A DNA stretch of 64,000 nucleotides from Nannochloropsis oceanica (Eukaryota; Sar; Eustigmatophyceae; Eustigmatales; Monodopsidaceae). Shown here in pieces: positions 1-64,000 of the stretch. The stretch is from assembly GCA_004519485.1 (NCBI GenBank), contig CP038108.1, positions 248,001-312,000 on the forward strand, in the 5' to 3' direction. How positions within the stretch are numbered: the stretch's first letter is position 1; every line of letters begins with the position of its first letter. A model generated the notes under the pieces. It saw only the letters and a program-made list of their open reading frames with translations, had not been told where the DNA came from and did no database searches. Both the position numbers and the translations under genes were made by a program.

Positions 1-2035
1 CTCCTCCCTCACCACAGCACCAACCAATGACGCCATCGACAATGGTGCCGGCAGCAGCAGCAGCAAGCCTCTTAAAGCTATTCCCCGTCGTCTCATGGCA
101 ATGAAAAGTCTACGTTCACAATCCTCCCGCTACAGCGACGTCCGCGCTCAATTCCTGGAACGTATCACCAAGTACTTCTCTCTCCTCTTTCCCAGATGCG
201 TTCAACCCGAGAGCCGCCTGCTGTTATCTTCGAGAGGAGAAGGGCAAGGCGGGGGGGGAGGAAGTAGCGCAACGGCCGATTTGCTTTCTCCACAGAGGAT
301 GGAGAATTTGCAAAGATCGTTCCACATGCGTTTGCTTGAATATGAGTCGCTGGTGGAGGTGGTGGTGAAGATGCTACAGGACGTGACGACGGGCCCAGCC
401 TTGCTCGATGATATGTTACATGCTTACTCAGATGCGGGGAAATCTATGTTGTACAAACCCATGTTGAAGGCGTACTTTGTACAGCTCCATGCAAGGGTAT
501 TGGGGAATGGAGGGAGAGGGAGTGGTAGTAGTAGCAACAGCAGTCCGATGGGAGCGACTAGTAGTGGCGGAGGTGGAGGAAGAGAGGAGGCGATATCTCC
601 GCCGATAAACTGGTTGGGGATAACAGGTGCAGCGATGGCGTCGTTACCACGGGCGCACATTCATGACTTTGGAGCTCACGGTGCTATGGCTTTGCCTCCT
701 CCTTCATCATCTTCCCGAGAAGGACGAGGTGTAGGCATGGGAGGGACATGTCCGGTTTCCCCCCGCAATAATATTACCAGTAAGAACATCGCCTCCTACT
801 ATCAGCAGGAGACCTCTTTGTTGCAACAGGGTGGAAGTGGGAGTGTAGGGGGAGGAGGAGGAGGAGGGGGGGGGGCAATGCCCTTGTCCTTGGCAATTGG
901 CCTGGCACTGACACAGCTGGCGCCAATTGTGAAAAAAGAGCAGACATTTGTGACGGACTTGTTTAAGCTCAAGCCAAAAGAGAACGAGGAGGACCAACGG
1001 AAACTACAGAGTGTGCTAGAGGTGGAGTTTGATAAGCTGAGGGAGAAGCTGACGGAGCAGGCAGAAATGGCGACGGATGTGGACCCGTTTGAAGGGCTGG
1101 CGATTCTGGCGGTCATGACGCAGATATTCAGTCCACCCAATGGAAGCAGCAGCAGCTGTAATAGCAGCAGTAGTTGTGGTGAAAAAATAAGAATGGGCGC
1201 GGCGGCCCCTGCTTTTACGGGCTTGGTACCTGAGGACCACTTCATGTCATTGGTCTTGCTGTCGTTGCAACAGTCCTTGGCCACGAAATTCAATCATTTT
1301 ATTTCCGAGCAAGACGCTTGGCTCAGCCACCAGTCTCCGGACATCAAGCGCGCAGGCGTGCTGGCTCCATTTGCCAAATTTCCTGTCTTTGTGGACCGAC
1401 TTGCGTTGGCTGTGAGGGGGCATCCGATCGACGTAGCTAACGCGGCGTTGCAGAAACTGTCAGTAGCGCTCTTTGCCTGGTTAGAGCGGATCGCCCGTAA
1501 GGGAGACCCCAAATACGCCGATGTCGTGCGGTTAGAAAATTACTATTTCTTCGTCCAGACTATGAGTCCGCGCCAGCAACGGCTTGTGGGCTCGCAAGTC
1601 TTGACTCCGTACATCGATCAGGGGCAGGCATGTCACGAGGCGGCGGTACAGCGGTACGTGGCTTGGTCCTTGGAATACGAATTCCCGCAGGTCACAGCAT
1701 TTTTTATGCAGCTGGAGGAGCTGATTGTTAAAGTGGGTGCGGAGGACGTAAGCATTCACGTGCCCAAGGCGGCCTTGCTCAAGTTGATGCAAGAGCCCTG
1801 TTCACGCAAGGCAGTGGCCGAAGGGTTGGCGACAGTATTTCGACGGGTCCGCAAGCATATCAGCGACGACACCGGCTTATTCCTGCCTTTGTGGGATCGG
1901 ATCATCGCATTGCTCTCGCAGCGATTTGTTCGGTATGAAGAGATTGCCCTGCAGTGCTACGATGTCAGGTTAGAGCCGTCGGCCACCCTGATGCGGCAGC
2001 TCGCGCAGGAATGCCGGTCGCTGGGAGGGAAGTAA
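1..2035 (+). CDS. SEC3: Exocyst complex subunit SEC3/EXOC1, C-terminal part (5' end outside window)
   Basis: This is the C-terminal part of the exocyst subunit that helps tether secretory vesicles to the plasma membrane. The frame is open from base 2 through the first ATG (95), so the gene begins upstream of the window; 678 codons before the stop are visible. The N-proximal stretch (KSLRSQSSRYSDVRAQFLER) and the last ~170 residues (FFVQTMSPRQQ, AAVQRYVAWSLEYEFPQ, KAVAEGLATVFRRVRKHISD) follow the helical-bundle pattern of the Sec3 C-terminal family, including the final segment where the protein ends with a short tail after LAQEC. Gly- and Ser-rich inserts interrupt the helical core (about residues 40-50, 140-190 and 240-260 counted from the ATG at 95). 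No intron is needed. An AATAAA lies about 60 bases after the stop. The similarity is by pattern recall, not alignment; I am fairly sure of the family. Confidence 0.72.
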   Translation, partial: SSLTTAPTNDAIDNGAGSSSSKPLKAIPRRLMAMKSLRSQSSRYSDVRAQFLERITKYFSLLFPRCVQPESRLLLSSRGEGQGGGGGSSATADLLSPQRMENLQRSFHMRLLEYESLVEVVVKMLQDVTTGPALLDDMLHAYSDAGKSMLYKPMLKAYFVQLHARVLGNGGRGSGSSSNSSPMGATSSGGGGGREEAISPPINWLGITGAAMASLPRAHIHDFGAHGAMALPPPSSSSREGRGVGMGGTCPVSPRNNITSKNIASYYQQETSLLQQGGSGSVGGGGGGGGGAMPLSLAIGLALTQLAPIVKKEQTFVTDLFKLKPKENEEDQRKLQSVLEVEFDKLREKLTEQAEMATDVDPFEGLAILAVMTQIFSPPNGSSSSCNSSSSCGEKIRMGAAAPAFTGLVPEDHFMSLVLLSLQQSLATKFNHFISEQDAWLSHQSPDIKRAGVLAPFAKFPVFVDRLALAVRGHPIDVANAALQKLSVALFAWLERIARKGDPKYADVVRLENYYFFVQTMSPRQQRLVGSQVLTPYIDQGQACHEAAVQRYVAWSLEYEFPQVTAFFMQLEELIVKVGAEDVSIHVPKAALLKLMQEPCSRKAVAEGLATVFRRVRKHISDDTGLFLPLWDRIIALLSQRFVRYEEIALQCYDVRLEPSATLMRQLAQECRSLGGK

Positions 2036-2521
2036 GGAGCACTAGAGGGGTTGGAAGGTTGAAGATCGAATGTACCACAATTGTACATACCAAATAAATA
2101 ACGATATGGCGATAGCATGGTGAGCAAGATCTTTGCTGTTCCTGCCTTGTTGCATTCTTAGAGCCTTCTTCGGTGCCGTCATGCGTGCATGGCGGCATTC
2201 AAGCCGTCCATCTTCGTCATCCACTCGCCAACGCAACGTTGAGCGGCTGGCTTTCCACTAGCACAACACACCCACAACACACGCATGCAGCTGTCTACCT
2301 CAAAAAAATCACAGCTAACGCAGCTGATAAGGTACTTGCATCGTCCTGGGAATTTTGCCTGAGGCGGCGCGGCTCGACATATATAGTACGAGCAGGGGCT
2401 CTTCGACCTCCTGACCCCGATCATCATCCCAACTCCATCTTATCCCACGCCGCCGCACAACACACAGGCCCGTCACGACTCATTACTCCGCGAGCCAGAC
2501 AGCGCAACTAAGATCATCATA
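2036..2521. promoter_or_regulatory. SEC3 3' flank and IleRS promoter region
   Basis: Intergenic, 486 bases. AATAAA at 2093-2098 could serve as the SEC3 polyadenylation signal. A TATA-like string (catatatag) at 2379-2386 lies about 140 bases before the IleRS start codon and could be its core promoter. Nothing else is recognisable. Confidence 0.3.
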
Positions 2522-5500
2522 ATGGCTGAGGTTGAGGCTAGCCACAACTTTGCACAGGCTGAGGAAGAGGTGCGTATTTGTAGGGGCGAGTCTTAGGGTG
2601 TGGTGAAGGTCTCTATCCGTGTTGCTCCCCATCCTTTTCCCTACTCGTCCTTCCTATCATGAAATTTTCACTTTTCTCTTCTCTTTATTCGGTTTAATAT
2701 CTTCTTTACAGATTTTAAAGCTGTGGGAGGAGCTTGGGGCCTTTGAACAATCTTTGAAGCTTAGCGAAGGTCGCCCCGAGTTCACTTTCTATGACGGCCC
2801 GCCATTTGCCACGGGGTTACCTCACTACGGTTTGTCGCTGTCGATTCTGTCCTTCGTTTTATCCATCCTATTCAAATTTTAGTCATTCATCACATGCTTA
2901 TCGAACAAACATTTTCACAGGGCACTTGCTGGCGGGAACGATCAAGGACACTGTCACTCGCTTTGCCCACCAGAAGGGGCATCACGTAGTGCGGCGTTTT
3001 GGCTGGGACTGCCACGGCTTACCCGTGGAATTTGAGATTGACCAGGAGTTGGGCATCAAGGATCGGGAGCAAGTATGTGAAATTAGGGATGTGGGGATCG
3101 GTATGTATGTAGTCATTTTCCCTCACCCTTCACCCCCCTACCCCCTCCCCCATCCCCACAAGGTGTTCGCCATGGGCATCGCTAAGTACAACCACCACTG
3201 CCGCTCCATTGTGACCCGCTATACGAAGGAGTGGGAACGCACTGTCACACGCATTGGGCGCTGGATTGACTTCAAGAATGACTACAAGACGCTTGGTACG
3301 CCTCCCTGCCTGCCCTCCCTCCAACTCCCCCCCCCCCTTCCAATTTTCACCTTCCCTTCCTCCCTCCCTCTTCCTAGACCCCTGGTTTATGGAGTCCGTG
3401 TGGTGGGTTTTCTCGGAGCTACACAAGAAGGGGCTCGTCTATCAAGGCTACAAGGTCATGCCCTTCTCCACGGCCTGCGGCACACCCCTGAGGTAAGCTC
3501 CCTCCATCCCTCCATCCCTCCATCCCTCCGTCCCTCCGTCCCTCCGTCCCTCCGTCTCTCCGTCCCTCCCTCCTTTCCTCCCTCCCTCCCTATATGCTTT
3601 CCCCTCAGACTGTGGCCCCATCCCACACACTATTATCTGCACTTTCCCCTTCGACCAGTTATAAATACCTCCTTGTCTCCCCACGTCCCACAGCAACTTC
3701 GAAGCTGGCCTGAACTACAAAGACGTGCAAGACCCGGCCGTCACTGTCTCCTTCCCCCTCCTTTCCGATCCCACCACCTCCCTCCTTGCCTGGACAACCA
3801 CCCCCTGGACACTCCCCTCCAACCTCGCTTTGTGCGTGAACCCCACCATGCTCTACGTCAAAATAAAGGATAAGAAAAGCGGGAAGCAGTACGTTCTGGC
3901 GGAGGCACGACTGGTGCAGCTTTACCCCAAACTTGCCTCGGCGAAAAAGGAGCCAACGGCAGAGCAGAAGGCGGAGTGGTATGAGATTGTGGGGGCACCG
4001 TTTCCTGGATCAGAGATGGAGGGTTGGAGGTACGCGCCTTTGTTTGATTATTTTGTGGCGTGGGACGAGGAGGGAAAGGCGGCGGGGAAGGAAGGAGGGA
4101 GGGATAGAGGCGCGTTTCGGGTGTTGGTTGACGGGTACGTGACGAGTGATAGCGGGACAGGAGTGGTGCACCAGGCGCCAGGATTCGGAGAGGATGACTA
4201 CCGGGTGTGTTTGGCACAGGGGGTGATTGCGAAGGGGACGAATGTACCGTGTCCGGTCGACAGCAATGGGAGGTTTACGGCGGAAGTGGTGGATTTTGGC
4301 GGGAAGCATGTGAAGGAGGCGGATGCGGAGATCTGTATGGCATTGAAAGGGAAGGGTCGGATGGTGGAGAAGGCGACCTACTCCCATTCCTACCCGTATT
4401 GCTGGAGGTCGGATACGCCCTTGATCTATAAAGCGGTACCGTCGTGGTTTGTCGCGGTGGGAACGGTAAAGGAAAAGTTGCTGCTGAACAACGAGAAGAC
4501 GTATTGGGTGCCGGCCTTTGTAAAGGAGCATCGCTTCCATAATTGGCTGGCGGATGCGAAGGATTGGGCAATAAGTAGGAACAGGTAGGGACCGAGGGAG
4601 GGAAGGAGGGAGGGAGGAAGAGGAAGAATTGAGAGCGGAAATGACTGGAATGTACCACAATTACTGACATTGTTCTCTTTCCCACGCCCTCTCGTCTCAC
4701 CCCCCTATTGCTCTTTCCAGATTTTGGGGCACGCCCATCCCTCTCTGGTGTTCGGATGACATGGAGGAGCAGGTTGCCATCGGGTCGATCGAGCAGCTGG
4801 AGACTTTATCGGGAGTGAAAGGTATTACCGACTTGCACCGAGAGAGCGTGGACGACATCACCATCCCTTCCTCCCGCGGCCCCTCATTTCCACCCTTGAG
4901 GCGAGTGGACGAGGTGTTCGACTGTTGGTTTGAAAGCGGGTCCATGCCGTACGCGCAAATGCATTACCCCTTTGAAAACAAGGAGAAGTTCGAGGCGAAT
5001 TTCCCCGCGGATTTCATTGCCGAGGGCCTGGACCAGACGCGGGGATGGTTTTACACGTTGATGGTCATAAGCACGTGTTTGTTTGATAAGCCACCCTTTC
5101 AGAATCTGATTGTGAATGGCCTGGTCCTGGCGAGTGACGGGAAAAAAATGAGCAAGCGACTGAAGAACTACCCGCCTCCTGATGATATTTTGAAAAAGTA
5201 CGGCGCAGATGCCCTGAGGCTGTACCTGATTTCATCGCCCGTGGTCCGGGCGGAACCTCTCCGGTTCAAAGAAGACGACGTGTTGGGGATGATCAAGCGG
5301 GTCTTCCTCCCTTGGATCAACGCCTTCCGCTTCTTCCAACAGGGCTTGGCCAGGTTGGAGATGGAGAAGGGTGTGAATTTCGTGCCGTCCCCTGAGCGGG
5401 CAAGGGCGAGCAACAACGTGATGGACGTTTGGATTCAAGCTTCACTGCAGGGGATGATCAAGTTCGTCCATGATGAGATGGCAGCATACCGGCTTTACAC

Positions 5501-7552
5501 CGTTACCCCGCGCTTGTTGCATTTCATTGAAGAGCTCACGAATTGGTAGGTACACTTCCCTCCCTCCTCCCCTGCCTCTTTTCCTTCTTCCGTTCATCTG
5601 TCCGTTGTGATTGATAAACAGCTTCATTCTGTCGAATACAGACCCCTCCGACACCCTTTTCCCTCCCCCTTCCCATTCCTATATGCTCTTCATTGAAATT
5701 TTTTCGACACGTCTACTCCCTCCCTTAATCCTTCTCTCTTCTCCCTCGGTTCAACTCCCTCCCTCCCCCTTTTACCCAAGGTATGTCCGCCTGAATCGCA
5801 CACGTCTCAAGGGCCAAGAAGGGGACGAGGAAGCATTCACCGGCCTCTCCACACTTTATGAAATCCTGCTCTCCATGACCGTGCTGATGGCACCATTCAC
5901 CCCCTTCCTCACCGAGTTCCTTTACCAGCACCTGCGAAAGCTCCACCCCAATTCCTCTTCATCCTCCTCCTCCCTTCCACCCGATGCGATTGGAAAAGCG
6001 GACAGCGTACATTACGTTATGCTGCCCATGTACGATGAGGCCCGGTTGAACCCGGCTTGTGAAGAGCGAATGGCCACGTTGCAGACAGTGATCGAGCTGG
6101 GGCGGATGGTCCGAGAGAGGAATAATATCAGTCTCAAGACGCCTGTTAAGGAGGTGATTGTCGTGTCCAAGGATCAAGGTATGTTGTGGTGCCTCCCCCT
6201 CCCTCCCTCCTCTCTTCCATCGCTTCCTTGTACTCTGTGAGCGGCATTGTGTTTTATTACCTCTTCCTTCCTCCCTCCCTCCTCCCTCCCTTCATCCCTC
6301 AACCCCTTCCCTCAGGCAAACTCTCTCACCTCGATGAGAGTGTGCGGGGCTACGCGTTACAAGAGCTGAACGTCTGGTCCGTCACCACCAGCGAAGATGT
6401 TGCGAAATGGAGCAATATTCACGTCGAACCGAACAACATGCTGCTGGGGAAGCGCTTGGGGAAAGATCGGGGGAAGGTGAGGGAAGGACGGAAGAGGAGA
6501 TGGAGAGGGTTGGCGCTTTCATCACGCACAGTCACTTCTCGATCGAGTCCTCACAATATCTCTCTCCCTCTCTCCCTCCCTCCCTCCCTGTCTCCTTCCC
6601 TCCCCAGGTCGCTGCTGCCATCGCCGCCCTCACTCCGGCGGAGATAGAGGCGTTCCAAACTAACGGCTCGCTGACCGTTGCCGGGTACGAGCTGAGCGGG
6701 GAAGAGCTGTTGCTCAAGAAGGAGTTTAAGGGAGATACCTCTATCTTCCAAGCTGAATCCAGTCAGGACGGCACACTGCTGGTGGTGCTGGACACGAGGC
6801 AGGATGAGCGGGTGCTGGCCCAGGCGACGGCGAGGGAGCTGGTGAATCGAGTGCAGAAACTGAGGAAAAGGGTCGGACTGAAGCTGACGGATGTGGTGGA
6901 GATATATTACGAGACAGCCGATAAGGGCATTCAGGAGGTGAGGACGAAAGGGGGAAGGAGGGGCAGAAAGATGGAGGAAGGAAGAGGTAGCCATGCACGG
7001 TTTGGTACTAATTGCCTCATCACAAGCTTCCTTTTTGCTATTGCTTTCGTTTCCGAACGACGGGCTCATCACATCTCTTCTCCTTCACTCCCCTCTTCCC
7101 CTCAGGCCCTCTCCAGCAACGCTGCCATGGTTCAAAGCACCCTTCGGGTCTTTCCCCTCCCCGCCTCCCTCCTCAAGCCTGCGCATGCCGTGGAGCTAGG
7201 CTCAGAGCAATGCACGATTAATGATGCCCCGGTGACTGTCTTTGTGACTCGACCCACCATCTCTCTATGTGAGGAGAGCATCTTGAAGGTGGTAGGAGGG
7301 AAGGAAAGCAAGGCTGCGGGCGTGTCGGGCTTTGTGGCTTCGATGGGTTATGAGAGACTGAAGGAGGCAGGGAAAGAAGGAGGGGAAATGGCGTTTGTGT
7401 TGGATGGGGAGGAAGTCAGGTTGTCGATGGGAGAACATTATTTCATGAGTGCGACGCATAAGGCACGGGCAAAGGCGCTGTTGCCGGAGCTGGCGGCCTT
7501 AGCGGTGACGGAGGGAGAGAGGGAGGAGGGAAATGGAGGGGAGAAGAAATAG
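2522..7552 (+). CDS. IARS: Cytosolic isoleucyl-tRNA synthetase, 11 exons
   Basis: Class I aminoacyl-tRNA synthetase that charges tRNA-Ile in the cytosol. Exons: 2522-2569, 2712-2829, 2921-3072, 3163-3295, 3378-3492, 3694-4584, 4721-5545, 5781-6178, 6316-6476, 6608-6937, 7106-7552. All joins are GT-AG and the total is 3,618 nt, giving 1,205 aa, normal for eukaryotic cytosolic IleRS. The HIGH motif appears as HYGH (about residues 53-56, split by intron 2) in the context [17 protein letters not shown] appears as KMSKR (about residue 627). The zinc- and editing-domain surroundings [24 protein letters not shown] and [11 protein letters not shown] are family-typical. The start follows Kozak-like ATAATGG. 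Introns are strongly CCCT-rich on the coding strand. A 65-base tandem duplication covers the stop codon and 3' flank. No plastid or mitochondrial presequence is seen, hence 'cytosolic'. Confidence 0.95.
3503..3598. repeat. CCCT/CCGT simple-sequence tract in IleRS intron 5
   Basis: Tetranucleotide array of CCCT-CCAT, CCCT-CCGT and CCCTCC units filling the first half of the intron between IleRS exons 5 and 6. It is pyrimidine-rich on the coding strand, like the other introns of this window. Confidence 0.85.
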
Positions 7553-7638
7553 AGGAATGTAGCGTAGGAAATACGGAGGGAGAGAGGGAGGAGGGAAATG
7601 GAGGGGAGAAGAAATAGAGGAAGGTAGCGTAGGAAATA
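7509..7638. repeat. 65-bp tandem duplication over the IleRS stop codon
   Basis: Two head-to-tail copies of 65 bases, 7509-7573 and 7574-7638. I see one difference between them (gaatgtagc against gaaggtagc). Copy 1 contains the last codons and the TAG stop of IleRS. Copy 2 is entirely 3' flank and repeats the same stop-codon context. Confidence 0.9.
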
Positions 7639-7859
7639 CGGGAGAGGGAAAATTGTCATTGACATGGGAAGGAGTCAGGACTCAACAGTAAGTGCGTGAG
7701 TGAAATGAGTGGAATGAGCGCGCGAGATAGGGACGGGAATTCCGCTACGGACAAGGAAGGAAAAGGAAAGAATAAGAAGAGTAAGAGGCATCATTAAATG
7801 AATGCTCCCGAACACTGACGTCCTGTACTGAATTTGTCTTAATTAGTTTATTAAATGTT
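7553..7859. other. Convergent intergenic gap between IleRS and TRMT2A
   Basis: 307 bases between two convergent genes. It holds the second copy of the 65-bp duplication and then purine-rich sequence becoming AT-rich near 7790-7860, where both 3' ends probably lie. No gene is seen. Confidence 0.5.
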
Positions 7860-10505
7860 CTATTCTCCCTCCTCCACCAGCGTCTTCGTCACAATCCCCT
7901 CCAACACGCCCTCTTCATCCGCCCCGCCTTCCCCGCCCTCCTTCTTGACGCCTTTATCCCCCTCTTCCTCCACTGCCTCTTCCTCTCCCCTCTCAAACAC
8001 CATAATCACTTCACAGTGCCTTGTGTGGGGGAACATGTCAACAGGTATTGCTTTGACGGGCCGAAATGACACCCCCTTCAATTTCTGAGAGGGTGGACCG
8101 CACAACGCCACGGCGTCACGAGGCAGGCTCTTGGTGGGATTACACGACACGTACACAAGCCGTTGGACCCGTGGACAGTTTCTCAACGCCCGGAGACAAT
8201 CCAAGTGGAGCCCATTTCGAGGAGGATCCACAATGGCAATCACACTACTACTACTACTACTGCTGCTGCTCGCAGTCATGATCTCACGCAAAGTGGCGCG
8301 AACCTCGGGAGAGAGCCCCGCAAGGCGTGCTTCATCTGCAGCTTTAGTGCTGGAGAGATGGGAGGAAGGCCGGTCCCGAAGCATACTAAGGAGGACATCT
8401 TCCGCCTTGGAGCAGATAAAGGCGGCGTTCTGAACCCCATTCCGTGATGCATTCACCCGCGCGTCTTCAACCGCTGATTCGCACATTTCGATGCCTAAGA
8501 CTAGGCTTTTTCTCTCCTGTTCCTCGAGTTGTTTTGTGGCACCCGAGGGATCGTCTTCACCGCTTATTCTGGCGATTATATTTTTCTCCTCCTCCCCCAC
8601 TCCCTCCACTACCACCTCCTCCTCCATCTTTTTCTCCTCCAGCTGCGTTGCCGCACAAATGCCAATGGTCCCTGTGCCGCAACACACGTCTAAAATCAAC
8701 TTCGGCCGCTCCTCTTCTTTCTCCCATTCTTCTTCATTCCTTCGACTTTCGTCAACCACTTTCTGATACAGCACCTCGGCCCCAGCGGTATTGACTTGGA
8801 AAAACGCGTGCGGGGAAATTCGAAATTTCAAACCCAGCAAGTCTTCCTCCATATATTTCAACCCCCACAGGTGAACCAGAGGGTCGTTAGCATTGGGGTT
8901 GCTCAAGCCCTCGTAAGGTCCGAGAAAGAGTGAGGTGATGCCTGTCCAGCAGGAGGGGGAGGACGAGGAGGAGGAAGAGGAGAAGGTGGTAGAGGTGGCA
9001 GGGGAAGGAAGAAGAGCACTAGCAGCAGCAGAAGCAGGATTCTTATCTATCGTTACGCTATCGCTGGTAGATGGAAGAGTGGCAAGTAGAGGAGCTCCAA
9101 CCACTTCTTCTTTTCCTTCTTCCCCTCCTGCATTCCTTCGCTCCTTCCCCCCCTCCAACAGAGGCCGAGTCCGTGCCGTCAGGTATTCGACCATTTCCCT
9201 CTGCTCCCTCATCCACGCCTCCTCTCCCTGCTTCTTGATTGCCGCACACACCCATACCAAGCACTGCCCCGTTCTCTGACTCCTCCTCACCGTAACGTAC
9301 CTCCATACCCCCTCATGCTTCTGCTGATCGTACACAGGCAGCGCCCCCGGACGCCTGACAAAGGCTTGCAGCGCCTTGGCCACTCTCAGTGTCACCGGGT
9401 CGAGCAACACACACCCTCCCTCCAACCCTCCGACGTGCATATTTCCGTCCCTGAATGTGCCCAAGCGGAAGCCAACCGTCGGTTGTCCCTCCACGTTTCG
9501 GCCCACAGTAAATTCGTTCTTATTTCTGTACCCCTCCACAGCAGGAGAAGGAGAAATAGGCTCCGTCACAAATACTTCCTTTGCGTATCTGTTTCCCCAT
9601 GCCCAATCAGGAGCACGGACATGCCGGGCAGCGTCGGAGGAGCCGCCTTCCCCTAGTTGGTGAGCGCGTTTTAGTTGCTTGTTTTTTTGTTCGTAGGACT
9701 TCTTGATTTCCCGAAACATCTTCCCCACACAGTCCAAGGCAATGTCCTTCTCCTTCTGCCGGAGCTGCTCAGCGTACGGCAAGCTCAAAAGCGGGGTCAC
9801 TACTTCGGCAAGCGTTTTGACGATCTCCACGTGCCCCTCGTCTTCATCTCCACCACTACCTCCTCCTCCTCCTCCTCCTCTTCCTCCATCTCCGTCTTCC
9901 GCACCCCCACCCCGGGCACGCTTTTCGCCTCGGTCGTCTCTTCCTCCCTCGTGCCCTACCCCACGCTTTGCCCCCCGCCGGTCTTGACCCTGCTTGTTGA
10001 ATATGCGCCGATCCTCGTCTACAGGCACCATCGTTCGCACTGCCCGTCCCTTAACGTTTACACCCACCAAATCTGCTGCGGCCTTGTCACGTTGCGCCAC
10101 GCTGTTAAAGCGGAGGATAGCAACGGTCGTGGACATGGGCCGTTTCAAGGACTCATACTCAATGTTGGCGTGCTTCATGATCTTGGTGACCTCCTTGGCA
10201 TTCATGAACTTTTGGAAGCCAGAGACCACGAGACGGAGTACCTCTTCTTGACCTGCGGCAGGAGTGGGGATGCTTGTGGTAGCGGAGACTGAGGCTTGGC
10301 TTTGAGGAGCAACACCAAGGGCCGCAGCAGAAGCCACATTAGTAGTATTAGCGTCGCTGGCACAGGCGCATGGAGTATTTTGAGCAGTGGTGGGACGGGA
10401 GGTGGGAGGGGCGGTGGTGGCTGGAGAGACTGCCGCACGCTCCACGGAAGCCGCAGATGTGTCGGCTGTGGCAAATTTGACGTCGTCCGCTTCCATTAAG
10501 TCCAT
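7860..10505 (-). CDS. TRMT2A: tRNA (uracil-5-)-methyltransferase, TRMT2A type (RRM + TrmA/RumA)
   Basis: SAM-dependent enzyme predicted to make 5-methyluridine in tRNA (m5U54 in the T loop). It is a single-exon gene of 881 aa. An RRM-like domain lies at about residues 88-165 (LRLVVSGFQKFMNAKEVTK ... VNVKGRAVRTMVP), as in animal TRMT2A, followed by a Gly/charged linker. The TrmA/RumA catalytic part runs from about 300 to 860: LILDVCCGTGTIGICAA (SAM motif I), IVDPPRNGLH, and YVSCNPTKSLPRD, which holds the catalytic cysteine. The final segment PVDMFPHTRHCEVIMVFER is family-typical. Poly-Ser and Glu-rich inserts inside the catalytic half (about 525-550, 620-640 and 770-780) enlarge the protein. 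Its start is only 212 bases from the divergent OMA1-like start, so the two probably share a promoter region. Confidence 0.9.
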   Translation of the reverse strand: MDLMEADDVKFATADTSAASVERAAVSPATTAPPTSRPTTAQNTPCACASDANTTNVASAAALGVAPQSQASVSATTSIPTPAAGQEEVLRLVVSGFQKFMNAKEVTKIMKHANIEYESLKRPMSTTVAILRFNSVAQRDKAAADLVGVNVKGRAVRTMVPVDEDRRIFNKQGQDRRGAKRGVGHEGGRDDRGEKRARGGGAEDGDGGRGGGGGGGSGGDEDEGHVEIVKTLAEVVTPLLSLPYAEQLRQKEKDIALDCVGKMFREIKKSYEQKNKQLKRAHQLGEGGSSDAARHVRAPDWAWGNRYAKEVFVTEPISPSPAVEGYRNKNEFTVGRNVEGQPTVGFRLGTFRDGNMHVGGLEGGCVLLDPVTLRVAKALQAFVRRPGALPVYDQQKHEGVWRYVTVRRSQRTGQCLVWVCAAIKKQGEEAWMREQREMVEYLTARTRPLLEGGKERRNAGGEEGKEEVVGAPLLATLPSTSDSVTIDKNPASAAASALLPSPATSTTFSSSSSSSSPSCWTGITSLFLGPYEGLSNPNANDPLVHLWGLKYMEEDLLGLKFRISPHAFFQVNTAGAEVLYQKVVDESRRNEEEWEKEEERPKLILDVCCGTGTIGICAATQLEEKKMEEEVVVEGVGEEEKNIIARISGEDDPSGATKQLEEQERKSLVLGIEMCESAVEDARVNASRNGVQNAAFICSKAEDVLLSMLRDRPSSHLSSTKAADEARLAGLSPEVRATLREIMTASSSSSSSSSVIAIVDPPRNGLHLDCLRALRNCPRVQRLVYVSCNPTKSLPRDAVALCGPPSQKLKGVSFRPVKAIPVDMFPHTRHCEVIMVFERGEEEAVEEEGDKGVKKEGGEGGADEEGVLEGIVTKTLVEEGE

Positions 10506-10717
10506 GGGTACATGTAGGGCGTAGATGAGGTGCCTAAAATAGTCAGTGTGGGGTTAATTTGCGGATTTTCAGTAGGTGGAGGGAGGGGAGGAGGTCTAGC
10601 TCTTCTTCGCTGCCTCTTCACACAACTGACAGACATGGTTCAAAACTGACAGTGAACTCACACAACCAACCACTCAAACCCACCGCACACGTCACAGGCA
10701 AGCCTGCCACTGCCACA
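10506..10717. promoter_or_regulatory. Short divergent promoter region, TRMT2A / OMA1
   Basis: 212 bases separate the two start codons, which read outward from it. It must hold both 5' UTRs and both core promoters. I see no clear TATA box. Confidence 0.35.
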
Positions 10718-12049
10718 ATGGCGATGCTGATGCCACGGAGGGGCTTGATGTGCTTGCGACATCTAGCTCGTAAACCTCCTGCCTCCTCAGCCAAGCCCCA
10801 TTTAACTCTCCCAAAACGACCCCCAAATTGCATCTCTACTACCTTCGCCACGAAACCACTCCGCGCTTACACAACCCATGGCAGAAGGCCTCCACCCCGC
10901 CGCAGCAGTGGAGGCGAAGGTTTATCCCCAGAGCAACTCCAAGCAATTTTGAGAATAGCTGGCCGATTGCTAGGGAGCCTGGCCCACACGATTCGGGCGC
11001 GCGGCTTGCACAAATCCAAACCCATGTTGGTGGCGGGGCTCTTGCTTGTTCCTACTGGCTTGGGTGGTGCTTTTTTCGTGTCGCATCTCGAATCTGCCCC
11101 GCTGACGGGACGAACGCAGCTCGTCTTCCTCAATACGACGCAAGAGATGGAGTTGGGAGTCATGGCGGCTTCGCTGGTGTACAAGGCAGAGAAAGAGCAC
11201 ATTCTGCCACGCTCTGCACCCGAGACGATTATTGTCCACGACATTTCTGCGGGGCTTCTGAAAAGCCTAAAACAGCAAATACAAGGACAAGGAGAGGACG
11301 CCGCTCGCCTCCGTGACCGCATTACCGACATGCAGTGGGAAGTGAGCGTCATTGATAGTGATGTGGTCAATGCCTTTGTTGTGCCCTCGGGCAGCATCTT
11401 TGTCTACACAGGCCTCCTTAAACAAGTACAGACCACTGGCGCTTTGGCTTTCATCCTTGGCCACGAGATCAGTCACGCGCTTGCCAGGCATTCCGTCGAA
11501 AAGATGGGCATTTTATGTGTAGGCTCGTTCTTCGTCGATTTCTGCGCGGGGTTCTTGGGTTCGTCTGCCCATCGTTATTTGCAATACATGTTGCTGCCTT
11601 ACCTACAAGCGTTGATTTTGGACTTGCCCTTTTCTAGAAGACTGGAGACAGAGGCGGATGTATTGGGCGTGCAGCTGATGGCGAACGCGGGATATGATCC
11701 ACAGGAAGCTATAGAGGCTTGGAAGCGGATGGAACAAGGAGAGGAGCATGGTGGCGGTGGGAGAAAGGCGATGGAGTTCGTTTCCACTCATCCCTCGCAC
11801 CACACAAGGATAGAGCGTTTGACGGCCTTGCTACCAAAAGCACGCGCGATGCAACAACAAGCAGTGCGAGTCAAGCTGCAACGAGGAGAAAAAGTGCCGG
11901 ATAGCAAGCAGTCAATTTCCCCGTCATCCTCCATGCGCCACGGGAGGACGTCTAAGGAGGTAGAAGCCATCCGTCAACGACGACGTGAGGAGTCGGCTCA
12001 GACTGCTTTGCGAGCCTCCTCTCTTATTCCACCACCGCCGCCAGAGTAA
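10718..12049 (+). CDS. OMA1: OMA1-like M48 metalloendopeptidase, mitochondrial
   Basis: Membrane-bound zinc protease of family M48C, the OMA1 group that acts in inner-membrane quality control and cleaves OPA1 in animals. 443 aa. The ATG at 10718 (cacaATGG) is preferred because it opens a basic, Arg-rich presequence (MAMLMPRRGLMCLRHLARKP) suited to mitochondrial import; the frame stays open upstream but without an ATG. One predicted membrane segment lies at about residues 101-124 (LVAGLLLVPTGLGGAFFV). The zinc site is HEISH at about 249, with the third ligand in ETEADVLG at about 310. IFVYTGLLKQV and the SGSIFV context are typical. The C-terminal ~60 residues are Arg/Ser-rich and not conserved. 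There is no intron. Confidence 0.88.
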   Translation: MAMLMPRRGLMCLRHLARKPPASSAKPHLTLPKRPPNCISTTFATKPLRAYTTHGRRPPPRRSSGGEGLSPEQLQAILRIAGRLLGSLAHTIRARGLHKSKPMLVAGLLLVPTGLGGAFFVSHLESAPLTGRTQLVFLNTTQEMELGVMAASLVYKAEKEHILPRSAPETIIVHDISAGLLKSLKQQIQGQGEDAARLRDRITDMQWEVSVIDSDVVNAFVVPSGSIFVYTGLLKQVQTTGALAFILGHEISHALARHSVEKMGILCVGSFFVDFCAGFLGSSAHRYLQYMLLPYLQALILDLPFSRRLETEADVLGVQLMANAGYDPQEAIEAWKRMEQGEEHGGGGRKAMEFVSTHPSHHTRIERLTALLPKARAMQQQAVRVKLQRGEKVPDSKQSISPSSSMRHGRTSKEVEAIRQRRREESAQTALRASSLIPPPPPE

Positions 12050-12948
12050 AGAGAGAGAATTTGCTGAAGAATATATTGAACGGAGACTCATGCGCAGACT
12101 GTCTGAGTTTAGGGAAGGTTTTATGGTACAGTGCTTTACCGCCGCAACTAAACACGGCAGGCTTTGAGACCGGACTTCAAAATCTCGGCATTCGCCGCTT
12201 TCAAGCTCGCACCACCCTCCATGGTATTCCGTTGCACTACCTGGCATGTCGGCGCCACCGTGTTCATTATCCCTCACTCTTACATGCCTGGCACCGCCTC
12301 CACCTCCCAAGCCCGGTTCATAACACACGGACATGGGCCAGCAATCGTGAGGCAGGGGTGAAGCTCTCTCGCCACACGCGTCGCTTTCTTTTCACGTGAC
12401 ATTACTTGGAGCCACACTCAAAGACAAAACGCAGGGACTGTGGCACACAAACACAGAAATGAGAATATCCATGCTCACGCTGTTTGGTCAATACTGGATG
12501 TCACCTCAATCCCGCCCATCGACTGCATCCCTGCAGGGATCTCTGCCGCCTCTCGTCGGCCTTGCATTTCTTCTCAAGACAGGCTGTGAGTCGCTATCCG
12601 TGTACGGGTGGCATTCCCTCTGGGGCGCAGCATGGGGTGCGTTTGGTGATCGTGGGCGGGGGCTTTCACCACACTTGTGCTTTCTCTCGATCTCGCTGTC
12701 GCTGAAAAGATGCCAGCTGGAGGCGTGTAAAAGGATTGCCAAGCAACTGGTAGCCGACCGAACCATTGATGCCATCCTCTGACACGTACACATACTCAAA
12801 CTTCCGGCAATGGGGGCATCCGTAACTTGGCAATTGACGAAGGGGACAAGGGCGTCGAAATTCTGCCCAACACGTGGCCACTACCCCGACAGCAGGGTCT
12901 CACCTCCATCACATACCTTACCCCAGACCGACACATACAAACAGACCC
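12050..12948. other. Intergenic region, no supported gene
   Basis: 899 bases. Short open frames exist on both strands. One on the minus strand (12881-12666) has a Cys-rich patch (CPLRQLPSYGCPHC) followed by a good donor (gagtatgtg), but I could not join it to a recognisable protein. The right part must include the promoter of the HROB-like gene. Confidence 0.4.
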
Positions 12949-14022
12949 ATGGCGTACGCGGGCAGCGGCCCTCCAGGAATAGATGATGGTGGAGGAGGGG
13001 GCTTTCCAGTGCAGCACCGACAGCCTCGACGTTTTCCAGGACCGTTGGGCTTACTCGGCGCAACCATCGATGGTAGGGGCAGCAGATCGGACCCCGAACA
13101 ATACATGAAGCAGCAGCAGCAGCTGCACCAGCAGCCACCGCAGCAGGAAGGCCTTATCAAAGCGAGTTCCACAGCCATGAGTAGCAGTAACACTCCTGAT
13201 TTGGGCCTCCTCCATTTTCTCCAACCCAATGGGGCCTGGCAAAACATGTGCCGGGATTACGGCTTGCCCATCTCCTCCTCCTCCTCCTCGTCCTCCTCCC
13301 CCCCCTCCTCCTCCTCGTTCTCCGCATTGCCGTCGTCGTTATCACAGCAGCATGTCACCACCGCCCAAATCCTGCAACGAGTCCTCGGGTGCACTTGCTC
13401 GGAGGTCGCACAGGGCTGGCAAGACGAAACCCTGCGGGTGGGTCGAAAGCTTGCCGGAGTCGTGACCGCTGTGGATCACACGGCAGACGGGAGCGTCAGT
13501 ATCACCTTGGCAGATCCCACGGGAAAAGTACATGGTTATTTGCACACGGATGTGATTGAGGAGTACGGGCCTGATGTGGCAGTAGGGTGCGTGATGGTGT
13601 TGAGTGGAGTAGCTATCTTTGTGAGTGGCCCGGGGGTGCAGAGGTGGTTGAATGTCGTGCCTGAGAATGTGAGGGGCTTCTATCCAGCGGTAAGGCGAGG
13701 AGGGGAAAAAGGAGGCGGAGGAGGGGAGGGAGGAAGAATGATGATGGTAGATGCTGGGGAGGGCGGGGAGCAGGAAGATGCAAGGAGGAGCTTGGTGGGG
13801 ATGAAGCATGAGAGGGGACAGAAGGAGGAGGAGCAAAAGGAGGAGGTTGAAATAATGGATGAGAGTGAGGGATATAATGGTGGCGGAGGAGAAGAAGATT
13901 TTGCAAGAGGTTTTCATTTGCCCTCTTATAACCCCGCACCATCTGCGGCTCTTGTTCAGCAGCAGCAGCAGCAGCAGCGGCAGTACGAACGGCAATATCA
14001 AGAGGAACAGCAGCAGCACTTT

Positions 14023-14076
<54 letters not shown>

Positions 14077-15177
14077 CTACAACTTCAACAAGAGAGGCAG
14101 TGCGTACCTGGCATACGGCTTAACATGGGTTGGGAGTCAGAAGAGGCTCGTTTGCATGCCTTGGCGCTACTAGGGGGCACCGTGGTGAGTAGCACAAACA
14201 AGGAGGAGGAGGGGAAGGAAGAAGGAGAGGGGGAGGAAGAAAGCGAGGAAAGGATGGAGGAAGGGGAGGAGGAGAGTGGACCTGTAGATATGTTTTCGGG
14301 GTCGCCGATGGGAAAGGACCTATCAGCGCAGCAGCAGCAGCAGCAGCAACAACAACAACACAACATTTTCCAGCACCCTGGCAACTTTCCCTTGCGCAGT
14401 TCCGATGGTGACAGGGAATGGGATGTAAGTAGCAGCAGCAGCATCAGCAGCAGCCGACCCATCGGTATCCCTTATGTTGGTCAGGCGCACCTGAAGCAGG
14501 AGCAGCAGCCCTTCACCACGTCCTCTTCCTCCGCTTCTTACGTTCCTGGCTTTGGAGGAGCAGGAGGAGGAGGAGGAGGAAGAGGGGGAGGATTCACCGG
14601 GCCATCGTCATTGGACTCGATGGTTGCTCAGCCGGACGAGGATGTGACGTACCGAGGAGGAGGAGGGGGAGGAGGAGGAGGAGGAGGGGGAGCGGGGGGA
14701 AGGAGTAAGCTGGGTGGTGAGAACTTTGCGGCGTTGGCGCGAGGCTTTGCTGGAAGCTGGGGAGGAGGGGGAGGAGGAGGAGGAGGACGAGGGGTAGAAG
14801 GATATATGGATTCGGAGAGGGGAGGCGAAGCGGAGCAGGAAGAGGGGAATGAGGAGGATATGGATGATTTGGTGGCTTTGACCAGGGCTATCGCCGATGC
14901 GGGAGGAGGAGGAATAGGAAGAGGACGAGGCAGAAGAGGGGAAGGGGAAGGGATAGGGGGACAAGGGACCCGTGAGGCGTTGCTTGCTCCTCCTCCTGGA
15001 TGTGTAGGGCCGAGTTTGACTGGGGAGAAGGAAGAGGAGGAGGATGAGAGGGAAGGGGAGGGGAGAAGAGGAGGGGAGGGGTTTCTATTCGAAGGGGGGG
15101 GAGGAGGGAGGGGGGAAACTCCGGCACACCATTTGTTGGATGAGGCGTTGGAGGATGACGAGGCTCTTTGGTCGTAA
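12949..15177 (+). CDS. HROB: HROB-like OB-fold protein (homologous-recombination / MCM8-9 cofactor family)
   Basis: 742 aa from ATG 12949 (accCATGG context); single exon. Two pieces match the HROB/C17orf53 family. One is a short N-terminal motif RRFPGPLGLLG (about residues 26-36). The other is an OB-fold domain (about 134-245): LAGVVTAVDHTADGSVSITL, ADPTGKVHGYLHTDV, then VLSGVAIFVSG and WLNVVPENVRGFYP. In animals HROB loads the MCM8-MCM9 helicase during recombination repair; that role here is inferred from the domain only. Everything after about residue 245 is low complexity: Gly/Glu-rich blocks, a ~17-residue poly-Gln at 14023-14073 and Gly9-10 runs, ending in an acidic tail (LDEALEDDEALWS). 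The family call rests on two motifs, so it is good but not certain. Confidence 0.68.
14023..14073 (+). repeat. CAG repeat (poly-Gln) inside HROB-like gene
   Basis: Uninterrupted (CAG)n of about 17 units coding poly-Gln. A second CAG/CAA run lies at about 14330-14360 in the same gene. Confidence 0.9.
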
Positions 15178-15446
15178 TAGTGAAAGTTTTGTCAGGGGGA
15201 ATGTTGTAAGCATGGAGGAAAAGGAGAAGAAAGGAGGAAGGTGTGTATGCAGTAAGAGGTACATATGTGTGAGAGTAATGTGTGAATGGGCACTGTATCA
15301 AAGAAAGTGAACAATATAATATTTTAGATTCCCTCCTTACCTGCTTTTACGGGTGCTTTAGAAATCATGAACCAGCTATCCTCTGCAGCTGTTAACACCG
15401 TCCTATTTCCTTCTGTCTTTTCTTTTTCTTTTCATTCATTCATTTC

Positions 15447-16454
15447 TTACGTTGTCTTGCGTTTCAATGTCCAAGGCGCCTGATTACCATCTCTCTCCCG
15501 CTTATACCCTCCCCGTCCATTCCCCTGTCCTCCTCTTCCTTCCCCTCCTCCTCTTCCTCCTTTTTCTCGCCTCTGAAACGGTGGGTGGACTTTCCCCGTC
15601 GTGTCCAAGATAACCAGGAGCTGTTTCCGTGCGCATCGATCATCCGCCCTTACCACCGACGAAGTAATCGCCTGCCTGAACCCTTCAAAATTGAAATTCA
15701 ACGGAAGTTTCAACGCGATGTATAGTGCATGGGGCTTGAGACGCTCACAGAGCTGAGATAAAGGGAGGTCCCCGAAGGTCAAATCTACCATGTCATTCTC
15801 AGCGTACGACTTTCCTCCCCAGGGCGGATCGAGGAACACTACATCTTGTTTCAACTCCTTTAACTTCTCCAGAAAATCACCGCGATACGTCGTGACAGTA
15901 TCAGTTAATCCCAAGGCCTTCACATTGTGTTCTAATAGGCTGAACCGCTGCGGGTCGAGCTCCACGGCTTGGACCTGGCGGAAATGCTGCGCAAACGACA
16001 GGACGTTCCCGCCCGCAGCAGCGCAGCCATCAGTGATCACGGCTCGGTCCCCCACAAGTTGCTGCAAAATCCGCGAAGTGTTGTTGGCTGAGCGCGTGTC
16101 CGTGATGCTGTACATGGAGACCTCATCCAAGGCCAGTAGGGCGCGTTGGGCCGGGGAATAGTTGTAGAAGATGGCCCCCCATTTGTACTGGATCTCGTCG
16201 TTTTCGCTGGGCACTTCCTTGCCATAAATGATGCGGGACACCGAGGTAGAGGTATCGACAGCAGCAGCCTGGGAAGTCGCGCGGGCGTCATCGTTAGATT
16301 GGCCTGGTGGTGGTGTGGGTGCCTCGCTGGCAGCGGCAGCTTTGTTCGTTGAGGAGGACGAGGGGGAGGCGGAGAAGGAGGATGACGATGATGATGCTGG
16401 GGCTTGCGCTTGTGCTGTCTGCGTGTTGTAGCCGTCCTCTTTTTCCTTCTCCAT
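15447..16454 (-). CDS. TGS1: TGS1-like RNA cap guanosine-N2 methyltransferase
   Basis: SAM-dependent methyltransferase of the trimethylguanosine-synthase family, which converts the m7G cap of snRNA and snoRNA to the 2,2,7-trimethyl form. 335 aa from the ATG at 16454; the frame continues upstream without another ATG, so a short 5' exon is possible. The N-terminal ~85 residues are Ala/Ser-rich. The catalytic domain (about 95-300) includes KWGAIFYNYSPAQ, the SAM-binding string VITDGCAAAGGNVLSFAQHF with VQAVELDPQRF, and the hallmark DPPWGGKSY, followed by ALYIALKLPLNFN. A Gly/Arg/Lys-rich C-tail may bind RNA. The long N-terminal regulatory region of animal TGS1 is absent, as in fungal and plant forms. 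Convergent with the HROB-like gene, divergent from Aurora. Confidence 0.85.
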   Translation of the reverse strand: MEKEKEDGYNTQTAQAQAPASSSSSSFSASPSSSSTNKAAAASEAPTPPPGQSNDDARATSQAAAVDTSTSVSRIIYGKEVPSENDEIQYKWGAIFYNYSPAQRALLALDEVSMYSITDTRSANNTSRILQQLVGDRAVITDGCAAAGGNVLSFAQHFRQVQAVELDPQRFSLLEHNVKALGLTDTVTTYRGDFLEKLKELKQDVVFLDPPWGGKSYAENDMVDLTFGDLPLSQLCERLKPHALYIALKLPLNFNFEGFRQAITSSVVRADDRCARKQLLVILDTTGKVHPPFQRREKGGRGGGEGRGGQGNGRGGYKRERDGNQAPWTLKRKTT

Positions 16455-16955
16455 CAGCTGGTAAAGGCCAGCTGTGTCGTGGAATTGGTGGTGTGGCGCG
16501 CGTGAGACAGGCAAGACGAACGATATGTGGGTCGGCGATCCGTCATCGCTGGAGGAAGCTCAACAAGCAAGGCCCATCGCCTTAGCAGAGTAGGAGCAAC
16601 CAGCCATGCCTCATCGGTCTCAAGACTTTCAACCAAAAGCTACACCACACAGACAGCACTTGCGAAGCACTATCAGACACTTTTCACAGACGCTTGTGCA
16701 TTGAACCCCATCCCTCCGTTCGAAAGTCGCCTTAAGCTCAGAGTGCGCGTAGGACTGGCCGCTTTGGACAAACCCAACGACCGAGCCACAGCTAAATGAC
16801 CAACTAACAAGGCATCAAACTCAACAAACGCTAATGCTTAAGCCTTATTTCGTCTTCTTAATACAGGTATTAAAACCTGTGGCTACGCGTGCCTTTGGTT
16901 GGCTGCATTCTCAGTGCGACAGTCCCCCTGCAGCAAACGCCCGCCCGCCCCGCGG
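16455..16955. promoter_or_regulatory. Divergent promoter region, TGS1-like / Aurora kinase
   Basis: 501 bases between outward-reading genes. An AT-rich patch (about 16795-16880) lies on the Aurora side. No specific element is recognised, and an upstream exon of the TGS1-like gene could lie here. Confidence 0.35.
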
Positions 16956-18280
16956 ATGTCCGAAAGCAATACCCGTCTCTCATCCCCACTACGCAAAATG
17001 ACGGTCGAAGACAAAGGTATGTGTAATTTCACTGTTCATCAATGGTTGCGTGCTGTTAAGAAAGCGGCGTGCTGGGTCCTCTTTTGCATCGATCCCCTCC
17101 TTCTCCTCTCTGATCCCTTTCCCCACCTCACCTCTTCTCCCCACCAGAAAACATGCCGGTGAACCCCAACACCACCAGCACCTCAGGCAGCAGCAGCAGT
17201 AACAATAGCAATAGCAGTCATGACAACCTCAAGAAGGCCCCCTCCTCTTCTTCGTCGCGCGAGCCCGCCGACCCGGACCGTGTGTGGTCTTTGAACGACT
17301 TTGATATTGGCCGGAAGCTGGGCCGCGGCAAGTTTGGTGCTGTGTATCTCGCCCGGGAAAAGTGCACGCAGTTCATCGTTGCCATCAAGGTCCTAGAAAA
17401 GCGGCAGCTCTTTCGTTCGTCGGTCGAGCACCAACTGCGGCGGGAGGTAGGTTCTGTCCGGTGTCTTTGTGTGCGTGCGTGTTCCCTTGTTTTGTGTCTA
17501 AGACGAGTAGTTTCTCACGCCCCTCCCCCCCCCCAAAAGATCGAAATTCAAGCTCACCTCCGTCACAAGAATATCTTGCGTATGTACGGCTACTTTTTCG
17601 ACGACAAGCGTATTTATCTCATCTTGGAGTACGCGCCTCACGGCGAGCTCTACAAGCACCTGACCAACCAAGGTCGGTTCTCCGAACGTCAGTCTGCGCA
17701 ATTTATCCTCGAGATGTCTTCCGCTCTTGGGTACTGCCACGAGAAGCACGTCATCCATCGAGATATCAAGCCAGAGAATCTGTTACTGGGGCCCAAGCGT
17801 GAGTTGAAGATTGCGGATTTTGGGTGGTCTGTGCACGCGCCTTCCTCTCGCAGGGAGACCTTGTGTGGCACCTTGGATTACCTGCCCCCTGAGATGATAG
17901 AGGGAAAGAAGCACGACAAGTGGGTCGATGTTTGGAGTTTGGGCGTTTTGATGTACGAGTTCTTGGTTGGCAATCCCCCCTTTGAAGCCGAGGGGCATCA
18001 GGCGACTTACCGAAGAATTAGTCGGGTCGACCTGAGGTTCCCTCCCGAGGTCTCGTCCGAGGCCCAGGACTTGATTGCCAAGCTGCTGGTCAAAGAGCCG
18101 TCGTGTCGTTTACCATTGGACAAAATTCCGACCCACCCTTGGGTGTTGCGAAACGCGCCACGCCATTCGTTGCAGCAATACCTGCCGGCCGGGACATTTG
18201 CGGCGTTATTTTCCTCGCCCCCTGCTGCTACTGCTGCTGCTCCGGTGGGCGGAAGTGATGGGAGAAATGGAGGAAAGTAG
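16956..18280 (+). CDS. AURK: Aurora kinase, 3 exons
   Basis: Mitotic Ser/Thr kinase acting on spindle and chromosomes. Exons 16956-17016, 17148-17446 and 17540-18280 give 366 aa. ATG 16956 is the first in frame; ATG 16998 is an alternative. The N-terminus is Ser/Asn-rich and contains a KEN motif (residues 20-22) created exactly at the exon 1/2 junction. The kinase domain has [12 protein letters not shown], catalytic Lys in [10 protein letters not shown] (about residue 100), [30 protein letters not shown] and [15 protein letters not shown], which are specific Aurora signatures. The activation-loop Thr (about 227) is kept; the residue before it is Glu where animal Aurora A has Thr. Intron 2 (17447-17539, 93 nt) is in frame and free of stops, so its retention would insert 31 residues inside helix C. 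Convergent with the PP6 gene. Confidence 0.95.
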
Positions 18281-19481
18281 AAGGTGATGGTAGTGGTAGA
18301 GAGAGGAAAGGTAGGAGGATGGGAGGGTGAGATGGATTTGTACGTAGGAGGGGGAAGAGGGAGGCAGAGAATAATTAAACTGAGCGAATGGTGAGGAAGA
18401 GAGAAGGAATCTGGAAGGAAGGGAAGGTGAAAAGGATTTGCCATGACAAGGAATGAGCAGTTGTCAATGCGCAGTATTTGGTGCGAGGAGAAGAGTCGAT
18501 GGAGAGAGGGAAGAAGGAAGACAGTGCGGCGTGTGGGGCCTCATTGCAACCGAAAGGTACACACGTCAGTCTGCTATTTGGCGTATCAATTTTAAGAAAG
18601 TGAAAAGACAGATTAGACATATGACTTTAAAAACGCTCGAGGAAAATACCGGAAAGACCCTTTGGATGGATATGGGGACCTAGGTTCCATTTCGCTGGCG
18701 GCCCGGGGGCGGCTTTTCGAGTTTGTTTACGGGACATCTTTTCACTCGCTACTCGCTCACTCTCGGTCCTTCTAGCCACTTGTTCCAGCCACTTATTTTT
18801 CTTCGTATTCTAACTTGTTGATCTTCAGTGACTCCATGCTCACAGCGCACCGCACGACTGAGGTAACGACCGAAGCGGCCAGCGTGGGAGAACGCAGGAG
18901 GGGCGATGCGAAAAATTTTAAGAATCCAGAAACACCAAAGCGTGCGAGTAAAAGGAAATATGTGGTGCATGTCCGGTGGCAACCAGCCACTCGTAATGCA
19001 ACCAACATTGTTTTATCTCCAAAATTTCTCTGCTTTATCATGTGACGTTTTAGGAACCAGAGCTGCGTAGAAGTTGCCCGCGCGCCTCACACCCATATTT
19101 GCTTGGGTGCTACATTATCCCTTCTCTCCCCCTTCCTCTTCCTCTCCTCAGTCCTTTCCTGCTTGCGGCAGAGTGAGGCGCCCGCACTTCAAAGCCACCC
19201 TCAAATCCAACTTCGAGGATTACATCATCATCTCACTACAAAAATGATTTCACACGCAAACAGGAGCGAAAGGGCATTCCCTTCCGCTTTCTTTTCTTCT
19301 CTATCTTCTTGAATATATCTCTCACACACACACGCGAGGCCGTCCGCTCTTCCCTTTCACTTATTGGAATTTGATCTCTCCTGTGTACACACCACCCCCA
19401 CTTCTCCCTCCTTGCAAAATCATTGTCCTCGCCCCTCCGTCCCTCCGTCCCTCCTTCTTTCCTCCCTATCCTTGCATGACT
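18281..19481. other. Convergent intergenic region, Aurora / PP6
   Basis: 1,201 bases between two 3' ends. It holds purine-rich sequence after Aurora and CT-rich sequence before PP6. A small plus-strand open frame from ATG 18838 to 19045 (about 69 codons, basic) has no recognisable product and is not called as a gene. Confidence 0.4.
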
Positions 19482-21500
19482 TTACAGGAAGTAAGGTACG
19501 AGGTTTCTCCGTTCCTCCGCCATGTTGCTCTCCGGCACCTCTGTAGGAAAGGGAGGTAGGGAGGGAAGGAAAGAGTGAGGCGACCGATCGAAAAAACGGT
19601 AATAAGTCTCTCTCCCTCCCTCCTTACCCTTGAACATCTTGAACTCTCGGTTCAGGTTCTCGTCAAAGGCAAGCACAGCCGCGACATTACCGCATCGATA
19701 GCAGTAGTTGGGAGCAGACCAGACCGTGACGAGCGAGCGCTCGGGGAAATGGTATTTGAAGCCTGCGAGGGAGGGAGGGAGGGAGGGAGGGAGGGAGGGA
19801 GGGAGGGAGGGGGGGACGATCAGATGCCGGGATTACAGGGGTAACTATCGTTATCACGCTGCAACGAGTCAACCAGAAAAAATGAATGGAGGGAGAAAGG
19901 GAAGAAAGGAGGAAATTAGATGGGAGGTGGAGGCTACTCACCTTCCATAACTAGTTGATGTGCCCGGCAGATGAGCTCCAGGCCGTTCACGTGATTGAAA
20001 GCCTGCGTAACCTTGCTTCCGAATAAATACCCCGCACCCCTGGATAGAAGGGTAATCAGAAACATGAACGGAAGGACGACAAACACCATGAGCTCTAGTG
20101 ATGATCTTTGTCCTCTTTTCTCCTCCTTCCTCTTTTATTACACAGGTCGTGGACCTCCAGCCATCCATGCCCCTCCTTCCCTCCTTTTCTCCCTCCCTTC
20201 CCTCCCTCCCTCACCGTGGCGAGATCACCCACGGGTCAATTATGTCCTCGGGGTCACTCCACATCATATCACAAAATGGGCCGTCGTGCGGGATTTCCTG
20301 GACACGGTCGATGGTGCGGATCTGAACGAGAGCGGGAGTAAATGCGGGAAGAGAGGATATATTGAGATGTATTGAGCAACCAGGAGGGGAAAGGCGCATG
20401 TTGTTGATCGAAAGTCATGAAAAATCAAGAGAGATACGTGGCGAAAGAAAGAACTGGCAAGGTGTGTGGGCTGAGGTGAGATAAAGAAGGAAAAAGACAA
20501 GACCAGAAGAAGGGAGTCAATGAAGGGCGGGAGGGTTAAGGGCAAGGCTTATACCTGATCCACCGTCCTAATCTCTGGAGAGAGCCCACCATGCACGCAC
20601 AGGACCTGCCCATCTATCAATGCGGCCAGGTTGAGGTAGTCAAACACGTCCACGCAATATTTCCAGGCGTTGGCATTGCCGTACTTGCGCATGCACTCCT
20701 CGTAGAAACCGTACACCTGGAGGGGGGGGGGGGAAAGGAGGGAGGAATGGAGAAATGGATTCGGAAATTATCGTACCGACATATGTCCACATTTCGCACA
20801 AAAAAACAGCGTCCTTTCCATCCCTCCCGCCCCCCTCCCCCTTTACCTGTGTGATCTGCCGCGACTCATGATTCCCGCGCAACAAGGTCATGTGTTGGGG
20901 ATACCGCGCCTTTAAACACAGCAGTAATGTCAAGGTTTCCACGCTGTTGTGCCCTCGGTCCACAAAGTCCCCCATGAAAATGTAGCTCGTCTCAGGCACT
21001 TCCCCCCCGCATGCGAAGAGCTTGAGTAGGTCGTAAAACTGGCCGTGGATGTCCCCGCAGACCGTGACGGGGCTCCGTACTGGTTGGACGTTGCATTCTT
21101 CGATAAGAATTTCTTTCACCTTTGTTTTGGGTTTGTGCGGGGAGAGAAGAGGAGGGAGCCGCCAGGGTTAGAATGGGTATGTAGGGAAGGATGACGGGAA
21201 GGCGGGGGGGAGGAGATGTTGGGTTGGAAGGAGCAATGGATAGAGGCTTCGGTTAGCTTTGTGCAGCAGCTGAGGATAACAATATAAAGGAAGCGGATAT
21301 TCACGGTATGCACGAGCCTGGAGGGAGACGAGGCCAGATGTGGTGGACCACGACGAACAGAGGTGACGAGGGCACAGAGGGAGTAGCGGGAAGGCAACAA
21401 GCAAGCAGACGCTCGGACTTACCAGACTACATAGCTTCTTCAGTTCGTGCTCCTTGATGCATTCCCCGCGTTGGAGCGTCTCTATCCACTCGTCTAGCAT
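19482..21500 (-). CDS. PPP6C: Protein phosphatase 6 catalytic subunit (PP6/Sit4/FyPP), 7 exons
   Basis: Metal-dependent Ser/Thr phosphatase of the PPP family. Exons in transcript order: 21500-21423, 21119-20847, 20716-20555, 20321-20215, 20039-19942, 19762-19628, 19540-19482, giving 303 aa. The N-terminus [20 protein letters not shown] and the [14 protein letters not shown] stretch match plant FyPP/PP6. Metal and active-site motifs: GDIHGQ (48-53), GDFVDRG (76-82), RGNHES (107-112), CVHGGLSP (about 157-164) and [28 protein letters not shown] and [11 protein letters not shown] separate PP6 from PP2A and PP4, and the protein ends in VPYFL, the methylatable PP2A-family tail as in plant PP6. Several introns contain GGGA arrays on the + strand. 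Animal PP6 removes the Aurora A activation-loop phosphate; here the two genes are direct neighbours. Confidence 0.95.
19767..19814. repeat. (GGGA)n tract in a PP6 intron
   Basis: About 12 units of GGGA directly upstream, in transcript terms, of the exon beginning at 19762. Read on the minus strand it is a TCCC polypyrimidine tract next to the 3' splice site. Confidence 0.9.
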
Positions 21501-22273
21501 AGGGAGTGTCTGAAAGTGCTAGGTCTCTGTCCAATTTTCATAGTGGTGGTGTATATGAGGGAGAGTTAGAATGGGGGCTTGAGAAAACAAAAGTGGCGGC
21601 ATAGGGAACCGTGAAGTCAGCAACCCGAAAGCCTTTGAGCTTATCAAGTTCCCTGTTAATTCCTGTGGTGGCATGGGGTTGATTGACTTTGTGAAGAGTG
21701 CTGTTGCAGTGAATGCTCATCGTCATCACAGCCAGTACGCAGCTGTGGTGGAGCTTGGAGAGAGGAGGTTGCCATTTCCTTATTTTCATCGAACACACCC
21801 TGGAAATCACGTCTACATGTAAGCACCTGTATACAGAAGAGGTAGACGGGAGATTGGTGGGTTGTCTCTCTGCGACAGACTGCTTCGTCTGCCATTGCCA
21901 TAGACTCTCCAACTCTTCATGCCTTCGCCAGAGAAGCCTTTTCGCTGCAATGTCTCCAAGCCCCCTCCCCGACGCAATTCTATGGAGCGTCCGCTCCAGA
22001 CATATGGGATGTGCGCATGGGCAACGTGACAGGCGATCACATGAGACCAGACAGTCAAATGATCCGTTTGTGCATCCGCGGCCAGACGCACTAGTTCCTC
22101 ACCCCACCCCTCCCTCCCTCCCTCCCTTCCGCATACCTCACACTCCCATGACAGGCACGAGTACCGCCACCAAGCATTAAAAAAAGGACATAGAAGCACC
22201 ACATGTGCAAGAGGTGATACTGGTCCAACAGGGTCTCAATTTAGGCGCACTAGAGGCGGCAGGAACAGCGCCA
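21501..22273. promoter_or_regulatory. Divergent region between PP6 and SCC2
   Basis: 773 bases between outward-reading genes. It must contain both promoters and may hold a 5' exon of SCC2, whose frame remains open to 22181 without an ATG. No gene is recognised. Confidence 0.35.
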
Positions 22274-25200
22274 ATGGAAGAAGAGCAAGCCGCTCCAGCA
22301 GCAGCAGCAGCAGTGCCAACATTCCCCTTCCCCCCTCCCTCTTCCTTCCGCCCAAATGAGCAAGGGGAAGGGCAGCTGATGGAGGTAGCACAAGAGGAAT
22401 ACGCAAGGGTGGAGAAGGCTGCGGGAATGATAGTCGACGTGGTAGCATTTTTGGAGAAGCTGGCCATGAACTGTGAAGACAGATGTGTGCCCCAAAGGGA
22501 GGGGCGGGGGTACAACGATGAGGAGGAGGAAGAAGGAGACGAAGAGGATGAAGTCGACAGGAAGAATGGTGTTAGTCAGCACACGAATGGGAGGAGCGAC
22601 CACCGGGGGCGGGATCAACCTCTTCATCTTCGTCCTCCTCCTTCAGCTTCCTCCTCCTCTCCCACTGGCGGCCCAATGACAGCCGGGGAGCTTTCACGAC
22701 TCTACCGCGAATTGCTCAGATTGCGCAAGGAGGACGGGGGCCCTGGAATTGCTGCTTGTCCTCCTGAGGCATTGTTGGCGATGGTGCCTTATTTACAGGT
22801 GCACATCACGGCGGGATCGAGCTTGAACATCCTGAGGAAGGCTGCCGATGTACTGGAGGAGGAGGAGGAGGGGGAGGGCGGGAGGGAGGATGGGTTGGGG
22901 GAGTGGATGAAGGCAACAGGGGGAGGGAATGTGCATTTGCAACAAACGTTGATGAGCATGGAGGCGGCAGCGACCGCATTGGTGGTGATGACGGCGCCAG
23001 GGGTAGACCGACGGTTGGTCATGCAGGAGCTGGTTGAGGAATGTGTGGTGCTTCTAAAGAATCAGATGAACTGTCATCTGATCCCAGCATTTGACACGTC
23101 TTCATGTCCGGTGCCGAAGGGGTATAGAGGAGGAGGAGAAGGGGGAGGAGGAGGGAGGGACAAAGGGAGGAAGAGGGGGGGGAGTGATAGCGGTGAGGAA
23201 GAGGAAGAGGAAGAGGAAGAGGAAGAGGAAGAAGAGGAGGAGGCAGAGGAAGAGGAGGAGGCCGGGATGGACGGGGACGGGGATGGCGGCGGCGCAAAGA
23301 AAAGGGAGAAAATGAAGCCGACAAAGAAGCGTGAAAAATCGAAAACGACGCTCAAAAGCAGCAGCAGCTACAGCAACAGCAGTCATGACCGTTGGGTGGT
23401 GTTTCGTCCCGTTCTCCAACAACTTACCCGGATAACGCCCAAAATCAACGAGCTCCTCGACCTTCTCGAGAGCCTTGTACTCACCATTCGCCTCGAGGAC
23501 TCCCTCCTTCTGACCCTCACCCCTCTCTGCCTCTCCACCCTTTCCTTGGATGCCGGAGCTGCCTCTTCCGGAGGGGTCGGAGGGCAGCAAGGCCTGATCA
23601 AGCTGCAGCCGGTGCAGCACAGTGCCATTTCGTTACTGCAGACGATATTTGGGCTTTATGAGCAGCATCGTGCTTTGATTGTCGAGGACGTACTGGGGCT
23701 CCTGCTGAAGCTGCCGATGGGAAAGCGGAACCTCCGGACGTTTCGATTGCACTACCGCGCAGCGACCCTAGGAGCCGAGGGACAGAACATCCAAGTGGTG
23801 TCGGCGTTGATGATGCTGCTGCTCCAGGGAGTGGTTAGGAGACCAACAGCGCTGTTTGAGGAGCTGGGGAGGTCCGGGAGGAGGGCGGGGGGGAGGGCGG
23901 GGGGGAGGGCGGGGGGGAGGGGGGAGGAGGAGGAAGAGGGAGAGGGAGAGGAGAAGGATGTGTGTGGGTTTCTGGGGGCTGGAGGAGGAGGAGGGAGGGA
24001 GGGAAGCGAGTTGGAGGGGGAGGATGGAGTTCTGCAGGTGGCGCACTATTTCGCAGGGGCGTTCTTGGAGAGGTGTGGGAGGAAGGAAGGGGGGGGGGGG
24101 GTTTCGGCAGGTGTTGGTGAATTTTGTTGACGACCTCCTCCTCGCCCTCCTCCTCCCTGAGTGGCCCGCGGCGGAGATGCTTCTGCAGGCGTTTTGTATC
24201 TTGTTGTTGAAGGATTTATACCAACAGCGGGGGAGAGAGGGAGGGAGGGAGGGAGGGAAGGGAGGGGGGGCTGAATCGATCTATTTCTTGCAGTCTTTGG
24301 ATTTGCTGGGGCGGGTGTTGAGTAAGCTGAGGGAGTTGTCGGCCCATGTGGAGGGAGGGGGTGAGGGAGGGATGGGAGGCATGGAGGAGGTCGCTAGGGC
24401 GGTGTTGTCTGATACGGTTGGGCAGGAGTTGAGTAAAGCTGTGGTTGAGGAGGAGGGAGGGGAGCAGGGAGGGAGGGAGGGAGGGGCGGTGGTGACGGAA
24501 TGGTTTAGGGGGGTGATGAAGGTGAAGATGGAGAAGGTGGGGTTAAGGAGCGCGATGGCCAGGGGAGGGATTGGGATAGCATTGGAGATGCCGGATGAGG
24601 AAGACATGGTGGCGGAGAAGGAGAAATATGGGGAGGGAGGGAAGGAGAACAAGGCTCAGGTTGAGGAGGAGGATGAGGAGCAGGAGGGGGGAAGAGTGGC
24701 AGGTCCAGATAGAGGGAGGGGGAAGAAGGGCGAAACTGCGATGGGCACTGCGGCGAGCAAAAGGAAGCAAGGAAAGAGAGGAAATGTCAGAGGAAAAGAA
24801 GGAGCTGCAGGGAAGAGAAAGCGCAGAAAGAAGGAGGAGGGGGATAAGGAGGAGAGGAAGGAGAGGGAGGAAGAGGAGGATGAGGAGGGAGCGACGAGCG
24901 GAGGGGAGACGTCAGGTAGTGATGGGGCGCGGAAGGGCTGTAGAGGCCGTCCAATGAAAGGTTCTAAACGGGATTCACAAGGACAAGTCGATCAAGAGGA
25001 GGCGGAAGAGGAGGAGATGGCGGAGGAAGAGGTGGTGGAGGTGGAGGTGGAGGAGGAGGAGAAGGAGGAGGAGGAGGTGGTGGACGATGCCGAGCTCCTT
25101 GCCAGGTCCCTCACTGACCATGACGTGGCACGACAGCTGGTGATGAATTACTTGACGCACCGAGCCCAAAAGGGAGAACCCTGGCTTAGGCACGCCCGAC

Positions 25201-28200
25201 ACTGCTTCCTCGCCCGCTGGGTATCCGAAAGCGCAGAAGTGGAAACCTCCACCCCGTCCTCGTCCTCGTCCTCGTCCTCCTCCTCCTTCCTTGCCCTGGA
25301 CGGGAACGGTCACCTCTCTCCCTCCTGCTGGCACAAACAGGTGCAACGCGGGAAGAATCGACGCCACCCTTCCTACTGGACGTTTCTCGCCTCGCAATGG
25401 GAGATCCCTCCCCGTGTCGCTCTCCAACAAGAGCCCGACCTCTACCACGTCCTCTCCACCGAGGCCGTCGTGCACCTCAACCACGCCCTTGCCCTCTCCC
25501 GGCCCCTCCTTCAATCCTTCCACCAGCTCCTCTTCCGACTGCTGGCGCTATTGGGGCAGGGACAGGCAGCATGGCGCGCGCGGGTCATGAAGGCCTTTGG
25601 GGGCATTTTGGAGAGCGACCCGCTGTTGATGTTGGACGCACAGGTGAAGCAGGCGGTGGTTGATCGCTTCCAGGTACGTGGTATGAGTAGGTGCCCTCTC
25701 TCTCTCCCTCCTTCTCTCCCTCCTTTCCTTCTTTTGCTTGTGGCCTGCATAAAAGCGACGATAGACCGGGAGGTTTTCTCTTTGGTTCATGAAAACGTCC
25801 CCTCCCTCCTTCTGTCCCTTATTCCTCTCCTCCCTCCCTCCTCAGGATGAGGCCACCTCCGTCCGTCAAGCCACCGTGGAGTTGGTGGGGAAGTACGTCC
25901 TCCAACAGCCTTCCCTCCTCGACGCCTACTACCACCCCTTGCGCGAGCGTCTGGTGGACAAAGGCGTGTCTGTCCGAAAAACAGTTGTGAAGTTCCTGGG
26001 AGAGTTTCTGCAGCGCTGTCCTACCCACCCGCTGAGGACGGAGATTTGCAGGTGTTTGGTCGAGAGGGCGAGTGTAGTGAAGGAAGAGGATACGGTCAAG
26101 GACTTGATTCAAGATTCGTTCCAAGTGATGTGGTTCTCGGTGAAGGGGTGGGCGGACGGGAAGGAGCAGGAGGAGGAGGAGGGAGGGGAGGAGGTGATGG
26201 TGGAGAATGGGGAGGAGGGAGAGAGCAAAGGAGGAGCGGGGGCGTGGAGGAAGAAGAAGTTGTCCGATTCAGAGAGGCTGGCAGCGGTGGGGCTTCAGAT
26301 GGTGGAGGTGATCGCTGGGTTGAATAATACGGACTGGTTGGTAGCTGTCATGACCGGACTTTTGTTTGGGCCGGGGGAGGGAGAGCAGGGGAAGAAGGAC
26401 AGAGTGAAGCAACGCAAGATTGTCGCGGCCCGATGCGGCCTGCTGGTGGAGTCCCTGGTAAACGTGTTGTTGGATTTAGACGAGGGGGGCCACCCGCCTT
26501 TAAATACAGCCCTGCCCGATCTTGCTACGCCGGCAAAACAGCTCCTGGGTGTGATCACCACTCTGCACGTCTTCTCTCGTGCCGATCCCCGCTTTCTCGT
26601 GCCGCACGTGGACACCCTCCTTCCCTATCTCAAGGGTGAGAACCACCTGGATGCACCCGAAGAAGCCGCACTGTGCTGCAAGATCTCCCAGATGGTGGGT
26701 CTTGTCCTCCCTCACCTTACCCATCCGGATCAAGGGACATATGCGCAGGTCTCGCGGGATCTGGTTCAAATCACGTACCGATTTGGGGCAGCGGCCATTC
26801 ACGCGGCCATTCAATGTCTGGCGAACGTATGCACGTTTATTTTGGGGGGCAATCCGGGGCCTGTGCTCGGGTTGGCGAACACCTTTTACCGCGTGCTGGG
26901 GAAGTTTCGAGAGAGACCGACGTTTGCTGTGGGGGAGGCGGATTTCACGACGAGGAGTAGCACGCATCGGGCGCTGGTGGTGTTGGGGTGTGTGTGTCGG
27001 TATTACCCTGGGTTTCAGCCTCCTGCAGGGGCGAGCGAGGGGGCATTGCCATTGTCGGTTTTGGATGCGCCTTTGGCGGAGGAGGTGAACGAAGGGAATG
27101 TGTATGTGATGAGCTACCGTCTCTTAACGCTGTACTTGACCAAAGACCTGGAGACGGAGACGAAAGCAGTGCAGGCCTTGTGCTGTCTTTTCACGGGGTG
27201 CATGCCACTGATGCTGACGGCGCAGAGGGATCACGTGGTTGGACGGATGTTGACGATCAGAGGAGGGGTGGCACGGAGGCCCGTGCGGTTGCAGGCGCTG
27301 AAGAGCCTGAGGGAGGTTTTGTTGGCGGAGGAGACGAGGGTAGAAAGTGGGGCCGCCAGATCGAGGATGGCCCAGGCGGGAGTGACATTGAAACAGCGGG
27401 TAAAAGGCGACCAGGACGCAGAGGCGAGTATTGTGGGAGGGGTGATTCAGGAGCACCTGGACGCCATTAAGCACCTCCTGTTCGACCGAGACGTGCATTT
27501 GCGTACAGCTGCCTTGGGACTCCTGGCGGTTCTTCATCGCCAGGGCCTGGTGAACCCGCTGCAGACCTTGCCGGCTCTGATTGCCTTGCAGGCAGATCCT
27601 TCCCCGGGTTTGCGGACACAGGCCTATAGGCAGGTGTTGGTGGAACATGAGAAGCACCCCGAGTTTTTACCCGCGCGGATCATGGAAGGGGTTAGTTTGA
27701 GCTTTACCTTTCAGAGGAAGGTCCTCGGGAAGGGCGGAGGGAGAGTGTCGGCGGTATTGCCCGGGGAGGGACGGAGGGAGGGAGGAGGCGGGTGGAGCGG
27801 AGGAGGGAGACAGTGTTTTTTGGGCACCGTGTACGCGACTTGTGTGAGGGGGAATCGGAAACATCGTTACTCGTTTCTCCGGAACCTCTTGGCCTTGTTT
27901 GAAGAGAAGACTGTCCGGGACGTGCACGCCAAAATGCACCGGCAACGTTTATCACAACTGCAGCATTTTTCAACTTCCTCTTCCTCTTCCTCTTCCGCCA
28001 CCGCCCGTCGTACATCTACCGGTGTCTCCATGACGACCGCTGACCCCAAGGGACAGAAAGGCTCCTTAGACCCGCTTTTCCTTGCCTACATTGCTCAGAT
28101 CTTGGCGTTTCTCCCCTTTGACGTGCAGGAGGAACCGCTGTTCTTGATTCATGCCATCAGCCGGACAGTCAGTTTGGAAGGTGCCACATTGGTAGAGGAG

Positions 28201-28947
28201 ATCAAGGGGTTATTGAGGAAGGTGGAGAGGGTGGGGGGGAGGACGGGGGCAGGGGAGGGAGGGGGAAGTAGTGAAGATGAGGATATGAATGAGGTGCAAA
28301 CAGGTGGAGGTGATGGCGCTGCGGCTGGTTTACCTCCGGCGTCGCGTTCGGTGTCGTTGGATTCGTTGAAGGATAAGGCGGGGACTGCCATGTCCCTTTG
28401 TTTGTTGCTCAACCTGAAGCACTGGCTGAAGGACGTCTATGGGTTCAGTGACGAACGCTGTCAGGATTTTCGGTCCGTAATGGGAGGGGTTGGCGGAGGA
28501 GCGAAAAATGAGAGGCCGTTGAGCAAGCCGGATTGCCTGCCAGACTTGCCCTTGCCCGCGTGGTTGTTGGCTGAGTACCCGAGGGAGGGTGGGGAAGAGG
28601 AGGTGTTGCGGGTCGTGAGGGAGCAGTACCGGGAGTTTGCGACGTTGATCAAGCAGGACCCGAGCGACTTTTTGTTGACCCAGACGGTGCGAGTGGTGGG
28701 AGGAGGAGGAGGAGGAGGAGGAAGGAGGGGATCTGGGGGACGGGGGAGAGGGGGGAGTAGTGGGGCTGGGACGGGAAGCCGCATGGCGGGAGGGTGGGGA
28801 GGAGGAGGAGGAGGAGGAGGAAAAAGAAAGGGAGGGAAGGGGAGGAGAGGCGGAAAGGGGAGAGGAGGAGGTTATGAGGGGGAGTCGGACAGTGCGGATG
28901 AAGGAGTGGCGGGTTCGGATTCTGATGACGAGGCAGGAATGGTGTAG
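22274..28947 (+). CDS. SCC2: Cohesin loader SCC2/NIPBL, 2 exons, one apparent frame slip in a poly-G run
   Basis: HEAT-repeat protein that loads cohesin on chromatin. Coding parts are 22274-25673 and 25846-28947 (GT-AG intron, Q|D join), about 2,166 aa. Family-typical segments: VAHYFAGAFLERCGRK followed by FRQVLVNFVDDLL and LPEWPAAEMLLQAF; then ATSVRQATVELVGKYVLQQ, GVSVRKTVVKFLGEFLQRCP and LIQDSFQVMWFS; later EFLPARIMEGVSLSFTFQRK with HRYSFLRNLLALFE. These follow NIPBL order. The frame must shift by one base within a run of 13 G (24089-24101); the flanking protein is conserved right up to it, so a miscounted homopolymer is likelier than an intron. Large Glu/Lys/Gly-rich insertions lie at about 23120-23340 and 23870-25080. 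The C-tail is Gly/Arg/Lys-rich then acidic. The start is uncertain. Confidence 0.85.
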
Positions 28948-29873
28948 TGAGGGGGAAGGAGAGAGGGAGGGAAGAAGGACGAGGAATGTGTATAGAGGAT
29001 ATGTGACTGTTCATGTGTAATGCTAGAATGAAGAATCTTCGTGTGTGAGAATGACGAATAGGAGAGAGAGAAAACAAATGCGAGAGACAGAAAAAAGGTA
29101 GCTAAGAGAAAAGAGAGGGCGCGATAGTGAGAACTTTGACTGGAGCAGCAACAGTATCAGCAGCAACAACAGCAGCAACTACGTGAATCTTATACAGGAA
29201 AAGCAGTTACAGCGAAAGCAGTACCGCGGTAGGTGCTTACACAGAGAACACACAACATCACACCATCGGCGATGAAAACTGGCGAGAGAAAGAGTGTACG
29301 TACAAAGAATGAAAGCAAAGGAAACCTCAAAAAACAGACGATCAAACAACAGCATCGATTCGGATTTGATTTTGTACTTACAAATTCTTTTTTGTCTTAG
29401 TAATGATGGCTACTCATCGCCGATGTCGAGCGTACCGGCAATTGCCTCCTTTCTACCCCTCCTCCCTCCCTCCTTTCCCGCCCTCCTCCTCCAATTCCCC
29501 GTGATACGTGCTCCGGTCGCTACCAGATCACGCCTATCGAAATCGTTTTGTCCTCCTCGTTGGTAGGGGAAGAGCGCAGTCGCAAAAGAAATGAGCCAAA
29601 GCACGGTCAGCACCAGGGCCTGCCGCTGCGGCGAGACAGAGGGGCACGACCTACTGATCGCAGTTTCGATAAGCGTGGTGTGTGCTGAAAACAAGGATTG
29701 CCACATGCGCCCGACATCCACCTTGCATAAGTGAATTAGCAGCTTGAGCTAGTAACGCCTCCTTGTATGGCGCGCGAGGGTGTCCTATCAGAAATCGTGG
29801 AGCCATGGCCACGAGAGGGATGCACCCGATGGCAAAGATAGGGCTAAAACATTTGTCGTTCTGGCCCTCAAGC
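28948..29873. other. Convergent intergenic region, SCC2 / DPH3
   Basis: 926 bases, AT-richer after 29000. Short minus-strand open frames lie at about 29806-29410; one stretch (QALVLTVLWLISFATALFPY) could be a membrane segment, but no continuous ATG-initiated gene is supported. They may belong to the DPH3 3' UTR. Confidence 0.4.
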
Positions 29874-30128
29874 TTAGTGCACCGACACAGCCACACCGGC
29901 CCCCGTCGATCCCCCTGCATCGTCGGGCTTTAGTGGCGGCAAGGACTCCTCATCGTACACCACCCGGATGCGGAGGGTGCAGCTGGGGCAAGGCGCCACG
30001 TCCTCCCCATCCCACAGCTCTGCGAGAGTAATGACAAACTTATCCCCACATGGACACGGGTAGGTGTATTGTTGCTCATCTTCTTCAAACTCCATGTCCT
30101 CGATCTCCACCTCTTCGTAGATGCTCAT
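29874..30128 (-). CDS. DPH3: DPH3/KTI11 CSL-type zinc-finger protein
   Basis: 84 aa, single exon, close to the usual 80-90 aa of the family. It is the electron-donor partner of DPH1-DPH2 in diphthamide synthesis on EF2 and is also linked to Elongator-dependent wobble-uridine modification in yeast. It starts MSIYEEVEIEDMEFEED, as DPH3 does. The four metal-binding cysteines lie in YPCPCGDKF (about residues 24-31) and CPSCTLRI, the Cys-x-Cys ... Cys-x2-Cys layout of the CSL zinc finger; the LAELWDGEDVA stretch between them is also family-typical. The C-terminal ~15 residues are Gly/Val-rich and not conserved. Diverges from the CHD gene over a 1.8-kb interval. Confidence 0.95.
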   Translation of the reverse strand: MSIYEEVEIEDMEFEEDEQQYTYPCPCGDKFVITLAELWDGEDVAPCPSCTLRIRVVYDEESLPPLKPDDAGGSTGAGVAVSVH

Positions 30129-31938
30129 TGTCTGGTGTGATGTGGAGGGAGGGGGTTAACCGATTCGTCTGTCACCTGGCAATGGCTGAGGGAGAAAGAG
30201 GGAATACAGAGGTGGGTGCCGGTGTGATGTATGTCATGGTCTGCACAATTCTGCGAAAAATTGTGCCTCTGGGCGTGGGAACCTGTCCGTAATGTCCACA
30301 CAGGGGTGACAATATCCCTACGTCAGCGAAGTTTCTTAAGTCTTATGCCAGGAGGAGTGCCGGCCTTACTTTTCTTTCATTCCCTTCCAATCACTCGACA
30401 TGGGCCCCGGGCCCTTGACCTCCCCTTCTTTTCTTTCTACCGTGCCAAACGCAAATCATTCTCCTTACAATCCATCCTCCTCGTTCTCCTTCCGTTCCTT
30501 CCTCTCCGCCGCCATTGGGTAAATGTGACCGTCCATTTACGGGTACTTGATGACCATGAGGTCCTCCACCGTTTGTTATTGGATACTCTGTTTAAGTATC
30601 CGTGGGGTCATTCCACACTGAGAGAAAAAGCGCTCCGCATCACTATGGAGAGAAGCTGCGTCAAGTAGGGATACTCATTTCGCCTATTCTCCTTGGCCCA
30701 CCACTCCAAGGGGGGCAACTCGTTGTTGGAAATTGGGATCCTGAGCTATCTGTCCAGTTCCAAAATTCTTGTGCTCGGCCAAGGTCAACTCCTGGGCATG
30801 CTATCCCCTGCCTCCTTTCCCAGTCAATGTAGCAGAACCTACAGCTACAGCTAGTCTCCTGTGTTGTATCTGTTCAATCTCTACCGCACTGAGCTTCACA
30901 GGCTCCCCAGTACCCACTTCTTGTACACACTTCTTTCCCGGCAATGTTCCAGGGCCCATTCCCCTTCACCATGTCCTTGCAACGCGGTCCGCAAAGAGTC
31001 CATTGTTGCCCTGCTTTGTGCTGAAATTGCGTAGGACAAAGGTGTTTCGCAGCTCAGCAACAATATTTTCCTGAAAAAGAAAGCTTTTACTTTTCACATA
31101 TAGGCTTCGCTCCATATCTGAGGTGGAGTGGTGGAGTGAAGGAAAAACCTTCTTTTGTAAGGCGAGGGTATTTGACGTGGTTGGCCGAGCGTGTGAGGTG
31201 AAAAATGGCAATGGCCTTGGCTCGATGTAGCCATTGAATTTCCCAACCCCAGAGGCTTCCTTTGGAAGTGGCGCTTGACTCGGGGTTCGCCCGGTTCGCC
31301 CACCCGACGGCGGGGGCCGACGACTTCTATTTCTTCTTGTTTGTTCTTGCAACGTGTGTGGTTGGCCGGCGGGGGCCTCGGTACTCTTGCTGTGTCATTC
31401 GTTTCCATAGCACTCAAATAACTCTTGGCAACGCCTAGTCATCCTCGCATGCCTTGCCTGTGGCTGTTGTGTTTGATCTTATCGATGCTGGCCGAGGACA
31501 GCGGGCTCTCGAGTCACGGGGTCGTTGGCACGTTTACGCTCAGCTCCAGCATATCGCACACGACGACCAGGCAGGAAGCGAGCCAAAAGCCCGCGTCCAC
31601 GAGTCAAGGCAAAATTGCCTCATGGCCTCACAATACTGAACCCAATTGATGTGTGTTTATAAGTGAATTGAAGCCTGACGTGCGCGGATGCGGATTGTTT
31701 GTTTGTTCATGTCGCCTGCCCTCGGGGACTTAAATTGCCCCTCCCTCATTCCATTCGCACACTCATATGCCTCCACACCATTATTTTACCGTGTACGATG
31801 GCGGGTATCACTAATTCTTTCTTTCATTACAATTCATAGACGAAACGGGCCAGAACGCGAGCCCTCTGGCAGAGCGGAAGCTAAGCAGCCACCTGCGCCT
31901 CCGCGCGCACCCTACCCCAACATCCGTAACACGAAGCC
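30129..31938. promoter_or_regulatory. Long divergent region between DPH3 and the CHD-AP2 gene
   Basis: 1,810 bases, the longest gene-free stretch of the window. Open frames are short, start mostly with non-ATG codons and show no recognisable product. It presumably holds the promoter and 5' UTR of the CHD-AP2 gene. I see no repeats, RNA genes or mobile elements in it. Confidence 0.35.
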
Positions 31939-33647
31939 ATGCAGCAACCAGGCGGTGGGCCAGGTGGTGGACCGGGGGGAGGCGGAGATTTCAACAATGG
32001 AGGAGGAGGACAGGGAGGCTTAGACCCCGCCATGTACCAGCAATTCATTGCGACCATGCAGCACAGTGTGAGTGACCAGCAGCAGCAGCAGTACCAGCAC
32101 GATCCTTATCAGCAGCAGCCGAGCAACGCCTACCCCTACCAACCACCGCAGCATCTAAGGTATGAGAATCAAGGCCAACAAGCACAGTCGTTGGACTATA
32201 GCCAATACAGCTACCTGCCACAGCAGCAGCAACCGGACTTGCAGCAGCACCAGCAGCAGCACCAGCAGCACCAGCAGGGGACGTATGACGACCAACAAGC
32301 TTTTCTCCTTCACTTGCAGCTCCAGGAGCAGATGCTGGCTGCAGGCACTGGCTATTCCCAGTCTTCCCAACAACAAAAACAGCACCACCTTGGGCAGTCG
32401 CAGCAGCTACAGCGGCAGCAGCAGTATTACGACTACGAGCAGCGGCAGGAAAACCAGATGCAGCACCAGCAGCATCAGCAGCAGCATCAGCAGCAGCAGG
32501 GGCACAGCCGCCAACAGCACCCGCAGCATGAGCCCTACGCGACAACGATGAGATTTGCCAACGGGAGTGGAGGAGGAGGTGTAAGCGATATGGCCGCGGC
32601 CTCTTCCTCCTACTACACCTACGACCAACATCAGCAACCACCCCTCCAGCAACAGCAGCAGTTACAGCAACTTCAGCAGCAGCAGCAGCAGCAGCAGCAG
32701 TCGCAGAAGAATTACTCATGTTCGTCTGGTCTGGGTGGTATTAATGGCATGTACGAGGCGTCGACGGTGGCAGGGTCAGTCGGCGGAGGCTCCTCTTACG
32801 AAGCAATGGCGCCAGGTGGGGGGGTTGGTGCCGGTGTAGATGCTGGCGTTGCCTCACAAATGTCGGCGCGTCGGGTCTTGGGAAGCTTTTTGATGGAGGA
32901 TGGGGTGGGTGGAAGAGGAGGGATGGGAGGAATGATGGGTACTGTCGGTACTAACATGGACGGTGGTGGTGGTGGATTGCCTGTGACGATAGGCGGTGCG
33001 GTCATGGATCCTATGGCTGCTGCTGCGAGCGCTGCGGGCTGTGGCGCTGGAGCTGTAACCGGTACAGCGGTTGAAGATAACACTCGGTACTGCTCTTGTC
33101 AGCGCACCGAGGACGAGTATGAGGGAGGCATAATGATTGAGTGCGCGCTCGGGAAGGGCGGCTGTAATGGTTGGTTTCATCCGGAGTGTGAGGGGCTGGC
33201 CCTGACGGAGGAAGAAGCGGCGACGGGCTCTTTTCTATGCAGTTTGTGCAACCAAGGGAAAGGGGGGGGAAGGGGCGGAGGCCGGGGACAAGGACGAGGG
33301 CGTGGTCGCCCTAAGGGGAGTGGAAAGAAAAAGCGTGGAGGGTTGCAGGGCAGAGGAGGTTTTGGTGATGACGAGGAGGAGGAGGGGGAGGAGGCAGTAA
33401 AAGTAACGTCAAGGGGGAGGGTGGTGAAAAAGATCAAGACGTTGGATTTGGACGACGATTCAATTTTTGAGGATGACGAGGATGATCGGAGCGATGATGG
33501 GAGGAGGAAGGGAGGGGCGGCAGGGTATACTGGGTCTGTCATGGGCCCGCCCCCCCCACGCGGTGTAGTACAGAGCCTGATGGTGGACAAAATCCTGGCC
33601 TGGCAGCCTTATGATCCGAGCGAAGATGGTCATCATGATAATCAGCC

Positions 33648-33684
<37 letters not shown>

Positions 33685-36600
33685 GAGGTGGGGAAACCAC
33701 CAGCAGTGAAAGAGGATTTTTGGTTGGTCAAATGGAAGGGGAAAAGCTATTTGCACACATCATGGGAGACCCGGGCAGGCTTATTGCTGCATGATTCGTC
33801 GACGGACCAAAAGTTGAGACGGTTTGAAAACCAGATGATAAAGCTGCGGGGCCCGGCGTGGAGGGAGGTGTTGTTGGAGGAACGGAGGGAAGACCCGAAA
33901 GAGGTGCCGGAGTGGTTCGACCCAGATTTGGTTGAGGCGCATCGGGTGATTGCCTGCGAGACAGCCTATGTGATGATGACGGTAATTGTCCGTCAGATTC
34001 GTCGGATGCGACATACCCTCCTGCTGGATGAGCAGGCGGCCGACGCGGGGGAGCAGGGGGGGGCGCCGCAGGCGTTGCCTGTGCCATTGCCCCCGCCGAC
34101 GCCGGCGGAGGAGGCAGAGGACAGACAACATGATGAGGTGAGATACCTTGTGAAGTGGCGGGGGTTACCCTACGCAGAAGTATCGTGGGAGAGGTGGGCG
34201 GATATCAAGGAGTGGGCGTACGAGGAGGTGGCCTTGTTCTGGTTGCTTCAACGGCCCGATTTGAAATTGAGTCCGGCGATGGCCTCGACGATGCGGGTGC
34301 TCCATGATGTAGATAACCCGACTTTTGGACATCGGAGCTATACCTTTCTATCTGTCTATGACCCTGACGGACCCTCCGACATTGAGATTCCCCCTCCTGC
34401 CGTCGCGGCCCCTGCTCACATCCCCCCCCCGCCTACCCTGGAGGAGGGAGGGACGGAGGAACAACAGCAGCAGTATCAGAAGGATATGCATGCCCAGGCT
34501 GTGGCGCACGCGGCAGCGTCGTCGAACGTGTTGCAATTGCGAGATTATCAGCTGACGGGCTTAAAGTGGTTAATTTTTAACTACTACCAGCGCCGTCCCT
34601 CGATTTTGGCGGATGAGATGGTGAGTGCGGCAGGGGGGGTCGGAGGTAGAGAGGGAGGGAAAGTAGGGTGTAAAAGGAATTGTCGTTCAATGCCTCGATA
34701 AGTTATTTCTATTCTACTTTTCTACTTCTCAACTTATAATGAGCATCGACCGATAAACAACTTACAACCCCCATCCCTCCTTCCATCTCTCCCTCTCCCC
34801 CCCCAGGGCCTTGGCAAGACCATCCAAACCATGGCCTTCCTCACCCAGCTCTACCGCACGCAAGAAGGGCAAAATCGAGGCCCCTTCATCATCGTTGCCC
34901 CCCTCTCTCTCATCAATCAGTGGCAAGGCGAAGCTTCCACCTGGGCGCCTGATTTGAATGTATTGGTCTACCACGGCAACGCTGACTCAAGACAAGTCCT
35001 GCGGGAGTACGAGTTCTATTTTGACGAGCCGTATATTCGACCAGAGGACGCATACTACCTCAAGCAGAACAACATCGTCAAGTTTGACATTTTATTGACC
35101 ACATATGAGACGGTCATAAAGGACATTAAGATTTTGTCGCGTGTCGCGTGGAAGGTGCTGGTGGTGGATGAGGCGCACCGATTGAAGAATCCGGCCTCGC
35201 GGCTGTTTATGGAGCTGAAGACCTTGCCGAGGGATCATTGTGTGTTGTTGACGGGCACGCCACTGCAAAACAAGACGGAAGAGCTGTGGGCATTGCTGAA
35301 TTTTGCAGACCCGATTTACTTTGGTGACCAGTCGGGATTCAATAAGGAGTATGGGGACCTGAAGGATGCGAGCCAGGTGGAGAGTCTGCATAACATGTTG
35401 AAGCCGTTCTTGTTGCGGAGGATCAAGGAGGATGTAGAGAAGAGCTTGCCTCCCAAGGAGGAGACAATCGTGGAAGTGAGCTTGACTCCTTTGCAGAGAA
35501 AGTTTTACATGGCGATTTACGATCGGAATACGACCTTTTTGTTCAAGGAGACCAAGGCCTCCATGGCCCCCTCCCTGATGAATGTCATGATGGAACTGAG
35601 GAAGTGCTGCAACCATGCTTATTTGAATCGGGGCGTGGAAGAACGGATATTGTCGGAGATTCCCGAGGCGCAACGTACGCCAGAGAATCTGCACCACCAG
35701 CTTGTGTCGTGCTCGGGGAAGATGGTGTTGCTCGATAAGTTGTTGCCGCGGTTGAAGAAGGAGGGACACAAAGTGCTTATTTTCTCGCAGATGGTTCGAG
35801 TTTTAGATTTAGTGGAAGACTATATGCGTTTTGTAGGGCATTCCTACGAGCGGTTGGACGGAACCAAAAAGGCAACGGAGCGATCGGCGGCGGTAGTGCG
35901 CTTTAACAACCCGGCTCTGAATCGGTTTGTCATGCTCTTATCGACGCGCGCGGGGGGGCTGGGTTTGAATTTGACAGCGGCGGATACGGTGATAATTTAC
36001 GACTCGGATTGGAACCCGCATAATGATCTACAGGCCCAGGCACGAGCACACCGGATCGGACAGACCAAAGCCGTGAAAGTCTATCGGCTGCTGACGAGGA
36101 AGAGTTATGAAGTGGAGATGTTTCATGCTGCTTCGATGAAACTCGGATTGGACCGAGCTGTGCTGGCTCATCAGCGGGCGGAGGGTGAGATGGAGGCAGG
36201 AGCAGCATCAGCGGCTGCGGGGGTGGGGATATCAAAGTCGGAGTCGTCGTTGCTAAAGCCAACCAAGGCGCAGTTGGGCCTGTCACACACAGAGGTGGAG
36301 CATTTGTTGAAGAGGGGAGCCTACGATGTTTTCAGGGGCGATGATAAGGAAGGGCAGGAGTTTCAGGAGGCGGATATAGACCAGATTTTGCAGAGACAGA
36401 GCCACAAAGTCGTGTATGGGAACCAGGAGAGCTTGACGAAAAACTTGGCGTCTAGTTTCTCTAAGGCGTCATTTGTATCGACTGATAATAAAGAGGACAT
36501 TGATTTGGACGACCCAGAATTCTGGAAGAAGGCGATTGGGCTGACTGAGCCAGAGAAAGAGGCATCCACAAAGTTGCTTGGCGGCTTGGCGACCACGGCG

Positions 36601-39600
36601 ATTTTGGGGGAGGGGGAAAAGAGAAAGCGGAAGAGGAATGAGCGGTTTGACGCCAAGGCGATGGCTGGGTTGGATGACGTGTTGGGGGGGTACGACTCAG
36701 CGTATGAGGGGGATTCGCTTGATGACTCGGGCGGGGAAGACGGGTCACACTCTGGCTCCTCGGACGCTCACCCTAAGAGGAGAGGGCGACCGCGCAAGGG
36801 CGAGGCGGGCAAGCACCCGAGGGTGCGAAGCAGGGCAGGATCTAAGGGAGGACAGGGTACGCCCGTGGGGAATGGACGCTTCACCGTAGGCCCGGATGGG
36901 CAGGTGATCCCAGGGGGAGGGGGAGGGATGTCCTCAACGGGAAATCCTCAGGTGCGGCGGGTACCTAAGTGGGGGCCGCATTCGAGAGACAGATTGATAA
37001 GGGCGTTGTTAGAGTTTGGCTTTGGGCGGTGGGAAAGGATTAGAATCGAAAGCTTGGCGTCGGAGGTGCCTTTGGGGGAGGTGGAGAGCTTCTGTCGGTC
37101 GTATGTATTGCAGTGCGGACTATGCGCAGGGGAAGGCAAGCGACCTCGGCACGAGTCCAAGTTTGTCAAGGACGCGATTGCGGCCGCGACCAAACTGGCG
37201 GCGCAGATGAAGAGCGGGGAGATAGTCATTCCAGAGGTCTTGCAAGACGAGCGGTTCCTTCTCCGTCTCCGCCAGGGGCTAGCCCGCAAGGCGCTTGTCC
37301 GCCTCGATCTTCTCCTACGATTACAAAGCCCGGTGATAAACGAAGCTGTACGCCTGGCCTTTGTGGCTCTGACCCCAGAACAACTCATTGCGAAGGGCCT
37401 CCCTCCTATCCTTAACCAAGTTCCAGACCACCTTGTGTCTATTTTGCCTAATTTTGAAGAGCGCTTTTCAAAGCTGAGTAAAGCGGAGGTGGCAAAACAC
37501 ATTGTTTTGGGCGATGTCCGGCCCACGTGGACGCAGGCGACGCCTTGGTGGGATTTGGAGTGCGACAGACACTTGTTAGTGGGGGTGTACGCACATGGTT
37601 TTCAGAATTATAATGCGATCCGAGATGATCCTGACTTATGTTTTCAAAAGAAGATGGAAGCATGGTTGGTGAGGAACCCGAAAGGTTTCATGGTCGAGAA
37701 GAAGCCAGCACCTTTGCCTTTCAATGGAAAGGAGCAGCAGATGCTGCCTATCTATACGTGGTCGCCGTTGCAGGTGTTTTTGAAGCTGCCCTGCGTTGGA
37801 GTAGAGATTAAGGAGGAAGGGAAGGTCGACAAAAAGGGGGAGGAGAAGGGTGGAGGAGGTGAGGTAGAAGGAGGTATTGAGGAGGAGAAGCAGCAGTCAC
37901 ATTACATTCGGGCGGTGACCTTGCCAGGAAAAAGGGTGTCGAAGTACAGAGGGGTATACGCGCAGCCGGGAAGTGCGCATTGGGCGGTGCAGATTCAACA
38001 GATGCAGGGAACGCAGTGTGTTGGGTCTTATGCCTCAGAAGAGAAGGCGGCCTTGGCGTATGACACAGCTGCTCGGAAATTGTACGGACCGGAGGCAGAG
38101 ACGAATTTCACAAGGGCGGTGTCTGCGATCGGCGTGGCGGCGGCTGCAGATACTGCTGCTGTGGCCGCTGCTGCTACTGGTGCTGATGCTGGTGCTGGTG
38201 ATGCTGGCGCTTTTTCTCCTTCTCCGTCTGCCCTTGCTGTAGGAAGTGGCACTTGCAGCGAGGCGGAGCTGTCCCCCAGCGCGAGACTCGACGTTGCAGC
38301 CGAAGGTGAGGGGGGAAGGGAGAGCGGAGGGGCAAAAGCTTCCTCCGCGATGGTAGCCAGTGGCAGCAACAACAGCATCAGCAGCTTGGCGATTGTCAAA
38401 TCGAGCGGAAGCGAGCCTCCTCGTCGCCGACCTGAGGTGACCAAAGCGCCCAACCACGAGCTACCTTTGGTGTGGCATCGCTCATCACTCTACCGGGGCG
38501 TACGTGCTGCGGGCCCCAAGTGGACGGCGCAGATAAGCTACAACGGCCAGAACCATCACTTGGGGACGTTTAATAGTGAGTTGGAAGCCGCCTTGGCTTA
38601 TGATGCGCTTTCTCGTCGATACCATCAGGGGCAGACGGCGGTGTTGAATTTCCCGGAGGGTCCCGAGCAGGAGTTGGATCGGATCGATGCGCTGATGCAG
38701 GAGCTGACGGAGTCAGGTTTGCCGGGGGGCTGGTCTGAAGGAGGGGCGGAGGAAGCGGCGGCGATGGCGGCGACGAAGATTGCTCGCGAGGAAGCGCGGG
38801 TGTCGGTGAAAAAGGAGAAAGAGGTGGTGGTGATTGATGATGATGAAGTGGGAGAGGAGAAGAAGAAGGAGGCCAGGGAGTTGGAGGTAAAAGAGGAAGA
38901 AAAGAAGGTCAAGGCGGAAGAGGGGGTGCCTGATAGGGTGGTATTGAAGGTGGATGTTGAGGAAGCAGCGCTTCTGCAGGAGCAACACGAGCAGGTTTCT
39001 GCGCCGACGCCCAATCCCGATGCTATCGATGACGACAAGCATGCGGCCACTCCTGCTGCTGCTACTGCTTTTACTGAAGAAGTGGCTGGCGAGGGGACCA
39101 AGGCAGAAGCAGTAACCCCTCAGACCGCGCCCAGAGATGAAGTGAAAAAAGGGAGCGAAGTGAAAGAGGCCGCGGCGTCAGCAGAATCAACAGCAGCAGC
39201 AGAAGCAGCAGGAACAGGAGCAGAGCAGCCGAATATATCGTCTGCTGACACAGCGTCTGCAACGGCGGAGATGACCGTCTGGAAGGAAGGGGGAGGGGAG
39301 GAAGAGCAGAGGAAGGAGAACGTCGAGGCGGCAAGTTTTAAGGCAACTGCTGCGGCTGCTGCTGCTGCTGCTACTGCTGCTGCTGAGAAAGGGGGAGCTA
39401 TGGTCGGAACTAGTGGCACGGCAATGCAGGTGGGTGAGGAAGGGGAGATGAGTAGGAATGTGAGCCTGGCGGAGAAAGGAGAGAAGAAGGAGGGCGAAGG
39501 CAGTGATGAAAACGCAGGAGAGATTGTAAAGAAGGATGGAGATGGGAAGATGGTGACAACAGACGAGCCTCTGATCAAGAAGCACTGGCCGGACAACTAC

Positions 39601-41154
39601 AAGATGCTGAACAAGCTAGTCACCTGGCTCATAGATGATCCGGACGCCCGCGAAACCCAAGCGGACGTCAAGAAACGCCTAGAGGAGGAAGGTCTCCGCG
39701 TGACTGAAGGAAAGGTGGTGCGTCAAATCAAGCGTCGACCCTCCGAAGAGGATGAGCGTGGCATGTCAACGAGTGGCCGGGGCTCAGGAGGCGAGAAGGG
39801 CAGCCCTTCCTCTTTCGACCCCGAAAACAAGAAAATCAAGACAAGCATCAGTGGTGTTAGTGCCCGCGGGGTCGGTGTCTGGAGCACAGATGATTGTCGG
39901 CGCCTATGCAACGCCTTGTTGGTTAGCGGAGCGCCTCTCTCGAACCCTGCCCTTCCTGTTACCCTCTATCTGGCCACAGCCGGGCGGCTATCACATTCGG
40001 CGTTGGTGGATCGACGTACGCCCTCGGCGGATGGGAGCGTTGATCAAGTGATTGGTTACCTCCCCACTTTTACCTGGAACGATGTCCGTCTCCGTGCCGG
40101 CCTTCCCGCTAAGACCCCTGAGGACCTGCAGGCTTTTTATGTCACGGAACTCCTGCCATTGTTCCAACGTTTGTGCACGCACCGGGAGCCTTTGCCGGAA
40201 TCGGGTGATGGGTTGAGTGCGCTTCCTGATCCAAGTAAGTCTGTGCTAGAGCACACGGCGGGCTCGCGCTCGATCGCTTATACGTTTATGAGGCGCCAGC
40301 AGCTGGTACGTGCCATTAGATTTATTTTGGAGAAGGAGCCGAAGATGTTGGTCGAATATTTGGGGTCGACAGAGGGGAAGAATGCGACGGGGAATCTGCC
40401 AGGGTGGTGGATGGGGACGAGGCTTGATGTGTCCTTGATGCTGGGAGCCTGCTGGAAGGGCTTGTTGTGCATAGACCAGATTCGAAAGGAGACGATGTTG
40501 GGGTTGTGTGACGCGGCAATTGAGGGGCATTTGAGGAAGACCGTGATTGAGAAAGTGGCGGCCTCAGAGATGACCATGCCCTCGGACGCAGAATTCAACG
40601 AATACGCCCAGCGGGCGATGGCGGCATTCCCGGATCGGAAAGTGCTGGAGGAGCGCTTGCATCGTAACTGTATCATCATAGCTCGACATGTACCGGCGAC
40701 AGCGGAATTGAGGTTTGGGGGGGCGCGTGGCAACAAGTCACCGGGGACGCCTGGTCAGGGCAGCAGGGGATCGACGCCGGTGCCAGCAGTGGACGTAGAG
40801 AAAGGAGGGGCTAATTCAGAAGGACAAGGAGGACGGGGAGGTGTCACACCGGGTGCTCAAGCTGCTGCGGTTGTGGCTACTGCGGCAGCGGCTGCTGATG
40901 CTGAAATTAGTCCTGCTGCTGCTGTCAGTACCAACCCGGCTCTGTTGGTGGAGCCAAAGTCTTCTTTGGTGCAGGTGCCCACTTCTTCCTCGCCAGAACC
41001 TCCGGTGCCGGTCGTGCAGGGACAGCAGGAACATCAGGGGCAACAGGAGGGTGAATCAGTATCTCCGATAGCGTGGGAGCAGGGCCAGATGACAGCTGAC
41101 GACGGCAGTCAACCACCACAGCAAGAAGGAGATGGTGGAGGGCGGATGGAATAG
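31939..41154 (+). CDS. CHD-type chromatin remodeller with PHD finger, double chromodomain and two AP2/ERF domains
   Basis: ATP-dependent nucleosome remodeller. Exons 31939-34620 and 34807-41154 (join DEM|GLGKT) give about 3,009 aa. Order: Gln-rich N-terminus (1-260); PHD finger (about 384-437, YCSCQRTEDEYEGG ... WFHPEC ... CSLC); AT-hook-like Gly/Arg/Lys patch; chromodomain 1 (about 593-680, FWLVKWKGKSYLHTSWE); chromodomain 2 (about 733-775, YLVKWRGLPYAEVSWERW); SNF2 ATPase (about 865-1330: GLGKT at 895, DEAH at about 1013, helicase C with STRAGGLGLNL and AHRIGQ); SANT-like (about 1613, RDRLIRALLEFGFGRWERI); SLIDE-like (about 1806, PWWDLECDRHLLVGVYAHG), as in CHD6-9. Then AP2 domain 1 (about 1938-1995, YRGVYAQPGSAHWAVQI), AP2 domain 2 (about 2122-2180, YRGVRAAGPKWTAQISYNG) and a second, divergent SANT/SLIDE-like pair (about 2586 and 2762). 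AATAAA follows at 41227. The AP2 fusion is not part of any CHD class I know. Confidence 0.9.
32070..32710 (+). repeat. CAG/CAA-rich poly-Gln region in CHD-AP2 exon 1
   Basis: Broken CAG arrays coding a Gln/His-rich N-terminus. Another pure CAG run follows at about 33648-33680, between the PHD finger and chromodomain 1. Confidence 0.85.
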
Positions 41155-42185
41155 CTAGCGAGAATGTGCGTGGACAGCCTAAGTTGGGAGATTAGAATCA
41201 AACAAGTCAAAAGAGAATGTGCAGTGAATAAAAACTTTTGTGTAGTTGTAAGAGAAAACCTGAACTCAAACCATTTGACTCGGTAGAGAGAGAAAGTTAC
41301 GAATTTTTAGGTAAAAAAAACCAGTCATATTGTTTGGACTGGTGGAGGGCTTGTTGTTTCATTTACATCGATTGATAGATTGATTGATTTATTTCTGAGA
41401 GCGAGATATTGATCCCTATAAGGCCCCTTGATAATTATTTAATGGGTCATTTGTTTATTTACATTGAATTACGTCGCATCTAACATAGACCTGTCAATCG
41501 GTCGTCTTTCCTTGCCGAATGCATATCAATGAAGTCCACGAATAAGTTATTTAACGACCAACAGTCCTTCATGAATTTGTGAATGTAAATGAATTGGACA
41601 TGGAAACGATGTAGCAAGAGATGATAAAAAGACGACATCTGTCACAAAAGCTTGTGGCGAGGGGCTTCGTTTATGCAAACAAAGGCGTGGCAAGTGTGTG
41701 ATAATTTGAAGTGTGGTTTGCATTATGGGCCTACGGGTGGTAGGGAGGAACGATGGGCTACTTTGCGTGGCTCCAAAAAATCTGCGGCCACACGTACAAG
41801 ACCACAGACACACGAAGGACGATGTCGGAGCCTTTTTCGCTCTAGAAAATACCCGTGGGGCTCGGTAGGGCTTGGTACAGGTGCATATGGGTGTGCATCA
41901 TATGCCTTTTGCTTTTTTACAGGGTTTGCTCTGCTTCTCAAACCCCTCAAAAAGCATCGAACACATGGACAACTCCTCAAAAAGCAAACCCCTATCCACT
42001 ACGACGGCCTGGGCTTTACTCGTCGCGTTCATGATGATGTACAGAACAGCTTCTGCTGATACTGCTGTTGGGCCGGCAGCGAGAGCTCCGACCCTGGCTT
42101 CGCCTAGTGTCTCCCCCAGCCCTCCCCAGGGGCTGGACTTCTATTCTAATCCCATACCACACAATACTGCATACACCGGCAGAAG
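41155..42185. other. AT-rich intergenic region
   Basis: 1,031 bases between tandem genes. AATAAA at 41227-41232 probably ends the CHD-AP2 transcript. The part around 41330-41600 is much AT-richer than the surrounding coding DNA, with GATTGATT-like short repeats near 41370. The promoter of the next gene must lie in its right half. No gene is seen. Confidence 0.45.
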
Positions 42186-43496
42186 ATGCTGTCGTCCTGC
42201 ACGTGGACAAGTGAATTGTTTAAACCAGCTACTACCACCTCTACGCCTTCGTACCTCAAGGGCCGCGCGCGCAAGAATCGCGTGAGCCGGTCGGGCCGTC
42301 GGGACAAGCCACAATACGAGGCTGCATTGACGCGTCTACTAGCCGTCACAGAACCCACGTACGCCACAACGTTGCCAATCTCCCGCTTTCCTATACCCTC
42401 CTTATCGTCCAAATGCCCTTCCCATGCCTCCGTCACGACCCAAGTCGAAGACACGGCCGAGTGGCTGGCATCGGTCAAGGGCATCGATCCCGCTGAAGGA
42501 CACCTGTGCAATCCCCAGCGAGCGCAACGAAAACGGCAGCAAGTGGCAAATTTGATGCAGGTATGCCACGCATATATCGGGCAGCTACTTGCCCTTCAAA
42601 GCACCTCTGCAACGCCAGCTCAGCTCAGAGTGATTGAATTCTGCTGCGGGAGTGGCCATGTGGCGTTACCTCTGGCAGCACTCTATCCCTCCGTGCATTT
42701 CATTCTTCTCGACAACCGCCCCCCCTCCATCCGTCAAGCAGAGGAGCGATCTGCTGCGGCCAACTTCCACAATGTAACATGCCGGTGCGAAGATTTGCAC
42801 GACTTTCCAGATTCTGAAACGTTTCACCTCGGCATAGCTCTTCATGCATGCGGTCCTCTGACAGACTTGGTGATGGATTTTTGCCTGAAGCAACGGGCGG
42901 CCTACGTTCTTTGCCCCTGCTGCATTGGCAAGATTCAAGCCAGTCCTCTAGAATTTCCTCGATCCTCTTGTTTCCGGGCGCTTTTACCTGATCGGCGGCA
43001 ATATGAGTCGATGGCATCTGCTGGGGATCTGAGCGTGCGACAGTTCTTTTCCAAATCGAAAGTGGCTGAAACTGACGGGCAAAAGGCCACCAGCATTGGA
43101 AATAACGATATCAAGCCGGAGAACCCGCGACAGGAGCGGGATAAGCAAGAGCAGGAAGAGGAACAGCAGCAGCAGCATCGGCGGCGGCGGCTTTGTAAAG
43201 CTTTTGTAGAGACGGACCGGGGATTGCGGGCGAAGGAGGCTGGCTATTTGACGCGATTGATGCTGCTGACACCCCGAGAATGTACTCCAAAAAATGACCT
43301 GCTTTGTGGTTATCCCGGTGAATGGGAAGAAATGATTTTGAAGAGGGAAACTGAAAAAGGAAGAGAGGTGGTGGAGGAAATGGAGTACGTGGTGGTCAAT
43401 GGCAACGACGCCGCAGTCTTCGATGCTTTTTTTGGGGATTCAGGAGCAGGTGGAGAGGGAGAGGATGATGCGTCTGATGATGATGAAGTAGGTTGA
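42186..43496 (+). CDS. GSTCD: GSTCD-like SAM-dependent methyltransferase
   Basis: 436 aa, single exon. The class I methyltransferase domain (about residues 100-280) resembles the C-terminal methyltransferase part of animal GSTCD: VIEFCCGSGHVALPLAALYP (SAM motif I), FILLDNRPPS (motif II), LGIALHACGPLTDLVMDFCL, then AAYVLCPCCIGKIQ. The HACG...TD and CPCC strings are diagnostic of this group. The GST-like N-terminal domain of the animal protein is absent, replaced by a basic ~60-residue stretch. A second conserved patch follows a Gln/Arg-rich insert: ETDRGLRAKEAGYLTRLMLL. The C-tail is acidic. The substrate is unknown; RNA is a reasonable guess for the family but not shown by the sequence. The start ATG 42186 is the first in frame. 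Confidence 0.78.
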   Translation: MLSSCTWTSELFKPATTTSTPSYLKGRARKNRVSRSGRRDKPQYEAALTRLLAVTEPTYATTLPISRFPIPSLSSKCPSHASVTTQVEDTAEWLASVKGIDPAEGHLCNPQRAQRKRQQVANLMQVCHAYIGQLLALQSTSATPAQLRVIEFCCGSGHVALPLAALYPSVHFILLDNRPPSIRQAEERSAAANFHNVTCRCEDLHDFPDSETFHLGIALHACGPLTDLVMDFCLKQRAAYVLCPCCIGKIQASPLEFPRSSCFRALLPDRRQYESMASAGDLSVRQFFSKSKVAETDGQKATSIGNNDIKPENPRQERDKQEQEEEQQQQHRRRRLCKAFVETDRGLRAKEAGYLTRLMLLTPRECTPKNDLLCGYPGEWEEMILKRETEKGREVVEEMEYVVVNGNDAAVFDAFFGDSGAGGEGEDDASDDDEVG

Positions 43497-44164
43497 AAGG
43501 AAATGACAATTAAAGTCACATATTGATACATCTAGAAGCCTTCTTTGGCTCTGTAAGTAACCTTTTGTTTTTACTGGTTAATTTTTCGTGCAAGGCTTCT
43601 TGTATCTTCTTCGGTGAACCTACAATATTGAACGGATGAGATTAAGCCAAATGTCTCCTTGTTTGGTAGACTCATTTGATAGACCCGTTAGGCAATAATC
43701 CACGAAGTTGTCTTGCCCCGAAATCGCCCCTGCCGCACGCGACCCCGCCTCCCAATTAGCCTGGGTCAAGCACACGACCAGAAGACCCCGCTAAGCAGGA
43801 AAAGCCAGCTCTCAAGCCCTGTGATATGATGCTTTTACCTCAAGCAGCAACATTGACTGATGGCCCACCAATGACAATAATGTTGAACATGGACCTTTCT
43901 CACCTCACACAAAAGCAAGAAACGGAAAATGAAATTTGAATGTGAGCAAGGGATGCAGTCATCCCCTCGAAAGCTAAGTCTTACTCGAGCTTATTACACA
44001 CTCTATGCAGGCCCACTTTGCACCATCCACAGTCTCCAGCACAGCCACTACCCTGAGTGCCTATTGTACCGGAAGCGAGGGAGCCAAACTCAGATTCAAG
44101 AAAACCCAAGACCAACTCGCCATCAGCAGCATACCATTATTATCGTCATCGTACCCTCTCTTTG
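43497..44164. other. Intergenic region before the ABHD11-like gene
   Basis: 668 bases. An open frame with ATG at 44005, in another frame, could be a 5' leader or an upstream exon of the hydrolase, but I found no splice that joins it cleanly. No RNA gene is recognised. Confidence 0.4.
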
Positions 44165-45307
44165 ATGAGCAATGCTTTCGCCGCTGCCCGGCTGGGTTAC
44201 GAGCTTCTATCAAATGGCAAGGCCGGTCCCAGGAAAACGGTGGTGTTTCTGCGTAAGTGACAGAGGAGGCTTCGTTGACCAGGCCCCCCCCCCCCCCCAC
44301 AAGCACCAACGCGACAGTCTCTCACCGCTCTGCCTTTCTTCCCCGTCACATAACGATAGATGGCATCCTAGGCAGTCTCAAGAACTGGAGACAGCCCGCA
44401 CAGCGCGTCATTGGTATGTTTCCGCACTACCAAGCCTTGCTCGTCGACCACCGCGGCCACGGGCAGTCCGAGGCGGGTCTCCCTCCACACACCCTCGCCG
44501 GGTGTGCCTTGGATGTACACGCCCTCTTGCAGAGACTCCAACTTCGGCCCGACATACTGTGCGGCCATTCCTTCGGAGGAAAAATTGCTCTAGAATACGT
44601 TAAGCAAGGGCTTGACGACAAAGGAGGAGGCATCCAAGTCCCGAGGCAGACTTGGGTCTTTGATTCCTTGCCCACCGCGGTGGACCGGCACAAAGCCATC
44701 GGCGAGAACTCGGTGTGGGACGTTATTGAAAAGCTGGGCCAGGTACCATTGCCGCAACCAAGCAAGGAAGGTCTCGTCTCGATGTTGATCGAAGAGAAGC
44801 GTATCCCCTCCGCGATTGCCCACTGGCTTATGACGAGTCTGAAGCGCGTGCCTGCTGGAGGAGGGCAAGGAGGGGAACAAGGAGGATTGGTGTGGACTTT
44901 CGATTTGGAAGTGATCCGCGCTCTATTTCACGCCTACACCAATACCTGCTACTATGACGTGATGGAATCTCCTGCTCTGTCTCTGCAGCATCATCGCATT
45001 GATTTCATCCAGGCGGGGAAGAACCAGGCCTGGACACCAGAAGTACTGGGTGGGCATTCCCTTTCCCCTTCTCCTCGCCCCCCCCCCTCTTCATTTCGCA
45101 GGCATGGACAGCCATTTCTGATGCTCGTTCTCCCCCCCCCCCTCCTTCTCCCTCGTTCCTCCCACAGACCGCTTCGCGCAAATTCAAGCCCTAGGACGGA
45201 CGAACATCGGAATCCATAAGTTGGAAAAAGCCGGTCATTGGGTGCACGTCGACGACCTGGAGGGTGTGCTTCGACTGCTGGCACCCACGTTCCTGCCACA
45301 GCCCTAA
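44165..45307 (+). CDS. ABHD11: ABHD11-like alpha/beta hydrolase, 3 exons
   Basis: Exons 44165-44252, 44360-45049 and 45168-45307 give 305 aa, the usual length for this esterase/lipase-like family. Splicing rebuilds VVFLHGILGSLKNW (oxyanion-hole HG) across intron 1 and LDRFAQIQALGRTN across intron 2. The nucleophile elbow is GHSFGGK (about residue 124). The catalytic His lies in KAGHWVHVDD near the C-terminus, and the acid is probably in the VFDSLP region. DHRGHGQSE and FDLEVIRALF are family-typical. Human ABHD11 is mitochondrial; here no clear presequence follows ATG 44165, but the frame is open upstream to before 44057, so a longer 5' end is possible. Substrate unknown. A pure C run (44283-44299) lies in intron 1 and two more C runs lie in intron 2. 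Confidence 0.88.
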
Positions 45308-46044
45308 GTCTTCCCCCCACCCTCTAAAATGAGATAAATACTAGATTAAAAACTGACGGAGAAATGGGAGAAGTACATAAAACCAGGACAAAAACATGGT
45401 AAATCTTACTTTCTGTTCTATCATTTCTTTGGTTGGCTGATTGGGTCGGTTTTACGCATTGATTTTTGGCCTTCGGGGAGACAATGAAGCGCAGAAAGCA
45501 AGCCCCGAAAAGCTGTACACTCATAGGCGCACAATTTAGGTCGACATGCCTACGTTGAGTCTCCCTCCCTCCCCCTTTCCCTCCCTCTCATACACCACAG
45601 ACATCAAATGCGTCCATCGGCTCATGCGCCTCGCAAAGAAATACCGTTGTCTCAAAATTTCTTCTTCTATTTTTCCCCCTTTCGAGATACTTTTTCGTTT
45701 CCCAATGAGCTTTTCGCGCTTTTCCTGTCGTGAGGAGCCCTACCTCTCATGCGGAGTCCTTGTCTTCTTTTCGTACTGGCATGAAGGATTACTGACCCCT
45801 TGAGTGACTTGCACTCAACATTCCATGTTTCTTTCTCTCCCTTCCGCTATGAAGTATGGCCAAAGCGCCCATGCCTTCTCGAACTGTTTGTAAGGTGAGA
45901 CGCACACACGATGATTCTCATTGCTACCTCTCTCCAAATATTTATAAAGCAAGCCTTGCCCCCACGCCTTTTCTCACGTCTTGCTTGCCCACCCTTTGAC
46001 CTTTCCATTCTATCAACATCTGTATATGATTCGTTTACTCAATC
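45308..46044. other. Convergent intergenic region, ABHD11-like / ARF-like
   Basis: 737 bases between two 3' ends, AT-rich at 45330-45430 and CT-rich at 45560-45600. No gene is recognised. Confidence 0.45.
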
Positions 46045-46764
46045 TCATCCGACCATCTGCGCCTGGGCCATCGCAGATGCTGTGGTATTCGAGGTGAAAA
46101 TCCGTGGAATTAATAGCGCCCCCCCCTTCACTTCATCCCCTCCACTGCTAATGCATTTTATCTCCTCCCCCCCCCCCTCTTCTTTCTCCTCCTTTTCCTT
46201 ATTCTCTTCCTCTATATCCTCCTCTTCTGCCTCGTCCTCCTCCCCTTCCTCCTCTTCCCCCATCCTTGACAACACCTTGCGCTGTTTACGGCACATGAAA
46301 TGCCGTTTGCTTTGACGATGCACCTGTGTCCGAGCCACCATTACTACTACCTCCCTCCCTCCCATTCTCTCCCCTTTTCCATCCCTTCTCTCCTCCTCAT
46401 CCTTCTTCCCCTCGCCCTCCTCCTTCCCCGACGCGTGGAAAATTCTGTGACCACTCCCTCCACCTCTTTGGCCCTCGCTTCTTCTTCTCCTCGTCGCCTC
46501 TTCCTCCGGTTCCCGCGGGCAATCCCCTGGTCCGCCCACCAATCCTGGTGATTCTGCCGACTGCTGTTCCTTCCCCTTTCTCCTCCAGATACATCCCCAC
46601 CCGCAGCAATTATTTCTGTTTACACATATTGATGGCGAAGACGACGATTGAGTCCTAACCCTTCCCGTCATTTCCTCCTCCCTCCCTTCCTCCCCCTCAC
46701 CCCCTCCTCCTATCTCCCACTCCATTTGCACCGTCGGATCAGTACCAGCAGTATGATTACTGCA

Positions 46765-46819
<55 letters not shown>

Positions 46820-47361
46820 TTTATCTCTAGTGCACGACTGAGCCAGTCCAAGCCTTCCCTCAATCCTTGCCCGGAAATGGCACATGTCTTTTGAATGAAC
46901 CATTTCCGATCCCCCACCACACGTTTTACATCCAAGCCCTCCACGATCTCCGCAGGAGTCATGGAATTCTCATAGTCCGTTTTGTTCGCATAGATTAATA
47001 GGACGGTATTCCGCAAGGTCTTATGACGGAGCATGCGCTTGAACGCCGCGCGAGCCTCTTTAAGGCGGGCTCGGTCTTGGGAGTCCACGACAAAAATGAG
47101 GGCATCTGCTGACTCGATGTAATGTTTCCACAACTTGCGGATTTTGGCTTGTCCTCCAATGTCCCACATGATAAAATTGCAGCGATTGTGAGGGACTTCT
47201 TCGCTGTTGAACCCGATGGTGGGGACGGTGTCGATTTTTTTACCGAGGAGCAGGCGGTAGACGCAGGTAGTCTTGCCCGCATTGTCCAGGCCTAGGAGGA
47301 CGACCCGCTTTTCGATGCGACGGGAGAGCAGGTCCACCATGCGTTCACATAGCTGGCCCAT
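46045..47361 (-). CDS. ARF-like small GTPase with long low-complexity C-terminal extension
   Basis: 438 aa, single exon. Residues 1-185 are a complete ARF/ARL GTPase: Gly2 (MGQLCE, possible N-myristoylation), P-loop GLDNAGKT (24-31), switch I VPTIGFN, switch II WDIGGQ (the ARL-type Ile instead of ARF's Thr or Ala), NKTD (guanine specificity) and the C-terminal ISGQGLREGLDWL. ARF and ARL proteins normally end here at about 180 residues. This frame continues through an ~18-residue poly-Ser (CTG repeat on the + strand, 46765-46817), a basic Arg/Lys region and a Glu-rich block to a conserved-looking end, all without a stop. An undetected intron removing or replacing the tail is possible but none is obvious. 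ARF-like GTPases act in membrane or cilium traffic; the exact ARL class is not clear. Confidence 0.85.
46765..46817 (-). repeat. CTG/CAG repeat coding poly-Ser in the ARF-like gene
   Basis: About 17 CTG units on the + strand, read as AGC (Ser) on the coding strand. It marks the border between the GTPase domain and the extension. Confidence 0.9.
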
Positions 47362-48237
47362 GGTTTAGATACCGTAGACGGGTTGCGCCTTGATAATGAT
47401 ACGTCCCTCCGATGTCGTCCAGCGCGTCCTATGAAGGCAGAGTGAAGCCGCCTGCCTCCTTCAAAGATGCTAATCTCTTGCTATCTATGTCCCTCGCCCG
47501 TCCGCCTCCTCTCCTTTCAGACCAAAATTAACGCCTCCCTGGGCGTGGCGTGGCCGCCGCCGCAAGTGCGGGTATGGAAGACCTGGGCTCGCAGATAGTT
47601 GTGTCTTGTATAAACCTCTTCTAGATTTAAATTGCAGTGGTGATCTGCGGTGTCTTACACGTACGGCCGCGTCCTTCACAACTTACTCGAAATGATAGAT
47701 GATGCTGTTCCAAGTCCTCCCGCGCCCTGAATGTGTGGCGCCGATCGCGGTCCTTGGCAACAAAACAGGCCGTCCAGCGTCGAGACAGATGACCAACTGC
47801 TCACCTGTATGGTGAACATGAGTGTGGGTGGGTAAAAGGGTGGGCGTGGGCAGTGAGAAGCCCGAAAAAGGATCGGCTGCAATTGCTGCATGTCCCGGAA
47901 TAAAATAACTTGGGAGGGGAGAGGCCGCGGCGGACGGAGAGATGCGCCTTTGCCGGTCTCCTCCGTGCCACGCAAAGCTTTCCTCAGTGGTAGCAAATTG
48001 GCAAAAAGTGAGTGCCGGCAAGGCTTGTACAGAGTTGAGGCTTCAATGAGCCACAGGGGGCTCTCGTCGGTCACATGTTTTGCTAGGAAATTTGGTTTGG
48101 GGCTCGCTCATTCACCCCGCCGGTGGATACGAGGCAGTCCATGCGCGACTCGCTTGCTCTGCTTGCTCATTGCCCATCCGCTGAGCTAATGCATGACCCT
48201 TACTTAATGTACTCACACACGCAGGCGTGCGTCAGCC
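47362..48237. promoter_or_regulatory. Divergent region, ARF-like / UbiE-like
   Basis: 876 bases between outward-reading genes. Small open frames on the minus strand are not supported as genes. The plus-strand start is preceded by an acceptor-like gcgtcag, so an upstream non-coding exon of the UbiE-like gene is possible. Confidence 0.35.
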
Positions 48238-51200
48238 ATGGTCATGACCCGGAGTAGGGCCTCCCCGAATGGCAGCCCGACCACGCCTCAAGCCAGCGCG
48301 AGACGTCGTCGACGTCCTGAGGACAGCACGGGGAGCGAGGGTGCCTCCGCCTCCTTAAAGACTTCCAACAAGAGCAGCAAGGGCAGGGAGACGACAAGAA
48401 AAACCGCTACAAAACAGAACTTAAGCCAAAGCTTACCATCAGACCCGTGGGGATGGCAGCGTCTGGATTTCATGCGTGTCCTAATTGCGCTCATGACCTT
48501 GGCGGTTGCGGCTTTGGTGGCGTACGGGGTTAATCAGCAGGTTACGGAGCGCGTCGAGGACGAGGGGGGAAAGGCGCCGCTGGGGTCCGGGAAAATGTTT
48601 GATACAATTGCCCGGCATTACGATCGCATGAACAAATTCATGAGTTTGGGGATGGACCAGAGCTGGCGCATCTTTTTGATCGAGGGGTTGGGCTTGCGCG
48701 AGGGAGACCGAGTGCTGGACTTGGCGACTGGCACGGCGGACGTGGCCATCTTGGCGGCCGAGGCCTTTGCAGCGCGAAACTGGACGGAAGGGCGAGTGTT
48801 GGGCATTGACCCATCCGCGGGGATGCTCGAGATTGGCGTGGAGAAAGTGGCGACAAAGGGCTTGGCTTCGATCGTGACTCTGACGCTGGGCGACGCACAG
48901 GTGCTGGAGAAGGTCCCCTCTGATTCCATCGACAAAATTAGTATGTCGTTTGGCATTCGAAATGTTGTAGATCGCCCAGCAGCCTTGCGGGAAATGGCGC
49001 GGGTCCTCAAGAAAGACATGGGATCCACGGTGGGGATTTTGGAATTTCAATTGCCCTCTTCTGGACCCTTGCGATGGGTGGCTGAATTTATGGTGCGGTA
49101 TGGAGCTCCTTTCTTGGGGGCACTGCTGACGGGAATGAGTGATGAATACATTCATTTGAGGAGGAGCATATTGGAATTTCCGACCCAGAAGGATTTTGTA
49201 GCACTGATGGCGGAGGGGGGGTTAGATGTGTTCGATGTACGGGAGACGGGCTTTGGGGCCGTGACGCTGTTTTTGGCCCGGCCTGCACAAACAGCAGTCG
49301 ACGCCTCTGCTGCCTCTGCTGCCTCTACTGCCTCTGCTACCTCTGCTACCTCTGCTACCTCTGCTGCTGTTGCTGCCAGTGCAGCAACGCAGGAGAAGGA
49401 GGTTGCTGCCTTTGAACAAGCAGAGAATGCAGCTGCTCAAGCAGAAGAGGAGCGAGTTGCAATTGATGAGGCTGCCGCTGCAGCAGCAGAGATCAAGGCA
49501 GAGGAGGAAAAAGCCATGCGAATTGCGACCGGGAGGGCCCCAAAAATGGAGGAAGAGAAGACGCGTCAAGCGGCAGGAGCGGCAGCAGCTGCGCAAAAAG
49601 CAAAGGAAGAGAAGGAAGAAGCCGTCCGTGTTGACAAGGAAATAGAAGAAGAGGGAGTGCGAGAACGCGCAAGTGCGGAGGGTGATATCAGGCGTTTGCA
49701 GCAAGAGGAGGAGCAGGAAAGGGAGAAGAGAGCAGTAGCTGAGAGAGAAGCAGCTCTAGAGGCGGCTCGTCAAGAGAGGAAAGCAGAGCATGAACAGAAG
49801 CGCGAATCAGCAGAAGCAGCAGAGGCGGCGGCTATGATGCTAGCGCAGGCACAACAGGCTGAAGAAAAGTTGAAAGCAGAACAAAAAGCATCAGCAGAAG
49901 CAGCAGCAGCAGAAGCGGCGGAAGCACCAGCAGCGGAAGCAGCAGCAGCAGATGCAGCAGCAGCTGCAGCGGAAGCAGCAGAAGCAGCAGAAGCAGAAGC
50001 AACAGCAGCAGCAAAAGCAGCGGCAGGAGAAGCGGAAGCAGTAGCAGCAGAAGCAGCAGCAGAAGCAGCAACAGAAGCTGCAGCGGCAGAAGCAGAAGCA
50101 GCAGCAGCAGCAGCAGCGGAAGCAGCAGCAGCGGAAGCACCTGCAGCAGAAGCAAGAGTAGCTGCAGCAGCAGCAGCGGCAGCAGAAGCAGCAGCAGTAG
50201 CAGTAGCAGAAGCAGAAGCAACAGCAGCGGCAGGAGAAGCGGCAGCAGAAGCAGTAGCAGCAGAAGCAGCAGCAGCAGCAGTAACAGAAGCTGCAGCGGC
50301 AGTAACAGAAGCAGCAGCAGCAGCAGCAGCGGACGCAGCAGCAGCAGAAGCAGCAACAGCAAAAACAAGAGTAGCGGAAGCAGAAGCAGAAGAAGCAGCA
50401 GCAGCTGAAGCAGCAGCAGCTGAAGCAGCAGCAGCTGAAGCAGAAGCAGAAGTAGAAGCAGCAGCAGCAGCAGAAGCAGCAGAAGTAGCAGAAGCGGAAG
50501 CAGCAGCGGAAGCAGCTGCAGCAGAAGCAGCTGCAGCAGAAGCAAGAGTAGCGGAAGTAGCGGCAGCAGAAGCAGCAGCAGAAGCAGCAGCAGAAGCAGC
50601 AGCAGCAGAAGCAGAAGCAGAAGCAGAAGCAGAAGCAGAAGCAGCAGCAGCAGCAGCAGTAGCAGAAGCGGAAGCAGCTGCAGCGGAAGCAGCTGCAGCA
50701 GAAGCAGCTGTAGCAGAAGCAAGAGTAGAAGCAGCGGCAGCAGAAGCAGCAGCAGCTGAAGCAGCGGCAGCAGAAGCAGCAGCAGCTGAAGCAGCAGCAG
50801 CAGAGGCAGCAGCAGAAGCAGCAGCAGAAGCAGCAGCAGAAGCAGCAGCAGAAGCAGCAGCAGCAGAAGCAGAAGCAGCAGCAGAAGCAGCAGCAGCAGA
50901 AGCAGAAGCAGCAGCAGCAGAAGCAGAAGCAGAAGAAGCAGTAGCAGCAGAAGCAGCAGAAGTAGCAGAAGCGGAAGCAGCTGCAGCAGAAGCAGCAGCA
51001 AGAGAGGCAGCAGCACGTGAGGCCATGGGGATCGAAGCTACACGCCAGCTGCAGGAGATAGAATTAGAAGAGAAAGCTTCTGCTGAAGCAAAAACACAGG
51101 CTGAGGATGAAGCAACAGGAGCAGAAGCAGCAACCGCAGCAGCTCAAATTAAAGCGGACACCATGCAATTGCGGCGACAATTGCAGGAAGAGGAGTTGGC

Positions 51201-51648
51201 CGCAGCAGAGAAGAAGACACGTGCAGCAGCGCGTGTGCAAAGACTTGAGCAGGAAAGGGAGCGTCGGCAACCACATGAGGAGGCTGCTATTCCTGCTAGT
51301 GCTGCTGTGGTTGCAGCTTCTAGTGCGGCTGCGGCTGGTGCTGCCGCTGGTGCTGCGGCTATGGCTGCGGCCGCTGCGGCTGCTGCTGCTGCCGCTGCCA
51401 CTGACGCACGTGGTGCTGCTGCTGGTGCTGCTGGTGGTATGGATGAGCTCGTAGTCGTTCCTGACGGTTCTTCCGCTGCTGTTGCTGCTGCTGCGGATGC
51501 GAGCTCTGCAGCGGCTGTGGCAGCTGCCAACGCTGCTGCAGCTGCTGGGGAGGCACTTGCTGCGCTCTCGGCAGCAAGGAAACGAGGGGTGATTAAGAAA
51601 GAGAAAGTGGCACCACCACCACCACCCTTGACCAGAGATATGTTTTAA
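48238..51648 (+). CDS. UbiE/COQ5-family methyltransferase with giant Ala/Glu-rich C-terminal tail
   Basis: 1,136 aa, single exon. Residues 1-75 are Arg/Lys/Ser-rich; about 78-97 form one membrane helix (VLIALMTLAVAALVAYGV). Residues about 112-350 are a full UbiE/COQ5/MenG methyltransferase: MFDTIARHYDRMNKFMSLGM, VLDLATGTADVAILAAEAF, GIDPSAGMLEIG, SFGIRNVVDRPAALREMARV and SDEYIHLRRSILEFP. The family C-methylates quinone precursors (ubiquinone, or plastid phylloquinone/menaquinone); which one cannot be told here. From about 355 to the stop the protein is almost only Ala and Glu with some Lys and Gln, coded by GCA/GAA arrays (core 49880-51015), ending in a basic Pro-rich tail. No family member I know has such a tail. 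Long frames on the opposite strand of the repeat are shadows of it. Confidence 0.88.
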   Translation: MVMTRSRASPNGSPTTPQASARRRRRPEDSTGSEGASASLKTSNKSSKGRETTRKTATKQNLSQSLPSDPWGWQRLDFMRVLIALMTLAVAALVAYGVNQQVTERVEDEGGKAPLGSGKMFDTIARHYDRMNKFMSLGMDQSWRIFLIEGLGLREGDRVLDLATGTADVAILAAEAFAARNWTEGRVLGIDPSAGMLEIGVEKVATKGLASIVTLTLGDAQVLEKVPSDSIDKISMSFGIRNVVDRPAALREMARVLKKDMGSTVGILEFQLPSSGPLRWVAEFMVRYGAPFLGALLTGMSDEYIHLRRSILEFPTQKDFVALMAEGGLDVFDVRETGFGAVTLFLARPAQTAVDASAASAASTASATSATSATSAAVAASAATQEKEVAAFEQAENAAAQAEEERVAIDEAAAAAAEIKAEEEKAMRIATGRAPKMEEEKTRQAAGAAAAAQKAKEEKEEAVRVDKEIEEEGVRERASAEGDIRRLQQEEEQEREKRAVAEREAALEAARQERKAEHEQKRESAEAAEAAAMMLAQAQQAEEKLKAEQKASAEAAAAEAAEAPAAEAAAADAAAAAAEAAEAAEAEATAAAKAAAGEAEAVAAEAAAEAATEAAAAEAEAAAAAAAEAAAAEAPAAEARVAAAAAAAAEAAAVAVAEAEATAAAGEAAAEAVAAEAAAAAVTEAAAAVTEAAAAAAADAAAAEAATAKTRVAEAEAEEAAAAEAAAAEAAAAEAEAEVEAAAAAEAAEVAEAEAAAEAAAAEAAAAEARVAEVAAAEAAAEAAAEAAAAEAEAEAEAEAEAAAAAAVAEAEAAAAEAAAAEAAVAEARVEAAAAEAAAAEAAAAEAAAAEAAAAEAAAEAAAEAAAEAAAEAAAAEAEAAAEAAAAEAEAAAAEAEAEEAVAAEAAEVAEAEAAAAEAAAREAAAREAMGIEATRQLQEIELEEKASAEAKTQAEDEATGAEAATAAAQIKADTMQLRRQLQEEELAAAEKKTRAAARVQRLEQERERRQPHEEAAIPASAAVVAASSAAAAGAAAGAAAMAAAAAAAAAAAATDARGAAAGAAGGMDELVVVPDGSSAAVAAAADASSAAAVAAANAAAAAGEALAALSAARKRGVIKKEKVAPPPPPLTRDMF
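49880..51015 (+). repeat. GCA/GAA-type coding minisatellite (Ala-Ala-Glu)n
   Basis: More than 1.1 kb of irregular GCAGCAGAA, GCAGCTGAA and GCGGAAGCA units with larger repeated blocks, all in one frame and coding Ala/Glu. No stop arises in any of three frames read (one plus, two minus) over nearly the whole array. Confidence 0.92.
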
Positions 51649-52309
51649 GCGTGAGGGGCTAGGGAGGAAGGAAGGGAAGAAGATGGCAAAGGTGTCGAGA
51701 GAGGTGAGAGTAAAGATTTGTACACATGAGTTGTGTGTGTGTGAGAGAGAGAGAGAGATAGAGGATGTGGGTATGGCGTGGCTCAGGGGGTATGAGGAGG
51801 GCGAGAGGGAGGCGGAGAAAGGTAAAAACACTGATGCTGCTCTTGCTGTTGCTGTTACTGACAATAAAAGCAGGAAGGATATCTGAAAGCGAATGTGATA
51901 GGTGATTGGACAAGCAGAGATGCAATCAATAGCAGGACGAGACAGAGAGAAGAGCTCACTCTCGGCAATGTACTGGAAGCAAGAACTCAATAGAAATAAG
52001 GCTTTATTCACCTTAGGTAAGAAAGCCCCAGACACCAAACCATAGAAGATGAGCGAGTCAGCCCATCAGTAATTAAATGGAAGAACCACGGCATCAGCGA
52101 TAGAGAGGCGAATTGATGGAAACACCAAAAGAACAAAGAGGATCAAAAATAAAACGGAAGTGAGGATCAACCCTGGACGAGCGAACCCGCTTTTGCCACC
52201 CTTACTTTTGTTTTTTTAAAGTTTCTCCTCCCCCTGATTTTTAGAACAAGCGCACAGTTGTCTGTAATACTCACAAGTCTTTGCGAAATGCGACTTACAG
52301 ATTAATCTC
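51649..52309. other. Convergent intergenic region, UbiE-like / RBM18-like
   Basis: 661 bases between 3' ends. A short GAGAGA tract lies near 51742-51760 and AATAAA at 51864. No gene is recognised. Confidence 0.45.
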
Positions 52310-53033
52310 TCACCCCCGTCCTCCACCTCCACCCCCACTGCTTGCCGCAATCTGGAATCTTAGCATGCGAATCTTGGCTTCCAATGCCGATTCTTCCTCC
52401 TCTCCCTCCCTTCCCCCGTTTCCTCCCCTCTCAGCTGCTGCTGTTGACGCTAATTTTGACCGTTTTGGTAACGCGACCGAGGCCACGCCTGCTGCCGCTG
52501 CTCTTGATCCTTCTGTTCTGTTGTCCTTACCCTCCCCACCAACTCCTCGTCCATCTCTTCTTCCGCCTTGCTGAATGCTTTTGGCTCGTGCTTTAAACAC
52601 CATCGACCTTGCGCCATTCCCTCCTTCATCCGCATCTCTCTGATACCGTACTGCTATCGCTCGACCGTGCAAGCGAACGTCGTTCAATGCCTTAATTGCT
52701 GCAGTGGCATCCTCTGTGTGCGCAAACGTGAGAAAACAATAACCTTTGGGCTCACCTTTCCGCGGGCCATGCATGTGCCAAAAGAACGCTATGTCCACGA
52801 TTTTCCCGAAGGGGAGAAAGAGCGTAAGGACATCTTTCTCCTGCACGCTTTTGGCAAGGGAACCAACAAAGAGCGTGGGGCTGGCACGCCCTGCGAGGGG
52901 GTCATCGGCGAGGTCGGGCGCCGCGGGCGTAGCTGTTTGGTGTGGGAGGACGGTGTGGTGTGTGCTGTGGCTTGGTCGGGGAGAGAGGCGGAAGGACAAC
53001 GAACACACACTACATTTCACGTGGCCAACTCAT
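52310..53033 (-). CDS. RBM18: RBM18-like RNA-binding protein (single RRM), probable 2 exons
   Basis: The main frame 52932-52310 codes one RRM close to the N-terminus: LFVGSLAKSVQEKDVLTLF (RNP2), FGKIVDIAFFWH, GEPKGYCFLTFAHTEDA (RNP1) and HGRAIAVRYQRD. The insert FWHMHGPRKGEPKGY and the C-terminal helix ALEAKIRMLRFQI match RBM18, a small conserved protein of unclear function. No in-frame ATG precedes the RRM in this exon. A 13-nt first exon (53033-53021, MSWP + 1 nt) joined by an 88-nt GT-AG intron to 52932 keeps frame and gives 211 aa; this start is inferred and could be elsewhere upstream. The middle (about 115-190) is Gly/Ala/Arg-rich. Confidence 0.78.
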
Positions 53034-53435
53034 CCACGTGCCGCAGCTCCCAAACAGACAATACTGCAATGATGTGTGCCTCCAGCCAACCAGCCAACGG
53101 CTCACGTTTTGTTGCCATCCCCTTTCTACCATGCCGTCAAAGAACACATGACAGTACAGCCCCACCCTTCAATTCATGTCCCCGCTTACCTTTTGTTCCA
53201 CCAACACTGACCACTGGCTCTTCTATTCGGCCCCGCTTCATCAGTGTACTTGGATGAGATCTGTAGGGAGGTGATACGGGGGGTGTGGGGCCGCATGGTA
53301 AAGGATTAGCGGTGGTATGATGATTGCGGCGAGACGGGGAAAGTGTTGGGGCGTGGAGCTTCTCCATACATCACATTTGTGCTAACAGACAGATTTACCG
53401 GCTACACACAGACAACTACAGCCACAGCCACAGTA
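53034..53435. promoter_or_regulatory. Divergent promoter region, RBM18-like / unrecognised gene
   Basis: 402 bases between outward-reading genes. No element is recognised. Confidence 0.35.
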
Positions 53436-54389
53436 ATGGCGGATCCTTTTGATGGTCTCTTTGGTGACCTGCCGGCAGCGGCCAAGAAGGAGGAGCTTAA
53501 TATCACGAACGAGACACAACGGCAGCAGAAGCGACCCGCTCCCCCCCACACCGACAAAGATCAGAAGAAGCCGCAAGAAAAGGACGGTAGCCCTACCAGC
53601 ACCAAGAAACGTGCACGACAAGAGAACCAGGATGACAATGGCAAAACGACAGCCGCTGCCATCAAGCCGGCCACGTTAGACCTCGAAGAAGCCCTTGATA
53701 AAATCACACGCGCTTTGACCTCGACCAAGCTGGAAAAGAGTCGGAAGGCACTGGGCTTGCTGACCAAGTTAATGACAGGAAATATCAATGCAGAAAACGC
53801 TGCACAATTTCATGCGACCATCGCATTTTTTATGGCGGTCGATGGCACGTGGGACCGGTTACTAGGGCCCGCAGCCGAGGACAGGGCGCAGGCTGTCCAG
53901 CTCTTGTCGTTGGTTAAGGAGCACATCCTCCTTTTTGGTCCGGAAGAACAATATCGCGCAGCAACATGGATTTTGCTAGGATTACTGCGGTCGGAGATGT
54001 TGACGGATGATACCTTTGAGTTCCGCCGCGCGGCGCGGAATATCAAGGAGTACATTGTTGCGTTGCAAGCGATAGACGACGAACAAGAGACTTACGCAGA
54101 TAAGGAACGAAGGAGAGCCATTCTCGCTTGTCTCGCCACAGCCCTTCGGCATAACTTCCACTCGTGGGCTAAGCCTTCGATTGAAGATTTATTCAAAGCC
54201 GCAACGGAGAAACGTATGGTTTTCCCCGAGGATGAGAGGGAGGAGTTGGATGAGATGAGTACAAGATTGAGGCAAACCGCGAGGGGGTTGAGTGTCAACC
54301 CGACGGGTACGGTGATCTCGAGGAGTGTGCGGATGGTGAATAGCATGGCCACCCCGTTCAACACGAAGAAGGGGGATATATATAGATGA
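53436..54389 (+). CDS. Unrecognised protein, 317 aa
   Basis: Single-exon frame from ATG 53436 (agtaATGG) with normal codon use for the window. I do not recognise the family. Residues 1-90 are polar (Lys, Gln, Asn, Pro), start with an acidic-hydrophobic motif (MADPFDGLFGDLP) and contain a basic KKRARQ patch that could be a nuclear signal. Residues about 85-290 look like an all-helical repeat domain (EEALDKITRALTSTKLEKSR, RAQAVQLLSLVKEHILLF, YRAATWILLGLLRSE), reminiscent of short HEAT/ARM-like bundles. The C-tail is Thr/Asn-rich and basic. There is no signal peptide or membrane segment. It is likely a real gene: a long ATG-initiated frame with no stop, flanked by real genes. Confidence 0.65.
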   Translation: MADPFDGLFGDLPAAAKKEELNITNETQRQQKRPAPPHTDKDQKKPQEKDGSPTSTKKRARQENQDDNGKTTAAAIKPATLDLEEALDKITRALTSTKLEKSRKALGLLTKLMTGNINAENAAQFHATIAFFMAVDGTWDRLLGPAAEDRAQAVQLLSLVKEHILLFGPEEQYRAATWILLGLLRSEMLTDDTFEFRRAARNIKEYIVALQAIDDEQETYADKERRRAILACLATALRHNFHSWAKPSIEDLFKAATEKRMVFPEDEREELDEMSTRLRQTARGLSVNPTGTVISRSVRMVNSMATPFNTKKGDIYR

Positions 54390-54741
54390 TGTTTATGAAG
54401 AGGAAGAGGAAAAGTGGTTAAAAGGGGGGAGGGGAAGGAGTAAAAACACAAGTCTGTTTGATTAAGAGACCGAGCGAGCGAGAGGCTTTGAGAATATTAA
54501 CATGTCTAGCGCTGCTTCTACTTGTCGTCCCTCTTCATGTGTTTACAGCCTTCTTCGTAATCTCACGCTGTTGTTCTTGTTGTGACTATGTCATGCGCGC
54601 GCTTATTCACCCTCACCATCTGACTCTAACCACCCCAAACGTACCACCTCTTATTTCCCTGTCTCCACCCACTGGGATACCTACACAACCCACCCTAACG
54701 TCTCGTCCCCCCATCCATCCGTCCCTCACCTTCGTCCCTTC
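54390..54741. other. Convergent intergenic gap before fumarase
   Basis: 352 bases between 3' ends, purine-rich at the left and CT-rich at the right. Nothing is recognised. Confidence 0.45.
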
Positions 54742-57183
54742 TTAGACCATTTTCTCCGGTTGCAACCACTCATCAAATTCCTCCGCCGTCAGGTAGCCTA
54801 GCGCCAAAGCCGCTTCTCTCAGTGTCGATTTCTCATGGTGGGCTTTCATGGCAATTTTCGCGGCCTTATCATACCCGATGTGGGGGTTGAGAGCCGTCAC
54901 CGTCATAAGGGACTCGTGGACATACTTGTTGAGCTTGTCTTCATTCACGCTTAGGCCTTCCAACGCGTACTCTCGGAAGTTCCTGAGACAAAAAATGGGA
55001 GGGAGAGGGAAGGAGGAAGAGGGGGAGGGTAATGGGATAAATGCATATACGACGACATCCAGTGCGCCCCTCACATGTCTTTCCAATCCCTCCCTCCCTC
55101 CCTGCCTCCCTCCCTCCCTGCCTCCCTGCCTTCCTCCTCTCCCCCTCCCTACCTGGCCGAGTCATGCATCAGCCGACAGGACTGCAAGAGGTTATGGATA
55201 ATCACCGGCTTGAAAACATTCAATTCAAACGCCCCCTGGCTTGACGCAAATCCAATCGCGGCGTCGTTGCCCATTATCTGGACACAGACCATCGTCAAGG
55301 CTTCGCATTGCGTCGGGTTAACCTTGCCGGGCATGATGCTTGAGCCGGGCTCATTCTCCGGTAAATTGAGTTCACCCAGCCCACACCTTGGGCCCGAAGC
55401 GAGGAAACGCACGTCGTTGGCAATCTTGAAGAGGTCGCCCGCAAGAGCCTTCAAGGCCCCGCTCATCAACGCCATCGGGCCATGCGAGGCGAGTGCGTGG
55501 AATTTATTGGGGGCGGAAACGAAGGGCTTGCCGGTCAGGACGGAAATTTCCTTGGCTACCGCAACGGCGAAGTCAGGGTGGGTGTTAAGACCCGTGCCTA
55601 CGGCTGTTCCGCCTTGAGCAAGGAAATAGAGATCTTGGAGGGCGTGCCGGATGGCCTTGATGTCCACTGAGCGGAGGGGAGGGAGGGAGGGAGGGAGGGA
55701 GGGAGGGAGGGAGGGAAGGAGGGAAGGAAGACGTATGAGCCCACGACTCGAAGAATCTCCGCAAAATGTCAATATTACCTTCCACAGCCGCCGCGTACCC
55801 GCCGAATTCCTGTCCTAGGGTCATGGGCACGGCGTCCTGCAAGTGCGTGCGTCCAATTTTCACGATCCCCTTCCACTTCCCTGCCTTATTAATGCACGTG
55901 GTATAGGTCTATGTGAGCGAACGGAACCCTTCCTTTCTAGACTTGATCAGTGAAAGCTACCCTCAATCACTCTTGTACAGCCTTTCCCTCCCTCCCTCTC
56001 CTCTTTGCTCACTTTCTCCTCCAAGTCGGCGTGCAACCGCTCGAGCTCCGGTAGGAGGAAATCGGATATATACAACACAGCCGCCACATGCATAGCCGTC
56101 GGGAAGACGTCGTTGCTACTCTGCGACCTGTTCACGTGGTCATTGGAATGCACCGGGTCTTTACTCCCCATCTTACCCCCGGCCATCTCAATCGCCCGAT
56201 TGGAAATTACTTCGTTTGCATTCATGTTACTTTGGGTCCCTGAGCCCGTCTGCCAGATCCGCAAAGGGAAATGATCGTCGAGCTTTCCAGCAATCACCTC
56301 ATCTGCGGCTTTATCGATCAGGAGGGCAATATCAAGAGGGAGGAGACCGAGAGAAGCATTAGTTTTCGCCGCTGCTTTTTTTATAACACCCAGGGCCTGT
56401 AAGGAGGGAAAGAGGGAGAGTAGAAGACTACAGGTGAGCGCGACCATCACAGCTATTTGTCAATAGAAAACAATGCGAATTTTATACGATTTCATAGGAT
56501 ATAAGCTGTTCAACACTGTGGAGAGAGGGAGGGAGGGACGGACGGAGGGAGTGTCTCATGGAGACTCCTCACCTGGATGACTTCTCGGGGCATGGTATCA
56601 TGCCCAATGTTGAAGTACTTGAGGGAACGCTGCGTCTGTGCACCCCAATAGCGGTCGACTGGGACCTGGATAAGGCCCATGCTGAGTGATATGAGAGATG
56701 TGGGAGAGTAGGGAGTGGGGTAGATTGAGGATGCATCTGATAAGACCATAAGTGCCGCGATATGACCAAGCACAATACCCAGCTTGTGCTATGCACATTC
56801 CCATATTTACATAAGCAAGATGTGGCCGAGCTACCGACAAGAGGGCGGCCGAAGGAAGAAGATGCCTTTTCGTCCTCTGTCCAGAAAAGTGTGCGCACGT
56901 ACCTGTCCTTTTCCTCGCGAGTGGCCATGGTCGTGGTGGACGCGGTGGTCGAATGTGCGCGGATATTTAAGGAAGGGGACAAACGTTGCGAGAGCTCCGG
57001 TAAAGAGTGCCGCTGCTGGTGGTGGTGCTGGAGGTGAAACAAGAAGGGACGGGTGAAGCCAAGTGCTAGCAGACCCTGTTGTTGAACGAGAGTGGATGGG
57101 CGTCGCAAGACGGAAGGGGAAGAAAAGCGTAAAGCGGAAGAGGTAGTGGACAGCAAGAAGGATGGCGTCGGCAACCAACGCAT
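54742..57183 (-). CDS. FH: Fumarate hydratase class II (fumarase), mitochondrial-type, 6 exons
   Basis: TCA-cycle enzyme, fumarate to L-malate. Exons in transcript order: 57183-56903, 56681-56573, 56396-56013, 55908-55779, 55666-55153, 54982-54742, giving 552 aa. Residues 1-85 form a Ser/Arg/Leu-rich presequence ending in an RAHST-like cleavage context. The mature part has [96 protein letters not shown] and the class II signature [17 protein letters not shown] second ATG (56928, accATGG; residue 86) sits exactly at the presequence end and could give a cytosolic form. Introns carry GGGA tracts on the + strand. A (GGGA)n array at 55675-55724 abuts exon 5. Confidence 0.96.
55675..55724. repeat. 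(GGGA)n tract in a fumarase intron
   Basis: About 10 GGGA units adjacent to the 3' splice site of fumarase exon 5; on the coding strand it is a TCCC polypyrimidine tract. Confidence 0.9.
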
Positions 57184-57796
57184 GTCGTGGTGCTGAAGGC
57201 TGAAAAACGTTATGTACCACGCCTTGCAGGCAGTATTGATGGTGCAAGTGCCTGCGTTGCGGGAGTTGAAGGCGTTGATTAATCGATGGATTTGTTCTGT
57301 GTATTTTGGAAAGGCTCCTGTAGAGCCACATGCCCCCAGCAATGACAAAGGAATGCTTGTGCCCACATGCACAAGCGTCCCCACCAGATTCGACTTAGAT
57401 AATCGAACTCGCTAGCGTCGCCGGATTATTTAATTAGGGAGTGTATATCTTGGGATTTGGGTCGCGGAATATTGGGACGAAAAATCAATATGGGTCACGA
57501 TTCGGGCCGCAAACCACGACCCAAAAAATAAGTGTATATCTTGAGATTTGGGACGAGGGATGGGAATTGGTTCACAATTCCTCACAGTGGTACACTTTAC
57601 TTTCACATCCTTCAACATTCCAAACCCAACCACCATCCCCTCATAAAATAATTGAATGATTAAAAATATAGCTCTTCTGTGTTCTCTACTTTCATTTCCT
57701 TTGGTTCTTTTTCTTTTCGATCTAAATATTTTCTTTCATGCTGTCAAATAAACACACTCATTGAAATGCTAAATAGTATTCCTCATTTGATATCCA
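57184..57796. other. Intergenic region between fumarase and MFSD1-like gene, with a degenerate repeat
   Basis: 613 bases. It holds the fumarase promoter (both flanking genes are on the minus strand) and an AT-rich right half that probably contains the MFSD1 3' end. A diverged direct repeat with a palindrome between the copies lies at 57441-57557 and is listed separately. Confidence 0.5.
57441..57557. repeat. Diverged direct repeat flanking an imperfect palindrome
   Basis: Copies at 57441-57467 and 57532-57558 (gtgtatatcttg.gatttggg) differ at about three positions of 27. Between them lies an imperfect inverted repeat whose arms begin tgggtc and end gaccca (about 57491-57523). The patch is more AT-rich than nearby coding DNA. 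Confidence 0.7.
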
Positions 57797-60274
57797 TTAA
57801 ACGCTGATGGCGCTGTACTCCTTACGGCTTCCCGCATCACGAACGCCAAACCCTGTCAACGGCCGTCGCTCCCCCTCCCCGTCTCTCCCTTCCTCTCCTT
57901 CTTCATGGGTCCGCCCGGTGCCCCACGCGCGAAAATGCGGGCCATGACCATGATGGAAAGGATGGACGGGATGGTAGGGGTTCGTCTCCTCTCCATCCAC
58001 AACATACTTTCTGAGCACCGCCCCGTGCTTCTCGTCCTCTACCATTAAACACACCGCCGCCACAATACCCGCCACGGACACGACAATAAAAAAGTACTCC
58101 GTTGTCACATACCCATTCGTCAACTGCAACAACGCCGCAATCGCCATGGGAAACAAAGCCATGGACAGGTTCTGAAATACTGTCAGAATTCCAAAAGCCG
58201 TCCCGCACCTCTTCGAACTCTCACTCGCATGCACTGTCAACGGCACACTGGGCCACACTACAGCCGCAACGATCGAATACGCCAACCCCAGCCCTACCAA
58301 GGGCACCAACGGCGATGTACCCCCCACCAAGAATACAAAGTGCGTCGCCAACAACAAAAGAGGCCCCAGTAAAATATACAACGTCCGATGACCGCACCGA
58401 TCAATCAAAATGCCCACCAGCGGAGTCAAAATCCCCGCCACCATGAAAGGGACACTCTGGAGCGATCCGGCCGTCCTCCGTACCTTATTCACCTCCGCGC
58501 AGTAGTCCTCCCACTCAGGCAACACCGGCCTAAACGAACAGTCGACCCCCTTGGGGATCTCCTCGTGGATGGGCAGGTAGTTCTTCAGCAAGTACACCTG
58601 AGCCATGTTGTTAAATGGCATGATGGCGCCATAGGACAGGGTACACACGCACGCCAACAACCAAAACATGGTGTCGAAGCCCATCAAGTGCCATAGATGA
58701 TCCTCATTAATACTGTCCACCACTGCGTCCAACTGCGCTAACCTATCCAATTTGGCCTGTAACGCCTCATGATGCACCTGGCTCCCATGCACCAATGTGT
58801 TCATCGTCGCCGGCCCTTCTCCCCCCCCTCCTCCTCCTGCTCCTCCTCCACTAGCACCAGCAGGACGAAGGGCAGGAGGCGGGCCATAAAAAGAGGGGTG
58901 GGGGGTCTCGAAGTATGAACCTTTCGCTGCCCAGGGGGCGGCCAAATGCATTTGTTCTTCCGCGGAAGGCAAGGGGGAGGAGGAGGAATAGGACGATCTC
59001 CCTGTGCCGGCACCAGCAGGAGTATCAGTACGGGCAGTGGCGAGTGAGATCTGGGTGTCCTCCAGGTCGTCGAGCACGCCACGCGACCGATGGCTCTTAT
59101 CAACACACGCCAGTAAGAAGGCAGTGCACGTCGAGCCCAGACACAATAAGGCGCCGAACCAGAACGCCGCCACAACCCCTATCTTCTGCGCGATATACGG
59201 ACTTCCCCAGTCGTTCAATACACTCCCCAACCTGGAAACCGACAAAGTGAAGCCCAGTGCAAATGCAACCTCTCTTGAATGAAACCACGCGGAAATAAAC
59301 GCGCTTTGTCCTACCACCAGGCACTCTCCTCCTAGGCCAAAGATGAGTCGGCCTACCAACATGATTGTCATCGACTGAATCGTAACCCCTAAAGCCGTGA
59401 TTACCTGCCCCGTTAAGACCAAGAGCGAAAACACGACAATGCACGCCCGCATGCCTACGGTATCGACTAGATGCCCACCGAGGAAGGGGAGGAGAATGTT
59501 CGGGATGCTGTAAACGGAATAGAGGAGGTTGAAGTAGAGCTCGAAGGTGGAGGCTTGGGCGGTGGCGTCTTTGTTGTAAAAAAGGAAATGCTCTTGAATT
59601 TGGGCGTACAGGGAGGAGGGAGTATCTTGGTTCAGAGAAAGGAGGAGGGAGGGAGGGAGGGAGGAAGAGTGAGTGAGGGAGGATGAGTGAAAGGAGGTGA
59701 AGAGTGGTCGGGCACTTACCATAGACGTAATAGCTTCCTGTGGAAGCAAGCCGGCAAGCGTAGGAGCGCATATGGTTGAGTGAATGAAGATGTGTGAGTA
59801 TCGTGTAAATGTGAAATTCTTTACTTTTGGTGGCAAGTAAAACCTGCTGCACACCATAAATGTGACATCCGTACAATCGAAGGGCGCTTCATAGGCAGGC
59901 AAGAAAAGTCAAGAGGACTTACCGATTGTAAGGCAGGACGCCATCAAAAGTACGAGCGCCCGCAGATAGAACGTGGGCTCTCGGCGTACCTCATTGATCG
60001 GCGGAGGCGTTCTGCTGGTCAGGATCTGGTCCGTGTGCATGTCCATCATGGCACGCAGATGCAAAGGACGGAGGTGGAGGGGAGGCTATCCACAGGTCGG
60101 CCGCCGCTCTACGCGGTTACCACCGGCAGCGCCACCGGCAGGAGAGGATGGTGAAGGAGGAGGAGGACAAGAAGGCGCGCCCTTTGGTTGTGATAAATTT
60201 GAGTGGTTCAGAAGTCGTGCGGGTTCGTCTACTTGAAAGTTGTTGTTGGCGCTTGCCGCCGCCGTTTCAGCCAT
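57797..60274 (-). CDS. MFSD1: MFSD1-like major facilitator transporter, 4 exons incl. an 18-nt microexon
   Basis: Twelve-helix MFS carrier; animal MFSD1 is a lysosomal dipeptide uniporter. Proposed exons: 60274-60113, 60025-59923, 59737-59720 (18 nt) and 59625-57797, giving 703 aa. The microexon codes the SYYVY core of LTIGSYYVYDTPSSLY, and this join reproduces the MFSD1 TM1/loop 1 pattern. Then come NLLYSVYSIPNILLPFLGGH, MLVGRLIFGLGGECLVVGQS and AFALGFTLSVSRLGSVLND (TM2-5). A ~170-residue Gly/Pro/Ser loop separates the two six-helix halves; the C-terminal cytosolic tail is acidic and Gly-rich. The 5' exon is inferred from frame and an 87-nt GT-AG intron. It supplies the sorting motif EPARLL ([DE]xxxL[LI]), expected of a lysosomal protein. 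If exon 1 is wrong, translation would start at 60049. An in-frame ATG also exists at 60310. Confidence 0.85.
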
Positions 60275-60725
60275 GCTGATGGGATGTGCGCATGTCGAGA
60301 CAATGTTCATGACTGAATATACCCGCTCCAGCCCGCATTACGCTCTCCCCGTCCATGACGGTCAAAGTTTTCAGATGTATTACATGTTTGGGTGCGAGTT
60401 TCGAGGGGCCTGAAGGTCCCGAAGGGTCAGGGCCGCGACATTTGCCCATCTCCCTCCCTGTAACACGAGGAGATGCATTTTGGGAGAGGGGATATCGCCA
60501 TGGTCTCACGTCTGTCTTTCCATCCGTACACTTACTTGACACAGGGCACATTCCTTCGTAGTTGCAGTAGCAGCAGCAACCCTAGCAGCAGCGGGGAAGG
60601 TGCTTGTTTATTTGTGACCCGACCCGCGTACTCAGACGACGAGGACAAGGACGGCAAGAAGAAGGGAGACAGGAGCGAATCAATTTGGACTTGTCCCACC
60701 CTAAAGCACTACATAACCAGCGAAC
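60275..60725. promoter_or_regulatory. Divergent promoter region, MFSD1-like / V-ATPase d
   Basis: 451 bases between outward-reading genes for a transporter predicted to be lysosomal and a V-ATPase subunit. No shared element (for example an E-box-type palindrome) could be assigned. Confidence 0.3.
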
Positions 60726-62769
60726 ATGTCGGTGGCATCAGACGTGATGGAGGCCGGTGGGCTTGGGACCTTCAATTTGGATCATGGCTTTCCCGAGGCA
60801 GTGGTGCGAGGCTTTCGCTCGGGCTTCCTAACGGATTATGATTACCATCATCTCACCCAGGTACGTTGTGGCGGTATTCAGAAGGACAGGGGGAATGGAA
60901 CGGGAAGGGACGAAATGACACAGGATGTGAGCGCGTTATGAGATTGGATGGATGGAGCCTAGAGAGACGACCATTTTGCCAATCGATAATTGCTTGCCTT
61001 CTTTAAACGCGAGACTCAACCGGCCTTCCTCAATCCCTCCCGACTTCTTCCCTCCCTCTGGGAAGTGCGAGTCCTTGGAAGACATGAAGATGAATCTCCA
61101 AGAGACAGACTACGACCAGTTCATGGCCAATGAGCAACACATCATTCCCGTCACCTTTCGTGACAAGGCCCTCCAGAAGCTCGTGCAGGAAATGGAGTTT
61201 CTGCGGGCGCACGCCGTGGAGCCCTTGGCGACGTTTCTTGATTACATTTCATACGAATTCATGATTGATAACGTGATGCTTCTATTGAAGGGGACCTTGT
61301 CGGGACGCAGTGCGAATGAATTGATCAAGCAGTGCCACCCGTTGGGGTTGTTCAAGGAGAGCACCATGCGCTCAATCCCGGCATTTGAGGCTTCTCCTAA
61401 AGGGTACGCAGACCTGTACCAGACCGTGTTAATTGACACTCCCGTTGGACCGTATTTTAGTCAGTACCTGCAGGACAATGCCGAGCAATTGAGTGATGCT
61501 TCCGAGATGAGGAATATACTGGAGGAGGTGCAGATTGAGGTAGGCCTGGCGGGACGGGGGAAGGGAGGGGGGAAGAGGAAGCTGTCACGCATTCATCCAA
61601 GGCTTTGTACTCACCCGTACATCCCCCCCGCCCTCCCTTCTTCCCTCCATCCCGTTTCCCTTTCGTCTCACCGTCTACCCTCAGGTGATCAAAAACTCCC
61701 TGCACAAGCTGTACCTCGAGGACTTCTACCGCGTCTGCCAGGCCATCGGGGGTGAGACGGCCGAGTTCATGGGCCATTTGATCAAGCTCCGCGCCGACCG
61801 GATGGCCGTTAACATTGCCGTTAACAGGTACGCCCCTCTCCCCCTCCCTCCCTTTTTCTCTTGCTTGCTTCTTGTTTGACAGAGAGACGGCTGAGCTGCA
61901 TTCGACATCCCTCTCAGGAAGGACGTCCTCCCTTCCTCCTTTCCTCCACCCCCTGGTCCATCACGCAGTCTCACCCCCCCCTCTTCCCCTCTTCCCTCCC
62001 TCCCTCCCCCAAGCATCGGTACCCCCCTCAACGAGCCGGCCATGCGCTCCACCCGCCATAAACTCTTCCCTGCCGTCGGCTACCTCTACCCCGCAGGCAC
62101 TGCCCGCCTGGCCGAGGTCACGGACGAAGGACAGATGGAAGGGGCCTTAAGCGCTGTGCCTGAGTACCAGAAGCTGTATGCTTCCATCGCGGGGGCAAAG
62201 GTACGTCGTTGGCTTTCCCTCCCTCCATTCCTCTCTCCCTCCCTCTCTTCCTCCCTCGCCCTCTCACTGTTTTCTAGACCGTGGCAGTTGAGGGCTGCCA
62301 GTCGTTTGAATTCGTCGTGGCGTTGTCTCAACACTCCCGCTCGCTCCCTCCCCTCCTCCCTCAGGACAAGACGCTGGAGGACTTGTTCTACGAGAAGGAT
62401 GTTCAGGCCCTGGAGGTGGCCTTCGAGGGGCAGATGCACTTTGCTCCTTTCTACGCCTACGTCAAGCTGAAGCAGCAAGAGATCAGGTAGGGTGAGAGGG
62501 AGGGAGGGGGGGAGGGACAGAGGAAAGAGTGAGTGTCACGTAGAGGGGCTGCCACGTCATGTCTGGCCGTGACCGACAGTGTCATTTACCGCCTACCCCT
62601 CCCTCCCTCCCTCCCTCCCTCCCTCCCTCCCTCCCTCCCTCCCTTTCTCAGAAACCTGGTCTGGATCGCCGAGTGCATCCTGCAAGGGCAGAAGGACGAA
62701 ATTAACAAATTCGTTCCGATCTTTTCCGACTCATCCCCCTGGCGACTGGCCGGGAAGTTGAATCGCTAA
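60726..62769 (+). CDS. ATP6V0D: V-type H+-ATPase subunit d (V0 sector), 6 exons
   Basis: Cytosolic-side subunit of the V0 sector that couples the central stalk to the c-ring of the proton pump in vacuoles and endosomes. Exons 60726-60860, 61066-61539, 61685-61827, 62014-62200, 62365-62486 and 62652-62769 give 392 aa; all joins are GT-AG and in frame. Family-typical strings: FNLDHGFPEAVVRGFRSGFL, LTQCESLEDMKMNLQETDY (across intron 1), EPLATFLDYISYEFMIDNV, LIKQCHPLGLF, LIDTPVGPYF, KLYLEDFYRVCQ, KLFPAVGYLYPAG, DKTLEDLFYE, FYAYVKLKQQEIRNLVWIAE (across intron 5) and INKFVPIF near the end. Introns 2-5 are CCCT-rich; intron 5 ends in a pure (CCCT)n array. The length fits the usual 350-390. Confidence 0.96.
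62595..62645. repeat. (CCCT)n tract at the 3' end of V-ATPase d intron 5
   Basis: About 12 perfect CCCT units forming the polypyrimidine tract directly before the acceptor at 62651. Confidence 0.92.
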
Positions 62770-63487
62770 GAAGCAAGAGGGAGGGAGGGAGGGAGGGAGG
62801 GACGGCCGGACGGAGAAAGGGAGGAGAGAAGTGGAAAAGAGTTGTGTGTGTTGATGTAGATGTGAAGATAAACAAGATTTGGGTTTCAAATTTTTAATAG
62901 ATTGAAGAAATAGGGGAAAGGGGAAAAAGAGAAGAGAAGAGGGTGAGAAAGAGCGCGCGCGTGAAGAGGCGGTGGAGGAGAAATATGGAGGGGAGGAACA
63001 GAGGGAAGGAGAGGACGGCGACCGTGGGTGCACTCAGTGGGTGCATTCAGTATATGCACTAAAAAGGGAGAGGAGAGGAAAGAAGAGAGGGACTGAGGGA
63101 GAACAAAGAGCTCGTCAAAGGCAAAGAAAGAGCGCTACCATTACACTCGGCGTGATAATGGCCATGACCTACTCCCAGCCACTCATTCCCCCCCCACATC
63201 ATGCATATACCACCACCCACACAGTACGTACACCCTTAAAGTTCATATGCGCCAAAAGCAGACTGTTAACGTTGTTGCTTATTGCATTTCCCTAAATTTC
63301 GCCATACAACTACTCATTCAATTACCCTGTATTCGCCATCCGACACAACCACGTCCTCTTCCGTCCGTTGATTTCTTCATCGTTACCATCGCCACAGATG
63401 CCGATAACTTACCATTGCTTATGAGTATGCAAAGTTAATGAAGCTATGTACATTCTCCCCTCCCTCCCTCCCTCTGGGACCTATATT
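62770..63487. other. Convergent intergenic region
   Basis: 718 bases between 3' ends. It holds a (GGGA)n tract at about 62779-62800, purine-rich sequence to 63120, and a 13-base near-perfect tandem pair (gtgggtgcaYtca) at 63024-63049. No gene is recognised. Confidence 0.45.
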
Positions 63488-64000
63488 CTATAGTTTCTCT
63501 TTCTTCTTCCTCTCCTTCTCCTTCTCCGTCTGCCCTACTCTCAATGCCGTGACAAACACTCGAGCCCTCTCCGCTAGTTCCCCCTCCTTCAATCCAGGTT
63601 TGAACAACGTTGAGCCCAAGGCAAAGCCCGTGGCACCCCCTGCAATGTAAGCAGGCATATCTACCGCCTGCACCCCTCCCGATACCAACAAACGGGCAGG
63701 AGGAGGTAGTACAGCCGCGATCGACGCCACCATTCCAGGCGGCGCTGCTTGAGAAGGGAAAAGTTTGAGGACGTGCGCACCGTGGTTAAGCGCAAGGAAT
63801 GCTTCGCTGGGGGTGAGGATCCCGGGCAGGACAAGGAGGCCATGGGCCTTGGCACGCGCCAGAATGACTGGGTCGGTGTGGGGACAGCTGATAAATGAAG
63901 CACCAGCGGCGGCGGCGAGGTCGACTTGGTCGGGAGAGATGACTGTGGCGGCGCCAAGGGCAAAGGGGAGAGGCTTCTGCTCGGGGAAGGAGGTGGAGGA
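63488..64000 (-). CDS. KDPG/KDPGal-aldolase-like protein, C-terminal part (5' end outside window)
   Basis: Class I (Schiff-base) aldolase family that splits 2-keto-3-deoxy-6-phosphogluconate or -galactonate to pyruvate and glyceraldehyde-3-phosphate. The frame is open at the right edge; 170 codons are visible. Typical strings: FALGAATVISPDQVDLAAAA, FISCPHTDPVILARAKAHGL, VLPGILTPSEAFLALNHGAH, then VLKLFPSQ with the expected catalytic Lys, LLVSGGVQ, and FALGSTLFKPG in the phosphate-binding end. The order and spacing resemble DgoA (KDPGal aldolase) more than Eda. The C-tail is Lys/Glu-rich. The pathway role (Entner-Doudoroff or galactonate/uronate breakdown) and any targeting peptide cannot be judged without the 5' part. 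Confidence 0.82.
   Translation of the reverse strand, partial: SSTSFPEQKPLPFALGAATVISPDQVDLAAAAGASFISCPHTDPVILARAKAHGLLVLPGILTPSEAFLALNHGAHVLKLFPSQAAPPGMVASIAAVLPPPARLLVSGGVQAVDMPAYIAGGATGFALGSTLFKPGLKEGELAERARVFVTALRVGQTEKEKERKKKEKL

Follow-up and report, generated by a model that had tools for sequence, protein, structure and literature searches.

The way in which chromatin remodellers are directed to their target sites is a long-standing question; for most of them, recruitment is ascribed to histone marks or to transcription factors that are proteins of their own. The locus described here, located in a window of 64,000 nucleotides of the Nannochloropsis oceanica genome (C11:248001–312000; the genome comprises 29,264,788 bases in 32 contigs), raises the question of whether a CHD motor and a reader of DNA motifs can be combined in one natural chain. 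If so, site choice by a remodeller would become directly testable, and an AP2 family, which surveys of algae list among the transcription factors, would be seen entering the chromatin machinery. The parts of the gene are ordinary, and it is the combination of AP2 with CHD that looks unusual. No AP2–CHD fusion is described in the titles or abstract beginnings of the literature that was found, a scope that leaves room for a prior mention within a paper, a supplement, or a database.

Gene Structure

The gene is read as two exons separated by an intron:

31939–34620, + strand: exon 1, with the glutamine-rich N terminus, PHD finger, two chromodomains, and the start of the ATPase (frame from the ATG at 31939; Pfam PHD and Chromo)
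34621–34806, + strand: intron of the GT–AG type, 186 bases (GTGAGT donor; 15 of 15 pyrimidines ahead of the CAG acceptor)
34807–41154, + strand: exon 2, with the remaining ATPase through the stop codon (open frame of 2,115 residues and the stop)

When joined, the exons yield 9,030 bases that encode 3,009 residues and one stop, in frame across the intron, as the first-pass annotation of this DNA had proposed with the same coordinates. The stop-to-stop frame holding the ATG opens at 31930, and a glutamine-rich stretch occupies positions 32221–32718 of the remodeller N terminus. Removal of the intron joins DEM to GLGKT, restoring the DEMGLGKT context of Walker A. The stop codon is found at 41152–41154, with an AATAAA, noticed by eye, ~73 bases further on. 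Codon scores, a weak measure here and not taken as proof, did not cleanly separate coding from non-coding sequence, and along the frame several blocks of 150 bases have negative values, including some within conserved domains.

Acceptors were defined for testing as YAG preceded by at least 12 pyrimidines in 15 positions, and two of this kind are present in the region 36000–41154, at 37275 and 40996. The latter, together with the GTAAGT at 40235, delimits a possible in-frame intron within the C-terminal module; its length of 762 bases is a multiple of three, it leaves the AP2 pair untouched, and it could be optional.

The Remodeller Core

The N-terminal half of the protein comprises the following elements:

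33091–33249, + strand: PHD finger, residues 385–437 (PF00628, 24.0 bits, cut-off 24; Cys/His spacing pattern found with a regular expression)
33721–33831, + strand: core of chromodomain 1 (PF00385, 24.6 bits alone, cut-off 25.1)
34129–34239, + strand: core of chromodomain 2 (PF00385, 32.1 bits alone, cut-off 25.1)
34807–35622, + strand: SNF2 ATPase lobe 1, exon-2 part, with GLGKT and DEAH (PF00176, 242 bits; motifs)
35722–36063, + strand: Helicase C lobe with ARAHRIGQ (PF00271, 85 bits; motif)

Tandem chromodomains followed by an SNF2 ATPase and Helicase C represent the layout of SNF2-family CHD remodellers. The PHD finger, tandem chromodomains, and SNF2 that had been claimed for this frame were all found by Pfam, the PHD finger exactly at its cut-off and chromodomain 1, taken alone, just below; on the open frame of exon 1 the Chromo model reaches 43 bits over two stretches. 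The motifs of the motor are intact, with Walker A GLGKT at residue 895, DEAH at 1015, and motif VI ARAHRIGQ at 1306, and LTGTPLQN is present as well. Among the best 60 of 96 PDB matches of the exon-2 protein, CHD4 stands at the top (440 bits), followed by Chd1/CHD1 (425–415 bits) and ISWI (373 bits and below), and no CHD6–9 ATPase is found in this set. The statement that a single exon carries the ATPase together with both AP2 domains is correct for most of the ATPase, although the SNF2 profile match in exon 2 begins at profile position 27 and the first ~26 positions lie in exon 1.

The SANT/SLIDE Region and a Tentative C-Terminal Module

A SANT/SLIDE-type HTH region lies just upstream of the AP2 pair, and a tentative helical module downstream of it:

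36967–37050, + strand: SANT-like HTH, weak (PF23588, 16.6 bits, E 0.18 alone; the region is covered by a 46-bit two-stretch match)
37501–37659, + strand: SLIDE-like HTH (WWDLECDRHLLVGVYAHG...DPDLCF; PF23588, 33.2–33.4 bits; yeast Chd1 3ted; presumed CHD7 snippet)
39874–40524, + strand: C-terminal CHD6–9-like helical module, tentative (collinear match to a presumed CHD8 stretch)

The two-stretch match is that of HTH_CHD1_Hrp3 and is located in 36898–37896, immediately before the AP2 pair (44 bits on the whole open frame). The SLIDE stretch of yeast Chd1 (3ted) matches 37501–37659 with 17.9 bits (E 4.8e-4). A SLIDE snippet which we take to be that of CHD7, its letters not drawn from a database, gives 44 bits with the window SLIDE, and the E-values of these two comparisons are not comparable because the target set for the presumed CHD7 snippet was far smaller. 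In Pfam, this snippet is also named CHD1/Hrp3 HTH, with 25.6 bits, below the cut-off.

For the region beyond the AP2 pair, the comparison was made with a stretch, presumably from the C-terminal part of CHD8, whose letters were likewise not drawn from a database. It aligns collinearly with 39874–40524 over ~134 residues, with a score of 11.8 bits, whereas none of 200 shuffles exceeded 3.5. On the SLIDE region the same stretch scores 14.1 bits in three fragments, the best of which (9.9 bits) corresponds to the WW-D motif common to both modules. Among 1,114 open-frame pieces from 54 sequences, all that score above 5.1 bits with it come from the window gene. The presumed CHD8 stretch is itself recognized by Pfam as HTH_CHD6-9 (PF23078, 133 bits), and 39874–40524 is matched by no Pfam model except Arg_repressor (E 0.06). 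The structure predicted for the C-terminal part has a pLDDT of only 37. Should the CHD8-like match hold, the AP2 pair would be embedded in a CHD6–9-like protein and would not be part of a run-on neighbouring gene.

The same region bears on an alternative with two genes or two transcripts, in which the remodeller would stop behind SLIDE and the AP2 domains would form a protein of their own, the two being connected only through a chance open frame or through different start sites. GTGAGG donors at 37669 and 37859 would suit such a split, but the frame runs for 2,115 residues with no stop, acceptors as defined above (YAG behind 12 or more pyrimidines in 15 positions) are lacking between 37275 and 40996, and the tentative CHD6–9-like module, as seen in the comparison with the presumed CHD8 stretch, follows the AP2 pair; we consider a division into two genes improbable. 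With one open frame, no acceptor of that kind between SLIDE and AP2 domain 2, and CHD-like sequence on both sides, the CHD and AP2 parts very probably belong to one gene. The fusion put forward in the first-pass annotation is thus well supported at the sequence level, with SLIDE ahead of the pair and a faint, collinear CHD6–9-like module behind it.

The AP2 Domain Pair

37939–38109, + strand: AP2 domain 1 (PF00847, 27.2 bits, E 4.9e-6; PDB phmmer, WRI1 7wq5 1.2e-13 and TEM1 1.6e-8)
38485–38664, + strand: AP2 domain 2 (PF00847, 22.0 bits, E 2.1e-4; PDB phmmer, WRI1 4e-9, TEM1 4.4e-7, and AtERF1 5.8e-5)

The Pfam AP2 cut-off, which the first-pass annotation had chosen as its yardstick, is 33.3 bits. 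Each domain taken singly, as well as the exon-2 protein (29.8 bits), falls below it, but the segment 37897–38694, which contains both domains, exceeds it (43.5 bits, E 4.1e-11). A profile made from five other AP2 domains of this genome, applied to 1,114 pieces, gives 51–53 bits for each of the two domains. The best pieces outside the clear matches score 10.1 and 7.9 bits, both from one frame of the AP2 locus on contig C15, and then 4.9. This 758-codon frame (L046:1661–3934, − strand), lying beside the C15 AP2 place and carrying the faint AP2-like score of 10.1 bits, is perhaps itself a weak AP2. Judged by the phmmer matches to WRI1, TEM1, and AtERF1 in the PDB and by the own-genome profile, two independent lines, both AP2 domains claimed for this frame are real. 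Matches of the AP2 stretches to an alcohol dehydrogenase, a growth-factor-like protein, and an antibody chain (E 0.27–0.62) were set aside as chance.

The two domains have 24 of 57 positions in common and share between 16 of 47 and 24 of 55 with the five other AP2 domains compared, so the pair is no recent copy. This divergence, both mutual and from the other five, also speaks against an assembly error that placed an AP2 segment into a CHD gene. The gene is known from one assembly only, but its frame is kept on either side of the segment and the GC content stays at 0.54–0.58 across 32001 to 40000, despite drops of GC3 to 0.34 at 38107 and to 0.46–0.48 at 39007–39456; such an error seems very improbable.

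The structure model of the pair, of low confidence (49.6 overall), consists of two strand-strand-strand-helix units with elements at 20–63 and 202–243, and its nearest chains are TEM1, WRI1, and AtERF1. The Arg of YRG is present in both domains. Compared with AtERF1, AP2 domain 1 retains YRGV, with the next Arg replaced by Tyr. In turn, AP2 domain 2 retains YRGVR, with the Glu of AEI replaced by Gln and the Arg and Trp of RVWLG by Asn and His, at positions which we take to be DNA base contacts in AtERF1. TEM1 also has Gln in place of the Glu, but it keeps the Arg and Trp of RVWLG.

The substitutions in AP2 domain 2 and the low Pfam scores of the single domains would agree with an alternative in which the fusion is real, the AP2 pair is degenerate and makes contacts with the DNA backbone or with other proteins, and targeting proceeds as usual through histone marks and partners. 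Since the YRG Arg is conserved in both domains, the Gln has a counterpart in TEM1, and the AP2 fold elements are predicted, if only by a low-confidence model, we regard such degeneracy as rather unlikely.

Related Genes and Neighbours in the Genome

AP2 domains are rare in this genome: in its 29.26 Mb, Pfam gives six matches at E ≤ 0.001, and the three that exceed the cut-off do not include that of the window. With AP2 domain 1 as a probe, nine places are detected at E up to 1, and the window gene accounts for two. The places found by Pfam and by this probe are distributed over contigs C1, C6, C10, C11, C15, and C22. The place on C6 would fit the published NoAP2 (NO06G03670; PMC11477109), provided that the first digits of this name number the chromosome. 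Measured against the listed SNF2 places, which are lower bounds, the AP2 place of the window gene is the only one within 20 kb of an SNF2 place, and the next-closest other one, on C10, lies ~22 kb away. At C10:814899–815998, two AP2-like matches ~770 bases apart perhaps represent a second two-AP2 gene.

Another CHD gene, of the CHD3 type, is found at C1:1146250, and a third is possibly located on C15 (166644–170009, − strand), where SNF2 places occur ~2 kb from a chromodomain (C15:169884), in the same orientation. Protein scans for relatives with the SANT-to-AP2, ATPase-to-AP2, and ATPase stretches, two against viral contigs and two against genome contigs, gave 1, 31, 9, and 23 pattern matches, none of which was confirmed; the collections consist of viruses, bacteria, and archaea and the scans detect close relatives, so the outcome is confined to close relatives within these groups.

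Several other frames of the window, all on the + strand, have domain matches. The frame at 25765–28947, ~3 kb upstream of the remodeller, contains a Nipped-B C-terminal domain (133 bits) and resembles the cohesin loader SCC2, and that at 12838–15177 matches the homologous-recombination OB-fold protein HROB (60 bits). Just 3' of the remodeller, 42150–43496 encodes a methyltransferase of the Methyltransf_32/TRM13 kind. The open frame at 48208–51648 (1,146 codons) has a ubiE/COQ5 methyltransferase domain near its start, the one kind of Pfam match in it at E up to 0.01. The AT skew is 0.50 at 50001–52000.

Proposed Mode of Action

PHD fingers and chromodomains bind histone tails, SNF2 motors translocate DNA, and SANT/SLIDE binds linker DNA. 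In the protein described here, the PHD finger and chromodomains would read histone tails and the SNF2 ATPase would slide nucleosomes. The AP2 pair, placed beside the linker-binding SLIDE, would anchor the motor by gripping linker or flanking DNA next to the nucleosome, and its grip would most likely show some preference for particular sequences. A single CHD6–9 (Kismet)-like remodeller, in which the AP2 pair between SLIDE and the C-terminal module anchors sliding at chosen sites, is on balance the probable explanation. The pair could thereby give a nucleosome remodeller its own DNA-recognition module, and sequence-specific targeting by it is plausible from the domain content. We can speculate further that the pair reads a motif and that the ATPase of the same chain shifts nucleosomes around it, with no separate recruiter required, a possibility to which we assign somewhat less than an even chance. 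For Plasmodium, encounters in trans between AP2 factors and chromatin regulators are reported (PMC11483127, PMC8396726).

Comparison with Known Systems

Tandem chromodomains and an SNF2 ATPase are common to the window gene and the CHD6–9 (Kismet/CHD7) group. In comparisons with the presumed CHD7 and CHD8 letters, the two also share a SLIDE of the WWD..D..LL.GV..HG type and C-terminal FxW...L..KT and LPxWW motifs. Unlike CHD6–9, the window gene includes a PHD finger and the AP2 pair, its C-terminal module is strongly diverged, and it has no Pfam match to BRK at E up to 1 or to HTH_CHD6-9 (PF23078), the latter giving no match anywhere in its genome or in the controls either. The earlier description of the SANT/SLIDE segments as CHD6–9-like is sustained by the SLIDE and C-terminal comparisons, made with letters not drawn from a database, but not by Pfam, which names the HTH CHD1/Hrp3. 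On those comparisons, the gene is likely a CHD6–9-like remodeller.

The combination of PHD finger, tandem chromodomains, and SNF2 is also that of CHD3–5 (Mi-2, PICKLE), and together with CHD4 as the top match among the best 60 of 96 it made membership of that group worth considering. Pfam finds no DUF1087, CHDII_SANT-like, or CHDCT2 in the window gene, a miss that is weak evidence in a diverged protein. In contrast, the CHD3-type gene on C1 has two PHD stretches, DUF1087 over the cut-off, and a 549-bit match to CHD4. Because DUF1087 and CHDCT2 are absent from the matches of the window gene and the genome contains a clearer CHD3-type gene, assignment to CHD3–5 is less favoured.

With the AP2/ERF factors WRI1, TEM1, and AtERF1 the window gene shares AP2 domains, two per protein as in WRI1. 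N. gaditana is reported to have two AP2-class and two ERF-class factors, the domain combinations common to the two stramenopiles of the same study are bHLH-PAS and bZIP-LOV, and its main text does not contain the word SNF2 (PMC4827209). Apicomplexan-type AP2 genes are reported to be absent from the stramenopiles scanned in PMC4501334, and N. oceanica knockouts of an APETALA2-like factor are reported to contain more neutral lipid (PMC11117969). A counterpart in Nannochloropsis is NgAP2a, a free factor of this algal group with two AP2 domains in one protein, which is reported to bind the motif TCTGCAAAGCYC (PMC11477109). NgAP2a is seen there at about 27 kDa, whereas the AP2 pair of the window gene sits in an ATPase of 3,009 residues.
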